Source: Haloarcula marismortui ATCC 43049 (GTDB taxonomy: Archaea > Halobacteriota > Halobacteria > Halobacteriales > Haloarculaceae). Taken from it: DNA of 64,000 nt. Where the stretch lies: positions 930,001 to 994,000 of the forward strand of contig NC_006396.1 of NCBI RefSeq assembly GCF_000011085.1. Direction: 5' to 3'. Under the pieces are notes generated by a model, which saw nothing but the letters and a program-made list of their open reading frames with translations, did no database searches and was not told the DNA's origin. Every line of letters begins with the position of its first letter. The first letter of the stretch is position 1. A program made the position numbers and the translations under genes. Positions 1 to 64,000 of this stretch are shown piece after piece.

Positions 1-1
1 G

Positions 2-565
2 GCCCGGACGGATGGCCACATGGACTCGAACGATGTCCGCCCCGGCGCGACGCTCATCTGCCCCGTCGAGATAGACGGCGCGGGCCTCTACGTCGGGGAC
101 CTGCACGCCAACCAGGGCGACGGCGAACTCTCGCTTCATACGACCGACGTGAGCGGCCGCACCGAACTCGAAGTCAGCGTCATCAAGGACCTCGACATCG
201 ACGGTCCGCTTCTGCTTCCAAACGAGTCGGACCTGCCGGATATCGCCAAGCCGTACACGGACGCTGAGCGGGAGACAGGCAAGGCCCTCGCCGCCGAACA
301 CCACGTCGATAACGTCGTTGATGCAGCGCCGCTCCAGATTATCGGGTCCGGCGCGACTATCAACGACGCCACCGAGAACGCGTTCGCACGGGCTGGAACG
401 CTCTTCGGTATGTCAGAGGGTGAAGTCCGGGCACGCTGTACGTTCACCGGCGGCGTCGAAATCGCGCGACTGCCCGGCGTTGTCCAGCTCTCGATGCTCG
501 CGCCGATGGCCCTCCTCGAAGAACAGGGGCTCGCCGGAACCGTCCGCGAACAGTACGACCTGTAG
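2..565 (+). CDS. Acetamidase/formamidase family protein (C-terminal part)
   Basis: The frame is already open at base 2, so the 5' end lies outside the window; the ATG at 20 is internal. The visible part carries the family hallmark GDLHANQGDGELS at about residues 27-39 of the visible ATG frame, resembling the metal-binding GDxHAxQGDGE segment of acetamidase/formamidase amidohydrolases, followed by a conserved C-terminal helix region ending in LLEEQGLAGTVREQYDL. Members hydrolyse short amides such as formamide or acetamide to ammonia and the acid in the cytoplasm. The exact substrate cannot be read from sequence. It converges with the next gene, with a 21-base gap. Confidence 0.85.
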   Translation, partial: ARTDGHMDSNDVRPGATLICPVEIDGAGLYVGDLHANQGDGELSLHTTDVSGRTELEVSVIKDLDIDGPLLLPNESDLPDIAKPYTDAERETGKALAAEHHVDNVVDAAPLQIIGSGATINDATENAFARAGTLFGMSEGEVRARCTFTGGVEIARLPGVVQLSMLAPMALLEEQGLAGTVREQYDL

Positions 566-586
566 TTGGACGGCGGCTGTTGGCGT

Positions 587-847
587 TCACCCACCTCGCA
601 TCGCCGGAAAGAGTTCGACCGCCGCGCCGGACGGGACCCGCTGGTCATGGGTCGCGTTGTCCCCGTCGACCATCACCCGCACACTCGGTCGGAGTTCGCC
701 GTCCGCATCGACTAACTGTGACTCCGCACGCGGATACGCGTCGACGAAGGCCGTAATCACGGCTCCGACGGTGTCGCCATCGACGGTAATCTCGACTGTT
801 TTCGCTCCTGTCGCCGCCCGGAGCGGCCCGTATACGGTCACGTCCAC
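587..847 (-). CDS. MoaD/ThiS-type ubiquitin-like small modifier (SAMP-like)
   Basis: This 86-residue beta-grasp protein begins MDVTVYGPLRAATG and ends in a di-glycine (FPAMRGG), the adenylation and thiocarboxylation tail used by MoaD, ThiS and archaeal SAMP proteins. In haloarchaea such proteins are activated by the E1-like UbaA, then donate sulfur for molybdopterin or tRNA thiolation, or are conjugated to lysines of target proteins. Length and C-terminal GG fit the family exactly. Sequence alone does not say whether it acts as sulfur carrier, protein modifier or both. No E1 or MoaE gene is adjacent. Confidence 0.85.
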   Translation of the reverse strand: MDVTVYGPLRAATGAKTVEITVDGDTVGAVITAFVDAYPRAESQLVDADGELRPSVRVMVDGDNATHDQRVPSGAAVELFPAMRGG

Positions 848-1047
848 ACTGCACAGTCAGGTCCCAGACCGCAAAAAGATACGTCTCCCGCTTGATGTCG
901 CTGCTGAATGTGAACGGATTCGCCGCCAACACAGTCCGACCAGATCGGATACTCCGTGCCGGTTTGTGCGAATGCTATCGCGATTCGAACTGGAACGGAA
1001 CGTAGAGTCACCGGCTGCGATGACAGATGGCAAACAGACAAAAGAGG

Positions 1048-1055
1048 TTTATAAG
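1048..1055 (+). promoter_or_regulatory. TATA box of the 1083 gene
   Basis: The sequence TTTATAAG is centred about 31 bases before the ATG at 1083, the spacing expected of a haloarchaeal promoter giving a nearly leaderless mRNA. No Shine-Dalgarno sequence precedes the start codon. Confidence 0.5.
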
Positions 1056-1082
1056 CACAGTTGAAACCGAACAACTGCTACG

Positions 1083-1649
1083 ATGCCCTCCAAGCAAGCC
1101 GTCAGTAGCCTCGGGAGTCTGCTCGCCGTACTCGGACTCGCCGGGGTCGCAACAGCACAGCCTACAGCCCCGGGTGGGAGTGCGGGCCCGGCCCTCAACG
1201 TTGTCCTCCGTTTCGGTGTCGGGTTTGTTATTCTCGCAGTTCTGGGTGCCGCAGCCGCCGCTATCGGCCCGACGTATACGACAAACGCCGTGCGGGAGAT
1301 TCAGGACGACCCCGGCGGTGCAATCGGATGGGGCGTCCTCGTCGGCATTCTGGTCCCTATCGGACTGGTGCTACTCGCACTGACAATTATCGGGGCTCTG
1401 GTCTCGATCCCCGGACTACTTCTCATCGGCATCCTCAGTCTCGTCGGTACCGGCATTACCGCCGTCTGGGTCGGGAACTCGGTTATTGGCGATGACGGAA
1501 CCGTCAGCGCAACAGATGGCGTCGCCGGCGGGCTGTTACTGGCCGTCCCCTTCGCAATTCCAGTCGTCGGCAGCCTCCTCCTCAACCTCATAACGCTCGT
1601 CGGCCTCGGTGTCGTCGGACGCGGGCTGTACGAGAACTGGACGGACTAA
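1083..1649 (+). CDS. Polytopic membrane protein of unknown function
   Basis: This 188-residue protein has an N-terminal signal-like segment (LGSLLAVLGLAGVATAQP, possible cleavage after ATA-Q), then about four to five hydrophobic helices separated by short Gly/Asp loops such as REIQDDPGG. The helix-pair pattern with a short turn resembles the membrane domain found at the C-terminus of some archaeal and bacterial bactofilin-type (polymer-forming cytoskeletal) proteins, but the bactofilin beta-helix is absent. I do not recognise a specific function. It is monocistronic, with its own TATA box upstream, and converges on the lipoprotein gene downstream. Confidence 0.7.
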   Translation: MPSKQAVSSLGSLLAVLGLAGVATAQPTAPGGSAGPALNVVLRFGVGFVILAVLGAAAAAIGPTYTTNAVREIQDDPGGAIGWGVLVGILVPIGLVLLALTIIGALVSIPGLLLIGILSLVGTGITAVWVGNSVIGDDGTVSATDGVAGGLLLAVPFAIPVVGSLLLNLITLVGLGVVGRGLYENWTD

Positions 1650-1688
1650 GCGAGTGTTCGCCGACGGTTGAAGCGGTTTCTCTCGGGT

Positions 1689-2456
1689 TCAGCTCGCACC
1701 GGGACACCCGAGTTCGTGCGGGTCGTCGTACACCGCTGGCGGAATCGAGATGGCGGCTGGGTCACCGTACTCACTGTACTGGACCGTAATCGTCGCGGTT
1801 GCAGTCGCTCCACGCTGTGAGATTTGTATTCTGAGTTCCGACTGTACCGGTCGGTTCGTTTCCGGATCAAGCCACAGTCGCGCCGTCGCGTTCTCAAGTG
1901 AGCCGCGGCGTAGCTCCATGCCACCAGCCTGTCGGCGATCCATGAGTGACCTGATAGTCTCAGTGCTCGGTGACGCCGTGACAAGGACAGTCCGGTTACC
2001 GTCAAGCGTCTCATTGCCCCGCCAGTAGACGTTCGAGCGTTCGAAGAGCAGCAGTTGCCGATGGAGTGGCGTCGTGGTCGCCCACGGCTCGGAGCGCGAG
2101 ACGTTCTCAACGGCGTAGCCACCCCAAGGGTCCTGACAGCCCTGGTACGCTCTGTACCCGTCGATGTAGGATTCGACCGTTTGGTCTTGTGTCCGCGTCG
2201 TCGCTTGCATCCGTTTTGCGGAAACGTTTACGGCACCATCGCCGTCGACTCTCACAGTCCGTGATTGCTCACCATCCGACGCTGTCACGTGCATCTCCAT
2301 CTCGAATCGGTACGCTTCGACGGCGGCGACGGTGCTGTTCGCCTCCTCGACAGCCGTGACGGCTCGTTCGTCGCTCAGTGGCGGGCTATCAGTCATGAAT
2401 GCACCACACCCGGCAAGGAAGGAAACGAGGCATACGGCGAGGACCAATCGTCGCAT
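1689..2456 (-). CDS. Secreted lipoprotein, possibly LolA/LppX-like fold
   Basis: The 255-residue product starts with a basic tip and hydrophobic segment ending in the lipobox LAGC (Cys at residue 17), so it should be lipid-anchored outside the cell membrane. The mature part carries alternating beta-strand-like segments such as YRFEMEMHVTASDGEQ and TARLWLDPETNRPVQSEL. That pattern resembles haloarchaeal relatives of LolA/LppX-type lipoprotein carriers (half-barrels that bind lipid), but I make this link only from strand pattern and the WLDPET signature. Ligand and partners are unknown. Confidence 0.7.
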   Translation of the reverse strand: MRRLVLAVCLVSFLAGCGAFMTDSPPLSDERAVTAVEEANSTVAAVEAYRFEMEMHVTASDGEQSRTVRVDGDGAVNVSAKRMQATTRTQDQTVESYIDGYRAYQGCQDPWGGYAVENVSRSEPWATTTPLHRQLLLFERSNVYWRGNETLDGNRTVLVTASPSTETIRSLMDRRQAGGMELRRGSLENATARLWLDPETNRPVQSELRIQISQRGATATATITVQYSEYGDPAAISIPPAVYDDPHELGCPGAS

Positions 2457-2759
2457 ACAGTGTTCTCGCTCGCCCGTCCGTCTAAAACATCATGGGTCCG
2501 ATTCGTGACAGCCCAACAGCTGAAAACAGCGCCCTCGCTACATCATAGGGGAAGCTCCCGGCAGAATGGGGTCACTGCGTCGTCAGTAACTCCACTTTCC
2601 CGTTTACGCGCATAGGTTGCAAGCAGGTGGAGACACAAGCACAGAATGCAAGTGATCAGGCCGCTCCGGTTGGAACTGCTGTCTGCCTGGCAATCGTCTC
2701 CGGAGAATCGTTATTTCCGCCTGATATGCAGTTCTGGCTCCAGCGTGGTGCCGACACCG
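2457..2759. other. Intergenic region, no gene seen
   Basis: Roughly 300 bases lie between the lipoprotein promoter side and the end of the next minus-strand gene. I find no frame with haloarchaeal coding character, no tRNA, and no strong inverted repeat. The right half may hold the terminator of the flanking genes. Confidence 0.4.
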
Positions 2760-3275
2760 CTATCTACTGTCGAGTTGGGCTTGCAGGTCCACGACTAGCA
2801 CGTACGCCACCAGCGTGAGGACGAGCACCGAAAACCCGGTCCAGAGATGCAGATTCACTGCGCCCTCACCGACCCACTGTGGGACTGGCGAGCGTGCGAC
2901 GGGCGGCTGGAGCGGCCAGAGCAAATCCGACGACACGTACAGGTTCGGAGGCAAGAGTTGTTGATTATCGGCTACCAGATGTGAGAGGTGGGCGAACGCA
3001 AACGCCGTTCCAAGTCGAGTCCGGTCCGTTCGGACTGCGTACGCGATGACGACGATCGACAGCGGAATTGCGAACGGGAGCGAGTGCATAAACACCCGAC
3101 CGGAGGGGATGAGATGAAGTTCGTACGCTAACGGCTTGTCGATGAGATCTGGGAACTGGCTGCCGAAAAACGTGACTGCGACCAACTGGAGCGACGGGAG
3201 GTGTCTGTCCCGGAGGAGTGCGTATACTGCGACAGGGAGGAGGGCGATAATGAAATGCTCGCTCGGGAGGACCAT
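2760..3275 (-). CDS. Membrane-bound metal-dependent hydrolase family protein (YdjM/DUF457-like)
   Basis: I choose the ATG at 3275 (MVLPSEHFIIALLPVAVY), giving 171 residues; the open frame extends further upstream but the extra residues do not look coding. Four hydrophobic segments alternate with polar motifs GSQFPDLIDKP, HSLPF and HLSHLVAD, which match the His/Asp pattern (D-KP, HS, H-L-D) of the YdjM-type membrane-bound metal-dependent hydrolases. Family substrates are not established. The gene is isolated and has no obvious operon partner. Confidence 0.75.
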   Translation of the reverse strand: MVLPSEHFIIALLPVAVYALLRDRHLPSLQLVAVTFFGSQFPDLIDKPLAYELHLIPSGRVFMHSLPFAIPLSIVVIAYAVRTDRTRLGTAFAFAHLSHLVADNQQLLPPNLYVSSDLLWPLQPPVARSPVPQWVGEGAVNLHLWTGFSVLVLTLVAYVLVVDLQAQLDSR

Positions 3276-3441
3276 TCTCTGGTTAGTAGTGCTGAGGTCG
3301 TGTGCGAGGAAATGCCTTGTGTGGGAGAGTCTGCGTGTCGCATAGTATTCCGGTGAAGAGTGGACAGTGCGTCCATTATAATGGCTTCCACCATGTACAG
3401 TGTCTTTGGTAGCAGTTGGACGACTTTGTGTCGAGGAGAAG

Positions 3442-3699
3442 TCAGTCACTCCGATCAAGATGCTGGTGTACTTTTTCAGTAATCCCCACGGCTTCCACCG
3501 TTTCGCTAAGTGTCTGGATAGCTATCATGGATGCCTCGCTTAGGTGAGTCTCGCCGGAATACATCTTGATTTGAAATGTGCCGGTCACTGCCAGTTTGAC
3601 AGATTCACGTTCCAGACACACCCAACAACGAGTGAAAACACAGGACCCAACCGGCGGCTCGAGTAATCGCCAGAGCAGAACCCGGGATGCACTCAGTTC
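3442..3699 (-). pseudogene. Possible 3' remnant of a broken gene
   Basis: A minus-strand frame without an ATG is open from about 3699 and ends at a TGA at 3442. Its last 55 codons read like true protein, including the stretches TGTFQIKMYSGETHLSEASM and VEAVGITEKVHQHLDRSD. The upstream part overlaps an origin-type repeat at 3613-3639 and loses coding character. I read it as the 3' end of a gene cut off when the accessory island was assembled. The family is not recognised. Confidence 0.3.
3613..3639 (+). repeat. ORB-like repeat, distal left copy 1
   Basis: The copy begins CAGACACACCC and contains CGAGTGAAAAC. It matches the repeat at 6672-6698 closely and belongs to the same family as the repeats around orc1. 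It lies about 3.4 kb from the predicted origin core and points the same way as the other left-arm copies. Confidence 0.55.
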
Positions 3700-4160
3700 T
3701 CAAGAAACCTGTTCAGTTCGCTGAATTCAGCAGGCGACAGAATGACCTCGGTATCGAATGCATCAAACCGTTCAAAGTCGTCATCAATTGTCAACACAGT
3801 ATTCACTCCTTCGTCGATCGCTACCTGAGCATAGTACCCGTCCCATCCACCAACATTTGTTTCACTCGCCTGTGAAAACCCATCACGAACTGTACTCTCG
3901 GACAGTCCCCCGTTCCAATGGATTCGCTTTGCATCCATGAAATTCTGTAGCAGTCGAGATGCCTCTGCGTTTGAACGGCTGTAGTACGTCGTCAGAACGG
4001 TGTGCGCTCCGAACAACGCAGGATACGGAACAACGGCATCTATATCGCCAGCGATGGCATCCCGAACGTACGTAAGTGCAGCCTCACGAACAGGGGCCTC
4101 AGTGTGTGCGAGTGCAATTACTCCGACATCGAAGAGATACGGGCCACCAGCATCACTCAT
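3693..4160 (-). CDS. PIN-domain toxin (VapC-like)
   Basis: Starting at the ATG at 4160 this is a 155-residue single PIN domain. The N-terminal PYLFDVGVIALAH supplies the first acidic residue, and the C-terminal VLTIDDDFERFDAFD supplies the terminal Asp cluster of the four-acid Mg2+ RNase site. VapC-type toxins cleave tRNA or rRNA to arrest growth. It lies immediately 3' of an AbrB-type antitoxin on the same strand and overlaps it by 8 bases, which implies translational coupling and confirms the pair. Codon use is less GC-rich than in the chromosomal genes to the left, consistent with acquisition. Confidence 0.8.
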   Translation of the reverse strand: MSDAGGPYLFDVGVIALAHTEAPVREAALTYVRDAIAGDIDAVVPYPALFGAHTVLTTYYSRSNAEASRLLQNFMDAKRIHWNGGLSESTVRDGFSQASETNVGGWDGYYAQVAIDEGVNTVLTIDDDFERFDAFDTEVILSPAEFSELNRFLEN

Positions 4161-4437
4161 CGCTGTTTTTTTCGGCTCCTCTCCGGACAGCGTCTCTATG
4201 CTTCTTGGCAATCGGGTCGACTCCCTCGTCTATTGGCGATGTCTTCCCGCGCTCCGAATCTGTAGCCGCAACGAGTTTCTCCATCCGTTCAATGATCTGT
4301 TCGGGGTTGTCTTCAGGTTCAACAACTGCTTTCCCGTCTTCTTCGTGGATTTCGACTTCTGTGCCAGGAGAAATGCCCAGTTTCTCTCGGACCTCTTGTG
4401 GGAGAACGATCCGGCCTTTTGAGTCCACCTTCGCCAT
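4153..4437 (-). CDS. AbrB/SpoVT-type antitoxin
   Basis: The start at 4437 gives MAKVDSKGRIVLPQEVREKL, a canonical swapped-hairpin AbrB DNA-binding domain with the SKGRIVLP and PGTEVEI motifs in the first 50 residues. The rest is a charged helical tail likely to bind and inhibit the PIN toxin encoded just downstream. An in-frame ATG further upstream (4494) would add residues that do not resemble the family. Such antitoxins usually repress their own promoter; the AT-rich stretch right before the ATG, which contains CTTAACGTGGGAATGC, is the likely site. Confidence 0.85.
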   Translation of the reverse strand: MAKVDSKGRIVLPQEVREKLGISPGTEVEIHEEDGKAVVEPEDNPEQIIERMEKLVAATDSERGKTSPIDEGVDPIAKKHRDAVRRGAEKNSDE

Positions 4438-4537
4438 ATTCCCACTTAACGTGGGAATGCTATAACTCTTGGTACAGAACATGGTGCCATTCAATGGAGC
4501 GTACCAGTCGCTGCCTAACTGTCAGAAAGCCTGTCTC

Positions 4538-4567
4538 GGACACACCCCATACCGAGTATACTGACTG
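4538..4567 (+). repeat. ORB-like repeat, distal left copy 2
   Basis: GGACACACCCC followed by ACCGAGTATACTGACTG matches the 6609 and 6837 copies. It sits in the gap between the two divergently acquired toxin-antitoxin pairs. Confidence 0.55.
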
Positions 4568-4600
4568 TTTGTGTGTACGTTGTGAGCCACGCTTGGCCGA

Positions 4601-5131
4601 CTATCGATTATCGGCTCCGCCAACTGCTAGCTCCTCCAGCTTCGAGAGCAGTTTCGAATAGAGGCTTGGCGAGCAGTGCCAACCCGCATCAAGCATCGCC
4701 TCCAGCGTCTCCCGCGCGTCGTCCGCTTCGAGTTCGCCGTCCCGGACCAGGGAGAGAACGAGATAGGCGGTACCCCGTGTTTCGATGGCTTCCACAGCGG
4801 CGATGTCCCGCCCGTACGCGTCGTCCATCACGGCTGTCGCACCGTGGTCAGCCGCGAGTGCCAGTACCGCAACGTCAGCGTCACTGACGTTCGGGTTCCC
4901 GCTGAGCCGGTCGAAGAGCGTGGTCTCGGGTACTGACACCACATCGAACGTACCCTCTTCTACCGATTGTTCGATACGGCGGGCATCCGGATAGCCGGCA
5001 TCAAGACCGACCGTCACAACCTCCTCGTACACGCGTTGTGGAATGAGTCGAGATGCATCGAGACGACTGAGTAACGAGAGTCGCTCTGCTTTTGCGAGGT
5101 AGATGAGCGGCGTCGCGTCGAAGACGAACAT
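4601..5131 (-). CDS. PIN-domain toxin, DUF3368-like
   Basis: Starting at the ATG at 5131, the 176-residue protein opens with MFVFDATPLIYLAKAERLSL, the typical DxxPLIxLxKxxxLxLL start of DUF3368 PIN proteins. It continues to NVSDADVAVLALAADHGATA and VMDDAYGRDIA, which hold the remaining acidic residues. It is coupled to a UPF0175-type antitoxin by a one-base TAATG overlap. This DUF3368/UPF0175 pairing is a recognised archaeal and cyanobacterial toxin-antitoxin combination. A ribonuclease role is inferred from family. Confidence 0.82.
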   Translation of the reverse strand: MFVFDATPLIYLAKAERLSLLSRLDASRLIPQRVYEEVVTVGLDAGYPDARRIEQSVEEGTFDVVSVPETTLFDRLSGNPNVSDADVAVLALAADHGATAVMDDAYGRDIAAVEAIETRGTAYLVLSLVRDGELEADDARETLEAMLDAGWHCSPSLYSKLLSKLEELAVGGADNR

Positions 5132-5421
5132 TAGAGATCGTCGAGGTCGGATTCGAGGTGGTCGTCGCCGCCCCACGTAATGTCTCGTTCGCGAGCGAGG
5201 CGGGCAAGTTCCCACGTATCCACGCCCGCGAGTTCGGCCGCTTTACTGAATGTCACCTCACCGCGCTCAAGCCGTTCGAGCGCCTGTTCCGTTCGCCACT
5301 CGTCTAATCCTTCCGAGAGCAGTTTTCGGATCGCCGTGCTCGTATCAAGACGTTCCTCGTCGATGAATGTCTGCAACTCCTCTTCTAAGTCGTCAGGAAC
5401 GCGTGCGGAAATCGACCCCAT
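5131..5421 (-). CDS. UPF0175-type antitoxin
   Basis: The 96-residue protein has an N-terminal ribbon-helix-helix-like part (MGSISARVPDDLEEELQTF), and a C-terminal UPF0175 helix-turn-helix segment (LERGEVTFSKAAELAGVDTW, then ELARLARERDI). This is the standard layout of antitoxins that accompany DUF3368 PIN toxins. The stop codon shares a base with the toxin start. An AT-rich tract with ATGTATACTATG... just upstream (about 5420-5450), including repeated TGTATAC, likely holds the promoter and operator. Confidence 0.82.
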   Translation of the reverse strand: MGSISARVPDDLEEELQTFIDEERLDTSTAIRKLLSEGLDEWRTEQALERLERGEVTFSKAAELAGVDTWELARLARERDITWGGDDHLESDLDDL

Positions 5422-5547
5422 ATGTATACTATGTTTTCAATGTATACAAGCGCTTCGGTGAAACTAGTCGCACTGCCAGTAGCGGTTTCTCAACAATGGA
5501 CGCCCGCTGGGGGACCCGCTCGAACGCGCTCAATGGTTTGACTGGGT

Positions 5548-5721
5548 GATGGCTGGAACTAGCTCGATAGCACCAGAGATATCCATTGACCGGTGAGACA
5601 CGCACCCGATTCGGAGTTAGTTCAGTTCTCAACTTCGTGAGGCAGGGCTATGCTTCAGCAGCTATCTTTGTGGACATCTGAGCGTCTAACTGGGTGTCAA
5701 GTGTGTCTCTGGGCTCAGGAA
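5548..5721. repeat. Second, vestigial origin unit (inverted ORB-like pair)
   Basis: 5595-5632 is a left-type repeat (GACACGCACCCGATTCGGAG, then TTAGTTCAGTTCTCAA). It is almost the same as 6969-7006, and the similarity extends about 45 bases upstream (ATGGCTGGAAC...). 5684-5719 is a decayed right-type copy whose GTGTGTCTCTGGGCTCAGG matches 8698-8716. The two face each other across about 50 bases that are not notably AT-rich. It looks like a duplicated origin that has lost its unwinding element. Confidence 0.5.
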
Positions 5722-5746
5722 TGGAACTGGGGAGTTACGTGTCCTT

Positions 5747-6322
5747 CTAAATCGAATCGCCGAACTCCCCTTCGAATCCCTCGACAAGACGCGCGACGCC
5801 CGACTGAAGCGAGAATTTGGCGTCTTCTTTCGCTTCACGGAGGTGCTTCGCCTGCGTCCCCGACGTTTCCCCTGCCATCTCGTCCAGTTCGATGACAAGC
5901 GCTTCCAGTGTCTCCTCATCGTCAAGCGCGTCGTAGGTTCGAAACACGTCTTTCAAGCCACGCTTGGCCGCTTGTCTGACACGGCCATCGTCGTCCGTGA
6001 GCGCCTCTAGTAGAAAGCCACACAGTGCATCCGTCTGGTCCTGGAAAGTTGCTTCGTCGATAGCGATAGATCGGTCGTCATTGTCGAGTGCCGTTACGAT
6101 CGGAAGTCCAGGTGCAAGCTGGTCTGCGACGCGGACAACTGACTGCCGGACGTATCCATCGTCGGCCGCCTCATACAGTTGGACTACCTCGTCGAAGCAG
6201 CCGTTGAAAAGTTCGCTCCGTTCGCTGAGGCTCATGTTGCTAATGTCGTCAATAACGTCGTTGACGCGGTCCGATTCACCGGATTCGAGTTCTGGTGCGA
6301 AGTCTGACCACCGCTGGTGCAT
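5747..6322 (-). CDS. HEAT-like helical protein of unknown function
   Basis: I use the ATG at 6322 (MHQRWSDFAPELESGES), giving 191 residues; an ATG at 6343 adds seven residues. The protein is acidic and all-helical. Repeated helix pairs such as YVRQSVVRVADQLAPGLP and DDDGRVRQAAKRGLKDVF fit HEAT-type repeats that bind other proteins. No catalytic motif is visible. It is isolated among origin-type repeats, and its codon use resembles the toxin-antitoxin genes around it. I do not recognise a named family. Confidence 0.65.
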   Translation of the reverse strand: MHQRWSDFAPELESGESDRVNDVIDDISNMSLSERSELFNGCFDEVVQLYEAADDGYVRQSVVRVADQLAPGLPIVTALDNDDRSIAIDEATFQDQTDALCGFLLEALTDDDGRVRQAAKRGLKDVFRTYDALDDEETLEALVIELDEMAGETSGTQAKHLREAKEDAKFSLQSGVARLVEGFEGEFGDSI

Positions 6323-6346
6323 ACTCAGTGTTACTCTTTCCACTTA

Positions 6347-6511
6347 TTAACACCTAACCGATAAGCCGTCAAGCGTCTCCGTGTACGAGTCAGCCCCTTG
6401 CATCCACCGGGCCAAGAGTGTACCTGTCACCGCCCGGTGATGAATGACGTCGTACTGCGTTCGAATCGTCCGTGCCCGGATTGTCGTATCGCTTCCTTCG
6501 TGAGCTCTCAT
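6347..6511 (-). CDS. Small 54-residue ORF, uncertain
   Basis: An ATG at 6511 opens a 54-codon frame beginning MRAHEGSDTTIRARTIRTQY and ending at a TAA at 6347, only 25 bases from the HEAT-like gene start. Composition is plausible for a small helical protein (YDVIHHRAVTGTLLARW). It could be the upstream cistron of the HEAT-like gene or the tail of a lost gene. No family is recognised. Confidence 0.35.
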   Translation of the reverse strand: MRAHEGSDTTIRARTIRTQYDVIHHRAVTGTLLARWMQGADSYTETLDGLSVRC

Positions 6512-6608
6512 ATGGACTACGCGGCTGCTGCCGTGGGTGGCGCTTTGGGGTGGGTGTGCCGTTGATACAGGTGTGCTGGTCCCTGCCTGACTAGTGGAAA
6601 GCTTGTCC

Positions 6609-7405
6609 CAGACGCACCTGACACCGAGTGTACTGACTGGTTGTCATTGTTTGGTCGATAGATTCTCGTCTCAGACACACCCCGCACCGAGTGAAAACTC
6701 GGGACCTCCACGATATTTCTGATGAGCGGCAAGTAACCGGGTTTCGGGACGCAAAGCGGACAAAGCCGCGAAGTCGCGGGTTGAATCGAATATGCGACCC
6801 GACTGCCGTTTTACACTAGTCCGCGAGCGGCTCTCGCAGGCACACACCAGGTACCGAGTGTACTGACCGCTGATCGTTATCGGCACAAGAGTGCTCTGGT
6901 AGCAAATATCTCTATCGAATGGCTGGAACCAGATCAGATGGGAACATCCAGTACAGCCATTGGCCCCTGGGACACACACCTGCTTCCGAGTTAGTTCAGT
7001 TCTCAAATTCATGTGTTAGAGGGAAATCAAACGCAGATCAACTCTAATGACTTTAGACACTAGTTGGAAATTTATCAATACTAACTCGGAAGCAGGTGTG
7101 TCCGAACTCATCTGAGTTTGTGACTTGCTCACATATATTACTATTGGTAATTAAACTAACTCCGAATTGGGTGTCTGCACGGTAAGAGTTCAGTACACTA
7201 TCGCGAATTCGAACCTCTTCAGGACACAGGCCACTCGAAAAGTCAAGTGTTGTCAGCATGCAATCTGGTTTGAAACTCCAGCAACCACTAACTCGGAACT
7301 TGGTGTGTTACTACCTAATTCAAAGTTAGTTTTGATATGCTTCTGCAGCGGCTTTTATAGACTCTTGACCTCTAACTAACTCGAAATCAGGTCCAAAGAG
7401 TATAT
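6609..7405. other. Predicted replication origin (oriC-type) upstream of orc1
   Basis: Left-pointing ORB-like repeats (CACACC...CCGAGT) lie at 6609-6640, 6672-6698, 6837-6868 and 6969-7006. Right-pointing copies (CTAACTCGGAA...GGTGTGT) lie at 7080-7107, 7154-7180, 7287-7310 and 7375-7393. Between the inward pair 7006/7080 is a 73-base AT-rich tract (7007-7079), and the region up to the orc1 start stays AT-rich. An inverted array of origin recognition boxes around an AT-rich element next to an orc1/cdc6 gene is the standard haloarchaeal origin layout. Firing activity is not shown by sequence. Confidence 0.75.
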
Positions 7406-8680
7406 ATGTCACCTGAAAATAAAATATGTATGGAGCAGAGCGAAGATGGAGATCTTGATGCTGGGGATGAGCTCTTTGAAGAAGTGGATGGGGACGGCAA
7501 GGGTGAGATCTTCGCGAATCGAGAACTGCTGAATATTGATCACGTTCCAGATGAAAACCGGATTGTTGGCCGGGATGAGCATATTACTGAATTAGCAAAC
7601 GAGATTGGGCCAGCCGTTACAGGATCACCACCGAACTCTGTGATCCTCTATGGAAAGACAGGCTCTGGGAAGTCACTCGTTGCTAATCATGTGATGGAAC
7701 GAGCACGGAGGGAAGCCCAGCGGCGTGACCGGCGACTAGCAACGGTGACAGTCGACTGTGCCCAGTCAAGAGGAGAAGCCGATACAGTCCAGACAATTGC
7801 AGATAAGATTAATCGATCGACATCTGGTGTTACAGTCCCAACGCGTGGTATTTCTACCAATGAGTACTACAACCGACTGTGGCAAATCCTTGGTACCGAA
7901 TACGATGCTGCATTAATTACGCTGGATGAAGTCGACCGGCTGAGCGACGATGATATTCTCATGATACTGTCACGGGCCCGCGAAGCGGGGAAGGTAGATG
8001 TCCCAATTGGAATTATTTCGATCTCAAATAAGGTGAATTTTCGGGAACAAATGACCGAACGGGTCAAAAGTAGCCTCGGCCACAACGAAATGATCTTTGA
8101 CCCATACGATGGAGAGCAGCTACGGCAAATCCTTGAAAACCGGAAAGATGCTTTTCAGGAGGATATCTTGATGCCCGGAGTGATCCCAAAAACAGCTGCG
8201 CTTGCTGCACAGCGCCATGGGGACGCTCGAAAGGCAATTCGACTGCTCCGGCATGCAGGAGATTACGCGAAGACCAACAACATTGGGACGGTCAAAGAGT
8301 CACATCTCGAATTAGCCCAAGAACAGGCTGAAGTTGAACGACTCAAAGAACTCATTTCAGGTCTGCCACCGCATAGCAAGTACGTTCTCTATGCACTTGC
8401 GAACCTTACAGACGGAACCACAAATAGCAATGACTGGTTCCGAACAACGGTGATTTATGATGTGTACGAGGAAGTCTGTAAAACTGAAGCAACCGACACA
8501 CTAACCACAGATACGATCCGCGGCCTACTCAATGAACTCGCGTTTCTCGAGATAACGGAGTCGAATCAAGAACACGGCGGTATGGGAAAAGGGACGTACA
8601 AAGAACACCGGCTTCTCTGGGATCCGAATGTCGTGTTTAAAATGAACCCCGGTTCTGCCCAAGTGGATACTGACCGGTGA
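7406..8680 (+). CDS. orc1: Orc1/Cdc6 replication initiator
   Basis: The 424-residue protein is an AAA+ ATPase. Walker A is GKTGSGKS (residues 83-90), Walker B is ALITLDEVDRL near residue 170, and sensor-type motifs are IGIISISNK and HGDARKAIRLLRHA. A C-terminal winged-helix part (about 310-424) should read origin recognition boxes. It binds inverted ORBs and recruits MCM helicase. ORB-like repeats flank the gene on both sides (core before the start; 8680-8710 and 8782-8812 right after the stop), so it very likely serves this local origin. An acidic N-terminal extension of about 45 residues precedes the AAA+ core. Less GC-rich codon use than the chromosomal genes suggests plasmid ancestry. Confidence 0.95.
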   Translation: MSPENKICMEQSEDGDLDAGDELFEEVDGDGKGEIFANRELLNIDHVPDENRIVGRDEHITELANEIGPAVTGSPPNSVILYGKTGSGKSLVANHVMERARREAQRRDRRLATVTVDCAQSRGEADTVQTIADKINRSTSGVTVPTRGISTNEYYNRLWQILGTEYDAALITLDEVDRLSDDDILMILSRAREAGKVDVPIGIISISNKVNFREQMTERVKSSLGHNEMIFDPYDGEQLRQILENRKDAFQEDILMPGVIPKTAALAAQRHGDARKAIRLLRHAGDYAKTNNIGTVKESHLELAQEQAEVERLKELISGLPPHSKYVLYALANLTDGTTNSNDWFRTTVIYDVYEEVCKTEATDTLTTDTIRGLLNELAFLEITESNQEHGGMGKGTYKEHRLLWDPNVVFKMNPGSAQVDTDR

Positions 8681-8710
8681 CTAACTCGGAATCGGGTGTG
8701 TGTCTCTGGG
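8680..8710 (-). repeat. ORB-like repeat, right copy
   Basis: ACTAACTCGGAATCGGGTGT followed by GTGTCTCTGGG begins at the last base of the orc1 stop codon. It has the same orientation as the copies at 7080-7393, opposite to the left arm. Confidence 0.65.
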
Positions 8711-8781
8711 TTCAGGAGGCGATTGATGGTACATTCAACGTAGTGGAGTCCAACTGAGTGACTAAATTATGGCTCAATCTC

Positions 8782-8812
8782 ACTAACTCGGAACGAGGTG
8801 TGTGTCTTTGAG
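8782..8812 (-). repeat. ORB-like repeat, outer right copy
   Basis: ACTAACTCGGAACGAGGTGT followed by GTGTCTTTGAG matches the 8680 copy with few changes. The roughly 165 bases after it, up to the IS, contain two short related direct repeats (CGACATGGTGGGGTG near 8881 and CGACACAGTGGGGTG near 8938) but no gene. Confidence 0.65.
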
Positions 8813-8977
8813 ATTTCCTGTGGATGGTTCTTAAAGAGTCTTTACAGAGATAGCGTATTGAGTGCTGACTAAAAACATTCGACATGGTGGGGTGTCTGTG
8901 TCACCAACACGTTCGGATCAAGATAGCTGGAACCCTCGACACAGTGGGGTGGGTCACGTCTGAAGACAGCAATAGAG

Positions 8978-9906
8978 TGCTCTGTTGAATAGCGATTTTA
9001 TCGACTGATATCACGGGTTTAGAAGGGTGAAGCCGAGGAATTCGATCCTATCCAATGGAAGTCGATATCCTCGACTTCGTCGAAGAATGTCGGCACCTGG
9101 CTAAACAAGCGTTGGGGAAGCATGCGGGCGAGCCCGCCAGCGGCGGGTTCGCCCGCTGGAAGCATGTCGTCATTCACTGTTTTCGGCGTGAAGAGAGCCA
9201 CAGCTTCCGTGAAACCGAAAACCGGCTGGAGTACATGACCGCACTGCTGGAGGTACTCGATTTGGAGGAAGAAAATATCCCTGACTTCACCACCCTCAAC
9301 AAATCCTTCGATCGGTTCAAAATGTGGGTATGGCGGGCGTTGCTGCGCGCCTCAGCGCAGCAACACCCGCAGTCCGGGCATATAGCTCTCGACAGCACGT
9401 TCTTCGACCGTGGCCACGCTTCCGCGTACTACCGTACGGTCTGATCGGTCGGTAGAAACGCTCAAAGTGACGACGCTGACTGACACAGAGTCACTTGCCG
9501 TTCTCGATGTGCAGTGTCACGCCCAATGGAGGCATGATACGAAGACTGGTCCGCAGATCGTCCGCCGAAACGCGGACGATCTGCACACTGTCGCCGCTGA
9601 TAACGCGTTCCAAGACTGGCACACCGAATACGAGATTGCTGCGCACGATCTTGACTATCTCGTTCACTACCGTGGTTCGTCACTGATGGCAACCGCGAAC
9701 AATGCGCTCATCCGGTCAAAAGGATACTCTCAGCGCTGGATGGCAGAAACATCCTATTCAACAGCGAAGCGCTCGCTCGGCGATGCCGTGCGAGCGCTGG
9801 ACTGGTATCGGCAGTTTCGTGAAATCGTCCTGATGTTTGCCATTACTAACATAGAATCACTCTGTGAGCCGCTCTAACAATGACTCAGCATCTATTCAAC
9901 AGAGCA
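8978..9906 (+). mobile_element. IS5-type (ISH1-like) insertion sequence
   Basis: The element is 929 bases and is bounded by inverted repeats: TGCTCTGTTGAATAG at 8978-8992 and its exact complement at 9892-9906. It holds one transposase reading frame broken by a frameshift. The 8 bases outside the left end are CAATAGAG and outside the right end GAACAGAG, a six-of-eight match that may be a decayed target duplication. It is inserted between origin-type repeats. Confidence 0.75.
9055..9877 (+). pseudogene. Frameshifted IS5-family transposase
   Basis: Two overlapping frames together make about 275 residues. Frame one (9055-9444) holds the N-terminal helical domain and the first catalytic Asp in HIALDSTFFDRGHASAYY. 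Frame two (from about 9430 to 9877) resumes with RSDRSVETLKVTTL, the second-Asp region DLHTVAADNAFQDWH, and the C-terminal helix VRALDWYRQFREIVLMFAI. The break is a single-base shift near 9430 within TACCGTACGGTCTGATCGG. Programmed frameshifting occurs in some IS5 groups, but no slippery A/T run is present here, so inactivation is more likely. Confidence 0.75.
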
Positions 9907-9909
9907 GAA

Positions 9910-9940
9910 CAGAGACACACTGGATTCGGAGTTAACTGCG
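9910..9940 (+). repeat. ORB-like repeat in reversed orientation
   Basis: CAGAGACACACTGGATTCGG followed by AGTTAACTGCG is the complement-sense form used by the left arm, although it lies to the right of orc1 where all other copies point the opposite way. It sits in the 47-base gap between the IS and the MITE. Confidence 0.55.
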
Positions 9941-9953
9941 TCATCCTCTATTG

Positions 9954-10079
9954 TGCTCTGTTGAATAGCGGTGTTGGTCGAGGTAGTCGGATTTGAGGCG
10001 GCTCGTCAGGGGTTGATGCCGGTGGTCTAAAGATCGGTGTCACTTCACCGTCGCTCAGAAGGCGCTATTCAACACAGCA
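9954..10079. mobile_element. MITE related to the neighbouring IS
   Basis: This 126-base segment has no coding capacity and is bounded by 17-base inverted repeats: TGCTCTGTTGAATAGCG at 9954-9970 and its complement at 10063-10079 with one mismatch. The ends are the same as those of the IS at 8978, so its transposase could have mobilised it. A further partial end (GGCTCTGTTGGAATC) begins near 10089. Confidence 0.65.
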
Positions 10080-10217
10080 GATTAATTGGCTCTGTTGGAA
10101 TCTTCAGCCGGTGATACGTTCTGAATTGGCTCCGGTCAGTACAGACAATCTACTGATTGAACCTTGGTTTTGCGACAAGTCGGGCCTGGCAATTCTGGGG
10201 CGAAATCACTAACCCAG

Positions 10218-10236
10218 TCGAATACGTTGTATTCGA
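10218..10236. promoter_or_regulatory. Palindromic operator of the third toxin-antitoxin pair
   Basis: TCGAATAC-gtt-GTATTCGA is a perfect 8-base inverted repeat with a 3-base centre, ending one base before the antitoxin ATG at 10238. Position and symmetry fit autorepression by the ribbon-helix-helix antitoxin dimer. Confidence 0.6.
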
Positions 10237-10237
10237 T

Positions 10238-10465
10238 ATGAGCTCATCAATCCGAATCTCAGATGAAACAAAAGCAAAGCTGGAAGCAGTGAAGCGTGAA
10301 GACGAAACATTCGACGAGTTACTGGACCGGCTCGCAATCACTCGGACTGAGGAAGACATCCGTGAAATGGCAGGATTTGCTGAGGAGGGAATCGAGGAAC
10401 ACATGAAACAGAAACGTGAGGACCTCAACGACTCGTTTGAGGCCCGGACAACGGACCTGGAATGA
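10238..10465 (+). CDS. VapB-type antitoxin
   Basis: Starting at the ATG at 10238, the 75-residue product begins MSSSIRISDETKAKLEAVKR, a short beta strand plus helix typical of ribbon-helix-helix/MetJ-Arc antitoxins. It ends in an acidic helical tail (EEDIREMAGFAEEGIEEH) for toxin binding. The upstream in-frame ATG at 10157 adds 27 residues unlike the family and would place the palindromic operator inside the gene, so I reject it. Its last codons overlap the toxin start by four bases (ATGA). Confidence 0.85.
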   Translation: MSSSIRISDETKAKLEAVKREDETFDELLDRLAITRTEEDIREMAGFAEEGIEEHMKQKREDLNDSFEARTTDLE

Positions 10466-10869
10466 TTCTCCTCGACAATAATATCATCCGAAAATACGCC
10501 CACCCGGATCCGGATGAAGCCGTTCTCAACTATTTATCCGAGCATCGAACTGAACCGTGGGGTATCTCAGCAATTGTCCTCTTCGAATTTCTGTCCTTTT
10601 ACGACACACAGGCAAAACAGCGCAAGCGGCGAAGCCAGCTGACACAAGCTGTCGATACCGTGATCAGCTTCGATGGCGATACTGCTGCCGAGGCGGCCAG
10701 CATGGAGACATCGCTCGAAGCTGCCGGTGTCTCACTCGACGATGTCGATCTGCTCATAGCCGCGACAGCGCGCCAGCACCAAGCCACGTTCGTGACTGCC
10801 GACAAGAACGACTTCGACAAGACGCCTGTACACGAACTCGTGGATATCGACATTGTCGACGCTTCCTAA
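10462..10869 (+). CDS. vapC: VapC-type PIN ribonuclease toxin
   Basis: The 135-residue PIN domain opens MILLDNNIIRKYAHPDP with the first catalytic Asp. A central Glu follows in VLFEFLSFYDT. The family C-terminal motif LDDVDLLIAATARQHQATFV leads into TADKNDFDKTP, which has the last two Asp residues. It should cleave RNA when freed from VapB. The ATGA overlap with vapB and the operator upstream make a complete, apparently functional module. Confidence 0.9.
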   Translation: MILLDNNIIRKYAHPDPDEAVLNYLSEHRTEPWGISAIVLFEFLSFYDTQAKQRKRRSQLTQAVDTVISFDGDTAAEAASMETSLEAAGVSLDDVDLLIAATARQHQATFVTADKNDFDKTPVHELVDIDIVDAS

Positions 10870-10954
10870 CTCTATTCTTTTCGCGCCAGCGCTTTTGAAC
10901 CATCTGTCTCGGTATATCGATTGGTCCCGTATTCCCTGTGAGATATGACATCGC

Positions 10955-11476
10955 TTAAACGACCATTTTTTCCGCGTCATAGAAGCTGATTGCAGCTTTC
11001 GCGAGATAGAGATTCTTCTGGGCGGTTTGCCAGGTCGTGTGATCTTCCCACCCTTCGCGGTCGTCCGGGTCGAGTTGCTGGGCGAGTTCTGCGGGCGACT
11101 CAACGCCGTATGTCGTTCTGATGTCACTGACTGTCTGTTTCATGTCCTGCAGTTTCTCGACCAGTTCGTCTGCAGAGTACTCATCGTGTAGTTTCAGCAC
11201 CTGCTGATAGATGTACATCTGGTCGTTACGCTTGTACAGTGCGCCCTGTCCACCATCGATCTTCTCGACGAGTCCGCTATCAGCGAGGTCGGTGAGTTCA
11301 TCACGGACGACTGGCTCGCTCGCGCTTGCTTTGTCGGCGACCTCGGAGGCTGACGTCGGTTCGGTCGTTCGCATGATGACGGCCTTGATTCGCTCGCGTG
11401 TCGTCGTCTCGCTCTTCCAGTCGGTAACCGCTGCCTCGTTCACGTCCTCGTATTCCTCAGTTGGGTCGAAATTCAT
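10955..11476 (-). CDS. Winged-helix transcriptional regulator
   Basis: The 173-residue protein has a winged helix at about residues 25-90 (RERIKAVIMRTTEPTSASEV, then ADKASASEPVVRDELTDLAD and GLVEKIDG), followed by a helical C-terminal half (LQDMKQTVSDIRTTYGVESP) that may dimerise. It resembles haloarchaeal regulators often found next to plasmid and conjugation-type loci. Two strong inverted repeats lie in its promoter (11504-11524 and 11540-11569), suggesting autoregulation. Effector unknown. Confidence 0.75.
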   Translation of the reverse strand: MNFDPTEEYEDVNEAAVTDWKSETTTRERIKAVIMRTTEPTSASEVADKASASEPVVRDELTDLADSGLVEKIDGGQGALYKRNDQMYIYQQVLKLHDEYSADELVEKLQDMKQTVSDIRTTYGVESPAELAQQLDPDDREGWEDHTTWQTAQKNLYLAKAAISFYDAEKMVV

Positions 11477-11503
11477 GCGATCCTCGCTTAGTTGTGGATT
11501 CGC

Positions 11504-11524
11504 TCTCTCTGACGGTCAGAGAGA
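11504..11524. promoter_or_regulatory. 21-base palindrome before the winged-helix gene
   Basis: TCTCTCTGAC-G-GTCAGAGAGA is a perfect 10-base inverted repeat about 28 bases before the regulator ATG (11476), near the expected transcription start. It is a likely repressor-binding site. Confidence 0.6.
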
Positions 11525-11539
11525 TGCAACCCTTCACAT

Positions 11540-11569
11540 AAGATATAATTTGGACGCCAAATATATCTT
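11540..11569. promoter_or_regulatory. TATA-embedding inverted repeat
   Basis: AAGATATAATTTGG and CCAAATATATCTT flank the triplet ACG. They pair over 13 bases with one bulged base. The AT-rich arms contain the TATA box of the minus-strand regulator gene, so a protein bound here would block TBP. Confidence 0.5.
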
Positions 11570-11631
11570 TTGCAAAGCTTGGATCAGTATTCGTTTTCAA
11601 AGAGTTCGTCGTGCGACCGAGTCTCGCCACG

Positions 11632-11952
11632 CTATAGTTCACTCTCGGTAGCCTCGATGTTGGCTAGCACGTCATCGGAGAGTCGCGGCCCAACGAGTGG
11701 GGTCCAACCCGCAGCCGATGCACCGAACTCCTTGCTTGCAACCAGTTCGCTGTCTTCCATCTCGCGGAGCCGACGGCGAACCGTCTCGCTACTGACTTCG
11801 GTATCAAAGTGTTCGGCGACTGCATCGGTGATCTCGCTAGCTGTAAGCATCGGTGCTTCCGCAGTAGTTTCGTAGTCGAATGCTTTCAGCACGTCTTGTT
11901 CGGTCAATTTGTCGGTGTACGTCCCGGAATCGTTCAGGGTTCGGTTGTTCAT
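11632..11952 (-). CDS. Small HTH DNA-binding protein
   Basis: Using the ATG at 11952 (MNNRTLNDSGTYTDKLTEQD), the 106-residue product carries a helix-turn-helix at about residues 38-75 (ASEITDAVAEHFDTEVSSET, then VRRRLREMEDSELVASKEF), followed by a short tail AAGWTPLVGPRL. It is the last small gene before the secretion-type cluster and could regulate it. It is transcribed in the same direction as that cluster. A TATA-like ATATTTTTG stretch is just upstream at about 11975-11990. Confidence 0.7.
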   Translation of the reverse strand: MNNRTLNDSGTYTDKLTEQDVLKAFDYETTAEAPMLTASEITDAVAEHFDTEVSSETVRRRLREMEDSELVASKEFGASAAGWTPLVGPRLSDDVLANIEATESEL

Positions 11953-12025
11953 ATTGACGACACATCTGTAGGGGTTTAGAATATTTTTGCTCGTGCCATA
12001 TGGTCCGGAATACAACGGTCAACCG

Positions 12026-13951
12026 CTAGTCTCCAATGACCTCAACCTCGTACTCACTCGCTCGCACTCGAATCGGGAACCAGCCCTCTTCATCAACACC
12101 AAGCAGTGCTTCGGAGTAGCCATCAGCACCGTTCCCGGCTTTCGCCGACTGGACCCAGTCCACTTCCCGATCACTGAGGCCAAACCACTCAGCTAGCTGC
12201 TGCGCCGCCTCGTCAACGCGGTGAATGACGGTCATCGAACAGAGGTTTGCGATCGTCCGGGCCTCCGGCGTGAGTGCGAACTCACCCCCCGTCTGCGTGA
12301 TGAACTGCAGGGAGATATCGTAATGGCGACTGTGACGGACAGCCGTCTCGAGGAAATCTAGCGATGTTGCGTCATTCATCAGGTAATGTGCTTCGTCGAT
12401 AGCGAACACGACCCGTTTGTCCGTCTGTTTGGCGCGTTCATACACCGCGTTGAACAACACCTGCATCATCAGACTCGTTTCGGACCGCCCGCGTGTCCCC
12501 TCTTCCTGGTGGAGATCGAGATACACGACATCGGACGCAATATCGAGCTCCGTCGGTTCGGCGAGATTCGCGAGATCGCCGCCCTCCCTGAAGGACGGAC
12601 GTAGGTCGATTAGCAGTGACTCTGCATCCGTCCGGACGTTCTCCTGTTCACCAGCTGTGACGTAGCCAAACGCCGCCGGATCGTCTAGCAGCTGTTCGAG
12701 AACGTCAATCACGTCACGGACGGTCGGTGATGGTTGGTCGTGCGTTGCTGGGTCACGGGTAATACCCTGTTGCTCGTAGGTCTCCTGAACACACCGGCGA
12801 AGTGTCTGCTTCCGATCACCAAGGGGATTCCCTGCCACCTGTTCGAAGAACGTCTCGAAGAACGTGAGGACCCACGCGATTTGCTCGGCCCACGGGTCCA
12901 GATCCGGGACGGTATCTAACACGGTCGTCGGTGTTGGCTGTATCTCCAGTGGATTGAACGACCGGGAGCCGCCGACTGTGACACGCTCACCACCGAGTGC
13001 ATCGTTGAGTGACGCGAACCCTTCAAGCGGATCTAGCATCACCAAGACGGTGTCCTGATCGTGCATCGCACGCCGGAGCAACTGTAGTTTCGTCGAGAAG
13101 GACTTCCCCGCACCGAGTTTGCCGATCACCATCACACAGTACCCCGTTTGCCTGGCAAAGCGGTCAAGCAACAACGGGCTCTCGTTGAGCGCATACGTCC
13201 CGTACTCAATCCCGTGTTCGGCCATCGCACCCGATACGAACGGGAACATCGCTCCCAGCGCACCACCCAGCATCGGCGTCTGTGTGTCCTGTTCAAGATT
13301 CATTTTGTCCACACCGACTGGACTGGCTGAGATGAGTGCGTCCAGTTGCGCCCATCGCGGCGACACTGGTGTCAGATTTGCTGGCGCTCGTCTGGCCGCG
13401 TTCGCAACCGTTTCGGACGTAATATCCTCGTTCGTTTCCCCTCGTTCGGTGAGATACATCGACACGTCGAACGCTTCCATCGATGTGTTCCGAAGCACAT
13501 CGTACAGTTCTTGATAGTCCTGCAGGTCCTTGTTGACTCCCCGTGCGCCTGCCCGGCGCTTCTCCGAGAGATACTCCAGTTCCGCTTCCAGGTCCTCGAT
13601 CTTGTTCTCCAGCGAATCCAGCGTCGTCTGCGTGTCTCTAGGTGTGATGTGCATCGAGATATCTGTCATTCGCGTCTCGGCCGTCGAATACAGGTTCTCG
13701 AAGAGCCCGTCCCGTGGTGCGTCCGGGAACTGCCCGATCCAGAACGTCCGTGCCCATCGCTCACCAGTTCGTATCGCCGTCGGCGTTCGTTCAATCTCCG
13801 ATGGCGCGACGAGTGACTGATGGATATCTGCAGGTGTCTCCAGCGATCGGTCACTCTCTATGTCGACGACATCGAACGCAGGCGTGTCCTCCTCAGACGA
13901 TTCCGCTGCTGTGTCCGAGTCACCACCGAAGGGCAGCCAGTCCCACGTCAT
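12026..13951 (-). CDS. virB4: VirB4/TraC/HerA-like conjugation ATPase
   Basis: This 641-residue protein has a Walker A motif IGKLGAGKS (about residue 285) and a Walker B motif VVFAIDEAHYLM (about residue 505). An arginine/sensor region, SLQFITQTGGEF and AQQLAEWFGLSDREV, follows. Layout and spacing match VirB4/TraC ATPases that power DNA or protein transfer through type IV secretion systems, and the related FtsK-HerA fold. It overlaps the 13948 gene by four bases (ATGA), placing it last in a compact operon with membrane components. It is probably membrane-associated on the cytoplasmic side. Confidence 0.88.
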   Translation of the reverse strand: MTWDWLPFGGDSDTAAESSEEDTPAFDVVDIESDRSLETPADIHQSLVAPSEIERTPTAIRTGERWARTFWIGQFPDAPRDGLFENLYSTAETRMTDISMHITPRDTQTTLDSLENKIEDLEAELEYLSEKRRAGARGVNKDLQDYQELYDVLRNTSMEAFDVSMYLTERGETNEDITSETVANAARRAPANLTPVSPRWAQLDALISASPVGVDKMNLEQDTQTPMLGGALGAMFPFVSGAMAEHGIEYGTYALNESPLLLDRFARQTGYCVMVIGKLGAGKSFSTKLQLLRRAMHDQDTVLVMLDPLEGFASLNDALGGERVTVGGSRSFNPLEIQPTPTTVLDTVPDLDPWAEQIAWVLTFFETFFEQVAGNPLGDRKQTLRRCVQETYEQQGITRDPATHDQPSPTVRDVIDVLEQLLDDPAAFGYVTAGEQENVRTDAESLLIDLRPSFREGGDLANLAEPTELDIASDVVYLDLHQEEGTRGRSETSLMMQVLFNAVYERAKQTDKRVVFAIDEAHYLMNDATSLDFLETAVRHSRHYDISLQFITQTGGEFALTPEARTIANLCSMTVIHRVDEAAQQLAEWFGLSDREVDWVQSAKAGNGADGYSEALLGVDEEGWFPIRVRASEYEVEVIGD

Positions 13952-14961
13952 GAGCGGTCCCCTACGAGCGGGCGTGTCCGGAGTATCTCTTCGAAGTCAC
14001 CGTACTCTAGCGTCTGGCCGGCCCAGAACTCGCTGATGACCTGTGCGCCGTCGCTTGCGTCACAGATCATCGCCTCACACCCTTCGATATCGCGGATTCC
14101 GGACTGGACGCGAGAAAGCCGCTCTTCGAGTGTCGTGAACAGTGCCTCACGCTGGCGTTCAGGTGGTGGGGCCGTCAGCGCACGGACGAACACGCCGAGT
14201 ACCGGGACACCACTGAGCGTCGCGAGGATACTCTCCCGTTCGAACTGAACTTCCTCGGGCGAGACTGTGACGATCACGTAGTGGTCCCGGATCGTCATCT
14301 GCCGGGCTGCCAGATCCTGTTCGTACCACTCGATGTACCGCTCGATGAGCGTTCGGAGTTGCGTGTTTGTCTTCACGTCCGGATCTGCCAGGCGCTCGCG
14401 ATAGTGGTCGAGATACGTCTCGACGGGGAACGGCTGGGTCGTCGAGTAAATCTGTATCGGGAACGTAACGGTCGTGTTCAGGAAATCCTGAAAGCTATCG
14501 GCCGTTGTGGCCCATTCTTCGTCTGTTGCCAGTGCCATCGACGGTGGCGACACCCGAACGAGGCCAATGACGGCGCCGTCCTGGCGTTCGATTACGTTGG
14601 CATCTGGATACACGCGCTCAAGTTGATGATGGTCCAGCGCCTCAGAATGAGGCTCCTCCGTCACGGTCGTGTGAAATCGGAGCATCGTCACCAGCCAGTC
14701 GAGGCTCGACGTGTACGCTGGTGTCACGTACACGAACACCGCGCCGACACAGATCGCGACTGCAACGATCGGGAGAAGTATCGCCTGGACCGTGTAGCCA
14801 GCAATCCGTGTCGACGACGGGACAACTAGCTGGACGAGCAAGACGACAGCAACGGCGGGTAACAATACCACGACGGCGTCGCCGAGGGTGTATGACCCCA
14901 GTAGCTTTGTTTCGGTACCGAGCGACTTCGGGATTCGTTTCGAAGGAGTTCTTTCAGCCAT
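13948..14961 (-). CDS. VirB3/TraC N-domain-like membrane protein of the transfer cluster
   Basis: The 337-residue product has two adjacent transmembrane helices near the N-terminus (about residues 29-80: VVVLLPAVAVVLLVQLVV and ILLPIVAVAICVGAVFVYV), as in PrgI/VirB3 proteins. A cytoplasmic domain follows (about 100-330) that resembles the N-terminal, non-ATPase part of VirB4/TraC proteins (GAVIGLVRVSPPSM, then VIVTVSPEEVQFERESIL). The split of an N-terminal module from the ATPase next door is common in archaeal transfer loci. It is coupled to the ATPase gene by an ATGA overlap. Confidence 0.75.
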   Translation of the reverse strand: MAERTPSKRIPKSLGTETKLLGSYTLGDAVVVLLPAVAVVLLVQLVVPSSTRIAGYTVQAILLPIVAVAICVGAVFVYVTPAYTSSLDWLVTMLRFHTTVTEEPHSEALDHHQLERVYPDANVIERQDGAVIGLVRVSPPSMALATDEEWATTADSFQDFLNTTVTFPIQIYSTTQPFPVETYLDHYRERLADPDVKTNTQLRTLIERYIEWYEQDLAARQMTIRDHYVIVTVSPEEVQFERESILATLSGVPVLGVFVRALTAPPPERQREALFTTLEERLSRVQSGIRDIEGCEAMICDASDGAQVISEFWAGQTLEYGDFEEILRTRPLVGDRS

Positions 14962-14963
14962 GC

Positions 14964-16331
14964 CTAGTAGATGTAGCGTGGGTTATCATCGTCGTCCGAG
15001 TCGCCATCCGACTCGTCAGTCTCGACCGACTCTGCGTCCGAGCCCGGCTCGTCAAACGGATCGGATTCGGTCGATTCGCTCTCGTGATCATCGTCGGGCG
15101 TTTTTTCGCCGGTTCTATCCGCACTGGTTCTCGATTCGTCAGATGGGTCGGGATCGCTCCGCTCGCTCGTTCCCGAGTCATCGGTCGTCGATGTACCGAG
15201 CCTGGAACGAAGCGTTCGCTTCGTCTGGTCCACTTTACGGCCAACAGTGTGTGCGCTGGATGAGCCTGACCCGAGTACTTCCTGACCACTGGCTCTGATC
15301 GCAGACTGTCCGGCAAGCCCACGACGGAGGTTCTTCAGGCCCAGCGTTCCGCGTTCACCTGCGGTCTCGACCGTTGCTTTTCGGTCGCGAGCACGCCGGC
15401 GTGAACCGTGCTGGGCCGCACGGTCAGCCATGAAGAACAGCGCACCGGCCTGCCAGAAGAGGACGAACGGGGCGATAACTGCGATGAGCGGCGTGACGAT
15501 GGCCAGCAGCCACTGCCCGAATCCGCCGATCGAAACCGTGACTGAATCACCCAGCAACTCGCCCAGGCGAAACAGGACCGCGATGGGAACCGTCATGAAC
15601 AGGAACGGGACATAAAAGCCCGCAAGTCGCGACATCAGCCGTGCAACCGGTGCGAATGGCCCGATACCAGGGACCCAGAACACGATCACCAGTGGCATCA
15701 GGAGGACATACAGGTACAGCGCCATTTGCCGGACGAGATAGATCAGCGCGAGTACAAGGAAGATCGTCAGATCGAGTGTCGCTGCAAGCGTCAGTCCCGA
15801 AAGCCCCATCGCACCGAACGACACTGTCTCGAACAGGCCGATACTGTCGAGACTCGGCACGATAAAGTCGACCAGGCCGTCGATAAATCGCAATGACAGT
15901 GCAGCCATCCACCACCACGACAGGATGCCAAGCAGGCCGGCAAACGCCCGCTTTTTCAGCTTCGTTCGATGGTACCCGCTGAACAGGTGGCTTGTCGATT
16001 CTAGAAGGATGATCACGCCAAGCGAGAGTCCCCACAGTAGGAGTGTCAGCGGGACCATCGTCTCCCAGTAGTATGTGTAAATCGACGGCCAGCCACCGTT
16101 GGACGGTTGACTGAACACTGCATCCGGACGCGGTGTCGTCACGATCAGGTCGATGAGTGCGCCGATGTTGTCGCCGACGAACCCGAACACGGGGTCGACC
16201 AGTTTCTTCAGGAACCGCTCCAGCGCGTCGACGAAGACGTCCCCCAGTGACTGTGTCATATCTTCCTCGCGGTGCTGTTGGGTGACCGTCGGTTCCGCGC
16301 CGACCTGCTCTGTCTTGTCCTGTCCGACCAC
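14964..16331 (-). CDS. VirB6/TrbL-like polytopic membrane protein
   Basis: There are about seven hydrophobic helices between residues 75 and 310 (for example TMVPLTLLLWGLSLGVIILL, ALYLYVLLMPLVIVFWVPG, AIVTPLIAVIAPFVLFWQAG). A very acidic, disordered C-terminal tail of about 100 residues (many Asp, Ser, Glu) ends in NPRYIY. This plan fits the VirB6/TrbL channel component of type IV secretion systems. The start is uncertain: GTG at 16331 as given, or the ATG at 16259 (MTQSLGDVFVDALERFLKKL). Two bases separate it from the VirB3-like gene. Confidence 0.78.
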   Translation of the reverse strand: MVGQDKTEQVGAEPTVTQQHREEDMTQSLGDVFVDALERFLKKLVDPVFGFVGDNIGALIDLIVTTPRPDAVFSQPSNGGWPSIYTYYWETMVPLTLLLWGLSLGVIILLESTSHLFSGYHRTKLKKRAFAGLLGILSWWWMAALSLRFIDGLVDFIVPSLDSIGLFETVSFGAMGLSGLTLAATLDLTIFLVLALIYLVRQMALYLYVLLMPLVIVFWVPGIGPFAPVARLMSRLAGFYVPFLFMTVPIAVLFRLGELLGDSVTVSIGGFGQWLLAIVTPLIAVIAPFVLFWQAGALFFMADRAAQHGSRRRARDRKATVETAGERGTLGLKNLRRGLAGQSAIRASGQEVLGSGSSSAHTVGRKVDQTKRTLRSRLGTSTTDDSGTSERSDPDPSDESRTSADRTGEKTPDDDHESESTESDPFDEPGSDAESVETDESDGDSDDDDNPRYIY

Positions 16332-16344
16332 AGCGGGCGGCTCA

Positions 16345-17115
16345 TCACAGATTCCTCCATGGTGGCCAGAATCCCCATCCGGTAATGCGGTCGATCAACA
16401 GGCCAGCCAGCAGGAGTACGCCGATCTGAACACTAACCGTGAACAGTATCTGGACGTACCGCAAGACCGTTCCACCGGCCCCCACAGTCGTTGTGTCACC
16501 CACGTAGCCCGGGATCGTCCGCCACCAGTCGCCCGGTCGGTACGTCGCAGTGATCGCATTCCCTTGCCGTGGGATCGTCGCGTGGACGGTGCCGTTTGCA
16601 GTCGTGTTGACTCGCTTCCCATCCAGCTGGATATACCCGTCACGAGCGGCCGTCTCGATAGGCGCACCCGTTGTAGCGTCTCTGAGTGTCACCGTGACTG
16701 TCACGGTGTCTGCGGTCGTGTTCTGGACAGTGAGACGCAGCTCACTCCGGTTCACCGGGAGATTCGCCGTCGTCTCTGGTGACAGCCGTGTCGGTGACCG
16801 CCGAACGAGTCCAATTGCTTGAACCGACTGGTCAGTGTCGTCCGGTGGCGCTCTGGCAGCGATCCCGAAACTACCTTCGTAGGTTCCATTTATCGTATCC
16901 AGCGCAATCGACGAGTCGAGGGCGGGTGCCCGGAGCGTCCGGCCGTACGAATCAAGGACTGTAATCTGACGGAGTGCATCCTGTGTCGTCCCAGTCCGGA
17001 TCGGATACGCGTGACTTGCAAGGCTAATCGGGGGCGATTGAGACTGCCAAATCGGGCCAACACCGTCCTTTGTCGATCTGGGTATGTCCAACCTTGGGCC
17101 CCAACCCCGAAACAA
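16345..17115 (-). pseudogene. Truncated exported protein of the transfer cluster
   Basis: The frame has no ATG; the first available start is a TTG at 17115 and the frame is closed upstream at about 17158. The product has an extracellular beta-rich part (NRSELRLTVQNTTADTVTVT, then GDWWRTIPGYVGDTTTVGAG), and a C-terminal transmembrane helix (VQIGVLLLAGLLIDRITGWG). No signal peptide is present, although the layout demands export. I infer that the 5' part, including signal sequence, was lost at the island boundary. The C-terminus lies 14 bases before the VirB6-like gene, so it belonged to the same operon. Confidence 0.55.
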
Positions 17116-17547
17116 GGTGAATAATCGCTGTCGAGCCTGGCTAGATGCGTGGGGAATTCAGCTGGCGAATGCCGTGGCTCACTGGCCAACGGGGCACTTT
17201 TCATGGGACAGCGCCCTGCTTGCGGGCAGTCTGGAAATACCGTGAATCCCGAATTTGTTAATTTAAGTTGATAGATATGGCGTACATGGATTTCCAACCT
17301 TAGTTGCTGTCTGGCGATTCGGTCTAAAGTTGACACTGATTGGGATATTGGTATGTTCCGCTTGAGCGATCTGTATTTCCCACGCAGCGCCCCGCTCACT
17401 TGGCTTTTCGTCGTGTTTCGCCCGCCTGCCCGTTCGTCGCGCTTGTCGCCGGGTGTCTAGGGAGTGCTAGAACCGCTTTGATCTATTCTACCGGGGGTTT
17501 TCCCAAGGTTGCCGACAGAGTGAACAACAGAGGATGGGGTAGTTGCT
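17116..17547. other. Gap at the right edge of the accessory island
   Basis: About 430 bases without a convincing frame. The left part is AT-rich (GAATTTGTTAATTTAAGTTG near 17250); the right part includes a GC-rich stretch with stop codons in all frames. It separates the truncated transfer gene from well-conserved chromosomal genes and is the likely integration or deletion junction. I found no tRNA fragment or clear direct repeat marking an attachment site. Confidence 0.4.
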
Positions 17548-17997
17548 CTATTCTCCGGGCGCTTCCAGCTCCACCAGCGTCAAATCACGATCTAGCATAC
17601 AGTAGTCATGCGGCGGGTCACCAACAATCTCGGATATCCGATATTCCTCATCAAACTCAGCCCCAGCAGGCTCACAGTAGGGGTGGCTGGGACACTCGGT
17701 GTGAGGACAGGGGCCCGGCAGCGACGCCTTACTCCCAGCGTACGCACCCTTCGAGGGGACGTTGGCCTGAATCGGTGCGGGCTCAACCTCGACGGCCCGA
17801 ACGCCGTTTTCATGCACGGCACAGTCTAGCGTTTGCCCGCTCTGGCGGACGTTGGTGATCCGGTAGCGGTTTCCGGTCGTCAGATTGAGGCATTGGTCGC
17901 GGTAGGGACAGCCCTCACAGCCGCTGGCTTCGCCGCGGTAGACGAACTCCGCGCCGACCTCGGCGAGGCGCGTCCCGACGAGCGTGACAGTGGTCAT
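17548..17997 (-). CDS. UPF0179 family cysteine-rich protein
   Basis: The 149-residue protein contains paired cysteine motifs CEGCPYRDQC (about residues 27-36) and CPHTECPSHPYC (about 97-108), plus a late Cys, which could bind zinc or an iron-sulfur cluster. N-terminal MTTVTLVGTRLAEVGAEFVY and the Cys spacing match the archaeal UPF0179 family; its function is unknown. It lies 32 bases from the DUF5820 gene on the same strand and may be co-transcribed with it. Confidence 0.85.
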   Translation of the reverse strand: MTTVTLVGTRLAEVGAEFVYRGEASGCEGCPYRDQCLNLTTGNRYRITNVRQSGQTLDCAVHENGVRAVEVEPAPIQANVPSKGAYAGSKASLPGPCPHTECPSHPYCEPAGAEFDEEYRISEIVGDPPHDYCMLDRDLTLVELEAPGE

Positions 17998-18029
17998 ACC
18001 GGGCTATAGAACGCCGCCACGGTAAAGCA

Positions 18030-18407
18030 TCATGTCCGCCCGGTCAGGTCGTCCAGTTTATCCAGATACGCCTCGCGGGGCACCTGATACAGCGAGCGGT
18101 AGTCCAGTTCGCCGTCGGCAAACCGAGTGGCCAGGTCCACAGCGCCCTCGACGGCAGCCTCGCGGCGCTCATAGGAATCGGCGTCGCGCTCGACCTCGGG
18201 CTCCAAATAGAAGGTGACGTACCAGCTTTCCCCGGTCCGGTCAGCGCCGGGGCGGCGGGTCCGTTTCCCGCGCGTGAGGTAAATAGTCGGCAGGCACGGT
18301 GCCGGGAACTGCTCCGAGTCGAATACGTCCGGGCGGTACGCGAGGATGAGCTTCTCGTCGGTCTCGTTCCACACCGTCCAGTCATCGGGGAGGCCCGACA
18401 GGTCCAT
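18030..18407 (-). CDS. DUF5820-like haloarchaeal protein
   Basis: I use the ATG at 18407 (MDLSGLPDDWTVWNETDEKL), giving 125 residues; upstream residues in the open frame do not look coding. The product is a small soluble alpha/beta protein with PTIYLTRGKRTRRPGADRTG and WYVTFYLEPEVERDADSY segments. It resembles a conserved haloarchaeal family (DUF5820 as I remember it). No function is known and no catalytic motif is visible. Confidence 0.72.
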   Translation of the reverse strand: MDLSGLPDDWTVWNETDEKLILAYRPDVFDSEQFPAPCLPTIYLTRGKRTRRPGADRTGESWYVTFYLEPEVERDADSYERREAAVEGAVDLATRFADGELDYRSLYQVPREAYLDKLDDLTGRT

Positions 18408-18488
18408 ACAGCCGAATCGGTGTGGACGGGCAAGAATCCGCTGGTCCGTCCCAGGCCCAGATACCGGCACTCGGTTGCACGACGGCAA

Positions 18489-19008
18489 CAGCGATGCGCT
18501 GAGTTGCGCTGCCGTGTGTCCCGTTCTCGTTCGTCAATCAATCCGGCAACAGATTCACATCAATCCAGCGCTAAACATTGGCCGACCCACCAGAGAGAAC
18601 AGTTGACAACCGACACAGTATATAAACCAATGCCAAAATAATGAGACATGGTAACATGGGTGTGCCCCGCCATCCCCGCATTCGGACGACTATCGGACCG
18701 GAATTTATCGGCGGTATGCACATAAGAGGGCAAAGTTCTTATATGAACAGAACTCGTACGGTAAATAGTATCGGAAACAGTTCGACACTGCTTCCCGTTA
18801 CCACACCAGGTCGGAACAGTCCCCGTGTTCCGTCCGGCAGGTCAGCCATGGAAGGGCACACGCGTCACCCCGCAGTGAAGGGTGAACCAGCGGCTGTTTG
18901 CGGTCACATCTGCAGCGGACAGCACCGACACCGAGGAGCGACACAGCCCCGAGACCAGCCCGCGACAGTCGGTGGTCGCCTGCAGCCACGACGAACTACT
19001 GAGATAGC
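18489..19008 (+). promoter_or_regulatory. Promoter and long leader of the prkA operon
   Basis: TATATAAA at 18619-18626 and CTTATATG at 18738-18745 are TATA-box candidates on the plus strand. Either would leave a leader of roughly 240-360 bases before the prkA ATG (19009). The leader contains a perfect 7-base inverted repeat CGGAACA-gtccccg-TGTTCCG at 18812-18832. No convincing coding frame is present in it. Confidence 0.45.
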
Positions 19009-21081
19009 ATGAGCAAGAACAACGAGACACTCGAAGCGCTGAGCAAGGAGTACCGTGACACGATACCGGCGGACCTCCGGAAGACGAACACGTTCGACTG
19101 GTATCTGCAACAGTTGTACGACGAGCCGAAGATCGCCCGCAACGCCCACCAGCGCGTGGCGGATATGTTCGACTACTACGGCAAAAGCTATGACGAGGAG
19201 GCCGGCGTCGTCGAATACGAACTGGCGAGTGAGGACCCGCTCCACGACGGTGAGAACACCTTCTACGGACGGGTCATCCACGAGGCGATGCACGAGTTCG
19301 TCAACAAGGTCAAATCCGGCGCTCGCGGGCTCGGCCCCGAGAAGCGTATCAAGCTTCTGCTGGGGCCGGTCGGGTCGGGGAAGTCCGATTTCGACCGGCA
19401 GGTCCGGCGCTACTTCGAGGACTACACCAGCCGGGACGAGGGCCGGATGTACACGTTCCGCTGGACGAACCTCTGTGATGTCATCCACGATCAGGACCCC
19501 GCCGACGACGTGGTCCGGTCGCCGATGAACCAGGACCCGCTCGTGCTCCTCCCACAGGCACAGCGGGACAAGGTCATCGAAGACATCAACGCGGAACTCG
19601 ATGCCCCCTACACTATCCGAAACGAGCAGTCGCTGGACCCCGCCTCGGAGTTCTACATGGACCGCCTGCTGGCCGAATACGACGACGACCTCCAGGCCGT
19701 CCTCGAAAACCACGTCGAGATCGTCCGCTTCGTCGCTGACGAGAACCAGCGCCGCGGAATCGAGACCTTCGAGCCCAAGGACAAGAAGAATCAGGACGAG
19801 ACAGAACTCACCGGCGATGTAAACTACTCGAAGATCGCCATCTACGGCGAGAGCGACCCGCGAGCCTTTGACTACTCCGGGGCGTTCTGTAACGCCAACC
19901 GCGGCATCTTCTCCGGCGAGGAGCTGTTGAAGCTCCAGCGGGAGTTCCTCTATGACTTCCTCCATGCCAGTCAAGAACAGACAATCAAGCCAAAGAACAA
20001 CCCCCGTATCGACATCGACCAGGTCATCGTCGGCCGGACGAACATGCCCGAGTACCGGGACAAGAAGGGCGACGAGAAGATGGAGGCGTTCAACGACCGG
20101 ACCAAGCGCATCGACTTCCCGTACGTCCTCCAGTACGAGGCTGAGGCCAACATCTACCAGAAGATGCTGCGCAACGCCGACCTACCGGATATACAGGTCG
20201 AGCCCCACACGCTGGAGATGGCGGGCCTGTTCGGCGTCCTCACCCGCATCGAGGAGCCCGACAACGAGTCCATCGACCTCGTGCAGAAGGCGAAAGCCTA
20301 CAACGGCGAAATCGACGAGGCCGACGACGTCGACGTGAAGAAACTCCGTGAAGAGGCCGAGAAGATGGCCGACATCGGCGAGGGGATGGACGGCGTCTCT
20401 CCGCGGTTCATCGGCGACGAGATCGCCGAGGCCATCATGGACTCGATGCACCGGAGCCGGGACTTCCTCTCGCCGCTGACGACGTTCAATCACCTCGAAG
20501 GCAACCTCGAGAACCACGGCTCTATCGACGAGGAGTCGTTCAGCAAGTACTACCGCTTCCTCGAACTCGTCCGCGAGGAGTACAAGGAGCGGGCCATCGA
20601 GGACGTGCGTCATGCGCTGGCCTACGACATGGACGAGATCCAGCGCCAGGGCGAGAAGTACATGGACCACGTCATGGCCTACATCGACGACGCGACCGTC
20701 GAGGACGAACTCACCGGCCGCGAGCAAGAGCCCGACGAGCAGTTCCTGCGCTCCGTCGAAGAGAAGCTGAACCTCCCCGAGGACCGCAAGGACGACTTCC
20801 GGCAGGAAGTGTCGAACTGGGTGTCCCGTCGCGCACGCGAGGGTGACACGTTCAACCCACAGGACAACGACCGCCTGCGCCGCGCCCTCGAACGCAAGCT
20901 CTGGGAAGACAAGAAACACAACATCAACTTCTCCGCGCTGGTCTCCAGTTCGGAAATGGACGACGAGGAGCGCAACCAGTGGGTTGACGCTCTCATCGAG
21001 CAGGGTTACTCCGAGGAGGGCGCCAAGGAAGTGCTCGAGTTCGCTGGTGCGGAGGTCGCCAAAAGCGAGATGGAAGAGTAA
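19009..21081 (+). CDS. prkA: PrkA-type serine protein kinase 1
   Basis: The 690-residue protein has a PrkA AAA domain with Walker A LLGPVGSGKSDFDRQ (about residues 120-134) and the conserved context DGENTFYGRVIHEAMHEFVN. The characteristic region NRGIFSGEELLKLQREFLYD follows, and a helical C-terminal PrkA kinase-like domain completes the family length (about 640-690). PrkA/YeaG proteins work with YeaH and SpoVR in nutrient and nitrogen stress responses in bacteria; here all partners are encoded consecutively. The next gene starts on its stop codon (TAATG). Confidence 0.93.
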   Translation: MSKNNETLEALSKEYRDTIPADLRKTNTFDWYLQQLYDEPKIARNAHQRVADMFDYYGKSYDEEAGVVEYELASEDPLHDGENTFYGRVIHEAMHEFVNKVKSGARGLGPEKRIKLLLGPVGSGKSDFDRQVRRYFEDYTSRDEGRMYTFRWTNLCDVIHDQDPADDVVRSPMNQDPLVLLPQAQRDKVIEDINAELDAPYTIRNEQSLDPASEFYMDRLLAEYDDDLQAVLENHVEIVRFVADENQRRGIETFEPKDKKNQDETELTGDVNYSKIAIYGESDPRAFDYSGAFCNANRGIFSGEELLKLQREFLYDFLHASQEQTIKPKNNPRIDIDQVIVGRTNMPEYRDKKGDEKMEAFNDRTKRIDFPYVLQYEAEANIYQKMLRNADLPDIQVEPHTLEMAGLFGVLTRIEEPDNESIDLVQKAKAYNGEIDEADDVDVKKLREEAEKMADIGEGMDGVSPRFIGDEIAEAIMDSMHRSRDFLSPLTTFNHLEGNLENHGSIDEESFSKYYRFLELVREEYKERAIEDVRHALAYDMDEIQRQGEKYMDHVMAYIDDATVEDELTGREQEPDEQFLRSVEEKLNLPEDRKDDFRQEVSNWVSRRAREGDTFNPQDNDRLRRALERKLWEDKKHNINFSALVSSSEMDDEERNQWVDALIEQGYSEEGAKEVLEFAGAEVAKSEMEE

Positions 21082-23363
21082 TGACAGGCCAGGAGTACAT
21101 CGACCGCGCGGACGAGTCACTCGACGCCGCCTACGAGGCCCCGATGAGCCTCGCGGAGTACGTCGACACCGTCCTTGAAACGCCACAGGTTGCGGCCCAC
21201 GCCTCGAAGTACCTCCTCGACGCCATCGAGGACGCAGGGACGCGGATGGTCATCGAGGAGGGCGAGGAGAAGGAGCGCTACCGCTTCTTCGACGACCCGT
21301 ACAACGACGGTGAACACGCCATCCTCGGCAACACCGAGGTGCTGAACGCCTTCGTCGACGACCTCCGCTCGATTGCGGCGGGCCGCGGGAAAGACGAGAA
21401 GATCATCTGGCTGGAAGGCCCGACAGCCACGGGGAAATCCGAGCTGAAGCGCTGTCTCATCAACGGCCTGCGGGAGTACTCGAAAACACCCGAGGGCCGG
21501 CGCTACACCGTCGAATGGAACGTCGCCGGGGCCGGCAACGACGCCACCAGCATGACCTACGGGAATGCGGCCATCGAGGACGAGGACGACTGGTATGAGA
21601 GTCCCGTTCAGGCCCACCCGCTGACGGTGTTCCCCGAGGACGTACGGACAGACCTGCTCGCCGAGGTCAACGAGCGCCTCGACGACCACATCCCCATCCG
21701 CGTCGACGGCCAGCTGGACCCGTTTTCGCGGGAAGCCTACGACTTCCTCGAAGAGCAGTACCGCCGGCAGGGCGAGACGGACCTGTTCTCGGCGGTCACC
21801 CAGCCATCGCATCTCCGGGTGAAGAATTTCGTCGTGGACGTGGGCCGCGGCATCGGCATCCTCCATTCCGAAGACGAAGGAACGCCCAAAGAGCGCCTCG
21901 TCGGCTCGTGGATGCACGGGATGCTCCGCGAACTCGATTCGCGGGGCCGGAAGAACCCACAGGCGTTCAGCTACGATGGCGTCCTCTCGCAGGGCAACGG
22001 CCTGCTGACTGTCGTCGAGGACGCCGCCCAGCACGCCGACCTGCTCCAGAAGCTGCTGAACGTCCCCGACGAGTCCCACGTCAAGCTCGACAAGGGCATC
22101 GGGATGGACGTGGACACCCAGCTCGTCATCATCTCGAACCCGGATCTTGAAGCCCAGCTGAACAAGCACGCCGACCGCGAGGGGCAGGACCCGCTGAAGG
22201 CGCTGAAACGCCGGCTTGACAAACACGAGTTCACGTATCTGACGAATCTCTCACTGGAGGCCCAGCTCCTGCGCCGCGAGCTGACAAACGAGACGCAGGT
22301 CTGGGACCCCGAGACGTGGGACGAACTGGAGACGTGGATTCAGGAGCCACTGAGTATCTCGGTCCGGGATCAGGTCGAGACGGCCACCGAGAAGGAGCTG
22401 GCCCCACACACCGTCGAGTCCGCGGCGCTCTACGCTGTCGTCTCGCGGCTCGATAGCGCCGAAATCCCGACCGGGCTGGACCTTGTGGACAAGGCCCTGT
22501 TGTTCGACCGGGGCTACCTGATGGAGGGTGACGAGCGCGTCGACATCGACGACTACGACCTGGAGACCACCGCCGAAGACGGCGACCACGGTATCCCGGT
22601 CACCTACGTCCGCGACATCATCGCTGACCTGCTGCACGAGCCACAGGACCGGCACCACCCCGACCTCCCGGTCGAACACGTGCTGATGCCCCGAGACGTG
22701 CTCAACGCCGTCGCTGAAGGGCTTTCGGACGCGCCTGTATTCTCGACCGGTGAGGCCACGGAGTACGAGGAACGCGTCGTGACTGTCAAGAACTACATCT
22801 TCGGCCAGCAGGAACAGGACGTGCTCGACGCGATGATGCGGGACAAGCGCGTCGACGAGGCGACCGTCGAGGAGTACATCGAGCACGTCTACGCCTGGGA
22901 ATCGGACGACCAGATCGAAAACGAGCGGGGCGAACGCGTCGACCCGGACCCGCTGAAGATGAAGGTGTTCGAGATCGAGCATCTGGGCCGGTTCGACGAG
23001 AAGAACTACGACGGCAACGAGCCCGACCACGCCGTCGAGCAGTTCCGCACCGACAAGATCATTACGGCACTGAACCGCCACGCGTGGCAGCGCCGCGACG
23101 AGGAGTTCCGTGTCGGCGACGTGAACCCCAAGGAGATTCCGGTCATCAACACCGTCCTCGGGAGCTACGACTGGGACGACATCCAGCGGACCTACGAGGA
23201 CTTCGAGCCCGGGCAGTGGGACAACCCGCCGTCCGGGACCGAGACGGCTCGGCTCAAGGCGAAGACGCTGGACAACATGGTCGAGATGTTCGACTACACG
23301 GCGGCGTCGGCCGAGTTGACGAGCCGACACGTCATGAGTCAGGTGAGTTATAGATGGGACTAA
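21081..23363 (+). CDS. PrkA-type serine protein kinase 2
   Basis: This is a second, divergent PrkA paralogue of 760 residues. Walker A is [17 protein letters not shown] (about residues 113-129), and the PrkA signature region [20 protein letters not shown] aligns with the DYSGAFCNANRGIFSGEE part of the first kinase. Long C-terminal helices end in [20 protein letters not shown]. Tandem non-identical PrkA genes suggest a heteromeric kinase pair. It overlaps prkA1 by one base and the YeaH gene by ten, so translation is tightly coupled. Confidence 0.9.
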
Positions 23364-24667
23364 AAGACGACCTCGAACGGTACCGCGACGTGGGCGAGGA
23401 GCGCCGACAGGACCTCTCCGAGTTTATCCAGTACGGCGATCTGGGCCAGTCTCGGGGCGACTCGGTACGCATCCCGATCAAGATCGTCGACCTCCCTGAA
23501 TTCGAGTACGACCAGCGCGACCAGGGCGGCGTCGGCCAGGGCGAAGGCGCCGAAGAGGGTGACCCAGTCGGCCAGCCACAGCCCCAGCCCGGCGACGACG
23601 GTGATGAGGACGGCGAACCCGGCGAGGAGGGCGGCGAACACGAGTACTACGAGATGGACCCCGAGGAGTTCGCCGAGGAACTCGACGAACAACTGGGGCT
23701 CGACCTCGAACCGAAGGGCAAGAAGGTCATCGAGGAGAAAGAGGGTGACTTCACGGACATCACCAGATCCGGCCCCTCCTCGACGCTTGACTTCGAGCGC
23801 CTGTTCAAGAAAGGGCTCAAGCGGAAGCTCGCGATGGACTTCGACGAGGACTACGTCCGCGAGGCGCTCAAAGTCGACGGCTGGGGGCCGGCCACGGTCT
23901 ACGAGTGGACCCGCGAGCAGAACATGCCCGTCTCGAAGGCGTGGATCGACGACGCGTATGAGGAACTGCCAAGCGAGGAGACAGCCGTCTGGGACTCCAT
24001 CGAAGAGATGGAAGACAACGTCGAGGAGGTCGAGACCTCCCAGCGTATCCGCCGGGAAGGAGTCAACCAGATCCCGTTCCGCCGCGAGGACGAACGCTAC
24101 CGCTACCCCGAAATCGTCGAGGAACGCGAGAAGAACGTCGTGGTCGTGAACATCCGGGACGTTTCCGGGTCGATGCGCCAGAAGAAGCGGGAACTGGTCG
24201 AACGGACCTTTACGCCGCTTGACTGGTATCTCACAGGCAAGTACGACAACGCCGAGTTCGTCTACATTGCCCACGACGCCGACGCCTGGGAAGTCGACCG
24301 CAACGAGTTCTTCGGCATCCGCTCGGGCGGGGGCACCCGTATCTCCAGCGCGTACGAACTCGCCGCCGAAGTGCTCGAAGAGGAGTACCCCTGGAGCGAG
24401 TGGAACCGCTACGTGTTCGCGGCGGGCGACAGCGAAAACTCCTCGAACGACACCGAGGAGAAGGTCATCCCGCTGATGGAACAGATTCCGGCGAACCTCC
24501 ACGCCTACGTGGAGACCCAGCCGAGCGGGAACGCCATCAACGCCACCCACGCCGAGGAGGTCGAACGCAACTTCCGGGACGCCGACAACGTCGCGGTCGC
24601 GTACGTCTCCTCGCCGGAGGACGTGGTGGACGCCATCTACGACATACTCAGCACGGAGGACCAATGA
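23354..24667 (+). CDS. YeaH/YhbH (DUF444) von Willebrand-type protein
   Basis: The 437-residue protein has the DUF444 N-terminal signature ([20 protein letters not shown] and [15 protein letters not shown]), then a Gly/Glu/Asp-rich linker (about residues 55-100). A C-terminal VWA-like domain carries the metal-ion-dependent adhesion motif IRDVSGSM (about residue 262), plus [20 protein letters not shown]. YeaH is the usual partner of PrkA/YeaG. It overlaps the kinase 2 gene by 10 bases and the SpoVR gene by 4. Confidence 0.92.
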
Positions 24668-26703
24668 ACAACGATAGATTCGCGAAACAGCGCGTAGCCG
24701 ATGACCTCGACGAACCCGTCGAGGAGGCTGGCAATCTCGCCAGAAAGCTCGGTCTGAAGCCGTATCCGGTGAACTACTGGATCGTCGACTACGACGAGAT
24801 GAACGAACTCATCGCCTACGGCGGGTTTCAGCAGCGATACCCGCACTGGCGCTGGGGAATGCAGTACGACCGCCAGCAGAAGCAGGGCCAGTTCCTCGGC
24901 GGCAAGGCCTTCGAAATCGTCAACAACGACGACCCAGCCCACGCATTCCTTCAGGAATCGAACACGCTGGCTGACCAGAAGGCCGTCATCACCCACGTCG
25001 AAGCCCACGCGGACTTCTTCGCCAACAACGAGTGGTTCCGGATGTTCACCGACGGCTCCTCCCGGACGACGACCGATGAGTCCGGCGAGGACCGCCGCCG
25101 CGGCCCTGACGCCGCCGGGATGCTCGCCCGCCACGGCGACACCATCCAGGAGTACATGCAAGACCCCGACATTGAGCGGGCCGAGGTCGAGCGGTTCATC
25201 GACCACGTCCTCTGTCTGGAGGACAACATCGACCAGCATATTCCCTACAGCCCGGTCGAGACGGTCCCCGAGGAGTTCGAGGACATTGAAGGGGCGGACG
25301 TGACCGAGCAGCTGGATGATCTTGAACTCTCCGAGGAGGTCAAACGGCAGGTGTTCGACGAGGAGTGGCTGGACGCCCAGCGCGACGACGACGAGAACGT
25401 CACGTTCCCCGCCGAACCTGACAAGGATGTTCTCGGGTTCCTCCGCAAGCACGGGATGCAGTACGACGCGGACGCCGAGCGCGCTACGGAGATGGAAGAT
25501 TGGCAGATAGAACTGCTGGAACTGCTCCGCCGGGAGGCCTACTACTTCGCCCCACAGAAGATGACGAAGGTGATGAACGAGGGGTGGGCCTCCTACTGGG
25601 AATCCCTGATGATGACCGGCGAGCAGTTCGCCGGCGACGACGAGTTCATCCTCTACTCCGACCACATGTCGAAGGTACTGGGGTCGGGCGGGCTGAACCC
25701 CTACAGCCTCGGGCTGGAAATCTGGGAGTACGTCGAGAACACGGAGAACCGCCGCGAGGTCATCGAGCGTCTGCTCCGGGTCAAGGGCATCACCTGGCGG
25801 AACTTCGACGACAGCGTCGATTACGAGATGGTACAGGGCCGTCTCGAACCCCCAGCGTGGCTCACCGACATTCCGGGCCACCTCGACGACCTCGACCCCG
25901 AGGACGCCCGTGTCGACGCCGACGGACTGGCGGCGGCCCGCGACGGCGAGTTCGACGTGGAACAGTACCCCTGGAAAGTCCTGACCTACGAGGGGCTGGC
26001 CCAGCGGCACTACTCGCTGGTCAAACCCCAGTACCGCGGCTTCGTCTCCCGGGTCGGGCAAGAGGAACTGGAACGGACCGCCCGCTACATGTTTGACGAT
26101 TCGCGCTACGACAGCGTTGCGGAGGCACTCTCGGACGTGGACTACACCCGCGGTTGGGAGCGGATGCGGGAAATCCGGGAGAGCCACAACGACGTGACCT
26201 TCCTCGATGAGTTCCTCACCCAGGAGTTCGTCGACGACAACGACTACTTCACCTACGAGTACACCCACGCCTCGGGCGACTACCGGGTGACCTCGACAGA
26301 CCACGAGGATGTCAAGAAGAAACTGATGTTGCAGTTCACCAACTTCGGGAAGCCAACCGTCGTCGTCGAGGACGGCAACTACCAGAACCGCAACGAACTG
26401 CTGCTCGCTCATCAGTACAACGGCGTGATGCTCGACATCGGGCAGGCCAAGGAAGTGCTCAAGCGCACCTTCGAACTCTGGGGCCGCCCGGTGAACCTCC
26501 TGACCATCGTCAAGGAGTTCGACGACCACGACGTGGAGGTCGCCAAGCGCCGCGACCGCGAACCCGAGCCCGAAGAAATCGGCAAGCGAATCCGCTACGA
26601 CGGCGACGAGGTGACCGTCACTGACGTGGACTGGGCCGAGGTCGAACACCTCACCGCGACCGACATCGATTACAACACCAAGCCGGACGAATGGCTGGCC
26701 TGA
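24664..26703 (+). CDS. spoVR: SpoVR family protein
   Basis: The start at 24664 overlaps the YeaH stop (ATGA), giving 679 residues. Family hallmarks include [58 protein letters not shown] and [14 protein letters not shown]. SpoVR was named for spore cortex formation in Bacillus, but it is widespread in non-sporulating archaea beside PrkA and YeaH; its biochemical role is unresolved. This is the last gene of the operon, with an intergenic gap of 109 bases after it. Confidence 0.93.
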
Positions 26704-26812
26704 GCGCTGTGTGGCACCCCCGATTCGAGCGGAAACCAACTCCGCCACGCCGTCGGGTATTTCTCGCAGTACCGACCCAAATCGTATGTGAAATCGGTCC
26801 TAACCCCGGAAC

Positions 26813-27199
26813 ATGAGTGGCGCGACCGTCGCCGACTGCATGACCGAACCAGTGCTGACAGTGACTGCCGGCGAACCGGCGCTCGACGTTGCAGCGGCGA
26901 TGGATGACCAGTCGATAAAGTCAGTCGTCATCGTCGACGAGGCGTGTCAGCCGGAGGGCATTCTCACCTCGACAGACTACGTCCGGATGACCGCCGACGG
27001 CGTCGACCCCACTGAAGCGACTGTGGGGGAGCACATGACGACCGATATCGTCACCACGTCGCCCGAGACGGCGCTTTCGGCGGTCGCAAGCACAATGTGG
27101 GACAACAATATCAGTCACGTGCCGGTCGTCGACGACGAGAACCGGGTGACGGGTATCCTCTCGGCCACGGACCTCACCGTCTATCTCGCTGACGACTGA
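26813..27199 (+). CDS. Two-CBS-domain protein
   Basis: The 128-residue protein consists of two CBS motifs: VADCMTEPVLTVTAGEPALD with SVVIVDEACQPEGILTSTDY, then EHMTTDIVTTSPETALSAVA with VPVVDDENRVTGILSATDLT. CBS pairs bind adenosyl ligands (AMP, ATP, SAM or c-di-AMP) and act as stand-alone sensors. Partner unknown. The gene is monocistronic. Confidence 0.88.
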   Translation: MSGATVADCMTEPVLTVTAGEPALDVAAAMDDQSIKSVVIVDEACQPEGILTSTDYVRMTADGVDPTEATVGEHMTTDIVTTSPETALSAVASTMWDNNISHVPVVDDENRVTGILSATDLTVYLADD

Positions 27200-27293
27200 A
27201 TGAGACGGTTGGAGGAGAACCGCCGTCGCACCGGAGACGGTTGTGTGACAGTCTCTGCCAAATATTTTTCATTGTCTGGGCTAACCCGCGGCC

Positions 27294-28619
27294 ATGGAGC
27301 GAACGGCACACACGCCACCGGGGCTTCCGGTTGTGGGGAATCTGCCACGACTGGCGAGGGACCCATTGCGTTTTCTCACCGGGATGCAGGACGCCTACGC
27401 AAACCAGTACCCGCTCGTCCGGGTCGACCCACAGGTTGGACAGTCAGTCACAGTTGTGCTTGACCCCGACATCGCCCATGAGGTCCTCGCGGACCGTGAC
27501 CGGTTCCGCCGCCCAAACGTCGGAGCGCAGGAGCAACGGCGACAGGGACTGGTATCGAGTGACGGCGCGCTCTGGGAGCAACAGCGGTCAGTGCTGGACC
27601 CGGAGTTCGTCGGCGGCCGGCTGGCGGACTACGCCGAGATTGCCGGCGACACTCTAGAGGAGACGCTGACAGCCTGGCCTGAGTCGGGGCGCGTAGACCT
27701 GTTCGAAGAGCTGTCAATACTGACGATGCGCGTCATCACACGGTCGCTGTTCAGCCAGGACACCGACCGCGAACGCGGGGAAACCGTCCATGAAGCGCTG
27801 GCCGCGCTTAATGATGAGTTCGACGCCTCTGTGTTCGATTTGGTCCTGCCCGAGCAGTTACAGTCCGGCGTCTCCGCGGAGTTCGAGGAAGCCGATGCAG
27901 TACTTGACTCGGTGGCAACGGAGTTCGTGGACTGGCATCTCAACCACGAGGACCCGCCCCGGGATGTGATTACTGCGCTTATCGACGCAAAGGCAGACCC
28001 GGACATCGAGCTCTCCGAGAACGAGCTCATCGACCAGACCGTGCTGTTCATGACTGGTGGCCAAGAGACGACAGCACTGACGATTGCCTACGCGTTCTAC
28101 TGGTTGTCTCAGAACCCGGCTGCAAAGGAGCGTGTCAGGGCGGAGGCACAGGATGTGCTGGACGGGGGACAGCCGGGATGGGCCGACCTGTCCGACCTCA
28201 CCTACACGGAGCGTGTTGTCAGGGAGACGCTGCGGCTGACGCCGGCGGTCTGGAGCGTGTCTCGCGAGGCTCGGGAGCCGGTCACGCTTGCAGGAACCGA
28301 CCTAGACGCAGGCGAGTTTGTCATGCTCCCCATATACGCTCATCACCGGGACAGTCGCGTGTGGTCGGACCCCCTGACGTTCGACCCGGACCGGTGGGCC
28401 GGTTCAGCCTCCCGCGGCGATAGCGCGTACTACCCCTTCGGCAGCGGGCCACGGGTGTGTATCGGTCGCCAGGTCGCCTTGACCGAGGCACAGTTCGCCC
28501 TTGCGCACGTGCTGCAGCACTACGACGTACAGGTGACTGCGGATGAACTTGATTTACAGCCGAGTGTGACACTGCGGCCGTCGGGACCGATGGAAGCCGA
28601 GATATCAGCCCTTGAGTAG
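27294..28619 (+). CDS. Cytochrome P450
   Basis: The 441-residue soluble P450 has the proline-rich start HTPPGLPVVGNLPRLARDPL. Its oxygen-binding I-helix is LFMTGGQETTALTIAYAF (about residues 252-269), the ExxR motif is ETLR, and the heme-thiolate loop YPFGSGPRVCIGRQVALTEA has Cys near residue 388. Haloarchaeal enzymes of this kind (CYP174-like by my recollection) lack an assigned substrate; carotenoid, fatty acid or sterol-like oxidation are possibilities. No ferredoxin reductase gene is adjacent. The start is the ATG at 27294, preceded by an AT-rich AAATATTTTTCATTG element. Confidence 0.93.
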   Translation: MERTAHTPPGLPVVGNLPRLARDPLRFLTGMQDAYANQYPLVRVDPQVGQSVTVVLDPDIAHEVLADRDRFRRPNVGAQEQRRQGLVSSDGALWEQQRSVLDPEFVGGRLADYAEIAGDTLEETLTAWPESGRVDLFEELSILTMRVITRSLFSQDTDRERGETVHEALAALNDEFDASVFDLVLPEQLQSGVSAEFEEADAVLDSVATEFVDWHLNHEDPPRDVITALIDAKADPDIELSENELIDQTVLFMTGGQETTALTIAYAFYWLSQNPAAKERVRAEAQDVLDGGQPGWADLSDLTYTERVVRETLRLTPAVWSVSREAREPVTLAGTDLDAGEFVMLPIYAHHRDSRVWSDPLTFDPDRWAGSASRGDSAYYPFGSGPRVCIGRQVALTEAQFALAHVLQHYDVQVTADELDLQPSVTLRPSGPMEAEISALE

Positions 28620-28677
28620 CGTGGTCATGGGGTGAAAATGGCCTATCTTCACATAGGTCCGGGGAGTGGCATTCGAT

Positions 28678-29070
28678 ATGAGCGCAACTCGGTTCACCGT
28701 CGAAAGCGACACGCACACAGACGTGATTGATATCACCGACCGGGTTCGGGACGTGATTCCTGAAAACGCCGAAGGGACCTGCACCGTTTTCGTCCGTCAC
28801 ACCACGGCTGGCATCACTGTCAACGAGGCCGAGCCGCGATTGCTGGGTGACCTCAGCGACGCCCTCGGGGACCTTATTCCGGACAGCGGGTGGGACCACG
28901 ACGAACTGGACGGCAACGCGGATTCACACGTCCGGGCGATGTTCGTCGGGCCAAGCGAGACGATTCCCGTCCGCGACGGGGACCTCGATATGGGGACGTG
29001 GCAGTCCGTGCTGTTCGTTGACTGTGACGGGCCGCGCGAACGAGCGGTTGACGTAGTCGTCACCGACTGA
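28678..29070 (+). CDS. YjbQ family protein (UPF0047)
   Basis: The start at 28678 (MSATRFTVESDTHTDVIDIT) gives 130 residues. The motifs CTVFVRHTTAGITVNEAEPR and SHVRAMFVGPSETIPVRDGD, with GTWQSVLFVDCDGPRERAVD at the end, are diagnostic of the YjbQ/UPF0047 beta-barrel family. Some members have weak thiamine-phosphate synthase activity; the true role is unknown. It converges with the acyl-CoA ligase gene. Confidence 0.9.
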   Translation: MSATRFTVESDTHTDVIDITDRVRDVIPENAEGTCTVFVRHTTAGITVNEAEPRLLGDLSDALGDLIPDSGWDHDELDGNADSHVRAMFVGPSETIPVRDGDLDMGTWQSVLFVDCDGPRERAVDVVVTD

Positions 29071-29093
29071 GTCGGAGTTCCGGTGACCGCCAG

Positions 29094-31076
29094 TCAGGCT
29101 GCCTCGACCTGCTGCTCGCCGTATATTTCGGCGAGTTTCTCGCGGTACGCGCTGCGGATGTTGCGTCGCTTCTTTTTCATCGACGGCGTGAGCAAGTCGT
29201 TCTCGGCGGTCCACTCCCGGGAGACGAGCGCGAACGACTTGATCCGCTCGACACGTTCGAGTTCCTCGTTGACCGCGTCGACGGCAGTCTGGACCCACGC
29301 GTGGACGCGTTCGTCATCGACCAGTGCCTCGGGGTCATCGGGAAGGTCGATACCCTCGCTGTCGGCCCACCGGTGGAGTTCCTCGAAGTTCGGGACGATT
29401 ATCGCGCCGACGAACTTCTGGTCGTCGCCGACGACCATGACCTGGTCGACCCGGTCGTTCGTCGCGAACTGGTCTTCGATGGGCTGTGGCGCGACGTTTT
29501 TTCCCGTCGAAAGGACGAGCAGTTCTTTGAGGCGGTCGTGATAAATAAGGAAATCGTCGTCGGTGCGTTCGACGATATCGCCGGTGCGGAACCACTGGGT
29601 GCCGTCAATTTCCGTGAAGGCCCGCGCCGTCGCATCGGGCGCGTTCCAGTACCCCTGCGTGACGTTCGGGCCGTCGACGAGCAGTTCGCCCACGTCGCCG
29701 GTCACGCCGTCGAACTCGCTGGCGTCGACGACACCGGTGTCGATGTGAACGTCGACAGCAGGCAACGGGGCTCCCAGGGTGCCGGGCCTGATGTCTTCCG
29801 GCGGGTTCACACTCAGAACCGGTGACGTTTCCGTGAGTCCATATCCTTCGAGTATCGTCAGTCCCATCCCGAGGAACGTCTCACAGAGCGTTTTCGAGAG
29901 GCTGCCGCCCCCACTGACCATGAACTCGATGTTCCCGCCGAGCCGTTCTTTGACGGTGCTGTAGACGAGGCGGTCCGCAAGCGAGTGTTTCGCTGTGAGT
30001 ATCGGTCCCGGATTCTCAGTGCGGGCGTACTCGCGGGCTACGTCCATCGACCAGTCGAAAATGCGCTTTTTCAGCGGGGACTCGCTGGCCTGCGTTCGCA
30101 TATTGTCGAAAATGCGCTCGTACACTCTGGGGACGCTCAGCCCGGTCATCGGTTTCACAGTCTGAAGGTCATCAGCCAGTGTATCCGGACTCTCGGCGTA
30201 GCTCACAGCTGCGCCAGAGGCGTACATGAAGAAATGGCCTGCAAGGCGTTCGAACACGTGCGCCAGCGGGAGGAACGCTATCGAACGCGTGTCTGCGGTA
30301 ATGGTCGGGAGGTCCGACGGCTTGTCCGGTCGTGGCCCGATTCGCTTGCGCGTCTGATTGACATTCGCCCGGAAGTTGCGGTGGGTAAGCCGGACCCCTT
30401 TCGGTTGGCCCGTCGTCCCGGAGGTGTAGATGAGGCTCGCCAGGTCGTCGGGGTCGCGTTCGTCCAGCCAGGACTGGTATGCCGTCTCGCTGAACGTTTC
30501 CTCGCCGCGCCTGTACACCGTTTTGAGCGTGTGTACGTCTTCGCGGTCCACATCGGTGTCGTCCATGACAACGATGAACGAGAGCGACAGGTCGTCCTCG
30601 ATAGCCAGCACACGGTCCAGCATCGCAGCGTTCTCCACGACGACGGCGCTCGCCTCTGGGTCCGACAACAGATACTGCACCTGTTTCGACGAGGAATCCG
30701 TATACACGGTCGTCACCACCCCACCCGCAGACAGAATGGCAAAGTCACTCAGCGCCCACTCCATCCGGGTGTTGGACAGGATACCGACGCGAGCGTCCGA
30801 GCCGACACCGAGGTCACGGAATCCTGCGGCCAAGTATTTGACGAGCTGATGCATCCGTTCGTAGCTGAGAGCGGCGTAGTCGCCGTCAGGAGCCGCCGGT
30901 ATCACGTCGTCAGTCAGTGACCGGTCGTAGACGCCACCCTTGTACAGCTGAGCTGTTGTGTCGGCGTTCCGTGCCGCGCTTGCGGCGAACATCTCGCCCA
31001 GCGTGTCGTCGCCGATGACTTCGTCAGTGTACTCTTCCTCGGCCTGACGCCAGTCAGCGTGATTGCCTCCGGTCAT
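29094..31076 (-). CDS. Long-chain fatty-acid-CoA ligase (AMP-forming)
   Basis: The 660-residue ANL-superfamily enzyme has the ATP-binding P-loop LIYTSGTTGQPKGVRLTH (about residues 215-232). Further motifs are ILEGYGLTETSPVLSVNPPE and QWFRTGDIV, and the C-terminal domain contains STGKNVAPQPIEDQFA with the catalytic Lys. Length and motifs match bacterial and archaeal FadD/AAS-type long-chain ligases. Reaction: fatty acid + ATP + CoA to acyl-CoA + AMP + PPi. With the beta-oxidation-type genes near 40-43 kb it would feed acyl-CoA breakdown, or it could act in acyl-chain recycling. Confidence 0.9.
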   Translation of the reverse strand: MTGGNHADWRQAEEEYTDEVIGDDTLGEMFAASAARNADTTAQLYKGGVYDRSLTDDVIPAAPDGDYAALSYERMHQLVKYLAAGFRDLGVGSDARVGILSNTRMEWALSDFAILSAGGVVTTVYTDSSSKQVQYLLSDPEASAVVVENAAMLDRVLAIEDDLSLSFIVVMDDTDVDREDVHTLKTVYRRGEETFSETAYQSWLDERDPDDLASLIYTSGTTGQPKGVRLTHRNFRANVNQTRKRIGPRPDKPSDLPTITADTRSIAFLPLAHVFERLAGHFFMYASGAAVSYAESPDTLADDLQTVKPMTGLSVPRVYERIFDNMRTQASESPLKKRIFDWSMDVAREYARTENPGPILTAKHSLADRLVYSTVKERLGGNIEFMVSGGGSLSKTLCETFLGMGLTILEGYGLTETSPVLSVNPPEDIRPGTLGAPLPAVDVHIDTGVVDASEFDGVTGDVGELLVDGPNVTQGYWNAPDATARAFTEIDGTQWFRTGDIVERTDDDFLIYHDRLKELLVLSTGKNVAPQPIEDQFATNDRVDQVMVVGDDQKFVGAIIVPNFEELHRWADSEGIDLPDDPEALVDDERVHAWVQTAVDAVNEELERVERIKSFALVSREWTAENDLLTPSMKKKRRNIRSAYREKLAEIYGEQQVEAA

Positions 31077-31443
31077 GTCATACCGCGGTATTCACTAGGC
31101 CATCCCAAATATGTACAGGATGTTAACACTTTTCGGGTTTGTTAGAGTTGTTTCACCGCGGTGTCGTCGGGTACCCAGACAGCAACTAGCAACCGATCCA
31201 GATTACGACAACTACTCGATATATATCGCTCAGACGACGGGACAGATGGTGTTACTAATTGACAATATGATAGATAAAGCAGTAAGGTGTCGTTTTTCCC
31301 CATACCATGCGTGTAGACTTTCTTTAGCCGCCAAACAACAGAAATAAGAGTCATACTATCAGTTGAGTTTCGGCATTTTATATATCAATCTTACATTTTG
31401 CAGGTGTATAACAAATTCATATCAGTGTTTATAGATACAAGAG
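31077..31443. promoter_or_regulatory. AT-rich divergent promoter region of the capsule operon
   Basis: 367 bases separate the acyl-CoA ligase gene from the capsule-type operon. They are far more AT-rich than the flanking genes. TATA candidates on the plus strand are TTTATATATC near 31377-31386 and GTATAAC near 31406-31412; the latter would start transcription about ten bases before the small ORF at 31444. CGATATATATCG at 31217-31228 is a perfect 12-base palindrome. No gene was seen. Confidence 0.4.
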
Positions 31444-31563
31444 ATGCACCTAAATGATACACGGTACTCTCTGTCGGCTCATGTAGATCCGACCATCGAG
31501 GAACAGCTGCCTGCAGAAATAGCCGTCGCACGTACACCGGGACTTCGACATAGCCAGGAATGA
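31444..31563 (+). CDS. Small 39-residue protein coupled to capC
   Basis: An ATG at 31444 opens a 39-codon frame beginning MHLNDTRYSLSAHVDPTIEE and ending HSQE, whose TGA overlaps the capC ATG by the ATGA arrangement used throughout this genome. A TATA box (GTATAAC near 31408) lies at leaderless distance. Composition is acidic and protein-like. Bacterial poly-gamma-glutamate synthases need a small subunit (PgsE/CapE); this ORF has no transmembrane helix, unlike those, so homology is not claimed. It could alternatively be a leader peptide controlling capC translation. Confidence 0.45.
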   Translation: MHLNDTRYSLSAHVDPTIEEQLPAEIAVARTPGLRHSQE

Positions 31564-32708
31564 TACTCTCCGGAGCAATTGTTATCACTGGCCTGGTACT
31601 TGGGGTGACAGCCACGCAGTTGTGGGATCTCAGGCTGTCAGGGGTTATTGTCGTTCCCCTGTTTGCACTGTACACACTATATGACGTCTCATCCCTGCCA
31701 GTGCTGGTCGTCAGTGTCGCGGCTGCGTACTGGTGCCTTACGGTCGTTTCCGAACGGACACTGTTGTACGGTCGAAGGCTATTATATACCGCAATCTTGT
31801 TTGGCGCGGTCATTCCGTGTATTGCCGTCGCCGTACTAGCATCGTTCGGCTACTACACCAGCTCGATTGAGGTGTATGCGATCGGAAGCATTCTCCCGGG
31901 AGTCGCAGCGTATAACCTCCACCGACTTGAGTTTGAGCGACTGGTTGATGATCTCGTCGCGACCGGCGCTGCGTACATTGGCCTGCTCATACTCGGTTCT
32001 GCACTGGTCTCGGAGACCACACTGGCACTGCTCGGTACGGACGCAACGCTCCTGTTTTCGCCAGCATCTGATGTCGCACAGTTCCGGAATGTCGCTGTTG
32101 CAGGCGGTAATTTCGGGATGATGCACGGTCCGGCAGTCGGCCTGAGCGTTCTGTTCCTGGGACTACTGGTATCGTTGTTCGTGGAGACGGTCTGGAACGT
32201 CCGGCTATACGGGATTATCGCCCTCCCGCTACTGGCACTCTTTGTTGTCGCCAAGCCTTCCGTGTTTTTGCTCTATGCCGCCTTCCTGCTGGCGACGTAT
32301 GCGATCATTCAGTTCATCCATCGACGGACATTGGTGTATGGGCGGGTCCTCGTTTCAATGGCAGCCGTCACTGCTGTGTTGCTGTCCGTCCCTGCCGAGA
32401 TGCTCACCGCTCTTCCGGGCAATTACCTGTTGTTTACCGCGCTGATCGGCGGAATCGGTGCATACAACGTCCACCGCCTCTCTGTGACCGAACTCCGCCA
32501 GTCGACCCGGCTTTCGGCAGCCATTTTTGCCGTATTTGTGCTGCTGGTGTCAGCACTGACGGCTCCCCCACCAGTGCCCGGTGGAATGGGATGGATTGCG
32601 CTGGTGACGGTTGTAGCGCTCGTCCCCGGCGGGCTGACGGCTGCCCGGCTTGAACAGCAACGACGACTCGATAAGCGATGGCGACCAGTCAGGAGAGACT
32701 CGGTATGA
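31560..32708 (+). CDS. capC: CapC/PgsC-type poly-gamma-glutamate synthase membrane subunit, tandem duplicate
   Basis: The 382-residue integral membrane protein consists of two PgsC-like halves. Half one has WDLRLSGVIVVPLFALYTL, SERTLLYGRRLLYTA and LPGVAAYNLHRLEFERL. Half two repeats these as WNVRLYGIIALPLLALFVV, HRRTLVYGRVLVSMA and IGGIGAYNVHRLSVTEL. Bacillus PgsC is a single unit of about 150 residues. PgsC works with PgsB to polymerise and export gamma-linked glutamate. A long hydrophobic helix pair links the halves. Its last codons overlap capB by four bases. Confidence 0.85.
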   Translation: MILSGAIVITGLVLGVTATQLWDLRLSGVIVVPLFALYTLYDVSSLPVLVVSVAAAYWCLTVVSERTLLYGRRLLYTAILFGAVIPCIAVAVLASFGYYTSSIEVYAIGSILPGVAAYNLHRLEFERLVDDLVATGAAYIGLLILGSALVSETTLALLGTDATLLFSPASDVAQFRNVAVAGGNFGMMHGPAVGLSVLFLGLLVSLFVETVWNVRLYGIIALPLLALFVVAKPSVFLLYAAFLLATYAIIQFIHRRTLVYGRVLVSMAAVTAVLLSVPAEMLTALPGNYLLFTALIGGIGAYNVHRLSVTELRQSTRLSAAIFAVFVLLVSALTAPPPVPGGMGWIALVTVVALVPGGLTAARLEQQRRLDKRWRPVRRDSV

Positions 32709-33871
32709 ATCTCAAAAAATGTATCCAGCGGCTGCGCAAGGTTGCGAACCGAGGACCGTCGCACAAAGCCCGATTAGAGAACATAGACGAGAAGATCGTC
32801 GTAACCGGCACCCGCGGGAAATCCGGCGCAACGCGCTGGCTCTACGAGATTCTGTACGGTCGCGGACGAGACGCGTTCGCGAAGATTACCGGGAATCGGC
32901 CGCTCGTTCTGCATGACGGGGAATCCCACCCGATTGAGCGAGGGCGGCGAGTCACGCTGTACGAAAACGAGGCCCAGCTGCGACAGTACGCACCGGTCGA
33001 AACAGCAATCTTCGAGAATCAGGCGATTGGGGAGTACACCACGCGAACGGTCCATCAGCGGTTCACGGACCCCGATGTCATCTTTCTCACCAACATCAGG
33101 AGCGATCACCTCGACTGGCTCGGGGACACTCCCACACAGATAGCCCGGTCGTTCGCCAGAACGATTCCCGATGGTGTGACGCTCGTCGTCGGCGAACAGC
33201 GTCCGACTCTTCGCGCAATGCTGAAGCGAGAACTGGAGGAGACTGATGTTCAGATCCGCTGGGTGCTGGTTCCGAAGGCACTACAGAATGTGCCGGGCGC
33301 AGAAACGATACTCGGTCTGAATGACGTGCTTGAAGCACTTGGCGAACAGCCGCTCTCTGACCGGCAAATAGAGGCCTATATCGATGAAATGCAGGTCAGA
33401 TGGACAACACTGGCCGACGGCCGCGTCTATAATGCTGCGTCAGTCAACGACATCGATAGTACCGAAATCGTCCGCCGGGCACTCGATGATAATGATGTTG
33501 ACACTATCCAGCCGCTGATATACTTGCGTCCAGACCGCCGTGCCAGAACAGCGTCGTTTCTGTCCTATCTGGACGGGTTGTATTCGGATGATGTGTTCGA
33601 GGTAACGCACGCTGTTGGCCCGCACGCGGAACTGTTTGACAATCAGGCGTCGTTCCCGGTTGCGACGCACGATGCGTCGAAATCTGCAAGTGCTGTGTTA
33701 GACGCAGCACTGTCACCGGGCTGGCCGGTTTTCATCATGGGGAACACTGTCGCCGATTTCATGCGCGACCTCGAAGCCGAAATCGAGGCACGGCGGGTAG
33801 ACAGTAGCCAGGGAATGCCGGAGAAATCCACGTCAGCGAACGAGAAACGAGCAATCGAACGTCCACAATAA
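32705..33871 (+). CDS. capB: CapB/PgsB-type Mur-ligase-like poly-gamma-glutamate synthase
   Basis: I start at the ATG at 32705 (MNLKKCIQRLRKVANRG), which overlaps the capC stop; an ATG at 32678 is also open. The 388-residue protein is a Mur-ligase-family amide ligase. The P-loop is VTGTRGKSGATRWLYEIL, AIFENQAIGEYTTRTVHQRF supplies the metal-binding region, and FLTNIRSDHLDWLGDTPTQ is the typical NxxxDHxDxxG motif. The end (PVFIMGNTVADFMRDLE) matches PgsB. It would ligate glutamate units using ATP. The same operon continues into the 33881 gene, 9 bases later. Confidence 0.9.
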   Translation: MNLKKCIQRLRKVANRGPSHKARLENIDEKIVVTGTRGKSGATRWLYEILYGRGRDAFAKITGNRPLVLHDGESHPIERGRRVTLYENEAQLRQYAPVETAIFENQAIGEYTTRTVHQRFTDPDVIFLTNIRSDHLDWLGDTPTQIARSFARTIPDGVTLVVGEQRPTLRAMLKRELEETDVQIRWVLVPKALQNVPGAETILGLNDVLEALGEQPLSDRQIEAYIDEMQVRWTTLADGRVYNAASVNDIDSTEIVRRALDDNDVDTIQPLIYLRPDRRARTASFLSYLDGLYSDDVFEVTHAVGPHAELFDNQASFPVATHDASKSASAVLDAALSPGWPVFIMGNTVADFMRDLEAEIEARRVDSSQGMPEKSTSANEKRAIERPQ

Positions 33872-33880
33872 CGATTACCA

Positions 33881-35119
33881 ATGACAGATGAGACGACCAA
33901 TAACGACGGCGCACAGTCAACAAACACCCCTGCTACCACTGGCGACGACAGTAGCCAGTCGGCCACCGAGGCAGAAACAACAGCTGAGGACACAGCGGCA
34001 GACGTAAGCGCGAAAACCAGTGGCATCCGCCGACGGGCGGTAATCGCTGGGACGCTCGGCTCTCCCGCTCTGTTCGGGGCCGGCTTTGCTGCCGTAGATT
34101 CATTCGGCATCCCGAGTATGCCGAGTCTCATCGGTGTCGGGGCTGCCAGTCCGTTAGAGCAGGCAAGAAGCGGCACTGCGACGGCTGGTCAGATGGACAG
34201 TGCGACCGTCACGGTCGACGAACAGGCGGCACAGAATCTCCCAACGAACCGCTACAGACAACTTCACATTGCGGAGCCGGTCCGCAATATGCTCGACCGC
34301 GACCGTGGCGATCAAGTGCGTGTTACTCGCGGAAACGACGCCGCAGTCTATACGATCAGTGAAACTATCAGTGGAGACGCAAGTACCGTTCGGACCTCAG
34401 CAGAGGGCAAATGCCGCGTTTCCTTCTACGAGGACGGGAGCTTCTCTGACGAACGGCGATGGGGTTCCCTGCGCGGGGATGATAACTGTAGCCTCGCCGG
34501 CGAAGCGTTTGACGTCGAGATTGATCCGCGAGTCCCTGCTGCAGACCTGAGCCCCAGTGAAGCAAAGGAACGCGGTGAACTCATCGAAACGCTCAATATG
34601 GGTGGGAGTGAGTACGCCGTCCTGGCACCGCACGGCGGACAGATACAGCCGTTCACCGGCGGGCAGGTCACACGTCTCCGTTCGGAATTCTCCGATGCCA
34701 GTGTCACGTCCTGGAAGCTTCAGGGATACGGGTCGGACACGAGTTTCTACCGGTGGTACGTCCCATCGGCAGAGCTCTCGACTATCTGCTATCCGCGTCT
34801 CGCCGAATTGTCCGAGCAAACATACGACTACGCAGTCAGTTTCAACGGTATCAACGAGAAAACGATCTATGTCGGTGGCGCTGCACCCGAAGACATCCGA
34901 CAGTCGGTTGCCGATTCGATTGACAGTGCGCTGCCACACGACGGGTCGCCGGTCAAACTGGGTGAGAGTCACTACGCAGCAGACAGCCCACAGACGCTCG
35001 TCAATCGGGTTACTGAGAACCAATCGAACGGGATCTGGATCGGACAGCCCATCGCTGACAGGCGAAAGTACAGTGACTTGATCGCTGCTGCTGTCGGATC
35101 GGCGCTGTTCGACGGCTGA
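33881..35119 (+). CDS. Tat-exported poly-gamma-glutamate hydrolase-family protein with lost active-site residues
   Basis: The 412-residue protein has a Ser/Thr/Asp-rich cytoplasmic extension (1-47) and a twin-arginine-type signal GIRRRAVIAGTLGSPALFGA. An N-terminal accessory domain (about 100-200) precedes a PghP/DUF867-type hydrolase domain. Compared with its paralogue at 35204, the zinc-site candidates differ: His251 is kept, but the Glu of HGGxIE is Gln256, a conserved His is Tyr293, the His of the FHG motif is Asn322, and the Glu of GVQIE is Gly388. The fold seems preserved (YAVLAPHGGQIQ, YVGGAAPEDIRQSV). I infer a non-catalytic polymer-binding or export role. It is third in the cap operon; no PgsA-like gene is present. 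Confidence 0.75.
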   Translation: MTDETTNNDGAQSTNTPATTGDDSSQSATEAETTAEDTAADVSAKTSGIRRRAVIAGTLGSPALFGAGFAAVDSFGIPSMPSLIGVGAASPLEQARSGTATAGQMDSATVTVDEQAAQNLPTNRYRQLHIAEPVRNMLDRDRGDQVRVTRGNDAAVYTISETISGDASTVRTSAEGKCRVSFYEDGSFSDERRWGSLRGDDNCSLAGEAFDVEIDPRVPAADLSPSEAKERGELIETLNMGGSEYAVLAPHGGQIQPFTGGQVTRLRSEFSDASVTSWKLQGYGSDTSFYRWYVPSAELSTICYPRLAELSEQTYDYAVSFNGINEKTIYVGGAAPEDIRQSVADSIDSALPHDGSPVKLGESHYAADSPQTLVNRVTENQSNGIWIGQPIADRRKYSDLIAAAVGSALFDG

Positions 35120-35203
35120 AGACGAAACCGCGCTCGGATCCAATCGCTCCGCCATAGTTTCTGGAGACGGGAGCTAAGCGGTTGGCTGGGCCCGCGCTGT
35201 CTC

Positions 35204-36136
35204 CTACAACACTTCAAATACATCGGCAACTGCGTCAGCAACGGTGTTTCTTCGTTCGTCTCTGACCGCCCACGGTTGCTCAATCTGGACGCCGTCGCTC
35301 CCGGATGCGGTGATCCAGTTGATGATGTTCTCCGGCGAATCGCCGGCCCGTGAGCCATCAGTAGCAAGGCGAACGTCACAGTCGACAACCTCGGAGATGG
35401 CGTCGCGAACGTCTCTACGGAGCCAGGTGGGTGCAGCGCCGCCAATACCCACGTGAGACTCTGACCAGCCATGGAAGGCGACGGCGTGGTCGAACTCCCG
35501 ATCAGAGATATCTTGTAAGGCCGGGAACGAGTCCGGGTGGATAGCTGTCGAGGTAATGTGCCACCGACGGAACGCGCCGCCGCCGGGCGACCATCCCGAA
35601 CTACACCATTTGGTTGCGTCCAGTTGGGCTGTCATGCGTTCCGCCTGCGTGTCAGTTCCCCACTCAATGTATCCACCGTGTGGCGCAAGGACTGCCAGTT
35701 CAGACTGCTCCGACTCAGTTGTCCGTTCTATAAACCCACCTTCTGCTTTGGCTTGCTCTTCGTCCAGATTCGAATCAATAACGTCTGCGCTAACAGCAAC
35801 GCGGAACGACCCGCTTTTCGCTCGCAGACGCTCTCTCCCATTGTTGTTGATGTATCCGAACGTATCGTCCGAGAGAGCAACAGTGAATACTGCGGCCTCG
35901 CCGTCGTACACGAGTCGAACCTGCTGGTCCGCCTGAACACCGAGAGCGTCCATCATCGACTGTGGAAGCCGGCACCGCTCCGCAGAGCCGATATCTTCGG
36001 TCTCTCTCATCTGCACAGTCGTATTATTACGGCCGGAGCCGCGGCCTGGATTTCCACTCACAGCAGTTGCACCGAGTGTAAGAATGGTACTGCCAGCACT
36101 TGAGAGAACAGTTCGTCTTGTGATTCGATCCATCAC
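35204..36136 (-). CDS. Tat-exported poly-gamma-glutamate hydrolase (active-site residues intact)
   Basis: The 310-residue protein has a Tat signal (RITRRTVLSSAGSTILTLGA) and an N-terminal domain like that of the 33881 protein. The hydrolase domain carries VLAPHGGYIEWG (His153, Glu158), RRWHITSTAIH (His193), AVAFHGWSESHVGIGGAAP (His222) and DGVQIEQP (Glu286), the pattern expected of phage PghP-like zinc hydrolases that cut gamma-linked polyglutamate. It would act outside the cell to trim, release or recycle the polymer. It converges on the cap operon and has its own AT-rich promoter near 36137-36170. Confidence 0.78.
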   Translation of the reverse strand: MMDRITRRTVLSSAGSTILTLGATAVSGNPGRGSGRNNTTVQMRETEDIGSAERCRLPQSMMDALGVQADQQVRLVYDGEAAVFTVALSDDTFGYINNNGRERLRAKSGSFRVAVSADVIDSNLDEEQAKAEGGFIERTTESEQSELAVLAPHGGYIEWGTDTQAERMTAQLDATKWCSSGWSPGGGAFRRWHITSTAIHPDSFPALQDISDREFDHAVAFHGWSESHVGIGGAAPTWLRRDVRDAISEVVDCDVRLATDGSRAGDSPENIINWITASGSDGVQIEQPWAVRDERRNTVADAVADVFEVL

Positions 36137-36249
36137 GTTTCAACAATATAATCTGTTTTATACGCATTGTGGCCAGATTATCTGCTCTGAGAATCCTGCG
36201 GAACCGTCATTACAGTACCATTTTTATCAGAGCGTCCCGTGTTCTTTAC

Positions 36250-36459
36250 ATGGTAATTTCATCTGAGCCGGTCTGGGGAAACGCGATGGACGACTTCGTA
36301 CAGGAGTATCAGAACGCGATTGTCTATGCTGATAAAGAACAAGGGACAGTCCTCCACGAAGGTGAGGTCCGTATTCTTGCAAACGGATGGGTCAAACTCC
36401 CTACAGGGAGACTATTCTCCCCCGATGCAGTGCATCACATCGATACCGGAACTGTGTAG
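36250..36459 (+). CDS. Small conserved-looking hypothetical protein
   Basis: Starting at the ATG at 36250 (leaderless distance from TTTTTATC at 36221-36228), the product is 69 residues; an ATG at 36286 (MDDFVQEYQNAIVYADKEQG) gives 57. The core VLHEGEVRILANGWVKLPTG reads as a small beta-barrel-like domain. No family is recognised. It is divergent from the active hydrolase gene and may share a promoter region with it. Confidence 0.6.
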   Translation: MVISSEPVWGNAMDDFVQEYQNAIVYADKEQGTVLHEGEVRILANGWVKLPTGRLFSPDAVHHIDTGTV

Positions 36460-36564
36460 GCACGTATAAATCATTGACACACATCTGTGGTCTGTCAAAG
36501 ACGCACCGAGGGACGCAAACTGGAACAGGTACCTGGGCCTGAACCGGGAGGGAATACAGACGCG

Positions 36565-36744
36565 TTACTGCCACTCTAGCCGGCAGTCTTCGTTGCAAAA
36601 GTGGGCTGTTTCGACGGTGCTGTCCTCAATCCATGTAATGACGCGGTGAGTCACTTCGTTAGCGATAGCGTCACCGCAGGTAGCACACTCCGGTGCCTCG
36701 TCCTCGTCGATATCTTCGTGGTGATCCGATGTCGGGTCGACCAT
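36565..36744 (-). CDS. 59-residue zinc-ribbon-like protein
   Basis: The ATG at 36744 gives a 59-residue acidic protein (MVDPTSDHHEDIDEDEAPEC) with two Cys pairs: CATCG, preceded by another Cys, and FCNEDC near the end (HFCNEDCRLEWQ). This treble-clef or zinc-ribbon layout is common among small haloarchaeal proteins (DUF7576-like by recollection). The stop at 36565 and the coding-type Cys spacing make it a real gene despite its size. Function unknown. Confidence 0.7.
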   Translation of the reverse strand: MVDPTSDHHEDIDEDEAPECATCGDAIANEVTHRVITWIEDSTVETAHFCNEDCRLEWQ

Positions 36745-36883
36745 CTTAGTTGGGAATGTCTTTCACGACACTTAATCCCACATACTTGCACTGAACGTCA
36801 CGAACATACACGAATGACGAATGAGAAACAAAAGGACACCTGCGTGGAGTCATCGTACACAGATGCTCGCTGCGAGGTCCTCG

Positions 36884-38065
36884 CTATCGGTCCCGAGTGA
36901 CGGATTCGCCGGGTGTCGTCGTCGCGCCCGATGAGAGGACAACGCCGGCGTTCAGACTGGTGTTGATGGCCGTCTTTGCGCCGTCGCCCGCGACGACACC
37001 GAACTTCCGCCGGCCCGTCGAGACGCGGTCGCCTTTCACCGTCATCCGCACCGGGTCGCCGTCGTGGCGAAGGTTCGCCACCTGCGTTCCAGCGCCGAAG
37101 TTGACATCGCGACCGATGACGCTGTCACCCACGTAGGAGACGTGGGGAACGTTCGAATCAGCCATCAAAACCGTGTTCTTGAGTTCGACCCCGTGGCCGA
37201 CGTGGGTATCTTCACCCAGAAGGGTCGCCCCACGAATGTAGGCGTTCGGCCCGACGTGAGCGCCAGAGCGGACCAGCGCTGGCCCCTCGATGACGACGCC
37301 GGGTTCGATGACTGCACCCGCCTCGACGACGACTTCGCCGCGCAGGTCCGCATCGCCTCGCACCTCGCCGTCGAGTCGCCGGTCCAGTTGTCCCAGTTTC
37401 CACTCGTTGGCCTCCAGTAGCTCCCAGGGACGGCCCACATCCAGCCAGCGGTCGACCGCAACGGCGGTGACTGTCGACTCCTCGATGACTTTCGCAAGGA
37501 CATCCGTGATTTCGCGCTCCCCGCGGTCGCTGAGGGGCACGTCCAGCCAGTCCCGTGCCTCGGCCGGGAAGACGTACGCGCCTGCGTTCGCCAGATCCGT
37601 TGGCGGGTCGTCCGGTTTCTCGACGATGCCGGTGATGGTGTCGCCCTCAGTTGATAAGACGCCGTAGCTTGTCGGGTCGTCAACGCGGTAGGCGGCGACC
37701 GACGGCGCGGCGTCAAAGAGGCCGCTGAGACTCTCGGCGTCGTAGAGATTGTCGCCGTTGAGGACTGCGAAGGGACCCTCAAGATGTTCCTTTGCGGCGG
37801 CCACCGCATCGGCGGTCCCCAGTTGTTCCTCCTGGACGGCAAAGCTGACCGGGACGCCGCCGTACTCATCGCCGAAGTACGAGCGGACTGCCTCGGCCCC
37901 ATAGCCAACGACGAAGATGAGTTCGTCGGCCCCCGCCTGAATCGCGGTGTCTGCGGTGTGTGCCACCAGCGGCCGGTCAGCGACCGGAAGCATCGGCTTC
38001 GGTGTGTGGTCCGTCAACGGCCGCATACGCGTCCCCTGCCCCGCCGCGAGTACGACAGCTTGCAT
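36884..38065 (-). CDS. glmU: GlmU-type bifunctional sugar-1-phosphate nucleotidylyltransferase/acetyltransferase
   Basis: The 393-residue protein has an N-terminal nucleotidyltransferase domain with MQAVVLAAGQGTRMRPLTDH and the substrate-site motif PFAVLNGDNLYD. It ends in a left-handed beta-helix of hexapeptide repeats (VVEAGAVIEPGVVIEGPALV, then SVIGRDVNFGAGTQVANL). Reactions expected by family: sugar-1-phosphate + NTP to NDP-sugar, plus acetyl transfer to an amino sugar (UDP-GlcNAc route). Archaeal homologues act on glucosamine-1-phosphate or dTTP/glucose-1-phosphate; which applies is not decidable here. The enzyme serves glycan and S-layer glycosylation precursors. Confidence 0.88.
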   Translation of the reverse strand: MQAVVLAAGQGTRMRPLTDHTPKPMLPVADRPLVAHTADTAIQAGADELIFVVGYGAEAVRSYFGDEYGGVPVSFAVQEEQLGTADAVAAAKEHLEGPFAVLNGDNLYDAESLSGLFDAAPSVAAYRVDDPTSYGVLSTEGDTITGIVEKPDDPPTDLANAGAYVFPAEARDWLDVPLSDRGEREITDVLAKVIEESTVTAVAVDRWLDVGRPWELLEANEWKLGQLDRRLDGEVRGDADLRGEVVVEAGAVIEPGVVIEGPALVRSGAHVGPNAYIRGATLLGEDTHVGHGVELKNTVLMADSNVPHVSYVGDSVIGRDVNFGAGTQVANLRHDGDPVRMTVKGDRVSTGRRKFGVVAGDGAKTAINTSLNAGVVLSSGATTTPGESVTRDR

Positions 38066-38169
38066 GGTCTGCCCGTCGCCCGGCCCCGAAAAATACCTAC
38101 CGCTGTTGACTCGTTCGAGAAGCGGGAGACATAGAAGTCACAGTAGTGTACTCATGAGGGGCCCTACAC

Positions 38170-39405
38170 CTATTCTACGGCCTCGAACGTCCACTCCGCT
38201 CCGAAAGGTGTCGTCCGGTAGTCCCACCGTCTGTCCGAATCCGGCTCCGTCACCAGTTCGATGGTTCTAGTTTCTCCAGCGGGAATCCGCTGTGTGAAGG
38301 GGCCATCGGCGTCAATGTACCACGTATCGGCGGAATAGCTGGCAAATAAGCCTGACTCTTCGGGTGTTTTGAACTCGAAGATAGATTTGAACATTCCGGC
38401 GCTGTCACCCACATTTTCGACCTCCATCGCAACTGTTGCTTCATCGCCTGTAACATCCTCCGGTGGCACATCGATATTCGCCAGTTCGAACTCGGGGAAG
38501 CCACCGGGAGACTGTAGCGGGATTTCGATATCAGCGACCGCACTCCCCTCAGCGAGGTTTATCCCGAATGTGAGGTCGTCAATCTGAGCCTTCGGGACAG
38601 CGTAAATCAGGTGGCCGCTGTAGGTCTGTCCCGGGTTGATGTTCTCCCCGGCTGCATTCGTTCCGTCACGACCTGCGGCCGACTCGCTCACGAAGCTCGA
38701 TTCGGGAACAACAAAGTCGTCTTTTGACACTGTCTTTGCCTCACCCGTTCCATTCTCGAACGTAACGCTCAGAATCAGCAGGATATTATCTGAGACCGTT
38801 TCGCGGATAGCATGTGCAGTGTTGTCGCCTATGGTCCGTTCGCCAGGAGACAACTCGTAGGCTATCATCTGTTCATAGGTCATATCGGACACTGTGGCCT
38901 GAACCCCACTCGCAAGCTCAATGGTTTCCCCAGTGCTCCCCTGCTTCGGGAGGACCGACACGGTTGACGTGACTGTATCGTCGACAGCGTAGAAGTCCGA
39001 AGACGTTTCAAACGCCCATGCACCGGCGTAGTTGGCGTCAACACGATAGCTATGCGAGACTTCTTCGCCGGATTTCAGGCCATCAGCGTTGACGGTAACT
39101 GTCTGTGGCTCAGTGGCACCCGATTCTGAATGGACGAACTCGATGGTCGCATCCCCGGAGATCGGCTCGCCACCGACGTTGACAGCAGTCACGTCACCCT
39201 TGATGGTGTCACCGAACGCGACCTCTTTTGGCCCACTCACTGAGAGCAATTTCAGTCGCGCCGGTGCTTCCTGGTCTACTTCATACGTGGGTTCGGGCGT
39301 TGATGTTGACTCGTTTCCGTCTCCCCCGTCGCTACCACTGCATCCGGCAAGGCTGAGTGCAGCCATGCTGCTTCCAATCGTACCGATGTATGTTCGTCGG
39401 TCCAT
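38170..39405 (-). CDS. Secreted lipoprotein of unknown function
   Basis: The 411-residue protein has a Tat-like or Sec start (MDRRTYIGTIGSSMAALSLA) with lipobox LAGCSGSDGG (Cys at residue 22), then an acidic Ser/Thr linker. Several immunoglobulin-like beta domains follow (for example VAFGDTIKGDVTAVNVGGEP and FENGTGEAKTVSKDDFVVPE, then EVENVGDSAGMFKSIFEF). The repeated NVGG/NVGD turns resemble CARDB-type adhesion modules. It is probably an extracellular binding or structural lipoprotein. An AT-rich promoter with GTTTATATAC lies immediately before the ATG. Confidence 0.75.
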   Translation of the reverse strand: MDRRTYIGTIGSSMAALSLAGCSGSDGGDGNESTSTPEPTYEVDQEAPARLKLLSVSGPKEVAFGDTIKGDVTAVNVGGEPISGDATIEFVHSESGATEPQTVTVNADGLKSGEEVSHSYRVDANYAGAWAFETSSDFYAVDDTVTSTVSVLPKQGSTGETIELASGVQATVSDMTYEQMIAYELSPGERTIGDNTAHAIRETVSDNILLILSVTFENGTGEAKTVSKDDFVVPESSFVSESAAGRDGTNAAGENINPGQTYSGHLIYAVPKAQIDDLTFGINLAEGSAVADIEIPLQSPGGFPEFELANIDVPPEDVTGDEATVAMEVENVGDSAGMFKSIFEFKTPEESGLFASYSADTWYIDADGPFTQRIPAGETRTIELVTEPDSDRRWDYRTTPFGAEWTFEAVE

Positions 39406-39672
39406 GTACTACTGGGTTTATATACACATACAAATATGTTTTCTTTTAGTTATTTATTTGTTAAATATGAGTGGATAACAGCTTATCATCCAAAATAAAA
39501 TCTTGTAGATTTATTTGGGCCAATCGACTGTCAGGATAGCGGATACCACTGGTTTGCCTACCGTCAGCGTCTCCGACGGGCACGACAAGGGGGTCCGACC
39601 AACGTCCTGAGACAGCGACGGACCAGCGGCAAGTGACAAGCGTCCCGGCCCGCCGGAAAGTGACGCAGTTCG
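39406..39672. other. Intergenic region with AT-rich promoter
   Basis: The first 100 bases are strongly AT-rich (TTATTTATTTGTTAAATATG near 39450) and hold the promoter of the lipoprotein gene on the minus strand. The rest is GC-rich with no supported gene. Confidence 0.4.
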
Positions 39673-40041
39673 GTGGATATACCAGACGAACAGCCCACTG
39701 GCGGGGCAGTGGGGTCATTGCGGGACGAATCGGCCGATCGTGCGGGATGGGATAGTGTGCGTTTCTGGTGGCGAGACGACGGTCCATGCCGTTATCGAAT
39801 TGCCGGAGAGCGCGTCTGGAGCTGCTCGTTCGGACGGTCGCTACGGGAGATACAGACGACAGCTGACACAGTTGTCTGCTGGACCCGGAGCGATGACGCG
39901 ACCGGTGTGCACGCGCTTTCTTTCGGCGGCGACCCGATATGGAGCGGCATCAGTCGGGGAACAACGATCCCCCTAACGGTCACAGATTCCAGGACGTATC
40001 TCGGGACACAGACCAGGTACACCGTGCAACTCGGAGGCTGA
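39673..40041 (+). CDS. Hypothetical protein, GTG start
   Basis: A GTG at 39673 opens 122 codons reading as a small beta-rich protein (DSVRFWWRDDGPCRYRIAGE, then VVCWTRSDDATGVHALSFGG). Composition (W, D, T rich, few Lys) suits a haloarchaeal exported or small soluble protein, but there is no signal peptide and no recognised family. It might be a fragment. It ends about 90 bases before the tRNA-Glu gene on the other strand. Confidence 0.45.
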   Translation: MDIPDEQPTGGAVGSLRDESADRAGWDSVRFWWRDDGPCRYRIAGERVWSCSFGRSLREIQTTADTVVCWTRSDDATGVHALSFGGDPIWSGISRGTTIPLTVTDSRTYLGTQTRYTVQLGG

Positions 40042-40132
40042 AAGCGCGAGTGCGCACCACACCTGTTCAGCGGGGTGCTGCACCGAACGGCTGATGCAGC
40101 AGTTGCTTGCGAACTTGTTTGCGACAGTAATG

Positions 40133-40207
<75 letters not shown>

Positions 40208-40364
40208 GTACTCAATCGTTCCGGGTGGACCAATTTAACCCCATCGAAATAGACGCTACCTGAGGATGCGTACCACAGGCGTGTGGCTAGCGTAAGCAGA
40301 CCATCCCCGAGACGTCTCCAGCAAAAAGATGGGACGTATTTGCTCGGCGGGCGACTGTCCGCTA

Positions 40365-42329
40365 TTACTTCCCTTCGAAGTCCGGCTCTCCGTCGCCCAT
40401 GAACGCGTTGATGCCCTCCATCACGTCGTCGGTCCCGATGAGGTGGCCGAAGGCCTGTGATTCGACTTCGAGGCCAGCGTCGATGTCGTCGCGGCCGGCG
40501 AGCATGGCGCGCTTGGTGAGTTTCTGTGCGACCGGCGGGCCGGCGGCCATGTCTTTGGCCATCTCCAGCGCCCGCTCGTGCAGAGCGTCGTTGTCGACAA
40601 CCTCGTTGATGAAGCCGTACTCGGCCATCTCGTCGGCGTCGTAACGGTCACCGGTGAAGATAATCTCCTTGGCGCGGCCTTCGCCGACGATGCGAGCGAG
40701 GCGTTGCGTGCCACCCCAGCCCGGCAGTAGGCCGAGGTTGTGTTCGGGCTGGCCCAGTTCGGAGCGTTCCGAGGCCACGCGGAGGTCGGCACAGGTCGCC
40801 AGTTCCATCCCGCCGCCCAGCGCGTAGCCGTCGATTCCGGCGACGACTGGCATCGAGCATTCCTCAAGCTTGCCGAAGGTTTGCTGGCCCTTGCGGGAGA
40901 GTTCAATGGCGTCCAGCGGCGTCGCGTTCGAGGCCATCGCCTGCACGTCGGCCCCGGCGGAGAACGCCTTGTCGCCGGCTCCGGTCAGCAGGATGGCACG
41001 CACCTCGTCGTCATTTTCGAGCAGGTCGACGGCGTCGGCAAGGTCGTCCATCAGGTCCGGGCTGACGGTGTTCATCCGGTGCGGGCGGTCGAGTTCGATG
41101 TGACCGACCATGTCACCGGGATATTCGACGGTGACGTTGTCGAACTCCGCCGGCGCATCGTCGTCGCTGCCGTAGAAGCCGCCCGACTCGGCGGCCTCTC
41201 GGAGGCCGTCAGCGACGGCATAGCGGTCCGCGCCGGTCTCCTCGTGGGTTTCCTCGAGTGTGTCGATAAGCGTCTCCAGACCGGTCTTGTCGGCGATTTT
41301 TGCGGGACCGTCCGGGAAGCCGCCGCCGAGCTGGACGGCCTGGTCAATGTCTGCAACGGGAGCGACGTCGTTCTCGACGAGTTTCCCGACCTCGTTTGCC
41401 ATCACGGCGACGAGGCGGTGCTCGACATCTTCGCGGCCGGCATCCGTCGGAATGTCGACGCCGCCGTTCTCATAGTCGTAGAAGCCCTTCCCGGTCTTCT
41501 TCCCGAGTTCCTCGTTCTCGACCTTCTCTTCGAGCAGCGGACACGGGGCGTACGGCTCGCCGAGGACCTCGTGCATGTACTCAAGCACGTGCAGCCCCAC
41601 GTCGTTGCCGACCTGGTCCGAGAGTTCGAACGACCCCATCGGCAGGCCCATGTCGAACTTCGTCGTCGAGTCGACCTCGGCGATGGTCGCCGCGTCGTCG
41701 TGGACGAGCCACGCGGCCTCGTTCATCAGCGGGACGAGGATGCGGTTGACGATGAATCCCGGCGAGTCCTTGCGGACGCGGACCGGTGTTTTGCCGAAGT
41801 CTTCGGCAAGCGCCTCGATGGCTTCCAGCGTGTCGTCGCCCGAGTGTGCGCCGGAGATGACCTCGACCAGTTGCATCCGCACCGGCGGATTGAAGAAGTG
41901 CATCCCACAGAACTGCTCGGGCCGCTCGGTCACTTCCGACAACTCCGTGATGGAGAGGCTGGATGTATTGGTGGCGAAGATGGCGTTTTCGGGCGCGTGT
42001 TCTTCGACCTCTGTGTACACGTCCTTCTTGATCTCCATTTTCTCCGGCACGGCTTCGATGACCACGTCGACGTCGCTGACTGCTTCCTCGACATCGACCA
42101 GCGGCGTGACGCGGTCAAGCGCCGCATCGGCTTCCTCCTGGGTGAGCTGGTCTCTCTCGGCCAGCTTGTTCAGCGACCACTCGATGTTGTCGTAGCCGTC
42201 CTCGACGAACTCGTCTTTGATGTCTCGCATCCGCACGTCGTAGCCTGCGAGCGCGGCCACTTCGGTGATTCCATGGCCCATATTCCCGGCACCGAGCACG
42301 GCGATAGTGTCAATATCCTCGAAATCCAT
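40365..42329 (-). CDS. 3-hydroxyacyl-CoA dehydrogenase/enoyl-CoA hydratase fusion
   Basis: I start at the ATG at 42329 (MDFEDIDTIAVLGAGNMGHG), giving 654 residues. The N-terminal part (1-about 390) is a 3-hydroxyacyl-CoA dehydrogenase with the NAD-binding GAGNMGHG and the catalytic region FCGMHFFNPPVRMQLVEVIS. The C-terminal part (about 400-654) is a crotonase-fold hydratase with oxyanion-hole segments KAFSAGADVQAM and GIDGYALGGGMELATCADLR. The domain order (dehydrogenase first) is typical of archaeal enzymes and opposite to bacterial FadB. It should catalyse two consecutive beta-oxidation steps. It is divergent from the acyl-CoA dehydrogenase, which performs the preceding step. Confidence 0.93.
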   Translation of the reverse strand: MDFEDIDTIAVLGAGNMGHGITEVAALAGYDVRMRDIKDEFVEDGYDNIEWSLNKLAERDQLTQEEADAALDRVTPLVDVEEAVSDVDVVIEAVPEKMEIKKDVYTEVEEHAPENAIFATNTSSLSITELSEVTERPEQFCGMHFFNPPVRMQLVEVISGAHSGDDTLEAIEALAEDFGKTPVRVRKDSPGFIVNRILVPLMNEAAWLVHDDAATIAEVDSTTKFDMGLPMGSFELSDQVGNDVGLHVLEYMHEVLGEPYAPCPLLEEKVENEELGKKTGKGFYDYENGGVDIPTDAGREDVEHRLVAVMANEVGKLVENDVAPVADIDQAVQLGGGFPDGPAKIADKTGLETLIDTLEETHEETGADRYAVADGLREAAESGGFYGSDDDAPAEFDNVTVEYPGDMVGHIELDRPHRMNTVSPDLMDDLADAVDLLENDDEVRAILLTGAGDKAFSAGADVQAMASNATPLDAIELSRKGQQTFGKLEECSMPVVAGIDGYALGGGMELATCADLRVASERSELGQPEHNLGLLPGWGGTQRLARIVGEGRAKEIIFTGDRYDADEMAEYGFINEVVDNDALHERALEMAKDMAAGPPVAQKLTKRAMLAGRDDIDAGLEVESQAFGHLIGTDDVMEGINAFMGDGEPDFEGK

Positions 42330-42442
42330 GACATATCGTTCCACTGCCGGCCGAGGCTTCAACGTTTCTCTCATTAGAAAACCACTCTCCAGTTTATTTC
42401 GGATTACAAACCATTAATGCATATCACGTCAACACACCACAT

Positions 42443-43600
42443 ATGGACTTCGGACTGACAGAAGAGCAGCGACAGATACAGGACGAGATAGCCCGGTTCG
42501 CGGAAAACGAAATCAAACCCGTCGCGACCGAGTACGACACTGAAGAGAAGTTCCCACGAGAAATCGTCGAAAAGGCCGCTGAGATGGGGCTAACCGGGGC
42601 GAACATCCCGATGGAGTATGGTGGCGCAGGCTACGATACGCTGACGAACGCCATCATCGCCGAGGAGCTGTTCGCGGCCGATCCCGGTATCGGTCTGAGC
42701 ATCCAGTCGGCCGCGTTCGGTGCTGACGCCCTCATCGGGTTTGGCTCAGAGGCCCAGAAGGAGGAGTACTTGGAGCCCGTTGCCACGGGCGACGCCATCA
42801 TGGGCGCGGCCATCTCCGAACCCGACACCGGCTCGGACGTGTCGTCGGTGTCGACGCAGGCACGAAAGGACGGCGACGAGTGGGTCATCAACGGCAACAA
42901 GATGTGGATCACTAACGGCTCGGTCGGCGACTACTTCGTCGTGCTCTGTGAGACTGACCCGGACGCGGAGGGGCGGTACAACGGCTTCTCGCAGATTCTC
43001 ATTGAGTCCGACCGCGACGGGTTCGAAGCCGAGAAGATTACGGGGAAACTGGGTATCCGTGCGTCGGATACCGCAGAACTCATTCTCAACGATGTGCGCG
43101 TCCCCGAAGACAACCTTGTGGGAACGCGCGGGGCCGGCTTCCTCCAGATAATGCAGTTCTTCGACGAGACCCGGACCGGCGTGGCCGCACAGGGCGTCGG
43201 TATCGCTCGCGGGGCCGCCGAGCGCGCGCTGGAGTACGCCCAAGACCGCGAGCAGTTCGGCCAGTCCATCTCAGAGTTCCAGGCCACCCAGCACAAACTC
43301 GCCGAGATGTTCACCGAAATCGAGGCGGCACGCCAGCTAACTCACAAGTCCGCCTGGAGCGTCGACAACGACGCCGACAAGCTCACCCAGCTGGCCTCAA
43401 TGGCCAAAGAAAAGGCCTCCCGCGTCGCCGTCGAAACAGCCGACGAGGCCGTCCAGATCCACGGCGGCGCTGGCTACGTCAACGACTTCGACGTCGAGCG
43501 GTTCTACCGCGACGCCAAGATCACCCAGATCTACGAGGGGACGACCGAGATCCAGAAGAATATCATCGCCCGAGAACTGCTCGGGAAGGGCATGACGTAA
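42443..43600 (+). CDS. Acyl-CoA dehydrogenase
   Basis: The 385-residue flavoenzyme has family motifs [15 protein letters not shown] (FAD/substrate), [36 protein letters not shown], and a C-terminal [19 protein letters not shown] with the catalytic Glu region. It oxidises acyl-CoA to enoyl-CoA, passing electrons to ETF. It is divergently placed from the hydratase/dehydrogenase fusion with only a 113-base promoter gap, forming a small beta-oxidation locus. The tnpB element begins 4 bases after its stop codon. Confidence 0.93.
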
Positions 43601-43604
43601 ACTA

Positions 43605-44887
43605 CCCCACCCTACTTCGCTCGGTCTGACGACCTCGCTTCGTTGAGGGTGGGGCTTTCGCGTGGACTCCCGCTCTGGCCGGAATCTCCGGCAGGAGTCT
43701 CATACTCTCCGTTCGCGTTCAATGTCCCGCGATTCAAGCGCACGCCTACGGGTGCGCCTCCACCGTCCCCAGTTTGGTTACGACGGAGATACCGCAAACC
43801 GATGTTTTTTGCCGCATTGTAGTCGGCGTGGTTCTCGTAGCCGCATTTCAGGCACACGAACGCCTCGCTGTCGCGGTTGTCCGGGTGGGTGAACCCGCAG
43901 TGTGAGCAACGACGTGACGTGTTTTCCGGGTCTACCACTGCCACATCAATGCCGTGCAACTCGGATTTGTATTTCACGTACTCGTACAACCGCTCGAACG
44001 CCCACTTGTGGCCCCACGACGCTTCGGGGAGTCGGTCACGGGTGCCGCTCAACTCCTCGAAGGCGATGATCGTACACCCGTTCTCGGCGGCTTCTTCGAT
44101 GATACCGTTGGCAATCCGGTGGAGCATCAGTTTGAACCGGCCCGTTTCCTTCCCTCCGACCGACTGGATATTCTCGTGAGCGGCCCGCGTGCCACACTGC
44201 TGGAGCGAGCCACGCCGCTCCTCGTACTCGCGCCTCGTGGTCGAACTCGTGGCCGCTCCAGAACGTCCCTGTCGAAGTAACAGCGAGTTGGTTCACGCCG
44301 AGGTCAACGCCGAGGACTGTCCTGTGCCCGGTCGTCGCCTGTTTCGGCGTGTCAGACTCCACCTCCGCGTTTGTACGGAGATGAAGGAACCACTGGCCGT
44401 CTCTGTGGTGCAGTTCTGCGCCCGTCACTTGGTAGTCATCGCTGTCGAGATACCGACTGTGTGGTGTGTCGCGGTCGGCGGCGGGAAGGAGGTACTCGAC
44501 TTCGATACGGCCCTCAACGGTCGCCAGCGACACGTACTCGTCGTGGAATGTCGCGCACCGTTTGTCGTACACCACGGTCGGACTCGTGAAGTGCGGTTTT
44601 CCCGCGTACTCGCCCTGCTTCCAGCGGGCGACGGCGCTCTGTACGGCGTCGGCGGCCTTGTTGCGAGCGTTCTGGACGAGATTCGCGTGCAATCGTGTTT
44701 GCTCACGCACGTCGTCGTAGGTTTCTGCCTGCAACTGGGCCTTGCTCGTCGTTTTGTATTCGCCCTGCCATGCGTGGTCTACGACGTAGTTGGCAGCCCA
44801 CAGAAATTCATCGACGGTTTCGCGGAGAAGTGCGGCGTCGTTGCTGTCCACGTCGAGTTTGACTGAAACAGTGCGCCGCACTTCCAT
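43605..44887 (-). mobile_element. IS1341-type (tnpB-only) element remnant
   Basis: Only tnpB is present; no tnpA transposase. The 3' end of the minus-strand gene carries a hairpin of CCCCACCCT (43605-43613) and AGGGTGGGG (43646-43654). This is where the right end and the 3' part of an omega-RNA scaffold would lie. The left boundary beyond 44887 is not clear; GC-rich hairpin sequence near 45005-45035 could belong to it. Confidence 0.6.
43612..44887 (-). pseudogene. tnpB: Frameshifted TnpB (RNA-guided nuclease family)
   Basis: The N-terminal part (44887 to about 44230) has the helical start, then [20 protein letters not shown] with the first RuvC Asp. The frame shifts by one base near 44230 (after WSGHEFDHE). 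It resumes with [19 protein letters not shown], the catalytic Glu in IIAFEEL, the zinc finger [19 protein letters not shown]...CGY and the last RuvC Asp in [16 protein letters not shown]. Joined, all catalytic residues are present in a protein of about 420 residues, so the inactivation looks recent. Confidence 0.82.
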
Positions 44888-45147
44888 GGCTCAGACGTGT
44901 GCTCGGTGTTTTATCAGCGTTAGGGAGAACAGACGGCAACAGTCCGTGGTCTGTGTCCGGGTTGTCGGCTTCCTCTCCGGCCTACTCGTTCGCTTCGCTC
45001 ACTCCTTGAGGCCGGAGGCTCCGCCTCGAAACTGCATGATTTTTGCCTCGGTCACCGCTTAGTGGCCTGTGGACCTCCCGCTGCTTTCTTTAATTGCTGG
45101 TCGAACCACTGCTTTTTAAGCTATCGAGCGTCGTAGTTGTGGTAATC
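44888..45147. other. Region between tnpB and the cysE leader
   Basis: 260 bases without a supported gene. It contains a GC-rich imperfect hairpin (GAGGCCGGAGGCTCCGCCTC near 45011) that may be the left end of the IS1341 element, and the TATA-like TTTTTAAG at 45111-45118 that serves the cysE transcript. Confidence 0.35.
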
Positions 45148-45234
45148 ATGGGCGACCGAACTTCACGCCACGTTGCTCGCCCGCTTCGAACCACAGGCAG
45201 TCACCGCTTCTCCCGTCGCTGTTGTCGATTCTAA
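45148..45234 (+). CDS. Possible 28-residue leader peptide upstream of cysE
   Basis: The ATG at 45148 lies about 34 bases after the TATA-like TTTTTAAG, a near-leaderless distance. The 28-codon frame starts MGDRTSRHVARPLRTTGSHR and ends RRCCRF with two consecutive TGT codons just before the stop. A second tiny frame starts on that stop (TAATG at 45234) and runs into the cysE start. This resembles a cysteine-sensing leader, but the Arg-rich composition could equally mean non-coding. Confidence 0.25.
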   Translation: MGDRTSRHVARPLRTTGSHRFSRRCCRF

Positions 45235-45297
45235 TGTCCAGTGCTTCGGCCCGGCCAGCCGTCCCGTCTACAGACGACACCACCCACACTACACACC

Positions 45298-45855
45298 ATG
45301 TTTGACCGACTGAAAGCAGATATTCGTACAGCACTCACAAAGGACCCGGCGGCGACCAGCGCGATGGAGGTTGCGCTCACGTACCCCGGCCTGCACGCGA
45401 TCTGGGCCTATCGTGTCGCCCACTGGCTCTGGGCGAACGACCGAGCGTTGCTCGCCAGACTCATCTCCCACGTCGCGCGGTTCCTGACCGGCGTCGAGAT
45501 CCACCCCGCCGCGGAGATCGGCGAGCGCGTGTTCATCGACCACGGGATGGGCATCGTCATCGGGGAGACGGCCGAAATCGGCGACGACGTGCTCCTGTAC
45601 CACGGTGTCACCCTCGGCGGCACGTCCATGCGCCGCGAAAAGCGCCACCCGACGGTCAAGGACGGCGCGACCATCGGCGCTGATGCCTCGATAATGGGAC
45701 CGATCACCGTTGGAGAGAACGCGTCCGTCGGCGCTGGCGCAGTCGTCGTCGATGACGTGACCCCGGACACGACAGTCGTGGGCAACCCGGCGGAGCCTGT
45801 CGGCGCTGCCGGTGTCGCCTCACCAAATCCGGACCCTATCATCGCTGACGGCTAA
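45298..45855 (+). CDS. cysE: Serine O-acetyltransferase
   Basis: From the ATG at 45298 the product has 185 residues ([20 protein letters not shown]). It has a helical N-terminal part, then a left-handed beta-helix with [20 protein letters not shown] and [20 protein letters not shown], the catalytic and CoA-binding region typical of CysE. Reaction: L-serine + acetyl-CoA to O-acetylserine, first step of cysteine synthesis. It is the short form lacking the long N-terminal helical domain of E. coli CysE, as usual in archaea. It has a roughly 150-base leader. Confidence 0.92.
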
Positions 45856-45900
45856 CGGCGACAGATACGTTCTTTTCCGTCGAGTCAGTATCACAGAGCC

Positions 45901-46512
45901 ATGAGTGACTCGCCACATGAGGTGTTACGCGCAGACCCCGATATCGGGCCGCTGGTCGAGACACACGGCGAACTCACGCTCGACCCGGCGTCGGACCTTT
46001 TCGAGCGGCTCGTCGTCTCGATTCTCCGCCAGCAGGTGTCGATGGCGTCGGCCGCCGCGACACGGGAGCGACTGTTCGACGCCGTCACCGTGACACCGGC
46101 GGGCATCAAAGACGCTGACAACGACCTCCTCCGGGACGCCGGGCTCTCGCGGCAGAAAACCCGCTACGTCAACGAGGTCGCCGATGCGTTTCTGGAACAC
46201 GGCTACTCGCTGGAAGCGTTCGAGGACGCCGCCGACGAGGAGATCCACGAGGAACTGACCGCCATTACGGGGGTCGGCGACTGGACCGCAAATATGCAAC
46301 TCCTGTTCGCGTTCGGCCGAAAAGACGTGTTCCCGGTCGGCGACCTCGGCATCCGCAAGGGGTTCGAGGCCGTCGTCGGTGACGGGTACAGCCGCGCGGA
46401 GATGCGCGAGTACGCCGAGCGGTGGTCGCCGTATCGGAGCTACGCGAGCCTGTATCTGTGGCGGGCCAGCGAGGATATCGCCGAAAGCGTCGCAGAAGTG
46501 CGCGAGGACTGA
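45901..46512 (+). CDS. DNA-3-methyladenine glycosylase II (AlkA-like)
   Basis: The 203-residue HhH-GPD protein has VVSILRQQVSMASAAATRER, the helix-hairpin-helix ITGVGDWTANMQLLFAFGR, and the downstream catalytic Asp in VFPVGDLGIRKGF (about residues 142-154). It removes alkylated purines from DNA for base excision repair. There are no iron-sulfur cysteines, so it is not an EndoIII type. It follows cysE by 45 bases but is functionally unrelated. Confidence 0.9.
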   Translation: MSDSPHEVLRADPDIGPLVETHGELTLDPASDLFERLVVSILRQQVSMASAAATRERLFDAVTVTPAGIKDADNDLLRDAGLSRQKTRYVNEVADAFLEHGYSLEAFEDAADEEIHEELTAITGVGDWTANMQLLFAFGRKDVFPVGDLGIRKGFEAVVGDGYSRAEMREYAERWSPYRSYASLYLWRASEDIAESVAEVRED

Positions 46513-46542
46513 GACGGCTCGAAAGCTGGTACGAACGCGTCG

Positions 46543-47895
46543 CTACTCTTCGCTCTGCTCTTCTTCCTCTGTTTCCACGTCTGACTCGTCGTCCGCACGG
46601 CGGGTCACGTCGACCTGATAGTGCTTGAGGATGTCCCGACCCAGCAACAGCGGGTAGTCCATGTGCCCGCGGTCTTCGACGCTGGCGGTGACGGTGTGCT
46701 GGGTCCCGCCGACGCCGACGACGAGGTCGACGACCGGGCGCGAACGACCGGACTTGAGGCTCCCTGATTTGATCTTCACGATGTCGAGAATCGGCCCCGT
46801 TCCGATTTCCGCGGCGAGCTTGGCGTCGATACTGGTCCGGGTTGCACCCGTGTCGGACTTCGCGAGGACGGACTTGGTCCCCTGCGTCCCGGTGACGACA
46901 ACCTCCTCGATGTAGCCGACGACGACGTTCTCTTGTGCTTTCGGCTGTGGCTTCTTCGGCGTACACGCAGGCTTGGAGTCGTCAAGCCGGTCGGAGAGTC
47001 GCTCGACGGTTTCATGATCGACACTCCCGCCGGCCCGCTCGATGGCGAGCTGAGCGATGTACGGGGCAGGGCTGACGCCGCTGGCCTTGAACAGGCCACG
47101 GAACCCGGCAGTGGGGTTCACTTCGAGCACGTAGTAGCCGTCATCGCTCTGGACGATGTCGACGCCGGCGTAATCCAGCCCGATGGCGTCGACCGAATCG
47201 AGCGCAATTTCCCTGACTCGCTCGGGGAGTTCACCCGTCATGTCCTCGACCTCGCCGCCGAGCGCGACGTTCGTCCGCCACTCGCCCTCGGGCGCGTAAC
47301 GGTTCATCGCGCCGACGATCTGGTCACCGACGACGTACACGCGAAGGTCGTGGTGGCGCTGCTCGTCGTGTTCCATGTACTCCTGTAAGAACGCGTAGCG
47401 GCCACCGACCTGTGCGTTGACCTGGTTTTCCAGATCGACCATCCACGTCCCGCCGCCGTGGGTGCCGATGGCCGTCTTGTACACCGCACGATCACCGAAG
47501 CGGTCCCGTTCCTCGTTCAGCAGGTCACTCGATAGCGCGAGCAGGGCGTCCGGGACCGGAACGCCGGCATCGGCCAGCGCGGCAGCGCTTGCGAACTTGT
47601 GGAGGGCCGTCGTCGCCGCCATCGGCTCGTTCAACGTCGGTGCGAGCCGGCTGATAGTCATCCCGAGGCCGATCCCTTCCGCGGGGTGTTCGTCGCTGGA
47701 GAGCAGCAGCCGATTTGCGACCACATCAACGGCGGGCTCGAGCGTCATTTCGCCGTCGGTAACGCTGATCGCGGTGTTTTCGGCGCGAAGCCACTCCGTG
47801 TCGTAGCCCATCTCATCGACTGCGTTCAGGATGGCCTTCGACTCCTTGCTGGAGTGGAGGCTGAGAACGCCAACGGTAATATCCCGGTCGCTCAT
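46543..47895 (-). CDS. RimK-type ATP-grasp ligase fused to a retropepsin-like domain
   Basis: The 450-residue protein has an N-terminal RimK/LysX-type ATP-grasp ligase (about 1-300: RAVYKTAIGTHGGGTWMVDL, HHDLRVYVVGDQIVGAMNRY, GVDIVQSDDGYYVLEVNPTA). A linker leads to a C-terminal RimB/DUF785-type aspartic-protease-like domain (about 320-430: VLAKSDTGATRTSIDAKLA, with MDYPLLLGRDILKHY). RimK ligates glutamate or similar residues onto substrates. RimB-type proteins are found beside rimK in other genomes; here they are one chain. It is divergent from an aspartoacylase-like gene, which is also a frequent neighbour of this family. Confidence 0.85.
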   Translation of the reverse strand: MSDRDITVGVLSLHSSKESKAILNAVDEMGYDTEWLRAENTAISVTDGEMTLEPAVDVVANRLLLSSDEHPAEGIGLGMTISRLAPTLNEPMAATTALHKFASAAALADAGVPVPDALLALSSDLLNEERDRFGDRAVYKTAIGTHGGGTWMVDLENQVNAQVGGRYAFLQEYMEHDEQRHHDLRVYVVGDQIVGAMNRYAPEGEWRTNVALGGEVEDMTGELPERVREIALDSVDAIGLDYAGVDIVQSDDGYYVLEVNPTAGFRGLFKASGVSPAPYIAQLAIERAGGSVDHETVERLSDRLDDSKPACTPKKPQPKAQENVVVGYIEEVVVTGTQGTKSVLAKSDTGATRTSIDAKLAAEIGTGPILDIVKIKSGSLKSGRSRPVVDLVVGVGGTQHTVTASVEDRGHMDYPLLLGRDILKHYQVDVTRRADDESDVETEEEEQSEE

Positions 47896-48009
47896 GCTGT
47901 CGCCTTCTGCCGGCCGCAGTATAGGTGTACGGATATGTAATGCGGGACGACTCTACCGGGGGACCGCCTTGCCGGAGGGGTTTTAGCCGCCGCCTCTCGT
48001 TGTGATGGC

Positions 48010-49032
48010 ATGGACGAGGCCGAGCCGTTCACCTACGACGGGGGAATCGTTGCGCCGGGCGAAACCCGCAACATTCGCTACACGGTCAGCGAGACGTATC
48101 TGGGGGATGCCGTCCGGATGCCGGTTACCATCGTCAACGGGAAGCGGCCCGGTCCGACCGTGTTTCTCACTGCAGCGGCACACGGCGACGAACTCAACGG
48201 CATCGAGGTCGTTCGAGAGGTCGCCCACGAATGGAACCACGACGGGCTGGCGGGGACGCTGATCTGTCTGCCAGTGCTGAACGTCCCTGCATTTCTGGCA
48301 CAGGAGCGGTACCTGCCGATCTACGACCGCGACCTGAACCGCTCGTTCCCCGGCGACCCCGAGTCGACGAGCGCGAAACGGATGGCCCACGAGATTTTCC
48401 GGAACTTTCTGGCTCCCTGTGACGTGGGCCTCGACTTCCACACGTCAACGCGTGGGCGGACGAATATGCTCCACGTCCGGGCGGACATGGACGACCCGAA
48501 GGTTGCGCGGGTCGCAAACGCCTTCTCGTCGAACGTCATCATCTCCTCGGAAGGCCCGTCAGGGTCGCTCCGGCGGGAGCTGAGCGATTCGGGCGTCCCG
48601 ACGATCACGATAGAGATGGGCGAAGCCCATCGGTTCCAGCGACCGCTCATCGACTCAGCGCTGGAGAGTGTGCGGTCGGTGCTTGCGGAGTTTGGTCTCC
48701 GGGACTCCGACACCGTCCGGTGGCCGGGCTGGCGGACAGTCATCGACGACAGCGGTGAGAAAACCTGGATCCGTGCGGACTCGGGCGGACTGGTGGATAT
48801 GCACTACGACCGCGGTGACCTGGTGTACGAAGACGACGTGATCTGTACGATCGCGAACCCGTTCAAGACGGAGAATACACTGATGCGTGCGCCGTTTACC
48901 GGCCTGCTGGTCGGCATCCTTGAGAACCCACTGGTGTATCCCGGCAACCCTCTCTGTCATCTGGTCCGACTTGATGACCGGACACAGCGAGCTATCGAGT
49001 GGAACCGCCGGGCTGACGACGACGATTGGTAA
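48010..49032 (+). CDS. Succinylglutamate desuccinylase/aspartoacylase family zinc hydrolase
   Basis: The 340-residue protein has the zinc-binding TAAAHGDELNGIEVVREVAH (His and Glu), catalytic-region LDFHTSTRGRTNMLHVRADM and GVPTITIEMGEAHRF. A C-terminal beta domain (IRADSGGLVDMHYDRGDLVY) is as in AstE/ACY-2-like proteins. It cleaves an N-acyl group from an amino acid or peptide; the substrate is unknown. The divergent arrangement with the RimK-protease fusion across a 114-base promoter suggests the pair adds and removes an amino-acid modification. Confidence 0.88.
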   Translation: MDEAEPFTYDGGIVAPGETRNIRYTVSETYLGDAVRMPVTIVNGKRPGPTVFLTAAAHGDELNGIEVVREVAHEWNHDGLAGTLICLPVLNVPAFLAQERYLPIYDRDLNRSFPGDPESTSAKRMAHEIFRNFLAPCDVGLDFHTSTRGRTNMLHVRADMDDPKVARVANAFSSNVIISSEGPSGSLRRELSDSGVPTITIEMGEAHRFQRPLIDSALESVRSVLAEFGLRDSDTVRWPGWRTVIDDSGEKTWIRADSGGLVDMHYDRGDLVYEDDVICTIANPFKTENTLMRAPFTGLLVGILENPLVYPGNPLCHLVRLDDRTQRAIEWNRRADDDDW

Positions 49033-49131
49033 CTGCAGAGTAGTCAATTGACGAACGTCTTCGGACGAGATTCCGGCGATACGCGTCCATTGTAGAAACT
49101 ACTATCTGTCCCCGGACTAACCCCCCAGTGT

Positions 49132-49551
49132 ATGAGTCAGTCTTACAATCGCGGCACCGTCGAGGATTTCGGACGGTGGCGGGAGTTCACGGCCGGGATG
49201 TGGGCCTGGATCTTCCACAAGTTCACCGGCTGGGTTCTCGTGGGCTACCTGTTCACCCACATCGCGGTGCTGAGCACTTCGGTCGGCGTCGATCCGGCGA
49301 GCGCGCAGGCAGGCAGCGACCTCTACACCAGCACGCTCAGCGGCCTCGAATCGCTGCTGATCGTCCGGTTCCTTGAAGTCGGCCTGCTGGCCGTCGCCGT
49401 CTTCCACATCCTCAACGGGATTCGGCTGCTGATGGTTGATCTCGGCGTGGGACTGGAATCGCAGGACAAGAGCTTCTACGCGTCGCTCCTGCTGACCGGC
49501 GCAATCGTCATCGCAAGCGTGCCGACGTTCCTCGGGGGGAAACTAGCCTGA
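49132..49551 (+). CDS. sdhC: Succinate dehydrogenase cytochrome b556 subunit
   Basis: The 139-residue protein has three transmembrane helices (about 25-48, 68-90, 110-132) and the heme-ligand region [20 protein letters not shown], with another His in [16 protein letters not shown]. It is the first membrane anchor of complex II. The stop overlaps the sdhD start at base 49551 (TGATG). Confidence 0.92.
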
Positions 49552-49916
49552 TGGCACAGCATTACTCCTCCTTTGACCGCGGCGGGCGTCGCTGGCTGTT
49601 CCAGCGCCTGACAGCGGTGTTCCTCATCGGCGTGCTCGCGTTCCACTTCATGCTGTTGCACTTCGTGAACCACGCTTCGGATATCACGTTCCTTGGCACG
49701 CAGGCTCGGATGAGCCAGGTCAGCTACTTTGCGACGATGTGGCTGTTCCTCGTGACCGCGACGTTCCACGGCGTCAACGGCGTGTACAACGCGCTGGTCA
49801 ATCAGGGACTCACCGGTTCCCAGAAAAACGCAGTCAAATACATGCTCGGCATCGCTGGCCTTCTGCTCGTCGTGCAGGGGACCCGCGTGTCGCTGGCCAT
49901 GACAACCCTCGTCTGA
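49551..49916 (+). CDS. sdhD: Succinate dehydrogenase membrane anchor subunit
   Basis: The 121-residue, three-helix protein starts [20 protein letters not shown] and has histidines in FHFMLLHFVNHASDI and TATFHGVNGVYNAL, suitable for heme and quinone contacts. It is coupled to sdhC by overlap and followed by sdhB after 3 bases. Homology to SdhC is visible in the repeated RLTAVFLIGVLAFHF plan. Confidence 0.9.
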   Translation: MAQHYSSFDRGGRRWLFQRLTAVFLIGVLAFHFMLLHFVNHASDITFLGTQARMSQVSYFATMWLFLVTATFHGVNGVYNALVNQGLTGSQKNAVKYMLGIAGLLLVVQGTRVSLAMTTLV

Positions 49917-49919
49917 ACT

Positions 49920-50807
49920 ATGAGTACGCAAATCGAACAACAGGAAACCGAGACAGAGGCCGACGAGGAAACAGAGCCCGAGGTCGAATCCCCGGGCGAC
50001 CGTCGGCGCGCACAGCGAGACGAACGACAGGCACAGGAGCAGGCCCAGCGGGAAGTCGAAGAGGAGACGCTCGACGACGACGACACGATCACGCTGAAAG
50101 TGTTCCGCTACGACCCCGAAGTCGAGGGGAAGCAGGAACCACGCTTTGACGACTTCCGCGTTCCGTTCCACAAGGGCATGACCATCCTCGATGCCCTCAT
50201 CTACGCACGGGACCACTACGACTCCTCGCTGACTTTCCGACACTCCTGCCGACAGGCCGTCTGTGGGTCAGACGCCCTGTTCGTCAACGGACGACAGCGC
50301 CTCGGCTGTAAAACGCAGATCTCCGAGCTTGAGGACCCGGTCCGCATCGAGCCGCTGCCCCATCAGGAGGTCGTGAAGGACCTCGTCGTCGATATGGAGC
50401 ACTTCTACGACCAGATGGAGGCCGTCGAACCGTACTTCGATGCCGACGAGACCCCGGACGACAAGCTCGAAGAGCAGCGCCAGACCCGGGAGAACCGCGA
50501 GAAGGTCAAGATGTCCACGCGGTGTATCTGGTGTGGCGCGTGTATGTCCTCGTGTAACATCGCCGCCGGCGACAACGAGTACCTCGGCCCCGCCGCTATC
50601 AACAAGGCGTACCGCTTCGCGATGGACGAGCGCGAGGGCGAGAACCGCAAGCAGGAACGCCTCCGTATCATCGAGCAGGAACACGGCGTCTGGCGCTGCC
50701 AGACCCAGTTCTCCTGTACCGAAGTGTGTCCAAAGGATATCCCGCTGACCGAGCACATCCAGGAACTCAAGCGGGAAGCGGTCAAGAACAACCTGAAGTT
50801 CTGGTAA
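49920..50807 (+). CDS. sdhB: Succinate dehydrogenase iron-sulfur subunit
   Basis: The 295-residue protein has a highly acidic N-terminal extension of about 55 residues before the ferredoxin domain. The [2Fe-2S] site is HSCRQAVCGSDALFVNG...LGC, in which one usual Cys is Asp (CGSD), a known variant. The [4Fe-4S] motif is CIWCGACMSSC, and the [3Fe-4S]/[4Fe-4S] remainder is FSCTEVCPKDIPLTE. It carries electrons from SdhA to quinone. It is co-transcribed with sdhCD. Confidence 0.94.
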   Translation: MSTQIEQQETETEADEETEPEVESPGDRRRAQRDERQAQEQAQREVEEETLDDDDTITLKVFRYDPEVEGKQEPRFDDFRVPFHKGMTILDALIYARDHYDSSLTFRHSCRQAVCGSDALFVNGRQRLGCKTQISELEDPVRIEPLPHQEVVKDLVVDMEHFYDQMEAVEPYFDADETPDDKLEEQRQTRENREKVKMSTRCIWCGACMSSCNIAAGDNEYLGPAAINKAYRFAMDEREGENRKQERLRIIEQEHGVWRCQTQFSCTEVCPKDIPLTEHIQELKREAVKNNLKFW

Positions 50808-50961
50808 CGCGGTTCGACTGGCTAGTTTTCCGTTCGCGTACTGAGTAAGCAGCGGTAGCGACTGTGATTCGAGCCGAATCGCCACAGGTCTCATATAGAT
50901 TTGCGCGCTGAACTGGGTGAGCTAGGTTTCGGAAGGGACAGGCATGAGCGCAGAATTCAGT

Positions 50962-52311
50962 TCAGCTACCGCAACAGATGAACTCGAATCGCGCACCGCC
51001 GCTCTCGCTGTCAGTCGCGATGACCTCCCAGTTGTGTGCGTCGACGATCTGTTCGACGATACAGAGCCCGAACCCGGTTCCGTCATCGGCCGTTGAATAG
51101 CCGGGTTTGAACAGGTCTGCAGTCCCGTCGGGGAAGCCCGCCCCGTCGTCCGTGACGTAGAATCCCCACGATTCTGTCCCGACAGTGACGGTTACGTCGT
51201 CGCCACCGTGTTCGACAGCGTTCCGAAAGAGGTTCTCCAGTAATTCCAGCATCGCACCTTCGTCGGCTTTGATGCTGTCGTCGGCCTCGGTTTCAAGCGT
51301 CGCATCCTGCGTGTCGACCATCGACCAGGCCCGCTGTGAAAGGGCGTTGAGGTCGATTGTCTCGATTTCTGCGGGATTAACGCCCTGTTTGGCGAGCACG
51401 AGCAAGTCATCGATGAGCGTGTACATCCGGTCGATGCTCCGCTCGGCACGCTCGAAATGTGCTTCTTCGCCTGTCTCACGTGCGAGTTCGAGCGAGCCGT
51501 CAAGGACGTCCAGCGGGTTCCGTAGGTCGTGACTAATCGCGTCCGAGAATCGCTCAAGGCGCTGGTTCTGTCGTTCGAGTTCCTGTTCGCGCTGTTTCCG
51601 TGCGGAGATATCGCGGGTCGTCACGACGACGTGGTCTTCCAGCGGGCCGTTCGCGACTTGCTGGCCGCGGGACTCCGCCCAGATCCAGTCGCCATCTGCG
51701 TGGCGGTACCGGTGCTCGATGACGGCGACGTACCCCGGTTCGTCTATCATCCGGCCGAACTCGGTGAGGGCGTTCGAGAGATCGTCCGGATGCACGTACT
51801 CAAAGAGGTCTGAGTCCTGCATCTCGTCTTGCTCGTAGCCGAGGACGCGTTCCACGGACGGACTGATGTACTCGACATTGCCTTGCTCGTCGAACACAGT
51901 GAGCACGTCAGAGGTGTGGGTGACGAACTGGTGAAACCGGGCCTCGAAGCGCGGTCGGTCGCTGACGTCGCGGGAGGTGAACACCAGGCAATCGCGGTCT
52001 GTCTCGGTGTCTGATGAGACGATGGTTTCGAGCCAGACCCAGTCGCCATCGGCGTTCCGGAACCGGTACTCAGTCCCGTCATCCTCACGCTCGCCGGTAA
52101 GTGTGGCGAGGACACGATCTGTATCCGCTGGGTGGACGAGATCCAGCCAGTTCGTGCCGACAAGCGACTCCATATCGTACCCCAGTACGCGTTCGATTGC
52201 TGGACTTACAAACCGTATTGTCAATTCCTCGTCAGTAACTGCCAGCACCGTGGGTGCCTCAGCTAACACCGCTTCGAAATCGTCAGTTGACGTGAGGTAC
52301 TGGTCTGGCAT
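50962..52311 (-). CDS. PAS-domain sensor histidine kinase
   Basis: The 449-residue soluble kinase has two PAS domains (about 8-120: EAVLAEAPTVLAVTDEELTI; about 130-240: VTHTSDVLTVFDEQGNVEYI). A HisKA dimerisation domain carries FSDAISHDLRNPLDVLDGSL (phosphorylated His near residue 260). The HATPase domain has N-box LLENLFRNAVEHGG, G1 YVTDDGAGFPDG and G2 GTGFGLCIVEQIVDAH. No transmembrane helix or receiver domain is present, so it senses a cytoplasmic signal. It is encoded opposite to and between sdhB and sdhA, where these genes are usually adjacent. No response regulator is nearby. Confidence 0.9.
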   Translation of the reverse strand: MPDQYLTSTDDFEAVLAEAPTVLAVTDEELTIRFVSPAIERVLGYDMESLVGTNWLDLVHPADTDRVLATLTGEREDDGTEYRFRNADGDWVWLETIVSSDTETDRDCLVFTSRDVSDRPRFEARFHQFVTHTSDVLTVFDEQGNVEYISPSVERVLGYEQDEMQDSDLFEYVHPDDLSNALTEFGRMIDEPGYVAVIEHRYRHADGDWIWAESRGQQVANGPLEDHVVVTTRDISARKQREQELERQNQRLERFSDAISHDLRNPLDVLDGSLELARETGEEAHFERAERSIDRMYTLIDDLLVLAKQGVNPAEIETIDLNALSQRAWSMVDTQDATLETEADDSIKADEGAMLELLENLFRNAVEHGGDDVTVTVGTESWGFYVTDDGAGFPDGTADLFKPGYSTADDGTGFGLCIVEQIVDAHNWEVIATDSESGGARFEFICCGS

Positions 52312-52559
52312 CAGGTTTGAAGCGGGTCAACGCCCGTGGTAGGACTGTCTGTGGGGTCCGATATCAGTAGTTGGTTCCTAAGTATTCACAGCACGTGATA
52401 TAATTCCATCGGAGGGAACAAAACTCAGTTCGTCTAATAGTTCGTCCCGATAGCAGAAGCGGAATGCGGCCCATCGGTGACGAAGCTCTCGGTAACGCAA
52501 CAGGGAGGCTTAAGTTTGGCTAATCCTAAGCCGAAACCACGCCAAGAGACACTCTCACA

Positions 52560-54386
52560 ATGTACGAACACGATGTCATCGTGGTCGGCGCGGGTGGCGC
52601 TGGCCTCAGGGCGGCTATTGCAGCGAACGAAGAGGGTGCAGATGTTGCCCTCGTGACCAAGCTCCATCCGGTTCGGAGCCACACAGGTGCCGCGGAGGGT
52701 GGAATCAACGCCGCCCTTCAGGAAGGGGACTCCTGGGACCTCCACGCGTACGACACGATGAAGGGGTCCGACTACCTCGGCGACGCCCCTGCCATCGACA
52801 CCTTCGCCAAGGACGCTCCGGAAGAGGTCATCCAGCTCGAACACTGGGGGATGCCCTTCTCGCGTGAGGACGACGGCCGCGTCTCTCAGCGACCGTTCGG
52901 TGGCCTCTCCTATCCGCGGACGACGTACGCGGGTGCCGAAACCGGTCACCACCTGTTGCACACGATGTACGAACAGGCGGTCAAGCGCGGCATCGAGGTG
53001 TACGACGAGTGGTACGTGACCCAGCTCGCGGTCACCGACCACGACGACCCCGAGGACCGTGTCTGTCACGGCTGTGTCGCCTACGACATCAAGTCCGGCG
53101 AAGTTCAGGGCTTCCGCGCCAACAACGGCGTGATTCTCGCAACCGGTGGGCTGGGACAGGCCTTCGACCACACCACGAACGCCGTCGCCAACACCGGCGA
53201 CGGCTGTGCGATGGCCTACCGCGCCGGCGTCCCGATGGAGGACATGGAGATGATCCAGTTCCACCCGACGACGCTGCCGTCCACGGGCGTCCTCATTTCT
53301 GAGGGGGTTCGCGGTGAGGGTGGTATCCTCTACAACGACAACGAGGAGCGGTTCATGTTCGAGCACGGCTACGCCAACAACGAGGGGGAACTGGCCTCCC
53401 GCGACGTGGTCGCCCGTGCTGAACTGACGGAGGTCAACGAGGGCCGCGGCGTCGAGGACGAGTACGTCGACCTCGACATGCGCCACCTCGGCGAGGAGCG
53501 CATTCTCGACCGCCTTGAGAACATCCTCCACCTCGCGGAGGACTTCGAGGGCGTCGACGGCCTCGACGAGCCGATGCCGGTCAAGCCCGGCCAACACTAC
53601 GCCATGGGCGGCGTCGAAACCGACGAGAACGGCGAGACGTGCATCGACGGCCTCTACGCGGCCGGCGAAACTGCGTGTGTTTCGCTGCACGGCGCGAACC
53701 GGCTCGGGGGCAACGCCCTGCCGGAACTGCTCGTGTTCGGTGCCCGGGCCGGCCACCACGCCGCCGGCAAGGACATGAAGACCGCCGAAATCCAGACTGG
53801 CCCGTCCGCCAAGAGCGAACCCGGCGACGTGGAGCCGCCGGTCGACCCCGGCGCAATCGACGCCAGCAGCGGCGACGTCGCCGCCGACGGAGCCGCCATC
53901 GAACCGAAAGCGGTGCTCGAAAGCACTGTTGAGCAGGAACGCCAGCGCATCGAGGACCTCATCGAATCCGACGGCATCAACCACGCCGAAGTCCGCGCAG
54001 ACGTACAGGAGACGATGACTGACAACGTCAACGTGTTCCGGACTGAAGAAGGCCTTGAGAAGGCCCTTCGGGACCTCCGGTCGGCGCGCAAGGAGTACGA
54101 GAACGTCGCTGTCGAAGACCCATCCCGGACCTACAACACGGACCTTATCCACACCATCGAGACTCGCAACATCCTCGATGTGGCCGAGGCCATCACGCTC
54201 GGCGCGCTTGCCCGCGAAGAGTTCCGCGGCGCACATTGGCGTGCTGAGCACCAGGAACGCAAGGACGAGGAGTGGATCAAGCACACGATGCTTGCCTGGA
54301 ACGAAGGACAGCCAGAGCTGTACTACAAGCCCGTCATCCTCGAAGGCGACGAAGAGACCTACGAACCGAAGGTCCGGTCGTACTGA
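52560..54386 (+). CDS. sdhA: Succinate dehydrogenase flavoprotein subunit
   Basis: The 608-residue flavoprotein has the FAD-binding start DVIVVGAGGAGLRAAIAANE and the covalent-FAD histidine in RSHTGAAEGGINAAL. Active-site motifs are FHPTTLPSTGVLISEGVRGE and CVSLHGANRLGGNALPELLV. It oxidises succinate to fumarate. It has its own TATA-like GGCTTAAG near 52507, needed because a histidine kinase gene separates it from sdhCDB. A Glu/Pro-rich insertion around residues 410-450 (SEPGDVEPPVDPGAIDASSG) is typical of halophilic surface loops. Confidence 0.95.
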   Translation: MYEHDVIVVGAGGAGLRAAIAANEEGADVALVTKLHPVRSHTGAAEGGINAALQEGDSWDLHAYDTMKGSDYLGDAPAIDTFAKDAPEEVIQLEHWGMPFSREDDGRVSQRPFGGLSYPRTTYAGAETGHHLLHTMYEQAVKRGIEVYDEWYVTQLAVTDHDDPEDRVCHGCVAYDIKSGEVQGFRANNGVILATGGLGQAFDHTTNAVANTGDGCAMAYRAGVPMEDMEMIQFHPTTLPSTGVLISEGVRGEGGILYNDNEERFMFEHGYANNEGELASRDVVARAELTEVNEGRGVEDEYVDLDMRHLGEERILDRLENILHLAEDFEGVDGLDEPMPVKPGQHYAMGGVETDENGETCIDGLYAAGETACVSLHGANRLGGNALPELLVFGARAGHHAAGKDMKTAEIQTGPSAKSEPGDVEPPVDPGAIDASSGDVAADGAAIEPKAVLESTVEQERQRIEDLIESDGINHAEVRADVQETMTDNVNVFRTEEGLEKALRDLRSARKEYENVAVEDPSRTYNTDLIHTIETRNILDVAEAITLGALAREEFRGAHWRAEHQERKDEEWIKHTMLAWNEGQPELYYKPVILEGDEETYEPKVRSY

Positions 54387-54425
54387 CGACCTGACCGTCG
54401 GCTGCAATATCTGTTTCTGCGAATT

Positions 54426-54746
54426 TCAGGGCGCGCCGACGAGGACGAACGTGCTCTCGGTGTCGCCGTTGTGGATTGTCCGTTCCGCCTCCGGCGGGAG
54501 CTTGATTGCGTCGCCCGCTTCCAGAGACACGCTTTCGCCGTCAACCTCGACGGTGGCTGTCCCCTCGACGAGGATGTACACCTCCTCATGGCCTTCGTCG
54601 GCGTGATCGTGTGGCTTGCCAGTCCAGCCGGCCTCACAGTCCAGTACAGTGACGCCGACCTGCTCACAGTCCAGCGGGTCTCGGAGGAAGTGCATCGCAT
54701 CTGCGACCGGTTCCACGTCGGTGTAGTTGACTTTCGTGTAGCTCAC
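54426..54746 (-). CDS. Small cupin protein
   Basis: I choose the GTG at 54746 (VSYTKVNYTDVEPVADAMHF), giving 106 residues; no suitable ATG is available upstream of the cupin core. Motif 1 is GWTGKPHDHADEGHEEVYIL with metal-binding His/Glu residues, and motif 2 is SLEAGDAIKLPPEAERTIHN with the last His. It is a one-domain cupin whose substrate is unknown; many act as metal-dependent isomerases or oxygenases, or as small-molecule binders. The strong resemblance to typical haloarchaeal cupins supports the call. Confidence 0.82.
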   Translation of the reverse strand: MSYTKVNYTDVEPVADAMHFLRDPLDCEQVGVTVLDCEAGWTGKPHDHADEGHEEVYILVEGTATVEVDGESVSLEAGDAIKLPPEAERTIHNGDTESTFVLVGAP

Positions 54747-54957
54747 ATCCACTGCTGTCGCTGGCCAGCACAAAGTAAGTTGTTGTGAATCCGAAAAGAA
54801 AGAGCGCAGGGGCGATACCACTCACACCCTGTGCGTTGCCGCTGGAAGGCACAGACCAGCGTCCGGTTAAATCGCAGCAGAGTATCAGGAGTTTTGGGTG
54901 CGGAAACACCCGGAATCATCACTTACTTGGTTGTCAGGAACGTATTATAGGTAGCTT

Positions 54958-55059
54958 GGAAGGGTGGCTCAGTGGTAGAGCGCTACCAACCAACATGCCA
55001 GAATCGGTTGGTGGTTACCCCGCAAAGGGCTCCGCGTGGTTCGACTCCCGCCCCTTCCA
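54958..55059 (+). tRNA. tRNA-like gene of unusual architecture, identity unresolved
   Basis: The acceptor stem is perfect (GGAAGGG/CCCTTCC, discriminator A). The D arm is canonical (GCTC-AGTGGTA-GAGC) and the T loop is TTCGACT. The centre is odd: CTACCAACC pairs with GGTTGGTGG as a 9-base-pair arm closing a 14-base loop (AACATGCCAGAATC). A variable-type hairpin CCC-CGCAAA-GGG follows, and the T stem needs one bulged T. A T-run terminator (ATTTTTG) follows. It could be an intron-containing tRNA or a degenerate one; I cannot assign an anticodon. Confidence 0.55.
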
Positions 55060-55435
55060 TTTTTGCGTCTCGCTGATAGCGACTGCAGTCTGTTTTCTCA
55101 GCAGCACCTCAGTCGGCCGTATCTGATGGGTCGCTAATCAAGAACTACGGTACCGCTGAAAGTTGGAATTGACTGTCGGCGGTGAGGTAGTGCAAGGCGT
55201 CGATGTGGGATCCGACGCCTCACAGGAAGTGGAAAGGTAAGGAATGTGGGGGTGGGGGTGGGGGTGGTGCGGCACCAGTATGGTGCCTGTTAGAAACAAT
55301 GCGGGGAGCTGTATAAAAAGTCACCGCTGTGGTTATCATATCTGATTTTTCGATAGCTCGCCAGTACCGGATTCCACGCCATTGGTGCAGAGAATATTCG
55401 GAGAAATAGCGGCGCCGTAGCCCGGTTTCAGTCAG
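55060..55435. other. Structured, G-rich intergenic region
   Basis: This 376-base gap holds a perfect hairpin GGCGTCG...CGACGCC (55196-55219), three G5 runs separated by single T (55248-55264), and a hairpin GGCACC-agtat-GGTGCC (55271-55287). A TATA-like GTATAAAAAG follows near 55310. No protein frame is convincing. It may encode a small non-coding RNA or hold terminators for the flanking genes. Confidence 0.4.
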
Positions 55436-55660
55436 CTACTTATGGGTGAACAATACAACGCTCCCGTCGTTGATCGTTGTACAGAGATCCATCTCGAAGT
55501 CGAGATTGAGGGACGTGAACTCCTGCTTGCAGACGACCATATCGTCGAACGGTTCTTCACAGGACGGACAGGCCACGGCCGTCGTGTTCTGGTAAGAAGC
55601 GATCGCCTCGTTATCCTCGCGCGGCGTTAGCGACGAGCGGAGTTCGTCAAAATCGTCCAT
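55436..55660 (-). CDS. Small zinc-binding protein (DUF7385-like)
   Basis: The ATG at 55660 (MDDFDELRSSLTPREDNEAI) gives 74 residues; an ATG at 55687 adds nine. The ACPSCEEPF and VVCKQEF cysteines, with a later LCTTINDG Cys, form a small zinc-binding site. The C-terminal NDGSVVLFTHK is a signature I associate with a haloarchaeal family (DUF7385 by recollection). Function unknown. It is divergent from the cobalamin genes. Confidence 0.7.
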   Translation of the reverse strand: MDDFDELRSSLTPREDNEAIASYQNTTAVACPSCEEPFDDMVVCKQEFTSLNLDFEMDLCTTINDGSVVLFTHK

Positions 55661-55727
55661 GTTCGGGCTACCGCGGGCGTACGGCATAAATCATACGCCG
55701 CCCCAGCACCAAGGTATTAAAGTTGAC

Positions 55728-55747
55728 TTGTGGTAATACAACCACAA
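55728..55747. promoter_or_regulatory. Inverted repeat overlapping the cobT-like start codon
   Basis: TTGTGGT-aataca-ACCACAA is a perfect 7-base inverted repeat whose last base is the A of the ATG at 55747. The TATA-like GGTATTAAAG lies about 33 bases upstream, so the mRNA is leaderless and the palindrome sits across the initiation region. It is a probable repressor operator. Confidence 0.55.
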
Positions 55748-56787
55748 TGAGTTCACCCGGTGGCGGCACGCGCTTTGCACTCGTCGCAGGAACCACGGAA
55801 ACCGCAGGTCGGGCGGGGATCAGCGCCGCCGGAGCCGATCCCGAACTAATGTCGGTAACGCCCGCCGCAGACGCTGAATTAGTGACATACGGCACACCAG
55901 TTCGGACGGACGTGACACCAGTCAGTCCGAGCGGCTGTCCGACGCCAGCGCTGGTGACACGGGCCGCCCGAGAAGTCCTTGGATTTGATGTCACAGTTGT
56001 CGATGGCGGACTGGCCGAGAAAACGGGGGCGCCAACAGTCTCAGTCGGCGCACGCCCGGGAAAAGACATCGCAGAGCAGGACCCGGTGTCGACGGCCCAC
56101 GGGGCGTTCGCGGCCGCCAGACAGTTCGGCCAGTCGCTCCCGGCCGACGAGCTGTATCTGGGCGAAACCATTCCCGGCGGGACGACGACGGCACTCGGCG
56201 TCCTCCGTGCGCTGGGCGAAGACGGGATGGTCTCCTCGTCGCTCCCCGAAAACCCCACAGCGCAGAAATCGGAGGTGGTCGCCGAGGGACTGCAAGCCAG
56301 TTCGCTGGAGCCGGGCGACGCCGCAAACGAACCGAAACGGGCGGTCCGCCGGATGGGTGACCCCGTTCTGGCAACGCTCGCCGGGCTGACCGCAGGGGCC
56401 GTCGAGAGCGATACCGCAGTGACGCTGGCCGGCGGCAGCCAGTGCGTCGCCGTCGCTGCGCTGGTCCGCCACGGCGGCTACGAGGGACCGCTCGGACTGG
56501 CGACGACAAGCTACGTGGCTGACGACGAGAGCGCCGACGTGCGGGCGTCGGTTGACAGACTCGACCTCGACCTGACGGTAACGGACCCCGGCTTCGACCG
56601 GAGCGACCACGTCGCGATGGAACGGTTCGTCGCCGGCGAAGCCAAGGAGGGGGTCGGGATGGGCGGCGCGCTGGCGCTGGCCGACCGCGCCGGCATTCCG
56701 ATGGCAGAGGTTCGGGACCGCTTTGCGGCCATCTACGACGACCTGATCGGCGACGCGCCCACAGCAACGGCCGAGGAGAGGACGTGA
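55747..56787 (+). CDS. cobT: CobT-like nicotinate mononucleotide:base phosphoribosyltransferase (UPF0284 type)
   Basis: From the ATG at 55747 the 346-residue protein ([20 protein letters not shown]) matches the archaeal CobT-like/UPF0284 family. Motifs include [60 protein letters not shown], and the C-terminal [18 protein letters not shown]. It would activate the lower-ligand base of cobalamin by transferring phosphoribose from nicotinate mononucleotide. The neighbouring cbiA gene and a four-base overlap (GTGA) support a role in cobalamin synthesis. Confidence 0.85.
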
Positions 56788-58109
56788 ACATGGAGGGGTT
56801 CGTTCTCGCCGGCACAAGCTCCGGCGTCGGCAAGACCGTTGCCACGCTGGCGACCTTGACAGCGCTCGAAGACGCCGGGTATCAGCCCCAGCCGGCCAAG
56901 GCTGGCCCGGACTTCATTGACCCGAGTCATCACGAAGCACTCGTCGACACGCCGTCGCGGACGCTCGACCCCTGGCTTGCGGGCGAGGACGGGATGCGCC
57001 GGACCTACTGGCGCGGCACGGGCGATATCTGCGTCGTGGAGGGCGTGATGGGGCTCTACGACGGGACGAAGACGTCGACGGCAGCGGTCGCCGAGGGGCT
57101 GGACCTCCCAGTTGTTCTGGTCGTGGACGCGAAGGCTGGCATGGAGAGCGTCGCCGCGACGGCGCTCGGGTTCGCACAGTACGCCGACCGCATCGGTGTC
57201 GACATCGAGGTGGCCGGCATCCTCGCACAGCGCGCCCACGGCGGCCGGCACGCCGACGGTATCAGGGACGCGCTTCCCGAGGATCTTACGTACTTCGGTC
57301 GAATTCCGCCGATGTCAGACCTTGAGATTCCCGACCGCCATCTGGGGCTACATATGGGCTCAGAGGCCGGGCTCGACCGTGACGCACTCTCGACAGCGGC
57401 AGAGACCATCGATATCGAGCGGCTGGTCGAAACGGCACGGGCACCACCGGAAGTGGCGACTACGGAGCGAAATACTGGCGACTCGCCGGCTGACCGCCGG
57501 GTCGCCGTTGCACAGGACAGCGCGTTCTGTTTCATCTACCCCTCAGTACTCGAACGACTCCGGTCTGAGGCGTCCGTCGAGCCGTTCTCGCCGGTCGCCG
57601 GTGACTCAGTGCCTGATGCCGATGCGATATATCTGCCCGGCGGCTATCCAGAACTCCACGGCGAGTCGCTCGAAACCGGCGGGACACTCGATGAAATAGC
57701 CGTTCGTGCCGCCGACGGTGTCCCCGTCTACGGCGAGTGTGGCGGGCTGATGGCGCTGTCGGAGTCGCTGACGACGACCGACGGCGACACCTACGAGATG
57801 GCCGGTGTTCTCCCCGCAGACATCGAGATGCAGGACCGGTATCAGGCGCTCGACCACGTGGAGCTAGAGGCACGGGCGGACACCGTTGCGGCCACGTCGG
57901 GGGCGCACCGCCGCGGACACGAGTTCCACTACTCTGCAGCGACCCTCGGCAGCGATGCGTCGTTCGCTTTCGACATGGTTCGGGGCGACGGTATCGACGG
58001 CGAACACGACGGCCTCACAGAATACAGCACCATCGGGACGTACTGTCATTGCCACGGCGAAAGTGGCGCGTTCGACCGTCTGCTTGCAGTGCCTTCGAAG
58101 GATATCTGA
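56784..58109 (+). CDS. cbiA: Cobyrinate a,c-diamide synthase
   Basis: The product is 441 residues from the overlapping GTG at 56784 (an ATG at 56790 also fits). The N-terminal P-loop ATPase domain has [19 protein letters not shown] and the [19 protein letters not shown] motif. The C-terminal class I glutamine amidotransferase-like domain has [13 protein letters not shown], nucleophile Cys in [13 protein letters not shown], and a late His in RRGHEFHYS. It amidates the a and c side chains of cobyrinate using glutamine and ATP. Confidence 0.93.
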
Positions 58110-58181
58110 CGTACGGCCAGCCGTCGGACGCGTGGCTGACTGCCCGCAACCTTTTTTTCGGCAGACAGCCTCGTTCTGATA

Positions 58182-58991
58182 ATGAACGAGTTGCGCGACC
58201 TACTCGGAGACCTGGTCGCAGACGTCGACGCCGTGTTCCTGTTTTCCCCGAACGCGTCGTTTTTCGAGGAGTTCGACGACGTCGATGAAGAAATCGTCGT
58301 TGTCGGCCCGGAGAACACTCTCGATGCGGAACCGTTTGTCGAGCTACCGATCGATTTCACCGACCTTGAAGGCCGCCTCCGCTTCGGTATCGAGGGCGCA
58401 CTGGAGCAGGGCATCGTCGACGAGGGCGACGAAGTGCTCTGTGTGACCGAGGTGCTGGACGGGGCCGAGAACACGCTCGTGCGGGTCCAGACCAACGATT
58501 TCTCACCCTCCGGCGTGTACGACATGTTCGTCAACTCGCGGGCGGACGCAAGTGTCGTCCGTGATGTCTTCGAGGTCGCCATCGAACTGGGGAAGAAAGG
58601 CCAGAAGGGCAAGCCTGTCGGCGCTCTGTTCGTCGTCGGCGACGCCGGCAAGGTGATGAACAAGTCCCGGCCGCTGTCGTACAACCCTTTCGAGAAGTCC
58701 CACGTCCACGTCGGCGACCCCATTGTCAACGTGATGCTCAAGGAGTTCTCGCGGCTCGACGGCGCGTTCGTCATCTCCGACGCCGGCAAGATTGTCTCCG
58801 CATACCGGTATCTTGAACCCTCCGCGGAGGGGGTCGACATCCCCAAGGGCCTCGGGGCCCGGCACATGGCGGCCGGCGCGGTCACCCGTGACACCATGGC
58901 GACGGCTATCGTTCTCTCAGAGAGTGACGGGCTCGTACGGGCGTTCAAAGGCGGGGAGTTAGTCCTCGAGATCGATCCCGAGGAGTACTGA
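58182..58991 (+). CDS. dacZ: Diadenylate cyclase (DacZ-type)
   Basis: The 269-residue protein has an N-terminal regulatory domain (about 1-110) and a C-terminal DAC domain with LDGAFVISDAGKIVSAYRYL (the DGA motif) and KGLGARHMAAGAVTRDTMAT (the GxRH motif). It makes c-di-AMP from two ATP. In haloarchaea DacZ is the sole diadenylate cyclase, and c-di-AMP is tied to osmotic control. The stop is followed two bases later by an MscS-like channel gene, so the two are one operon. Confidence 0.92.
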   Translation: MNELRDLLGDLVADVDAVFLFSPNASFFEEFDDVDEEIVVVGPENTLDAEPFVELPIDFTDLEGRLRFGIEGALEQGIVDEGDEVLCVTEVLDGAENTLVRVQTNDFSPSGVYDMFVNSRADASVVRDVFEVAIELGKKGQKGKPVGALFVVGDAGKVMNKSRPLSYNPFEKSHVHVGDPIVNVMLKEFSRLDGAFVISDAGKIVSAYRYLEPSAEGVDIPKGLGARHMAAGAVTRDTMATAIVLSESDGLVRAFKGGELVLEIDPEEY

Positions 58992-58993
58992 GG

Positions 58994-59788
58994 ATGCAGT
59001 TTGGTTTCGACTGGGCAACCATCATCCGGCAGGTGTTCTCGCCACAGGGAACGTTCGTCTTTTCGCTCGTGGTACTGGCGTTTGGCATCGTGCTCGGCTA
59101 TCTCGTCTGGCGCTCGTCCCGGCGGTTCATGCGCGAACTCGGTGTGCCAGAGGCAGTTGAGGGGACACCGTTCGAGCGGACGGCGCGGGGACTCGGCACA
59201 TCAACTGTCGGCATCGTCTCGAACCTAGCGGCGCTGTTTATCTACATTACGACGGTCACCGCCGTCCTCAACATCGCGCAACTGACAGACCCGGAACTGT
59301 ACTGGGCCCGCTTCACGTCGTTCCTACCTGACCTGTTTATCGCCCTGTTCGCCGTCATCATCGGCCTCATCGCGGGCGACAAGGCCAAGCTCATCGTCTC
59401 CGAGCGACTGCGCAGCGTCAAGATGCCCGAGGCGACGGTGCTGCCCGAACTCGTCAAGTACAGTATCTTCTATCTGGCAGTACTCATCGCACTCGGGCAA
59501 CTGGGCGTCGAGACGCTCGCCCTGCTCATTCTCCTCGGGGCGTACGCGTTCGGGCTGGTGTTCGTCTGTGGACTGGCACTGAAGGACATCCTGCAGGCCG
59601 GTGCAGCCGGTCTTTACCTCCTGTTGACAGAGCCATACAGCATCGGGGACGAAATTGTCATCGGTGACCAGAGCGGCATCGTGCAAGAAGTCGACATCCT
59701 CGTCACGCGTATCGAGAGCGACGGCGAGGAGTACATCATCCCGAACAAGCGCGTGTTCAACACGGGTATCGTCCGTATTCGCGGCTAA
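58994..59788 (+). CDS. MscS-type mechanosensitive channel-like protein
   Basis: The 264-residue protein has four to five transmembrane helices (about 20-42, 70-95, 110-130, 150-190) and an MscS beta domain at the end (YSIGDEIVIGDQSGIVQEVD, with VTRIESDGEEYIIPNKRVFN). It lacks the larger C-terminal cage of E. coli MscS. Co-transcription with dacZ suggests ion or osmolyte efflux linked to c-di-AMP. It converges with the acyltransferase gene. Confidence 0.88.
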   Translation: MQFGFDWATIIRQVFSPQGTFVFSLVVLAFGIVLGYLVWRSSRRFMRELGVPEAVEGTPFERTARGLGTSTVGIVSNLAALFIYITTVTAVLNIAQLTDPELYWARFTSFLPDLFIALFAVIIGLIAGDKAKLIVSERLRSVKMPEATVLPELVKYSIFYLAVLIALGQLGVETLALLILLGAYAFGLVFVCGLALKDILQAGAAGLYLLLTEPYSIGDEIVIGDQSGIVQEVDILVTRIESDGEEYIIPNKRVFNTGIVRIRG

Positions 59789-59794
59789 GTGAGG

Positions 59795-60313
59795 TTACGC
59801 TTCTTCGGTTGTCTCGTCGTCCGCGCCCAGCGGTTCGGCCGGGACGCCAGCAACGGTCGTCTCTGGCGGCACGTCGGCAGCCACCAGCGAGTTCGCGGCG
59901 ACCTGAGCGCCCGCGCCGATCTCGACGCCGGGAAGCACAATCGCGCCCGCACCAATCATGGCCCGCTCCCCGACAACGACTTCGCCAGTGCGGTACTCAT
60001 CCTGCAGGAACTCATGACACAGCAGCGTCGCGTCGTAGCCGATGATAGCGTGGTCCTCGACGGTGATGAGTTCCGGCCAGAACACGTCCGGCGTTGACTC
60101 CAAGCCCCACGCGACGCCGTCGCCGACAGTGACACCGAGTCGCGAGAGCAGCCAGTTCTTCAGCCGGAGGCTCGGCGAGATGCGACAGACGAGGATGACG
60201 ACGTAGTTGACCATCACCCGGAGCGGGTGTTTGGCGTCCGGCCACGGGAACAGGGAATTGTGCGGGCCGGGCGTCGGGTGCTGGCGCAGCCGGTCGTGTC
60301 GTGGACCACTCAC
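59795..60313 (-). CDS. Hexapeptide-repeat acyltransferase
   Basis: I use the GTG at 60313 (VSGPRHDRLRQHPTPGPHNS), giving 172 residues; the frame is open further upstream but those codons overlap trkH in another frame and do not look coding. A short N-terminal membrane-associated helix (VMVNYVVILVCRISPSLRL) is followed by left-handed beta-helix repeats (GVTVGDGVAWGLESTPDVFW, then GAIVLPGVEIGAGAQVAANS). It resembles the maltose/galactoside acetyltransferase group. Substrate unknown. It follows trkH by 50 bases on the same strand. Confidence 0.75.
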   Translation of the reverse strand: MSGPRHDRLRQHPTPGPHNSLFPWPDAKHPLRVMVNYVVILVCRISPSLRLKNWLLSRLGVTVGDGVAWGLESTPDVFWPELITVEDHAIIGYDATLLCHEFLQDEYRTGEVVVGERAMIGAGAIVLPGVEIGAGAQVAANSLVAADVPPETTVAGVPAEPLGADDETTEEA

Positions 60314-60363
60314 GTCTGTCGTGTACGGGGCCGCGATAATCAAACCCGTCGGCTCGCCGGCGG

Positions 60364-61860
60364 TCACCGCGTCCAGAACGTCGGCGTCAGCATCACCAGC
60401 ACGGGGACGATTTCGATTCGGCCGACCCACATCAGCAGTATCATCAGCACCTTGCTCGACTGGGCGAATCCCTCGTAGGTCCCGTAGGGGCCGGCCTGAC
60501 CGAACGCCGGACCGATGTTGAAGAACATCGACGCGGCGGCGCTGAGGGCCTCGAACTCGGTTATCGGTGCGCCCGCCCGCTCGCCGTCGGCCACGAGCAG
60601 GACAGTACCGAGTATGAAAAACACCAGCGCGACCAGCGTGTACGCATACACGTCGCGGACGGTGTCCTCGTCGACGATTTCCCGTCCCAGTCGGACCGGG
60701 CGGACACTCCAACGGTGGGCCGAAACGTTCAGGTCCCGCCAGAAGGACTTGGTGACGATGAGCCAGCGCAGCGTCTTGATAGAGCAGGTGGTGCTTCCGG
60801 CCATCCCGCCGATGAACATCATCACGAAGAGGACGTTCTTTGCGCCGGCCGACCAGGTGCTGAAATCCGTTGAGGCGTAGCCCGTCGTCGTGACGATGGC
60901 GGCGGTCTGGAAGACGGCGTGGCGAACCGTCGCCCCGACGCCACCGGTGAATCCCTGATCGAGCACGAGTAGGCCGCCGATGAGCAGGGTGCCGACCCCG
61001 AGAATCCCCACGTAGAAGTGGAACTCCTCGCTCTGCCGGAGTCGGTCAGTGTCGCCCCGAACGAGCGCGTACAGCAGGACGAAGTTCGTTGCGCCGACGA
61101 TCATGAACAGCGTCACCGCCCACTGGACGGGCGGGGAGAACGCGCCGATGCTCTCGGCCCGTGGGGAGAAGCCAGCCGTCGCGATGGCGGTGAACGCATG
61201 AGCAATCGCGTCGAAGAGGGTCATCTTCGGGGCGAGGCCGCTCACTCCCAGCGCGAACAGAATAGCCGCCGCAGCAGCTGTCAGACCGAGATACAGCAAC
61301 CCCAGGATGCGCGCCGTATCCTCGATGCCGGGCGTAAGCTTTGTCACATTCTCGGTCCGCGTCTCCGTCTCCATGAGCTGTGCGCCGGCGACCGAGAGCC
61401 GCGAGAGCACGGCCGTCGCGAGCAACAGGACGCCGAGGCCGCCGAGCCACTGGAGGACCTGCCGCCACATCAGCAGTGCCTGCGAGTGGGCGTCGAAGTC
61501 CCGGATAACGGTCGCGCCTGTGGTGGTGATGCCGCTCATTCCCTCGAACAGCGCGTTGACGGGGGTGGCGAAGACGCCGGTCCCCTCAAGGAACAGCGGT
61601 ATCGCGCCGACCACGGCGATGGACAGCCAGGCCAACGACACCGTCAGGAACGCCTCGCGGTCGTCGATGCGCTCGCGCTGGAGGCGAGCGAGCGCTGTGC
61701 CGACGCCCAGCGTAATCGCTATCGTGACGAGATACGGTAGCGGCGACTCACCGTACAACACAGCCACCAGTGCGGGAATCACCAGCGGAACGGCCAACCA
61801 CTGCAAAATCGCACCGAGAACGTTCAGCGGCGACCGCACGTCGACAGTGGTCAGTGCCAA
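60364..61860 (-). CDS. trkH: TrkH-type potassium uptake channel
   Basis: The 498-residue protein has the four-fold membrane-pore-membrane plan. Filter-type loops are FEGMSGITTTGATVIRDFD, FTAIATAGFSPRAESIGAF, AAIVTTTGYASTDFSTW and MFFNIGPAFGQAGPYGTYE. It pairs with a TrkA/KtrA regulator (none nearby) to take up K+. Haloarchaea need molar K+, and c-di-AMP controls Trk/Ktr in bacteria; the dacZ operon lies 1.4 kb away. A C-terminal RIEIVPVLVMLTPTFW matches the family. Confidence 0.92.
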   Translation of the reverse strand: MALTTVDVRSPLNVLGAILQWLAVPLVIPALVAVLYGESPLPYLVTIAITLGVGTALARLQRERIDDREAFLTVSLAWLSIAVVGAIPLFLEGTGVFATPVNALFEGMSGITTTGATVIRDFDAHSQALLMWRQVLQWLGGLGVLLLATAVLSRLSVAGAQLMETETRTENVTKLTPGIEDTARILGLLYLGLTAAAAAILFALGVSGLAPKMTLFDAIAHAFTAIATAGFSPRAESIGAFSPPVQWAVTLFMIVGATNFVLLYALVRGDTDRLRQSEEFHFYVGILGVGTLLIGGLLVLDQGFTGGVGATVRHAVFQTAAIVTTTGYASTDFSTWSAGAKNVLFVMMFIGGMAGSTTCSIKTLRWLIVTKSFWRDLNVSAHRWSVRPVRLGREIVDEDTVRDVYAYTLVALVFFILGTVLLVADGERAGAPITEFEALSAAASMFFNIGPAFGQAGPYGTYEGFAQSSKVLMILLMWVGRIEIVPVLVMLTPTFWTR

Positions 61861-61918
61861 GGGCGTTCACCGCCCGGCGATTTTCCGGCGCGTGACCGCT
61901 GACGCTGCCACCACGCGC

Positions 61919-63271
61919 TCAGTCCGCGCCGCCGCGGATGTCGTCCATATGGTCGATACGCTGCTGGACGAGGTCGGCCGTACCGATGTCGTGGCGGACC
62001 CGAAGCCCCTCCGTGCCGGCCCGCTGAAGCGCTTCTTCGGCGATGGCCTCCGCGTCGCCAATCGTTTCTGCGAGGCCGACAACGGCGTAGGAGCGAGAGG
62101 TAGTCGTGTAGATACCGTCCTCACGGTCGTCGACGCTGGCGTAGCACAGCAGCGCCTCCGGGGCCGTCTCCGGGTCGTCACCGGACTGCTTGCGGTGGTC
62201 GTTGACGACCTCCGCGATGACGTCGTCGTCGATTGGTACCTTCGCCCCGGCGTCGGGGTCGGTCGGGTAGCCGTCCGGGACGGCGTACTTGCAGACGGTC
62301 GCCATCGGGCGGAAGGAGAGCTGTGGCAGGGGGTCGTCGTCGCGTGCGGCGGTCAGTACGTCGAGGAAGTCCGTGTTGAGCACCGGCAGCGTGTTCATCG
62401 CCTCGGGGTCGCCAAAGCGAGCGTTGAACTCCACGACGCGTGGCCCAGTCTCGGTGAGCATGAACTGCCCGTAGAGGACGCCCTTGTACCCGTCAAGGGC
62501 CTCGACGGTGGCCCGGAGCACGTCGACGGCGTCCATGTAGTCGTCCTCGTCCATGAACGGCAGGTGGAGGCTGGCGTCGGAGTAGCTCCCCATCCCGCCG
62601 GTGTTTGGTCCCTCGTCGCCCTCGTAGGCACGCTTGTGGTCCTGTACCGCCGGCGTGACGCGCAGTTGCCCGTTTGCGACAAACGCCTGCACGGTGAACT
62701 CCTCGCCGACGAGGCGCTCTTCGAGGACGACGCGGTCGTAGTCGGAACTCCGGAGGTACTCCTTGGCCTCCTCGGCAGTGCACTGGTCGCCGATGACGCG
62801 GACGCCCTTACCGCCGGTCAGCCCGGCGGGCTTGACCGCGAGGTCGCCGTCGTACTCGTCGATGTACTCGCAGGCGGCGTCCATGTCCTCGAACGTCTCG
62901 AAATCCGGACAGCCGGGGATATCGTGTTCCCGCATGAACCGCCGCTGGAACGCCTTGTCCGTCTCGATGCGGGCCTCCTGCTCCTGTGGCCCGAATGTGT
63001 AGATACCGGCGTCGTCCAGCGCGTCGGCGACACCTGCGGCGAGGGCCGCCTCGGGTCCGATGACCGCCAGCGTGGCGTCGACCTCTCGAGCGTAGGTCGT
63101 CACGGCTGTCGGGTTGGTCGTATCGAGTGCCTCGAAGCCGTCGGCGAGGGCGACGATGCCCGGATTCCGGTTGCCGGCACAGGCGTACAGCTCTCCCGGC
63201 GAGTTCCCGAGCGAGCGCGCAATCGCGTGTTCCCGGCCGCCGCCACCCACGAGCAGCACTGTCTCTGACAT
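61919..63271 (-). CDS. purD: Phosphoribosylamine-glycine ligase
   Basis: The 450-residue GARS has the start ETVLLVGGGGREHAIARSLG, and the ATP-grasp core (YDGDLAVKPAGLTGGKGVRV, then EEFTVQAFVANGQLRVTPAV), with the PDR-type region PNTGGMGSYSDASLHLPFM. It carries out the second step of purine synthesis (5-phosphoribosylamine + glycine + ATP to GAR). It is a single-function protein, not fused to PurM or PurN. It is divergent from the small membrane protein gene. Confidence 0.95.
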   Translation of the reverse strand: MSETVLLVGGGGREHAIARSLGNSPGELYACAGNRNPGIVALADGFEALDTTNPTAVTTYAREVDATLAVIGPEAALAAGVADALDDAGIYTFGPQEQEARIETDKAFQRRFMREHDIPGCPDFETFEDMDAACEYIDEYDGDLAVKPAGLTGGKGVRVIGDQCTAEEAKEYLRSSDYDRVVLEERLVGEEFTVQAFVANGQLRVTPAVQDHKRAYEGDEGPNTGGMGSYSDASLHLPFMDEDDYMDAVDVLRATVEALDGYKGVLYGQFMLTETGPRVVEFNARFGDPEAMNTLPVLNTDFLDVLTAARDDDPLPQLSFRPMATVCKYAVPDGYPTDPDAGAKVPIDDDVIAEVVNDHRKQSGDDPETAPEALLCYASVDDREDGIYTTTSRSYAVVGLAETIGDAEAIAEEALQRAGTEGLRVRHDIGTADLVQQRIDHMDDIRGGAD

Positions 63272-63423
63272 ACCCGAAGGCCGGATGGGCTCTCACGTAA
63301 GTATTGTCTTTTCGCCGGTTTGCGCTGACTGTGGCAGTCGTTTCTGTGTCGAGCGCGCTCGTGTGCAGGTCCGCCGGACGGAGACCGGGAGCTACTTTGC
63401 CCGACTGTCTGACACACAGAGAT

Positions 63424-63687
63424 ATGTCCCCTCCCCGCCCCTTCATCGACCCCGCGACAGGAGAGATAGACAGGGCCCAGATACTCTCAGAGGCCATGCC
63501 ACTCGCGAAGCTCATCGGCGTGTTCGTTGCCGGGAGCCTCCCTCTCTATGCAATCGCGTTCTTCGGTGCGGAGAACTCCGTACTGGGTGTAGTACTGGCC
63601 CTGCTCGGTAATTTCATCCTCGCCATCGGAGCCGGTGTCGTCCTGATGTACGTCATTGCCCGTGGAATCCGGCTGGCTGGCGAGTGA
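63424..63687 (+). CDS. Small two-helix membrane protein
   Basis: The ATG at 63424 (MSPPRPFIDPATGEIDRAQI) gives 87 residues with two transmembrane helices (AKLIGVFVAGSLPLYAIAFF and VLGVVLALLGNFILAIGAGV). No family is recognised with certainty. The soluble N-terminal part is short and acidic. The divergent purD gene is 152 bases away. Confidence 0.68.
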   Translation: MSPPRPFIDPATGEIDRAQILSEAMPLAKLIGVFVAGSLPLYAIAFFGAENSVLGVVLALLGNFILAIGAGVVLMYVIARGIRLAGE

Positions 63688-63741
63688 GGCGTCGCTGCCG
63701 GCGTCGCGTTCCTTTTCACCGCGGCGCTCCCAGCCACAGGT

Positions 63742-64000
63742 ATGAGCGACGCCACGGACCCGACGGCCCGAAACCGACTCGACGAGGCGGAGAGCCCGTA
63801 TCTCCGCCAGCACGCTGACAATCCGGTCAACTGGCAGCCCTGGGACGAGACAGCCCTGGAAGCCGCCAGAGAGCGGGACGTTCCCATTTTCCTCTCGATT
63901 GGTTACGCAGCGTGTCACTGGTGTCACGTCATGGAGGAGGAGAGCTTCGAGGACGAGGCCATTGCCGAACAACTCAACGAGAACTTCGTCCCGATAAAGG
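63742..64000 (+). CDS. YyaL/DUF255 thioredoxin-like protein (N-terminal part)
   Basis: The frame starts at the ATG at 63742 and runs off the window end; 86 residues are visible. [20 protein letters not shown] and [20 protein letters not shown] are exact hallmarks of the YyaL/spermatogenesis-associated-20 family, with the CHWCH thioredoxin-like site. Full-length members are about 700 residues and carry a glycosidase-like (alpha/alpha)6 domain. Function unresolved. Confidence 0.92.

Follow-up and report, generated by a model that had tools for sequence, protein, structure and literature searches.

In a 64,000-nucleotide stretch of the Haloarcula marismortui ATCC 43049 genome (NC_006396.1, positions 930,001 to 994,000; hereafter the window), the gene following capB in a capC-capB operon encodes what is best explained as a catalytically dead descendant of an L-gamma-polyglutamate (L-PGA) hydrolase, recruited as a surface-anchored, L-PGA-binding accessory subunit of the CapC-CapB synthase, with a probability of about 0.6. 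As 12 genera carry this dead relative at the same position, it is probably a functional but non-cutting component of the machinery for polymer synthesis. The features concerned are given in Table 1, and the two homologous proteins of the window are named 33881 and 35204 after the first coordinates of their genes.

The operon and its two hydrolase homologues

The initial annotation placed the 33881 gene in a capC-capB operon, and a fused CapC with two PF14102 matches together with CapB was indeed identified upstream of it. The CapC reading frame scores 52.8 bits against TIGR04011, which is under the equivalog cut-off, and is assigned to CapC/PgsC by its PF14102 membrane domain. CapB is likewise below its equivalog cut-off (TIGR04012, 86.5 against 222.7 bits) and is assigned to CapB/PgsB by a Mur-ligase middle domain with a P-loop (GTRGKSG motif) and by PgsB similarity. 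These NCBIfam cut-offs were set on bacterial PgsC and PgsB, and since both proteins fall under them the term PGA synthase is a family-level call only. The likelier start of capB is the ATG at 32705, which overlaps the capC stop as ATGA and is preceded by GGAG (sequence at 32690-32710), and a 4-base overlap with capC is also found in most capB orthologues. In nearly all haloarchaeal CapC loci the double CapC fusion occupies a single ORF of about 380-420 aa, while in genomes G200, G096 and G388 capC consists of two separate ORFs lying side by side. A search for a terminator between the convergent genes 33881-35119 and 35204-36136 found none. At 18001-28000 the window has a strong positive AT skew (0.13-0.25) over approximately 10 kb, unlike its remaining part. 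A scan for related loci with a single protein gave a match only in Haloarcula vallismortis, at 95%.

Table 1. Coordinates in the window of the capC-capB operon, the convergent paralogue and the relevant parts of the 33881 gene. Codons are labelled with PghL numbering.
Feature	Position	Strand	Description or basis
capC	31560..32708	+	Integral membrane subunit, 382 aa, two fused CapC/PgsC domains; PF14102 twice, 122 bits
capB	32678..33871	+	Mur-ligase-like gamma-PGA synthetase; PF08245 28.2 bits, TIGR04012 86.5 bits
Pseudo-hydrolase (predicted)	33881..35119	+	412 aa, third operon gene, 9 nt after capB; PF05908 E 1.5e-9
Twin-arginine and hydrophobic segment, aa 51-75	34031..34105	+	RR in 22/22, Pro62 invariant
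Double-psi beta-barrel (DPBB) domain, about aa 105-215, Cys-bearing insert	34193..34525	+	AlphaFold2 model; Foldseek to 7dg9, 7di1
PghP-like domain without catalytic machinery, aa 225-405	34553..35095	+	pLDDT mostly >90; Arg394 kept
Gln256 codon, replacing Zn ligand Glu46	34646..34648	+	Alignment
Tyr293 codon, replacing His77	34757..34759	+	Alignment
Asn322 codon, replacing Zn ligand His102	34844..34846	+	Alignment
Gly388 codon, replacing catalytic Glu165	35042..35044	+	Alignment; dead-family profile against PghP 3a9l
Arg394 codon, equivalent of Arg171	35060..35062	+	22/22 of the dead clade, 59/68 intact paralogues
Intact gamma-PGA hydrolase paralogue (predicted)	35204..36136	-	310 aa, Tat-type signal, DPBB and PghP domain; PF05908 57 bits

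Both hydrolase-like reading frames proved real at the positions initially given, and the shared domain plan first noted for them was confirmed. PF05908 matches the 33881 protein with 38 bits and the 35204 protein with 57 bits (gathering cut-off 22), the two align at 34% over 200 aa (E 2e-30), and the AlphaFold2 models of both have the PghP fold plus an N-terminal double-psi barrel. With the 33881 model, the top Foldseek matches were PghP 3a9l (E 2.4e-8), 21dc and PghL 5onj, and the protein is thereby homologous to PghP in sequence as well as in fold. The 35204 protein matches 3a9l and 5onj in phmmer, and its model (pLDDT 89.5) matches 3a9l in Foldseek. A weak PF25489 match on the 33881 protein was discarded.

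In the pairwise alignment, H251, Q256, Y293, N322 and G388 of the 33881 protein stand opposite H153, E158, H193, H222 and E286 of the 35204 protein, equivalent to H41, E46, H77, H102 and E165 of PghL and to H40, E45, H78, H103 and E165 of PghP. The four substitutions and the retained histidine of the HGG motif were exactly as initially annotated, and the paralogue keeps all five residues. In PghL, H41, E46 and H102 are the Zn ligands and H77 and E165 are two further needed residues, and alanine mutants at all five positions are deleterious in PghP (PMC6506827). By alignment with these solved and mutagenized relatives, the positions altered in the 33881 protein are Zn ligands and catalytic residues: H251 is kept, and Q256 and N322 take the places of the other two ligands. 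Because G388 and Y293 replace Glu165 and His77, the protein is classed as a PF05908 homologue but not as an active-enzyme member. When the dead-family profile was aligned to PghP 3a9l, Gly was again found at the catalytic Glu, and Arg at the position of Arg171. PghL is L-specific, its Arg171 anchors L-gamma-PGA by the side chain, and R171S abolishes activity (PMC6506827).

The capB-linked clade in haloarchaea

PF05908 and CapC were searched for in 392 haloarchaeal genomes, and the loci obtained were ORF-called and aligned. Among the 90 non-redundant PF05908 proteins, 22 are encoded directly downstream of capB, in 21 genomes from 12 genera and 6 families, which leaves 68 others. None of the 22 has the catalytic Glu or the equivalent of Asn151, and H41 is kept in 21, E46 in 6, H77 in 8 and H102 in 10. 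All five residues are present in 67/68 of the others, as are the catalytic Glu (67/68) and the Asn151 equivalent (67/68). The sole protein without synthase linkage and with an altered active site (HEGHT; G208, locus L175, 4181-4795) is on a very long branch and may reflect an alignment error. Synthase linkage and loss of Glu are associated with a Fisher p of 4e-20, a value that ignores relatedness, and the 22 proteins form a single clade with support of 100/97 in a tree with masked active-site columns. The pseudoenzyme reading is in this way strongly supported and general. As to the initial question whether the third gene of haloarchaeal capC-capB loci always lacks these residues, 22/22 of the capB-linked homologues are without the catalytic Glu. 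Searching plasmids brought up no more than a distant PF05908 protein.

Four members on separate deep branches read H,E,H,H,G at the five positions; the catalytic Glu was lost first, because these branches hold H,E,H,H and yet have Gly for Glu. The change of Zn ligand E46 to Q arose three times within the clade. The Arg171 equivalent is kept throughout and the Ser80 equivalent is S or T in 22/22, which together with the fold suggests that the 33881 protein would bind the polymer. The binding of PGA may on the other hand be weakened or lost in the dead clade, because other side chains contacting PGA are changed: H77 in 14/22, N151 in 22/22 and T79, to Pro, in 22/22. Changes specific to the clade were also found near the old active site, where Gln284 is replaced by an aromatic residue, Asn270 is lost and Gln389 is present (22/22 each). 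These conserved changes, together with the repeated occurrence of E46 to Q and of H77 to Y, which suggests directed change, would fit a protein that gained a different, metal-independent catalysis, for instance a CapD-like one by which PGA is transferred or anchored to an acceptor at the surface. No clade-specific conserved nucleophile (Ser, Cys, Asp or Glu) was seen in the groove, however, and such an activity is considered highly unlikely.

That the dead gene is simply decaying and functionless, as the lost active-site residues and the decayed copies in G200 might suggest, is contradicted by purifying selection and can be given almost no credence. The ORF is full-length in 21 genomes, 32 columns are invariant among 18 sequences of the family, and dN/dS between Haloarcula species is 0.15-0.21, similar to that of capB and capC. 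The G200 copies are a 3′ remnant fused into the capB ORF (C1:632437-632547) and a second copy with two in-frame TAG codons (C1:2569386-2569976, L202). In G200 the dead gene decays with its synthase, because the remnant lies in the locus with a split capC and the second copy is ridden with stops.

In the dead clade, conservation of the twin-arginine and hydrophobic segment is 45%, equal to that of the hydrolase-like domain; intact paralogues that are exported show 30% for the signal and 46% for the domain. The segment is probably an uncleaved membrane anchor, because it is conserved like the domain and unlike the signals of the exported paralogues, but it may yet be a Tat signal that is cleaved off. 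C178 and C203 covary perfectly in the family, with both present in 10 members and neither in 12. Further cysteine sets occur at the S196 and N325 columns (19/22) and at the V112, D354 and C-terminal columns (9/22, all in 33881 numbering), and all of these sets covary without exception, a pattern to be expected if disulfides form outside the cell.

Relation to CapB, to the intact hydrolase and to CapA

The CapB proteins of the 22 loci all fall within one clade of 26 members, which has an SH-aLRT of only 81. Four members of this clade have no intact dead gene. One is G200, and the others, the locus of G185 and the second copies of G351 and G230, are close relatives of each other; because these three are without it, the dead gene is not universal for this synthase type. 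Distances of the dead protein correlate with those of CapB with r=0.87 (Mantel p 2e-4), a co-divergence that is also expected of any two linked and vertically inherited genes. Operon position, co-divergence and purifying selection, all read from sequence, support a synthase-coupled role. The presence of a diverged relative of the dead hydrolase in third position at the remaining capC-capB loci was considered and rejected, as the dead-family HMM matched none and the sampled neighbours were transposases or unrelated. A transposase-like ORF, up to 558 aa long and nearly the same from genome to genome, follows capB by 80 bp at L070, L072, L073 and L079.

The dead protein could alternatively be a protective decoy or a regulator. 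By covering PGA, or by forming a pair with the intact hydrolase, it would determine the length of the chains or protect the coat against hydrolases of the cell itself and of viruses. An intact paralogue adjoins the dead gene in 11/22 loci, and PGA hydrolase domains also occur in the tailed Haloarcula viruses HCTV-1 and HCTV-16, that of HCTV-1 keeping all five residues. The linkage in every case is nevertheless to capB, and in seven loci with an adjacent hydrolase the correlation of distances with that hydrolase was 0.39, lower than the 0.80 obtained with CapB in the same loci. The dead protein is not there merely to regulate an intact hydrolase, because carriers G120 and G166 have none, and a decoy or regulatory function is judged improbable.

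No PF09587 (CapA/PgsA) match was found anywhere in the window's genome (4,274,642 bases, 9 contigs), in agreement with the original remark that a PgsA/CapA-type gene is missing. The accompanying proposal that the dead homologue could take its place as polymer-binding or export subunit stood only in part. In its full form, such a replacement would make the protein the third and essential synthase subunit of a lineage that lost CapA. The operon slot and the layout of N-terminal anchor and external domain are the same, CapA can follow capB in other CapB clades (L082, L092, L110), and PF09587 is absent from the window's genome and from 8 other carriers. The 33881 protein itself has no PF09587 domain, as hmmscan gave PF05908 and otherwise a single sub-threshold hit. 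Against the proposal, PF09587 is present in 12 of the 21 carrier genomes, right beside the dead gene at L067, L068 and L138, and most other haloarchaeal capC-capB loci (about 48) have neither gene. No anti-correlation of the dead gene with CapA, as a replacement test, was seen across the capB loci. In B. subtilis PgsA is dispensable for L-rich PGA, which PgsBC can make without it (PMC6029982), and no replacement is therefore needed; archaeal PGA is all-L (PMC3815933). For these reasons CapA replacement is possible in some lineages but is not a general explanation, and for the 33881 protein it appears unlikely, though less so than a decoy function; an export role is unsupported. In other CapB clades, a PF09587 gene of 570-850 aa was observed before or after capC-capB at L082, L087, L092, L098, L110, L124, L125, L129 and L134, and a 122 aa 'capA' match at L133 was discarded as weak.

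Proposed role and relation to known systems

Under the preferred reading of an accessory synthase subunit, a hydrolase descendant would have been recruited once, by an ancestor common to several lineages of haloarchaea. The sequences themselves show a single origin, with the catalytic Glu and the substrate Asn missing from all members and the Zn ligands lost stepwise later. The twin-arginine and hydrophobic segment would hold the protein at the outer membrane face, where the old substrate groove, with its Arg171 and Ser80 equivalents, may grip the emerging L-PGA chain without cutting it. Such a grip would keep the chain engaged with the synthase or attached near it, and trimming or release of the polymer would fall to the intact convergent paralogue 35204. 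A bolder proposal, held tentatively and rated slightly under even odds, is that haloarchaea have a class of L-PGA synthase whose third core subunit derives from an L-specific hydrolase, has lost catalysis but kept an L-stereospecific grip, and serves the growing chain as an acceptor or processivity clamp outside the cell.

The zinc gamma-PGA hydrolases PghP and PghL (YndL; PF05908, MEROPS M86) resemble the 33881 protein in fold, family, HGG motif and Arg171/Ser80 equivalents. The dead clade differs from them in that the catalytic Glu and Asn151 are missing from all members and the Zn ligands from most, in the added DPBB domain, anchor and Cys pairs, and in its constant position beside capB. 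PgsA/CapA, the third subunit of bacterial PGA synthases, shares the slot after the capC/capB pair and the membrane-anchored layout with an external domain, whereas the 33881 protein is from the unrelated PghP-like family and members of its clade are found together with CapA at some loci. B. anthracis CapD and B. subtilis PgdS are likewise products of PGA-processing genes coupled to the synthase locus, but they are active enzymes, of GGT type and CHAP type, and their folds are unrelated (PMC6506827). ORF 129 of HCTV-1 (phrog_4175; NC_021330.1, L198, hydrolase-domain gene at 933-4070) has a PF05908 domain 34% identical to the 35204 paralogue, and differs in being viral, 1045 aa long and unaltered at the catalytic positions; its presence hints at a PGA coat on Haloarcula hosts, through which viruses have to pass.

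In the open-access literature, no account of a PGA-linked pseudoenzyme of this kind was found, although an earlier mention is possible, nor was any record of PGA in Haloarcula. A survey of PghP homologues from 2015 listed five archaeal homologues that occur together with PgsB, without drawing a conclusion from them (PMC4497714).

Pseudoenzymes recruited to the pathway opposing that of their ancestor are instructive, and the dead clade displays an order of loss, first the catalytic Glu and then the metal ligands, the latter more than once by the same substitutions. For annotation it carries a warning, as 22/90 haloarchaeal 'poly-gamma-glutamate hydrolase' matches are predicted to be inactive and to belong to synthesis, not degradation. 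For the question of how archaea may polymerise and hold L-PGA without PgsA, the 33881 gene is a defined, single-gene candidate in culturable haloarchaea.
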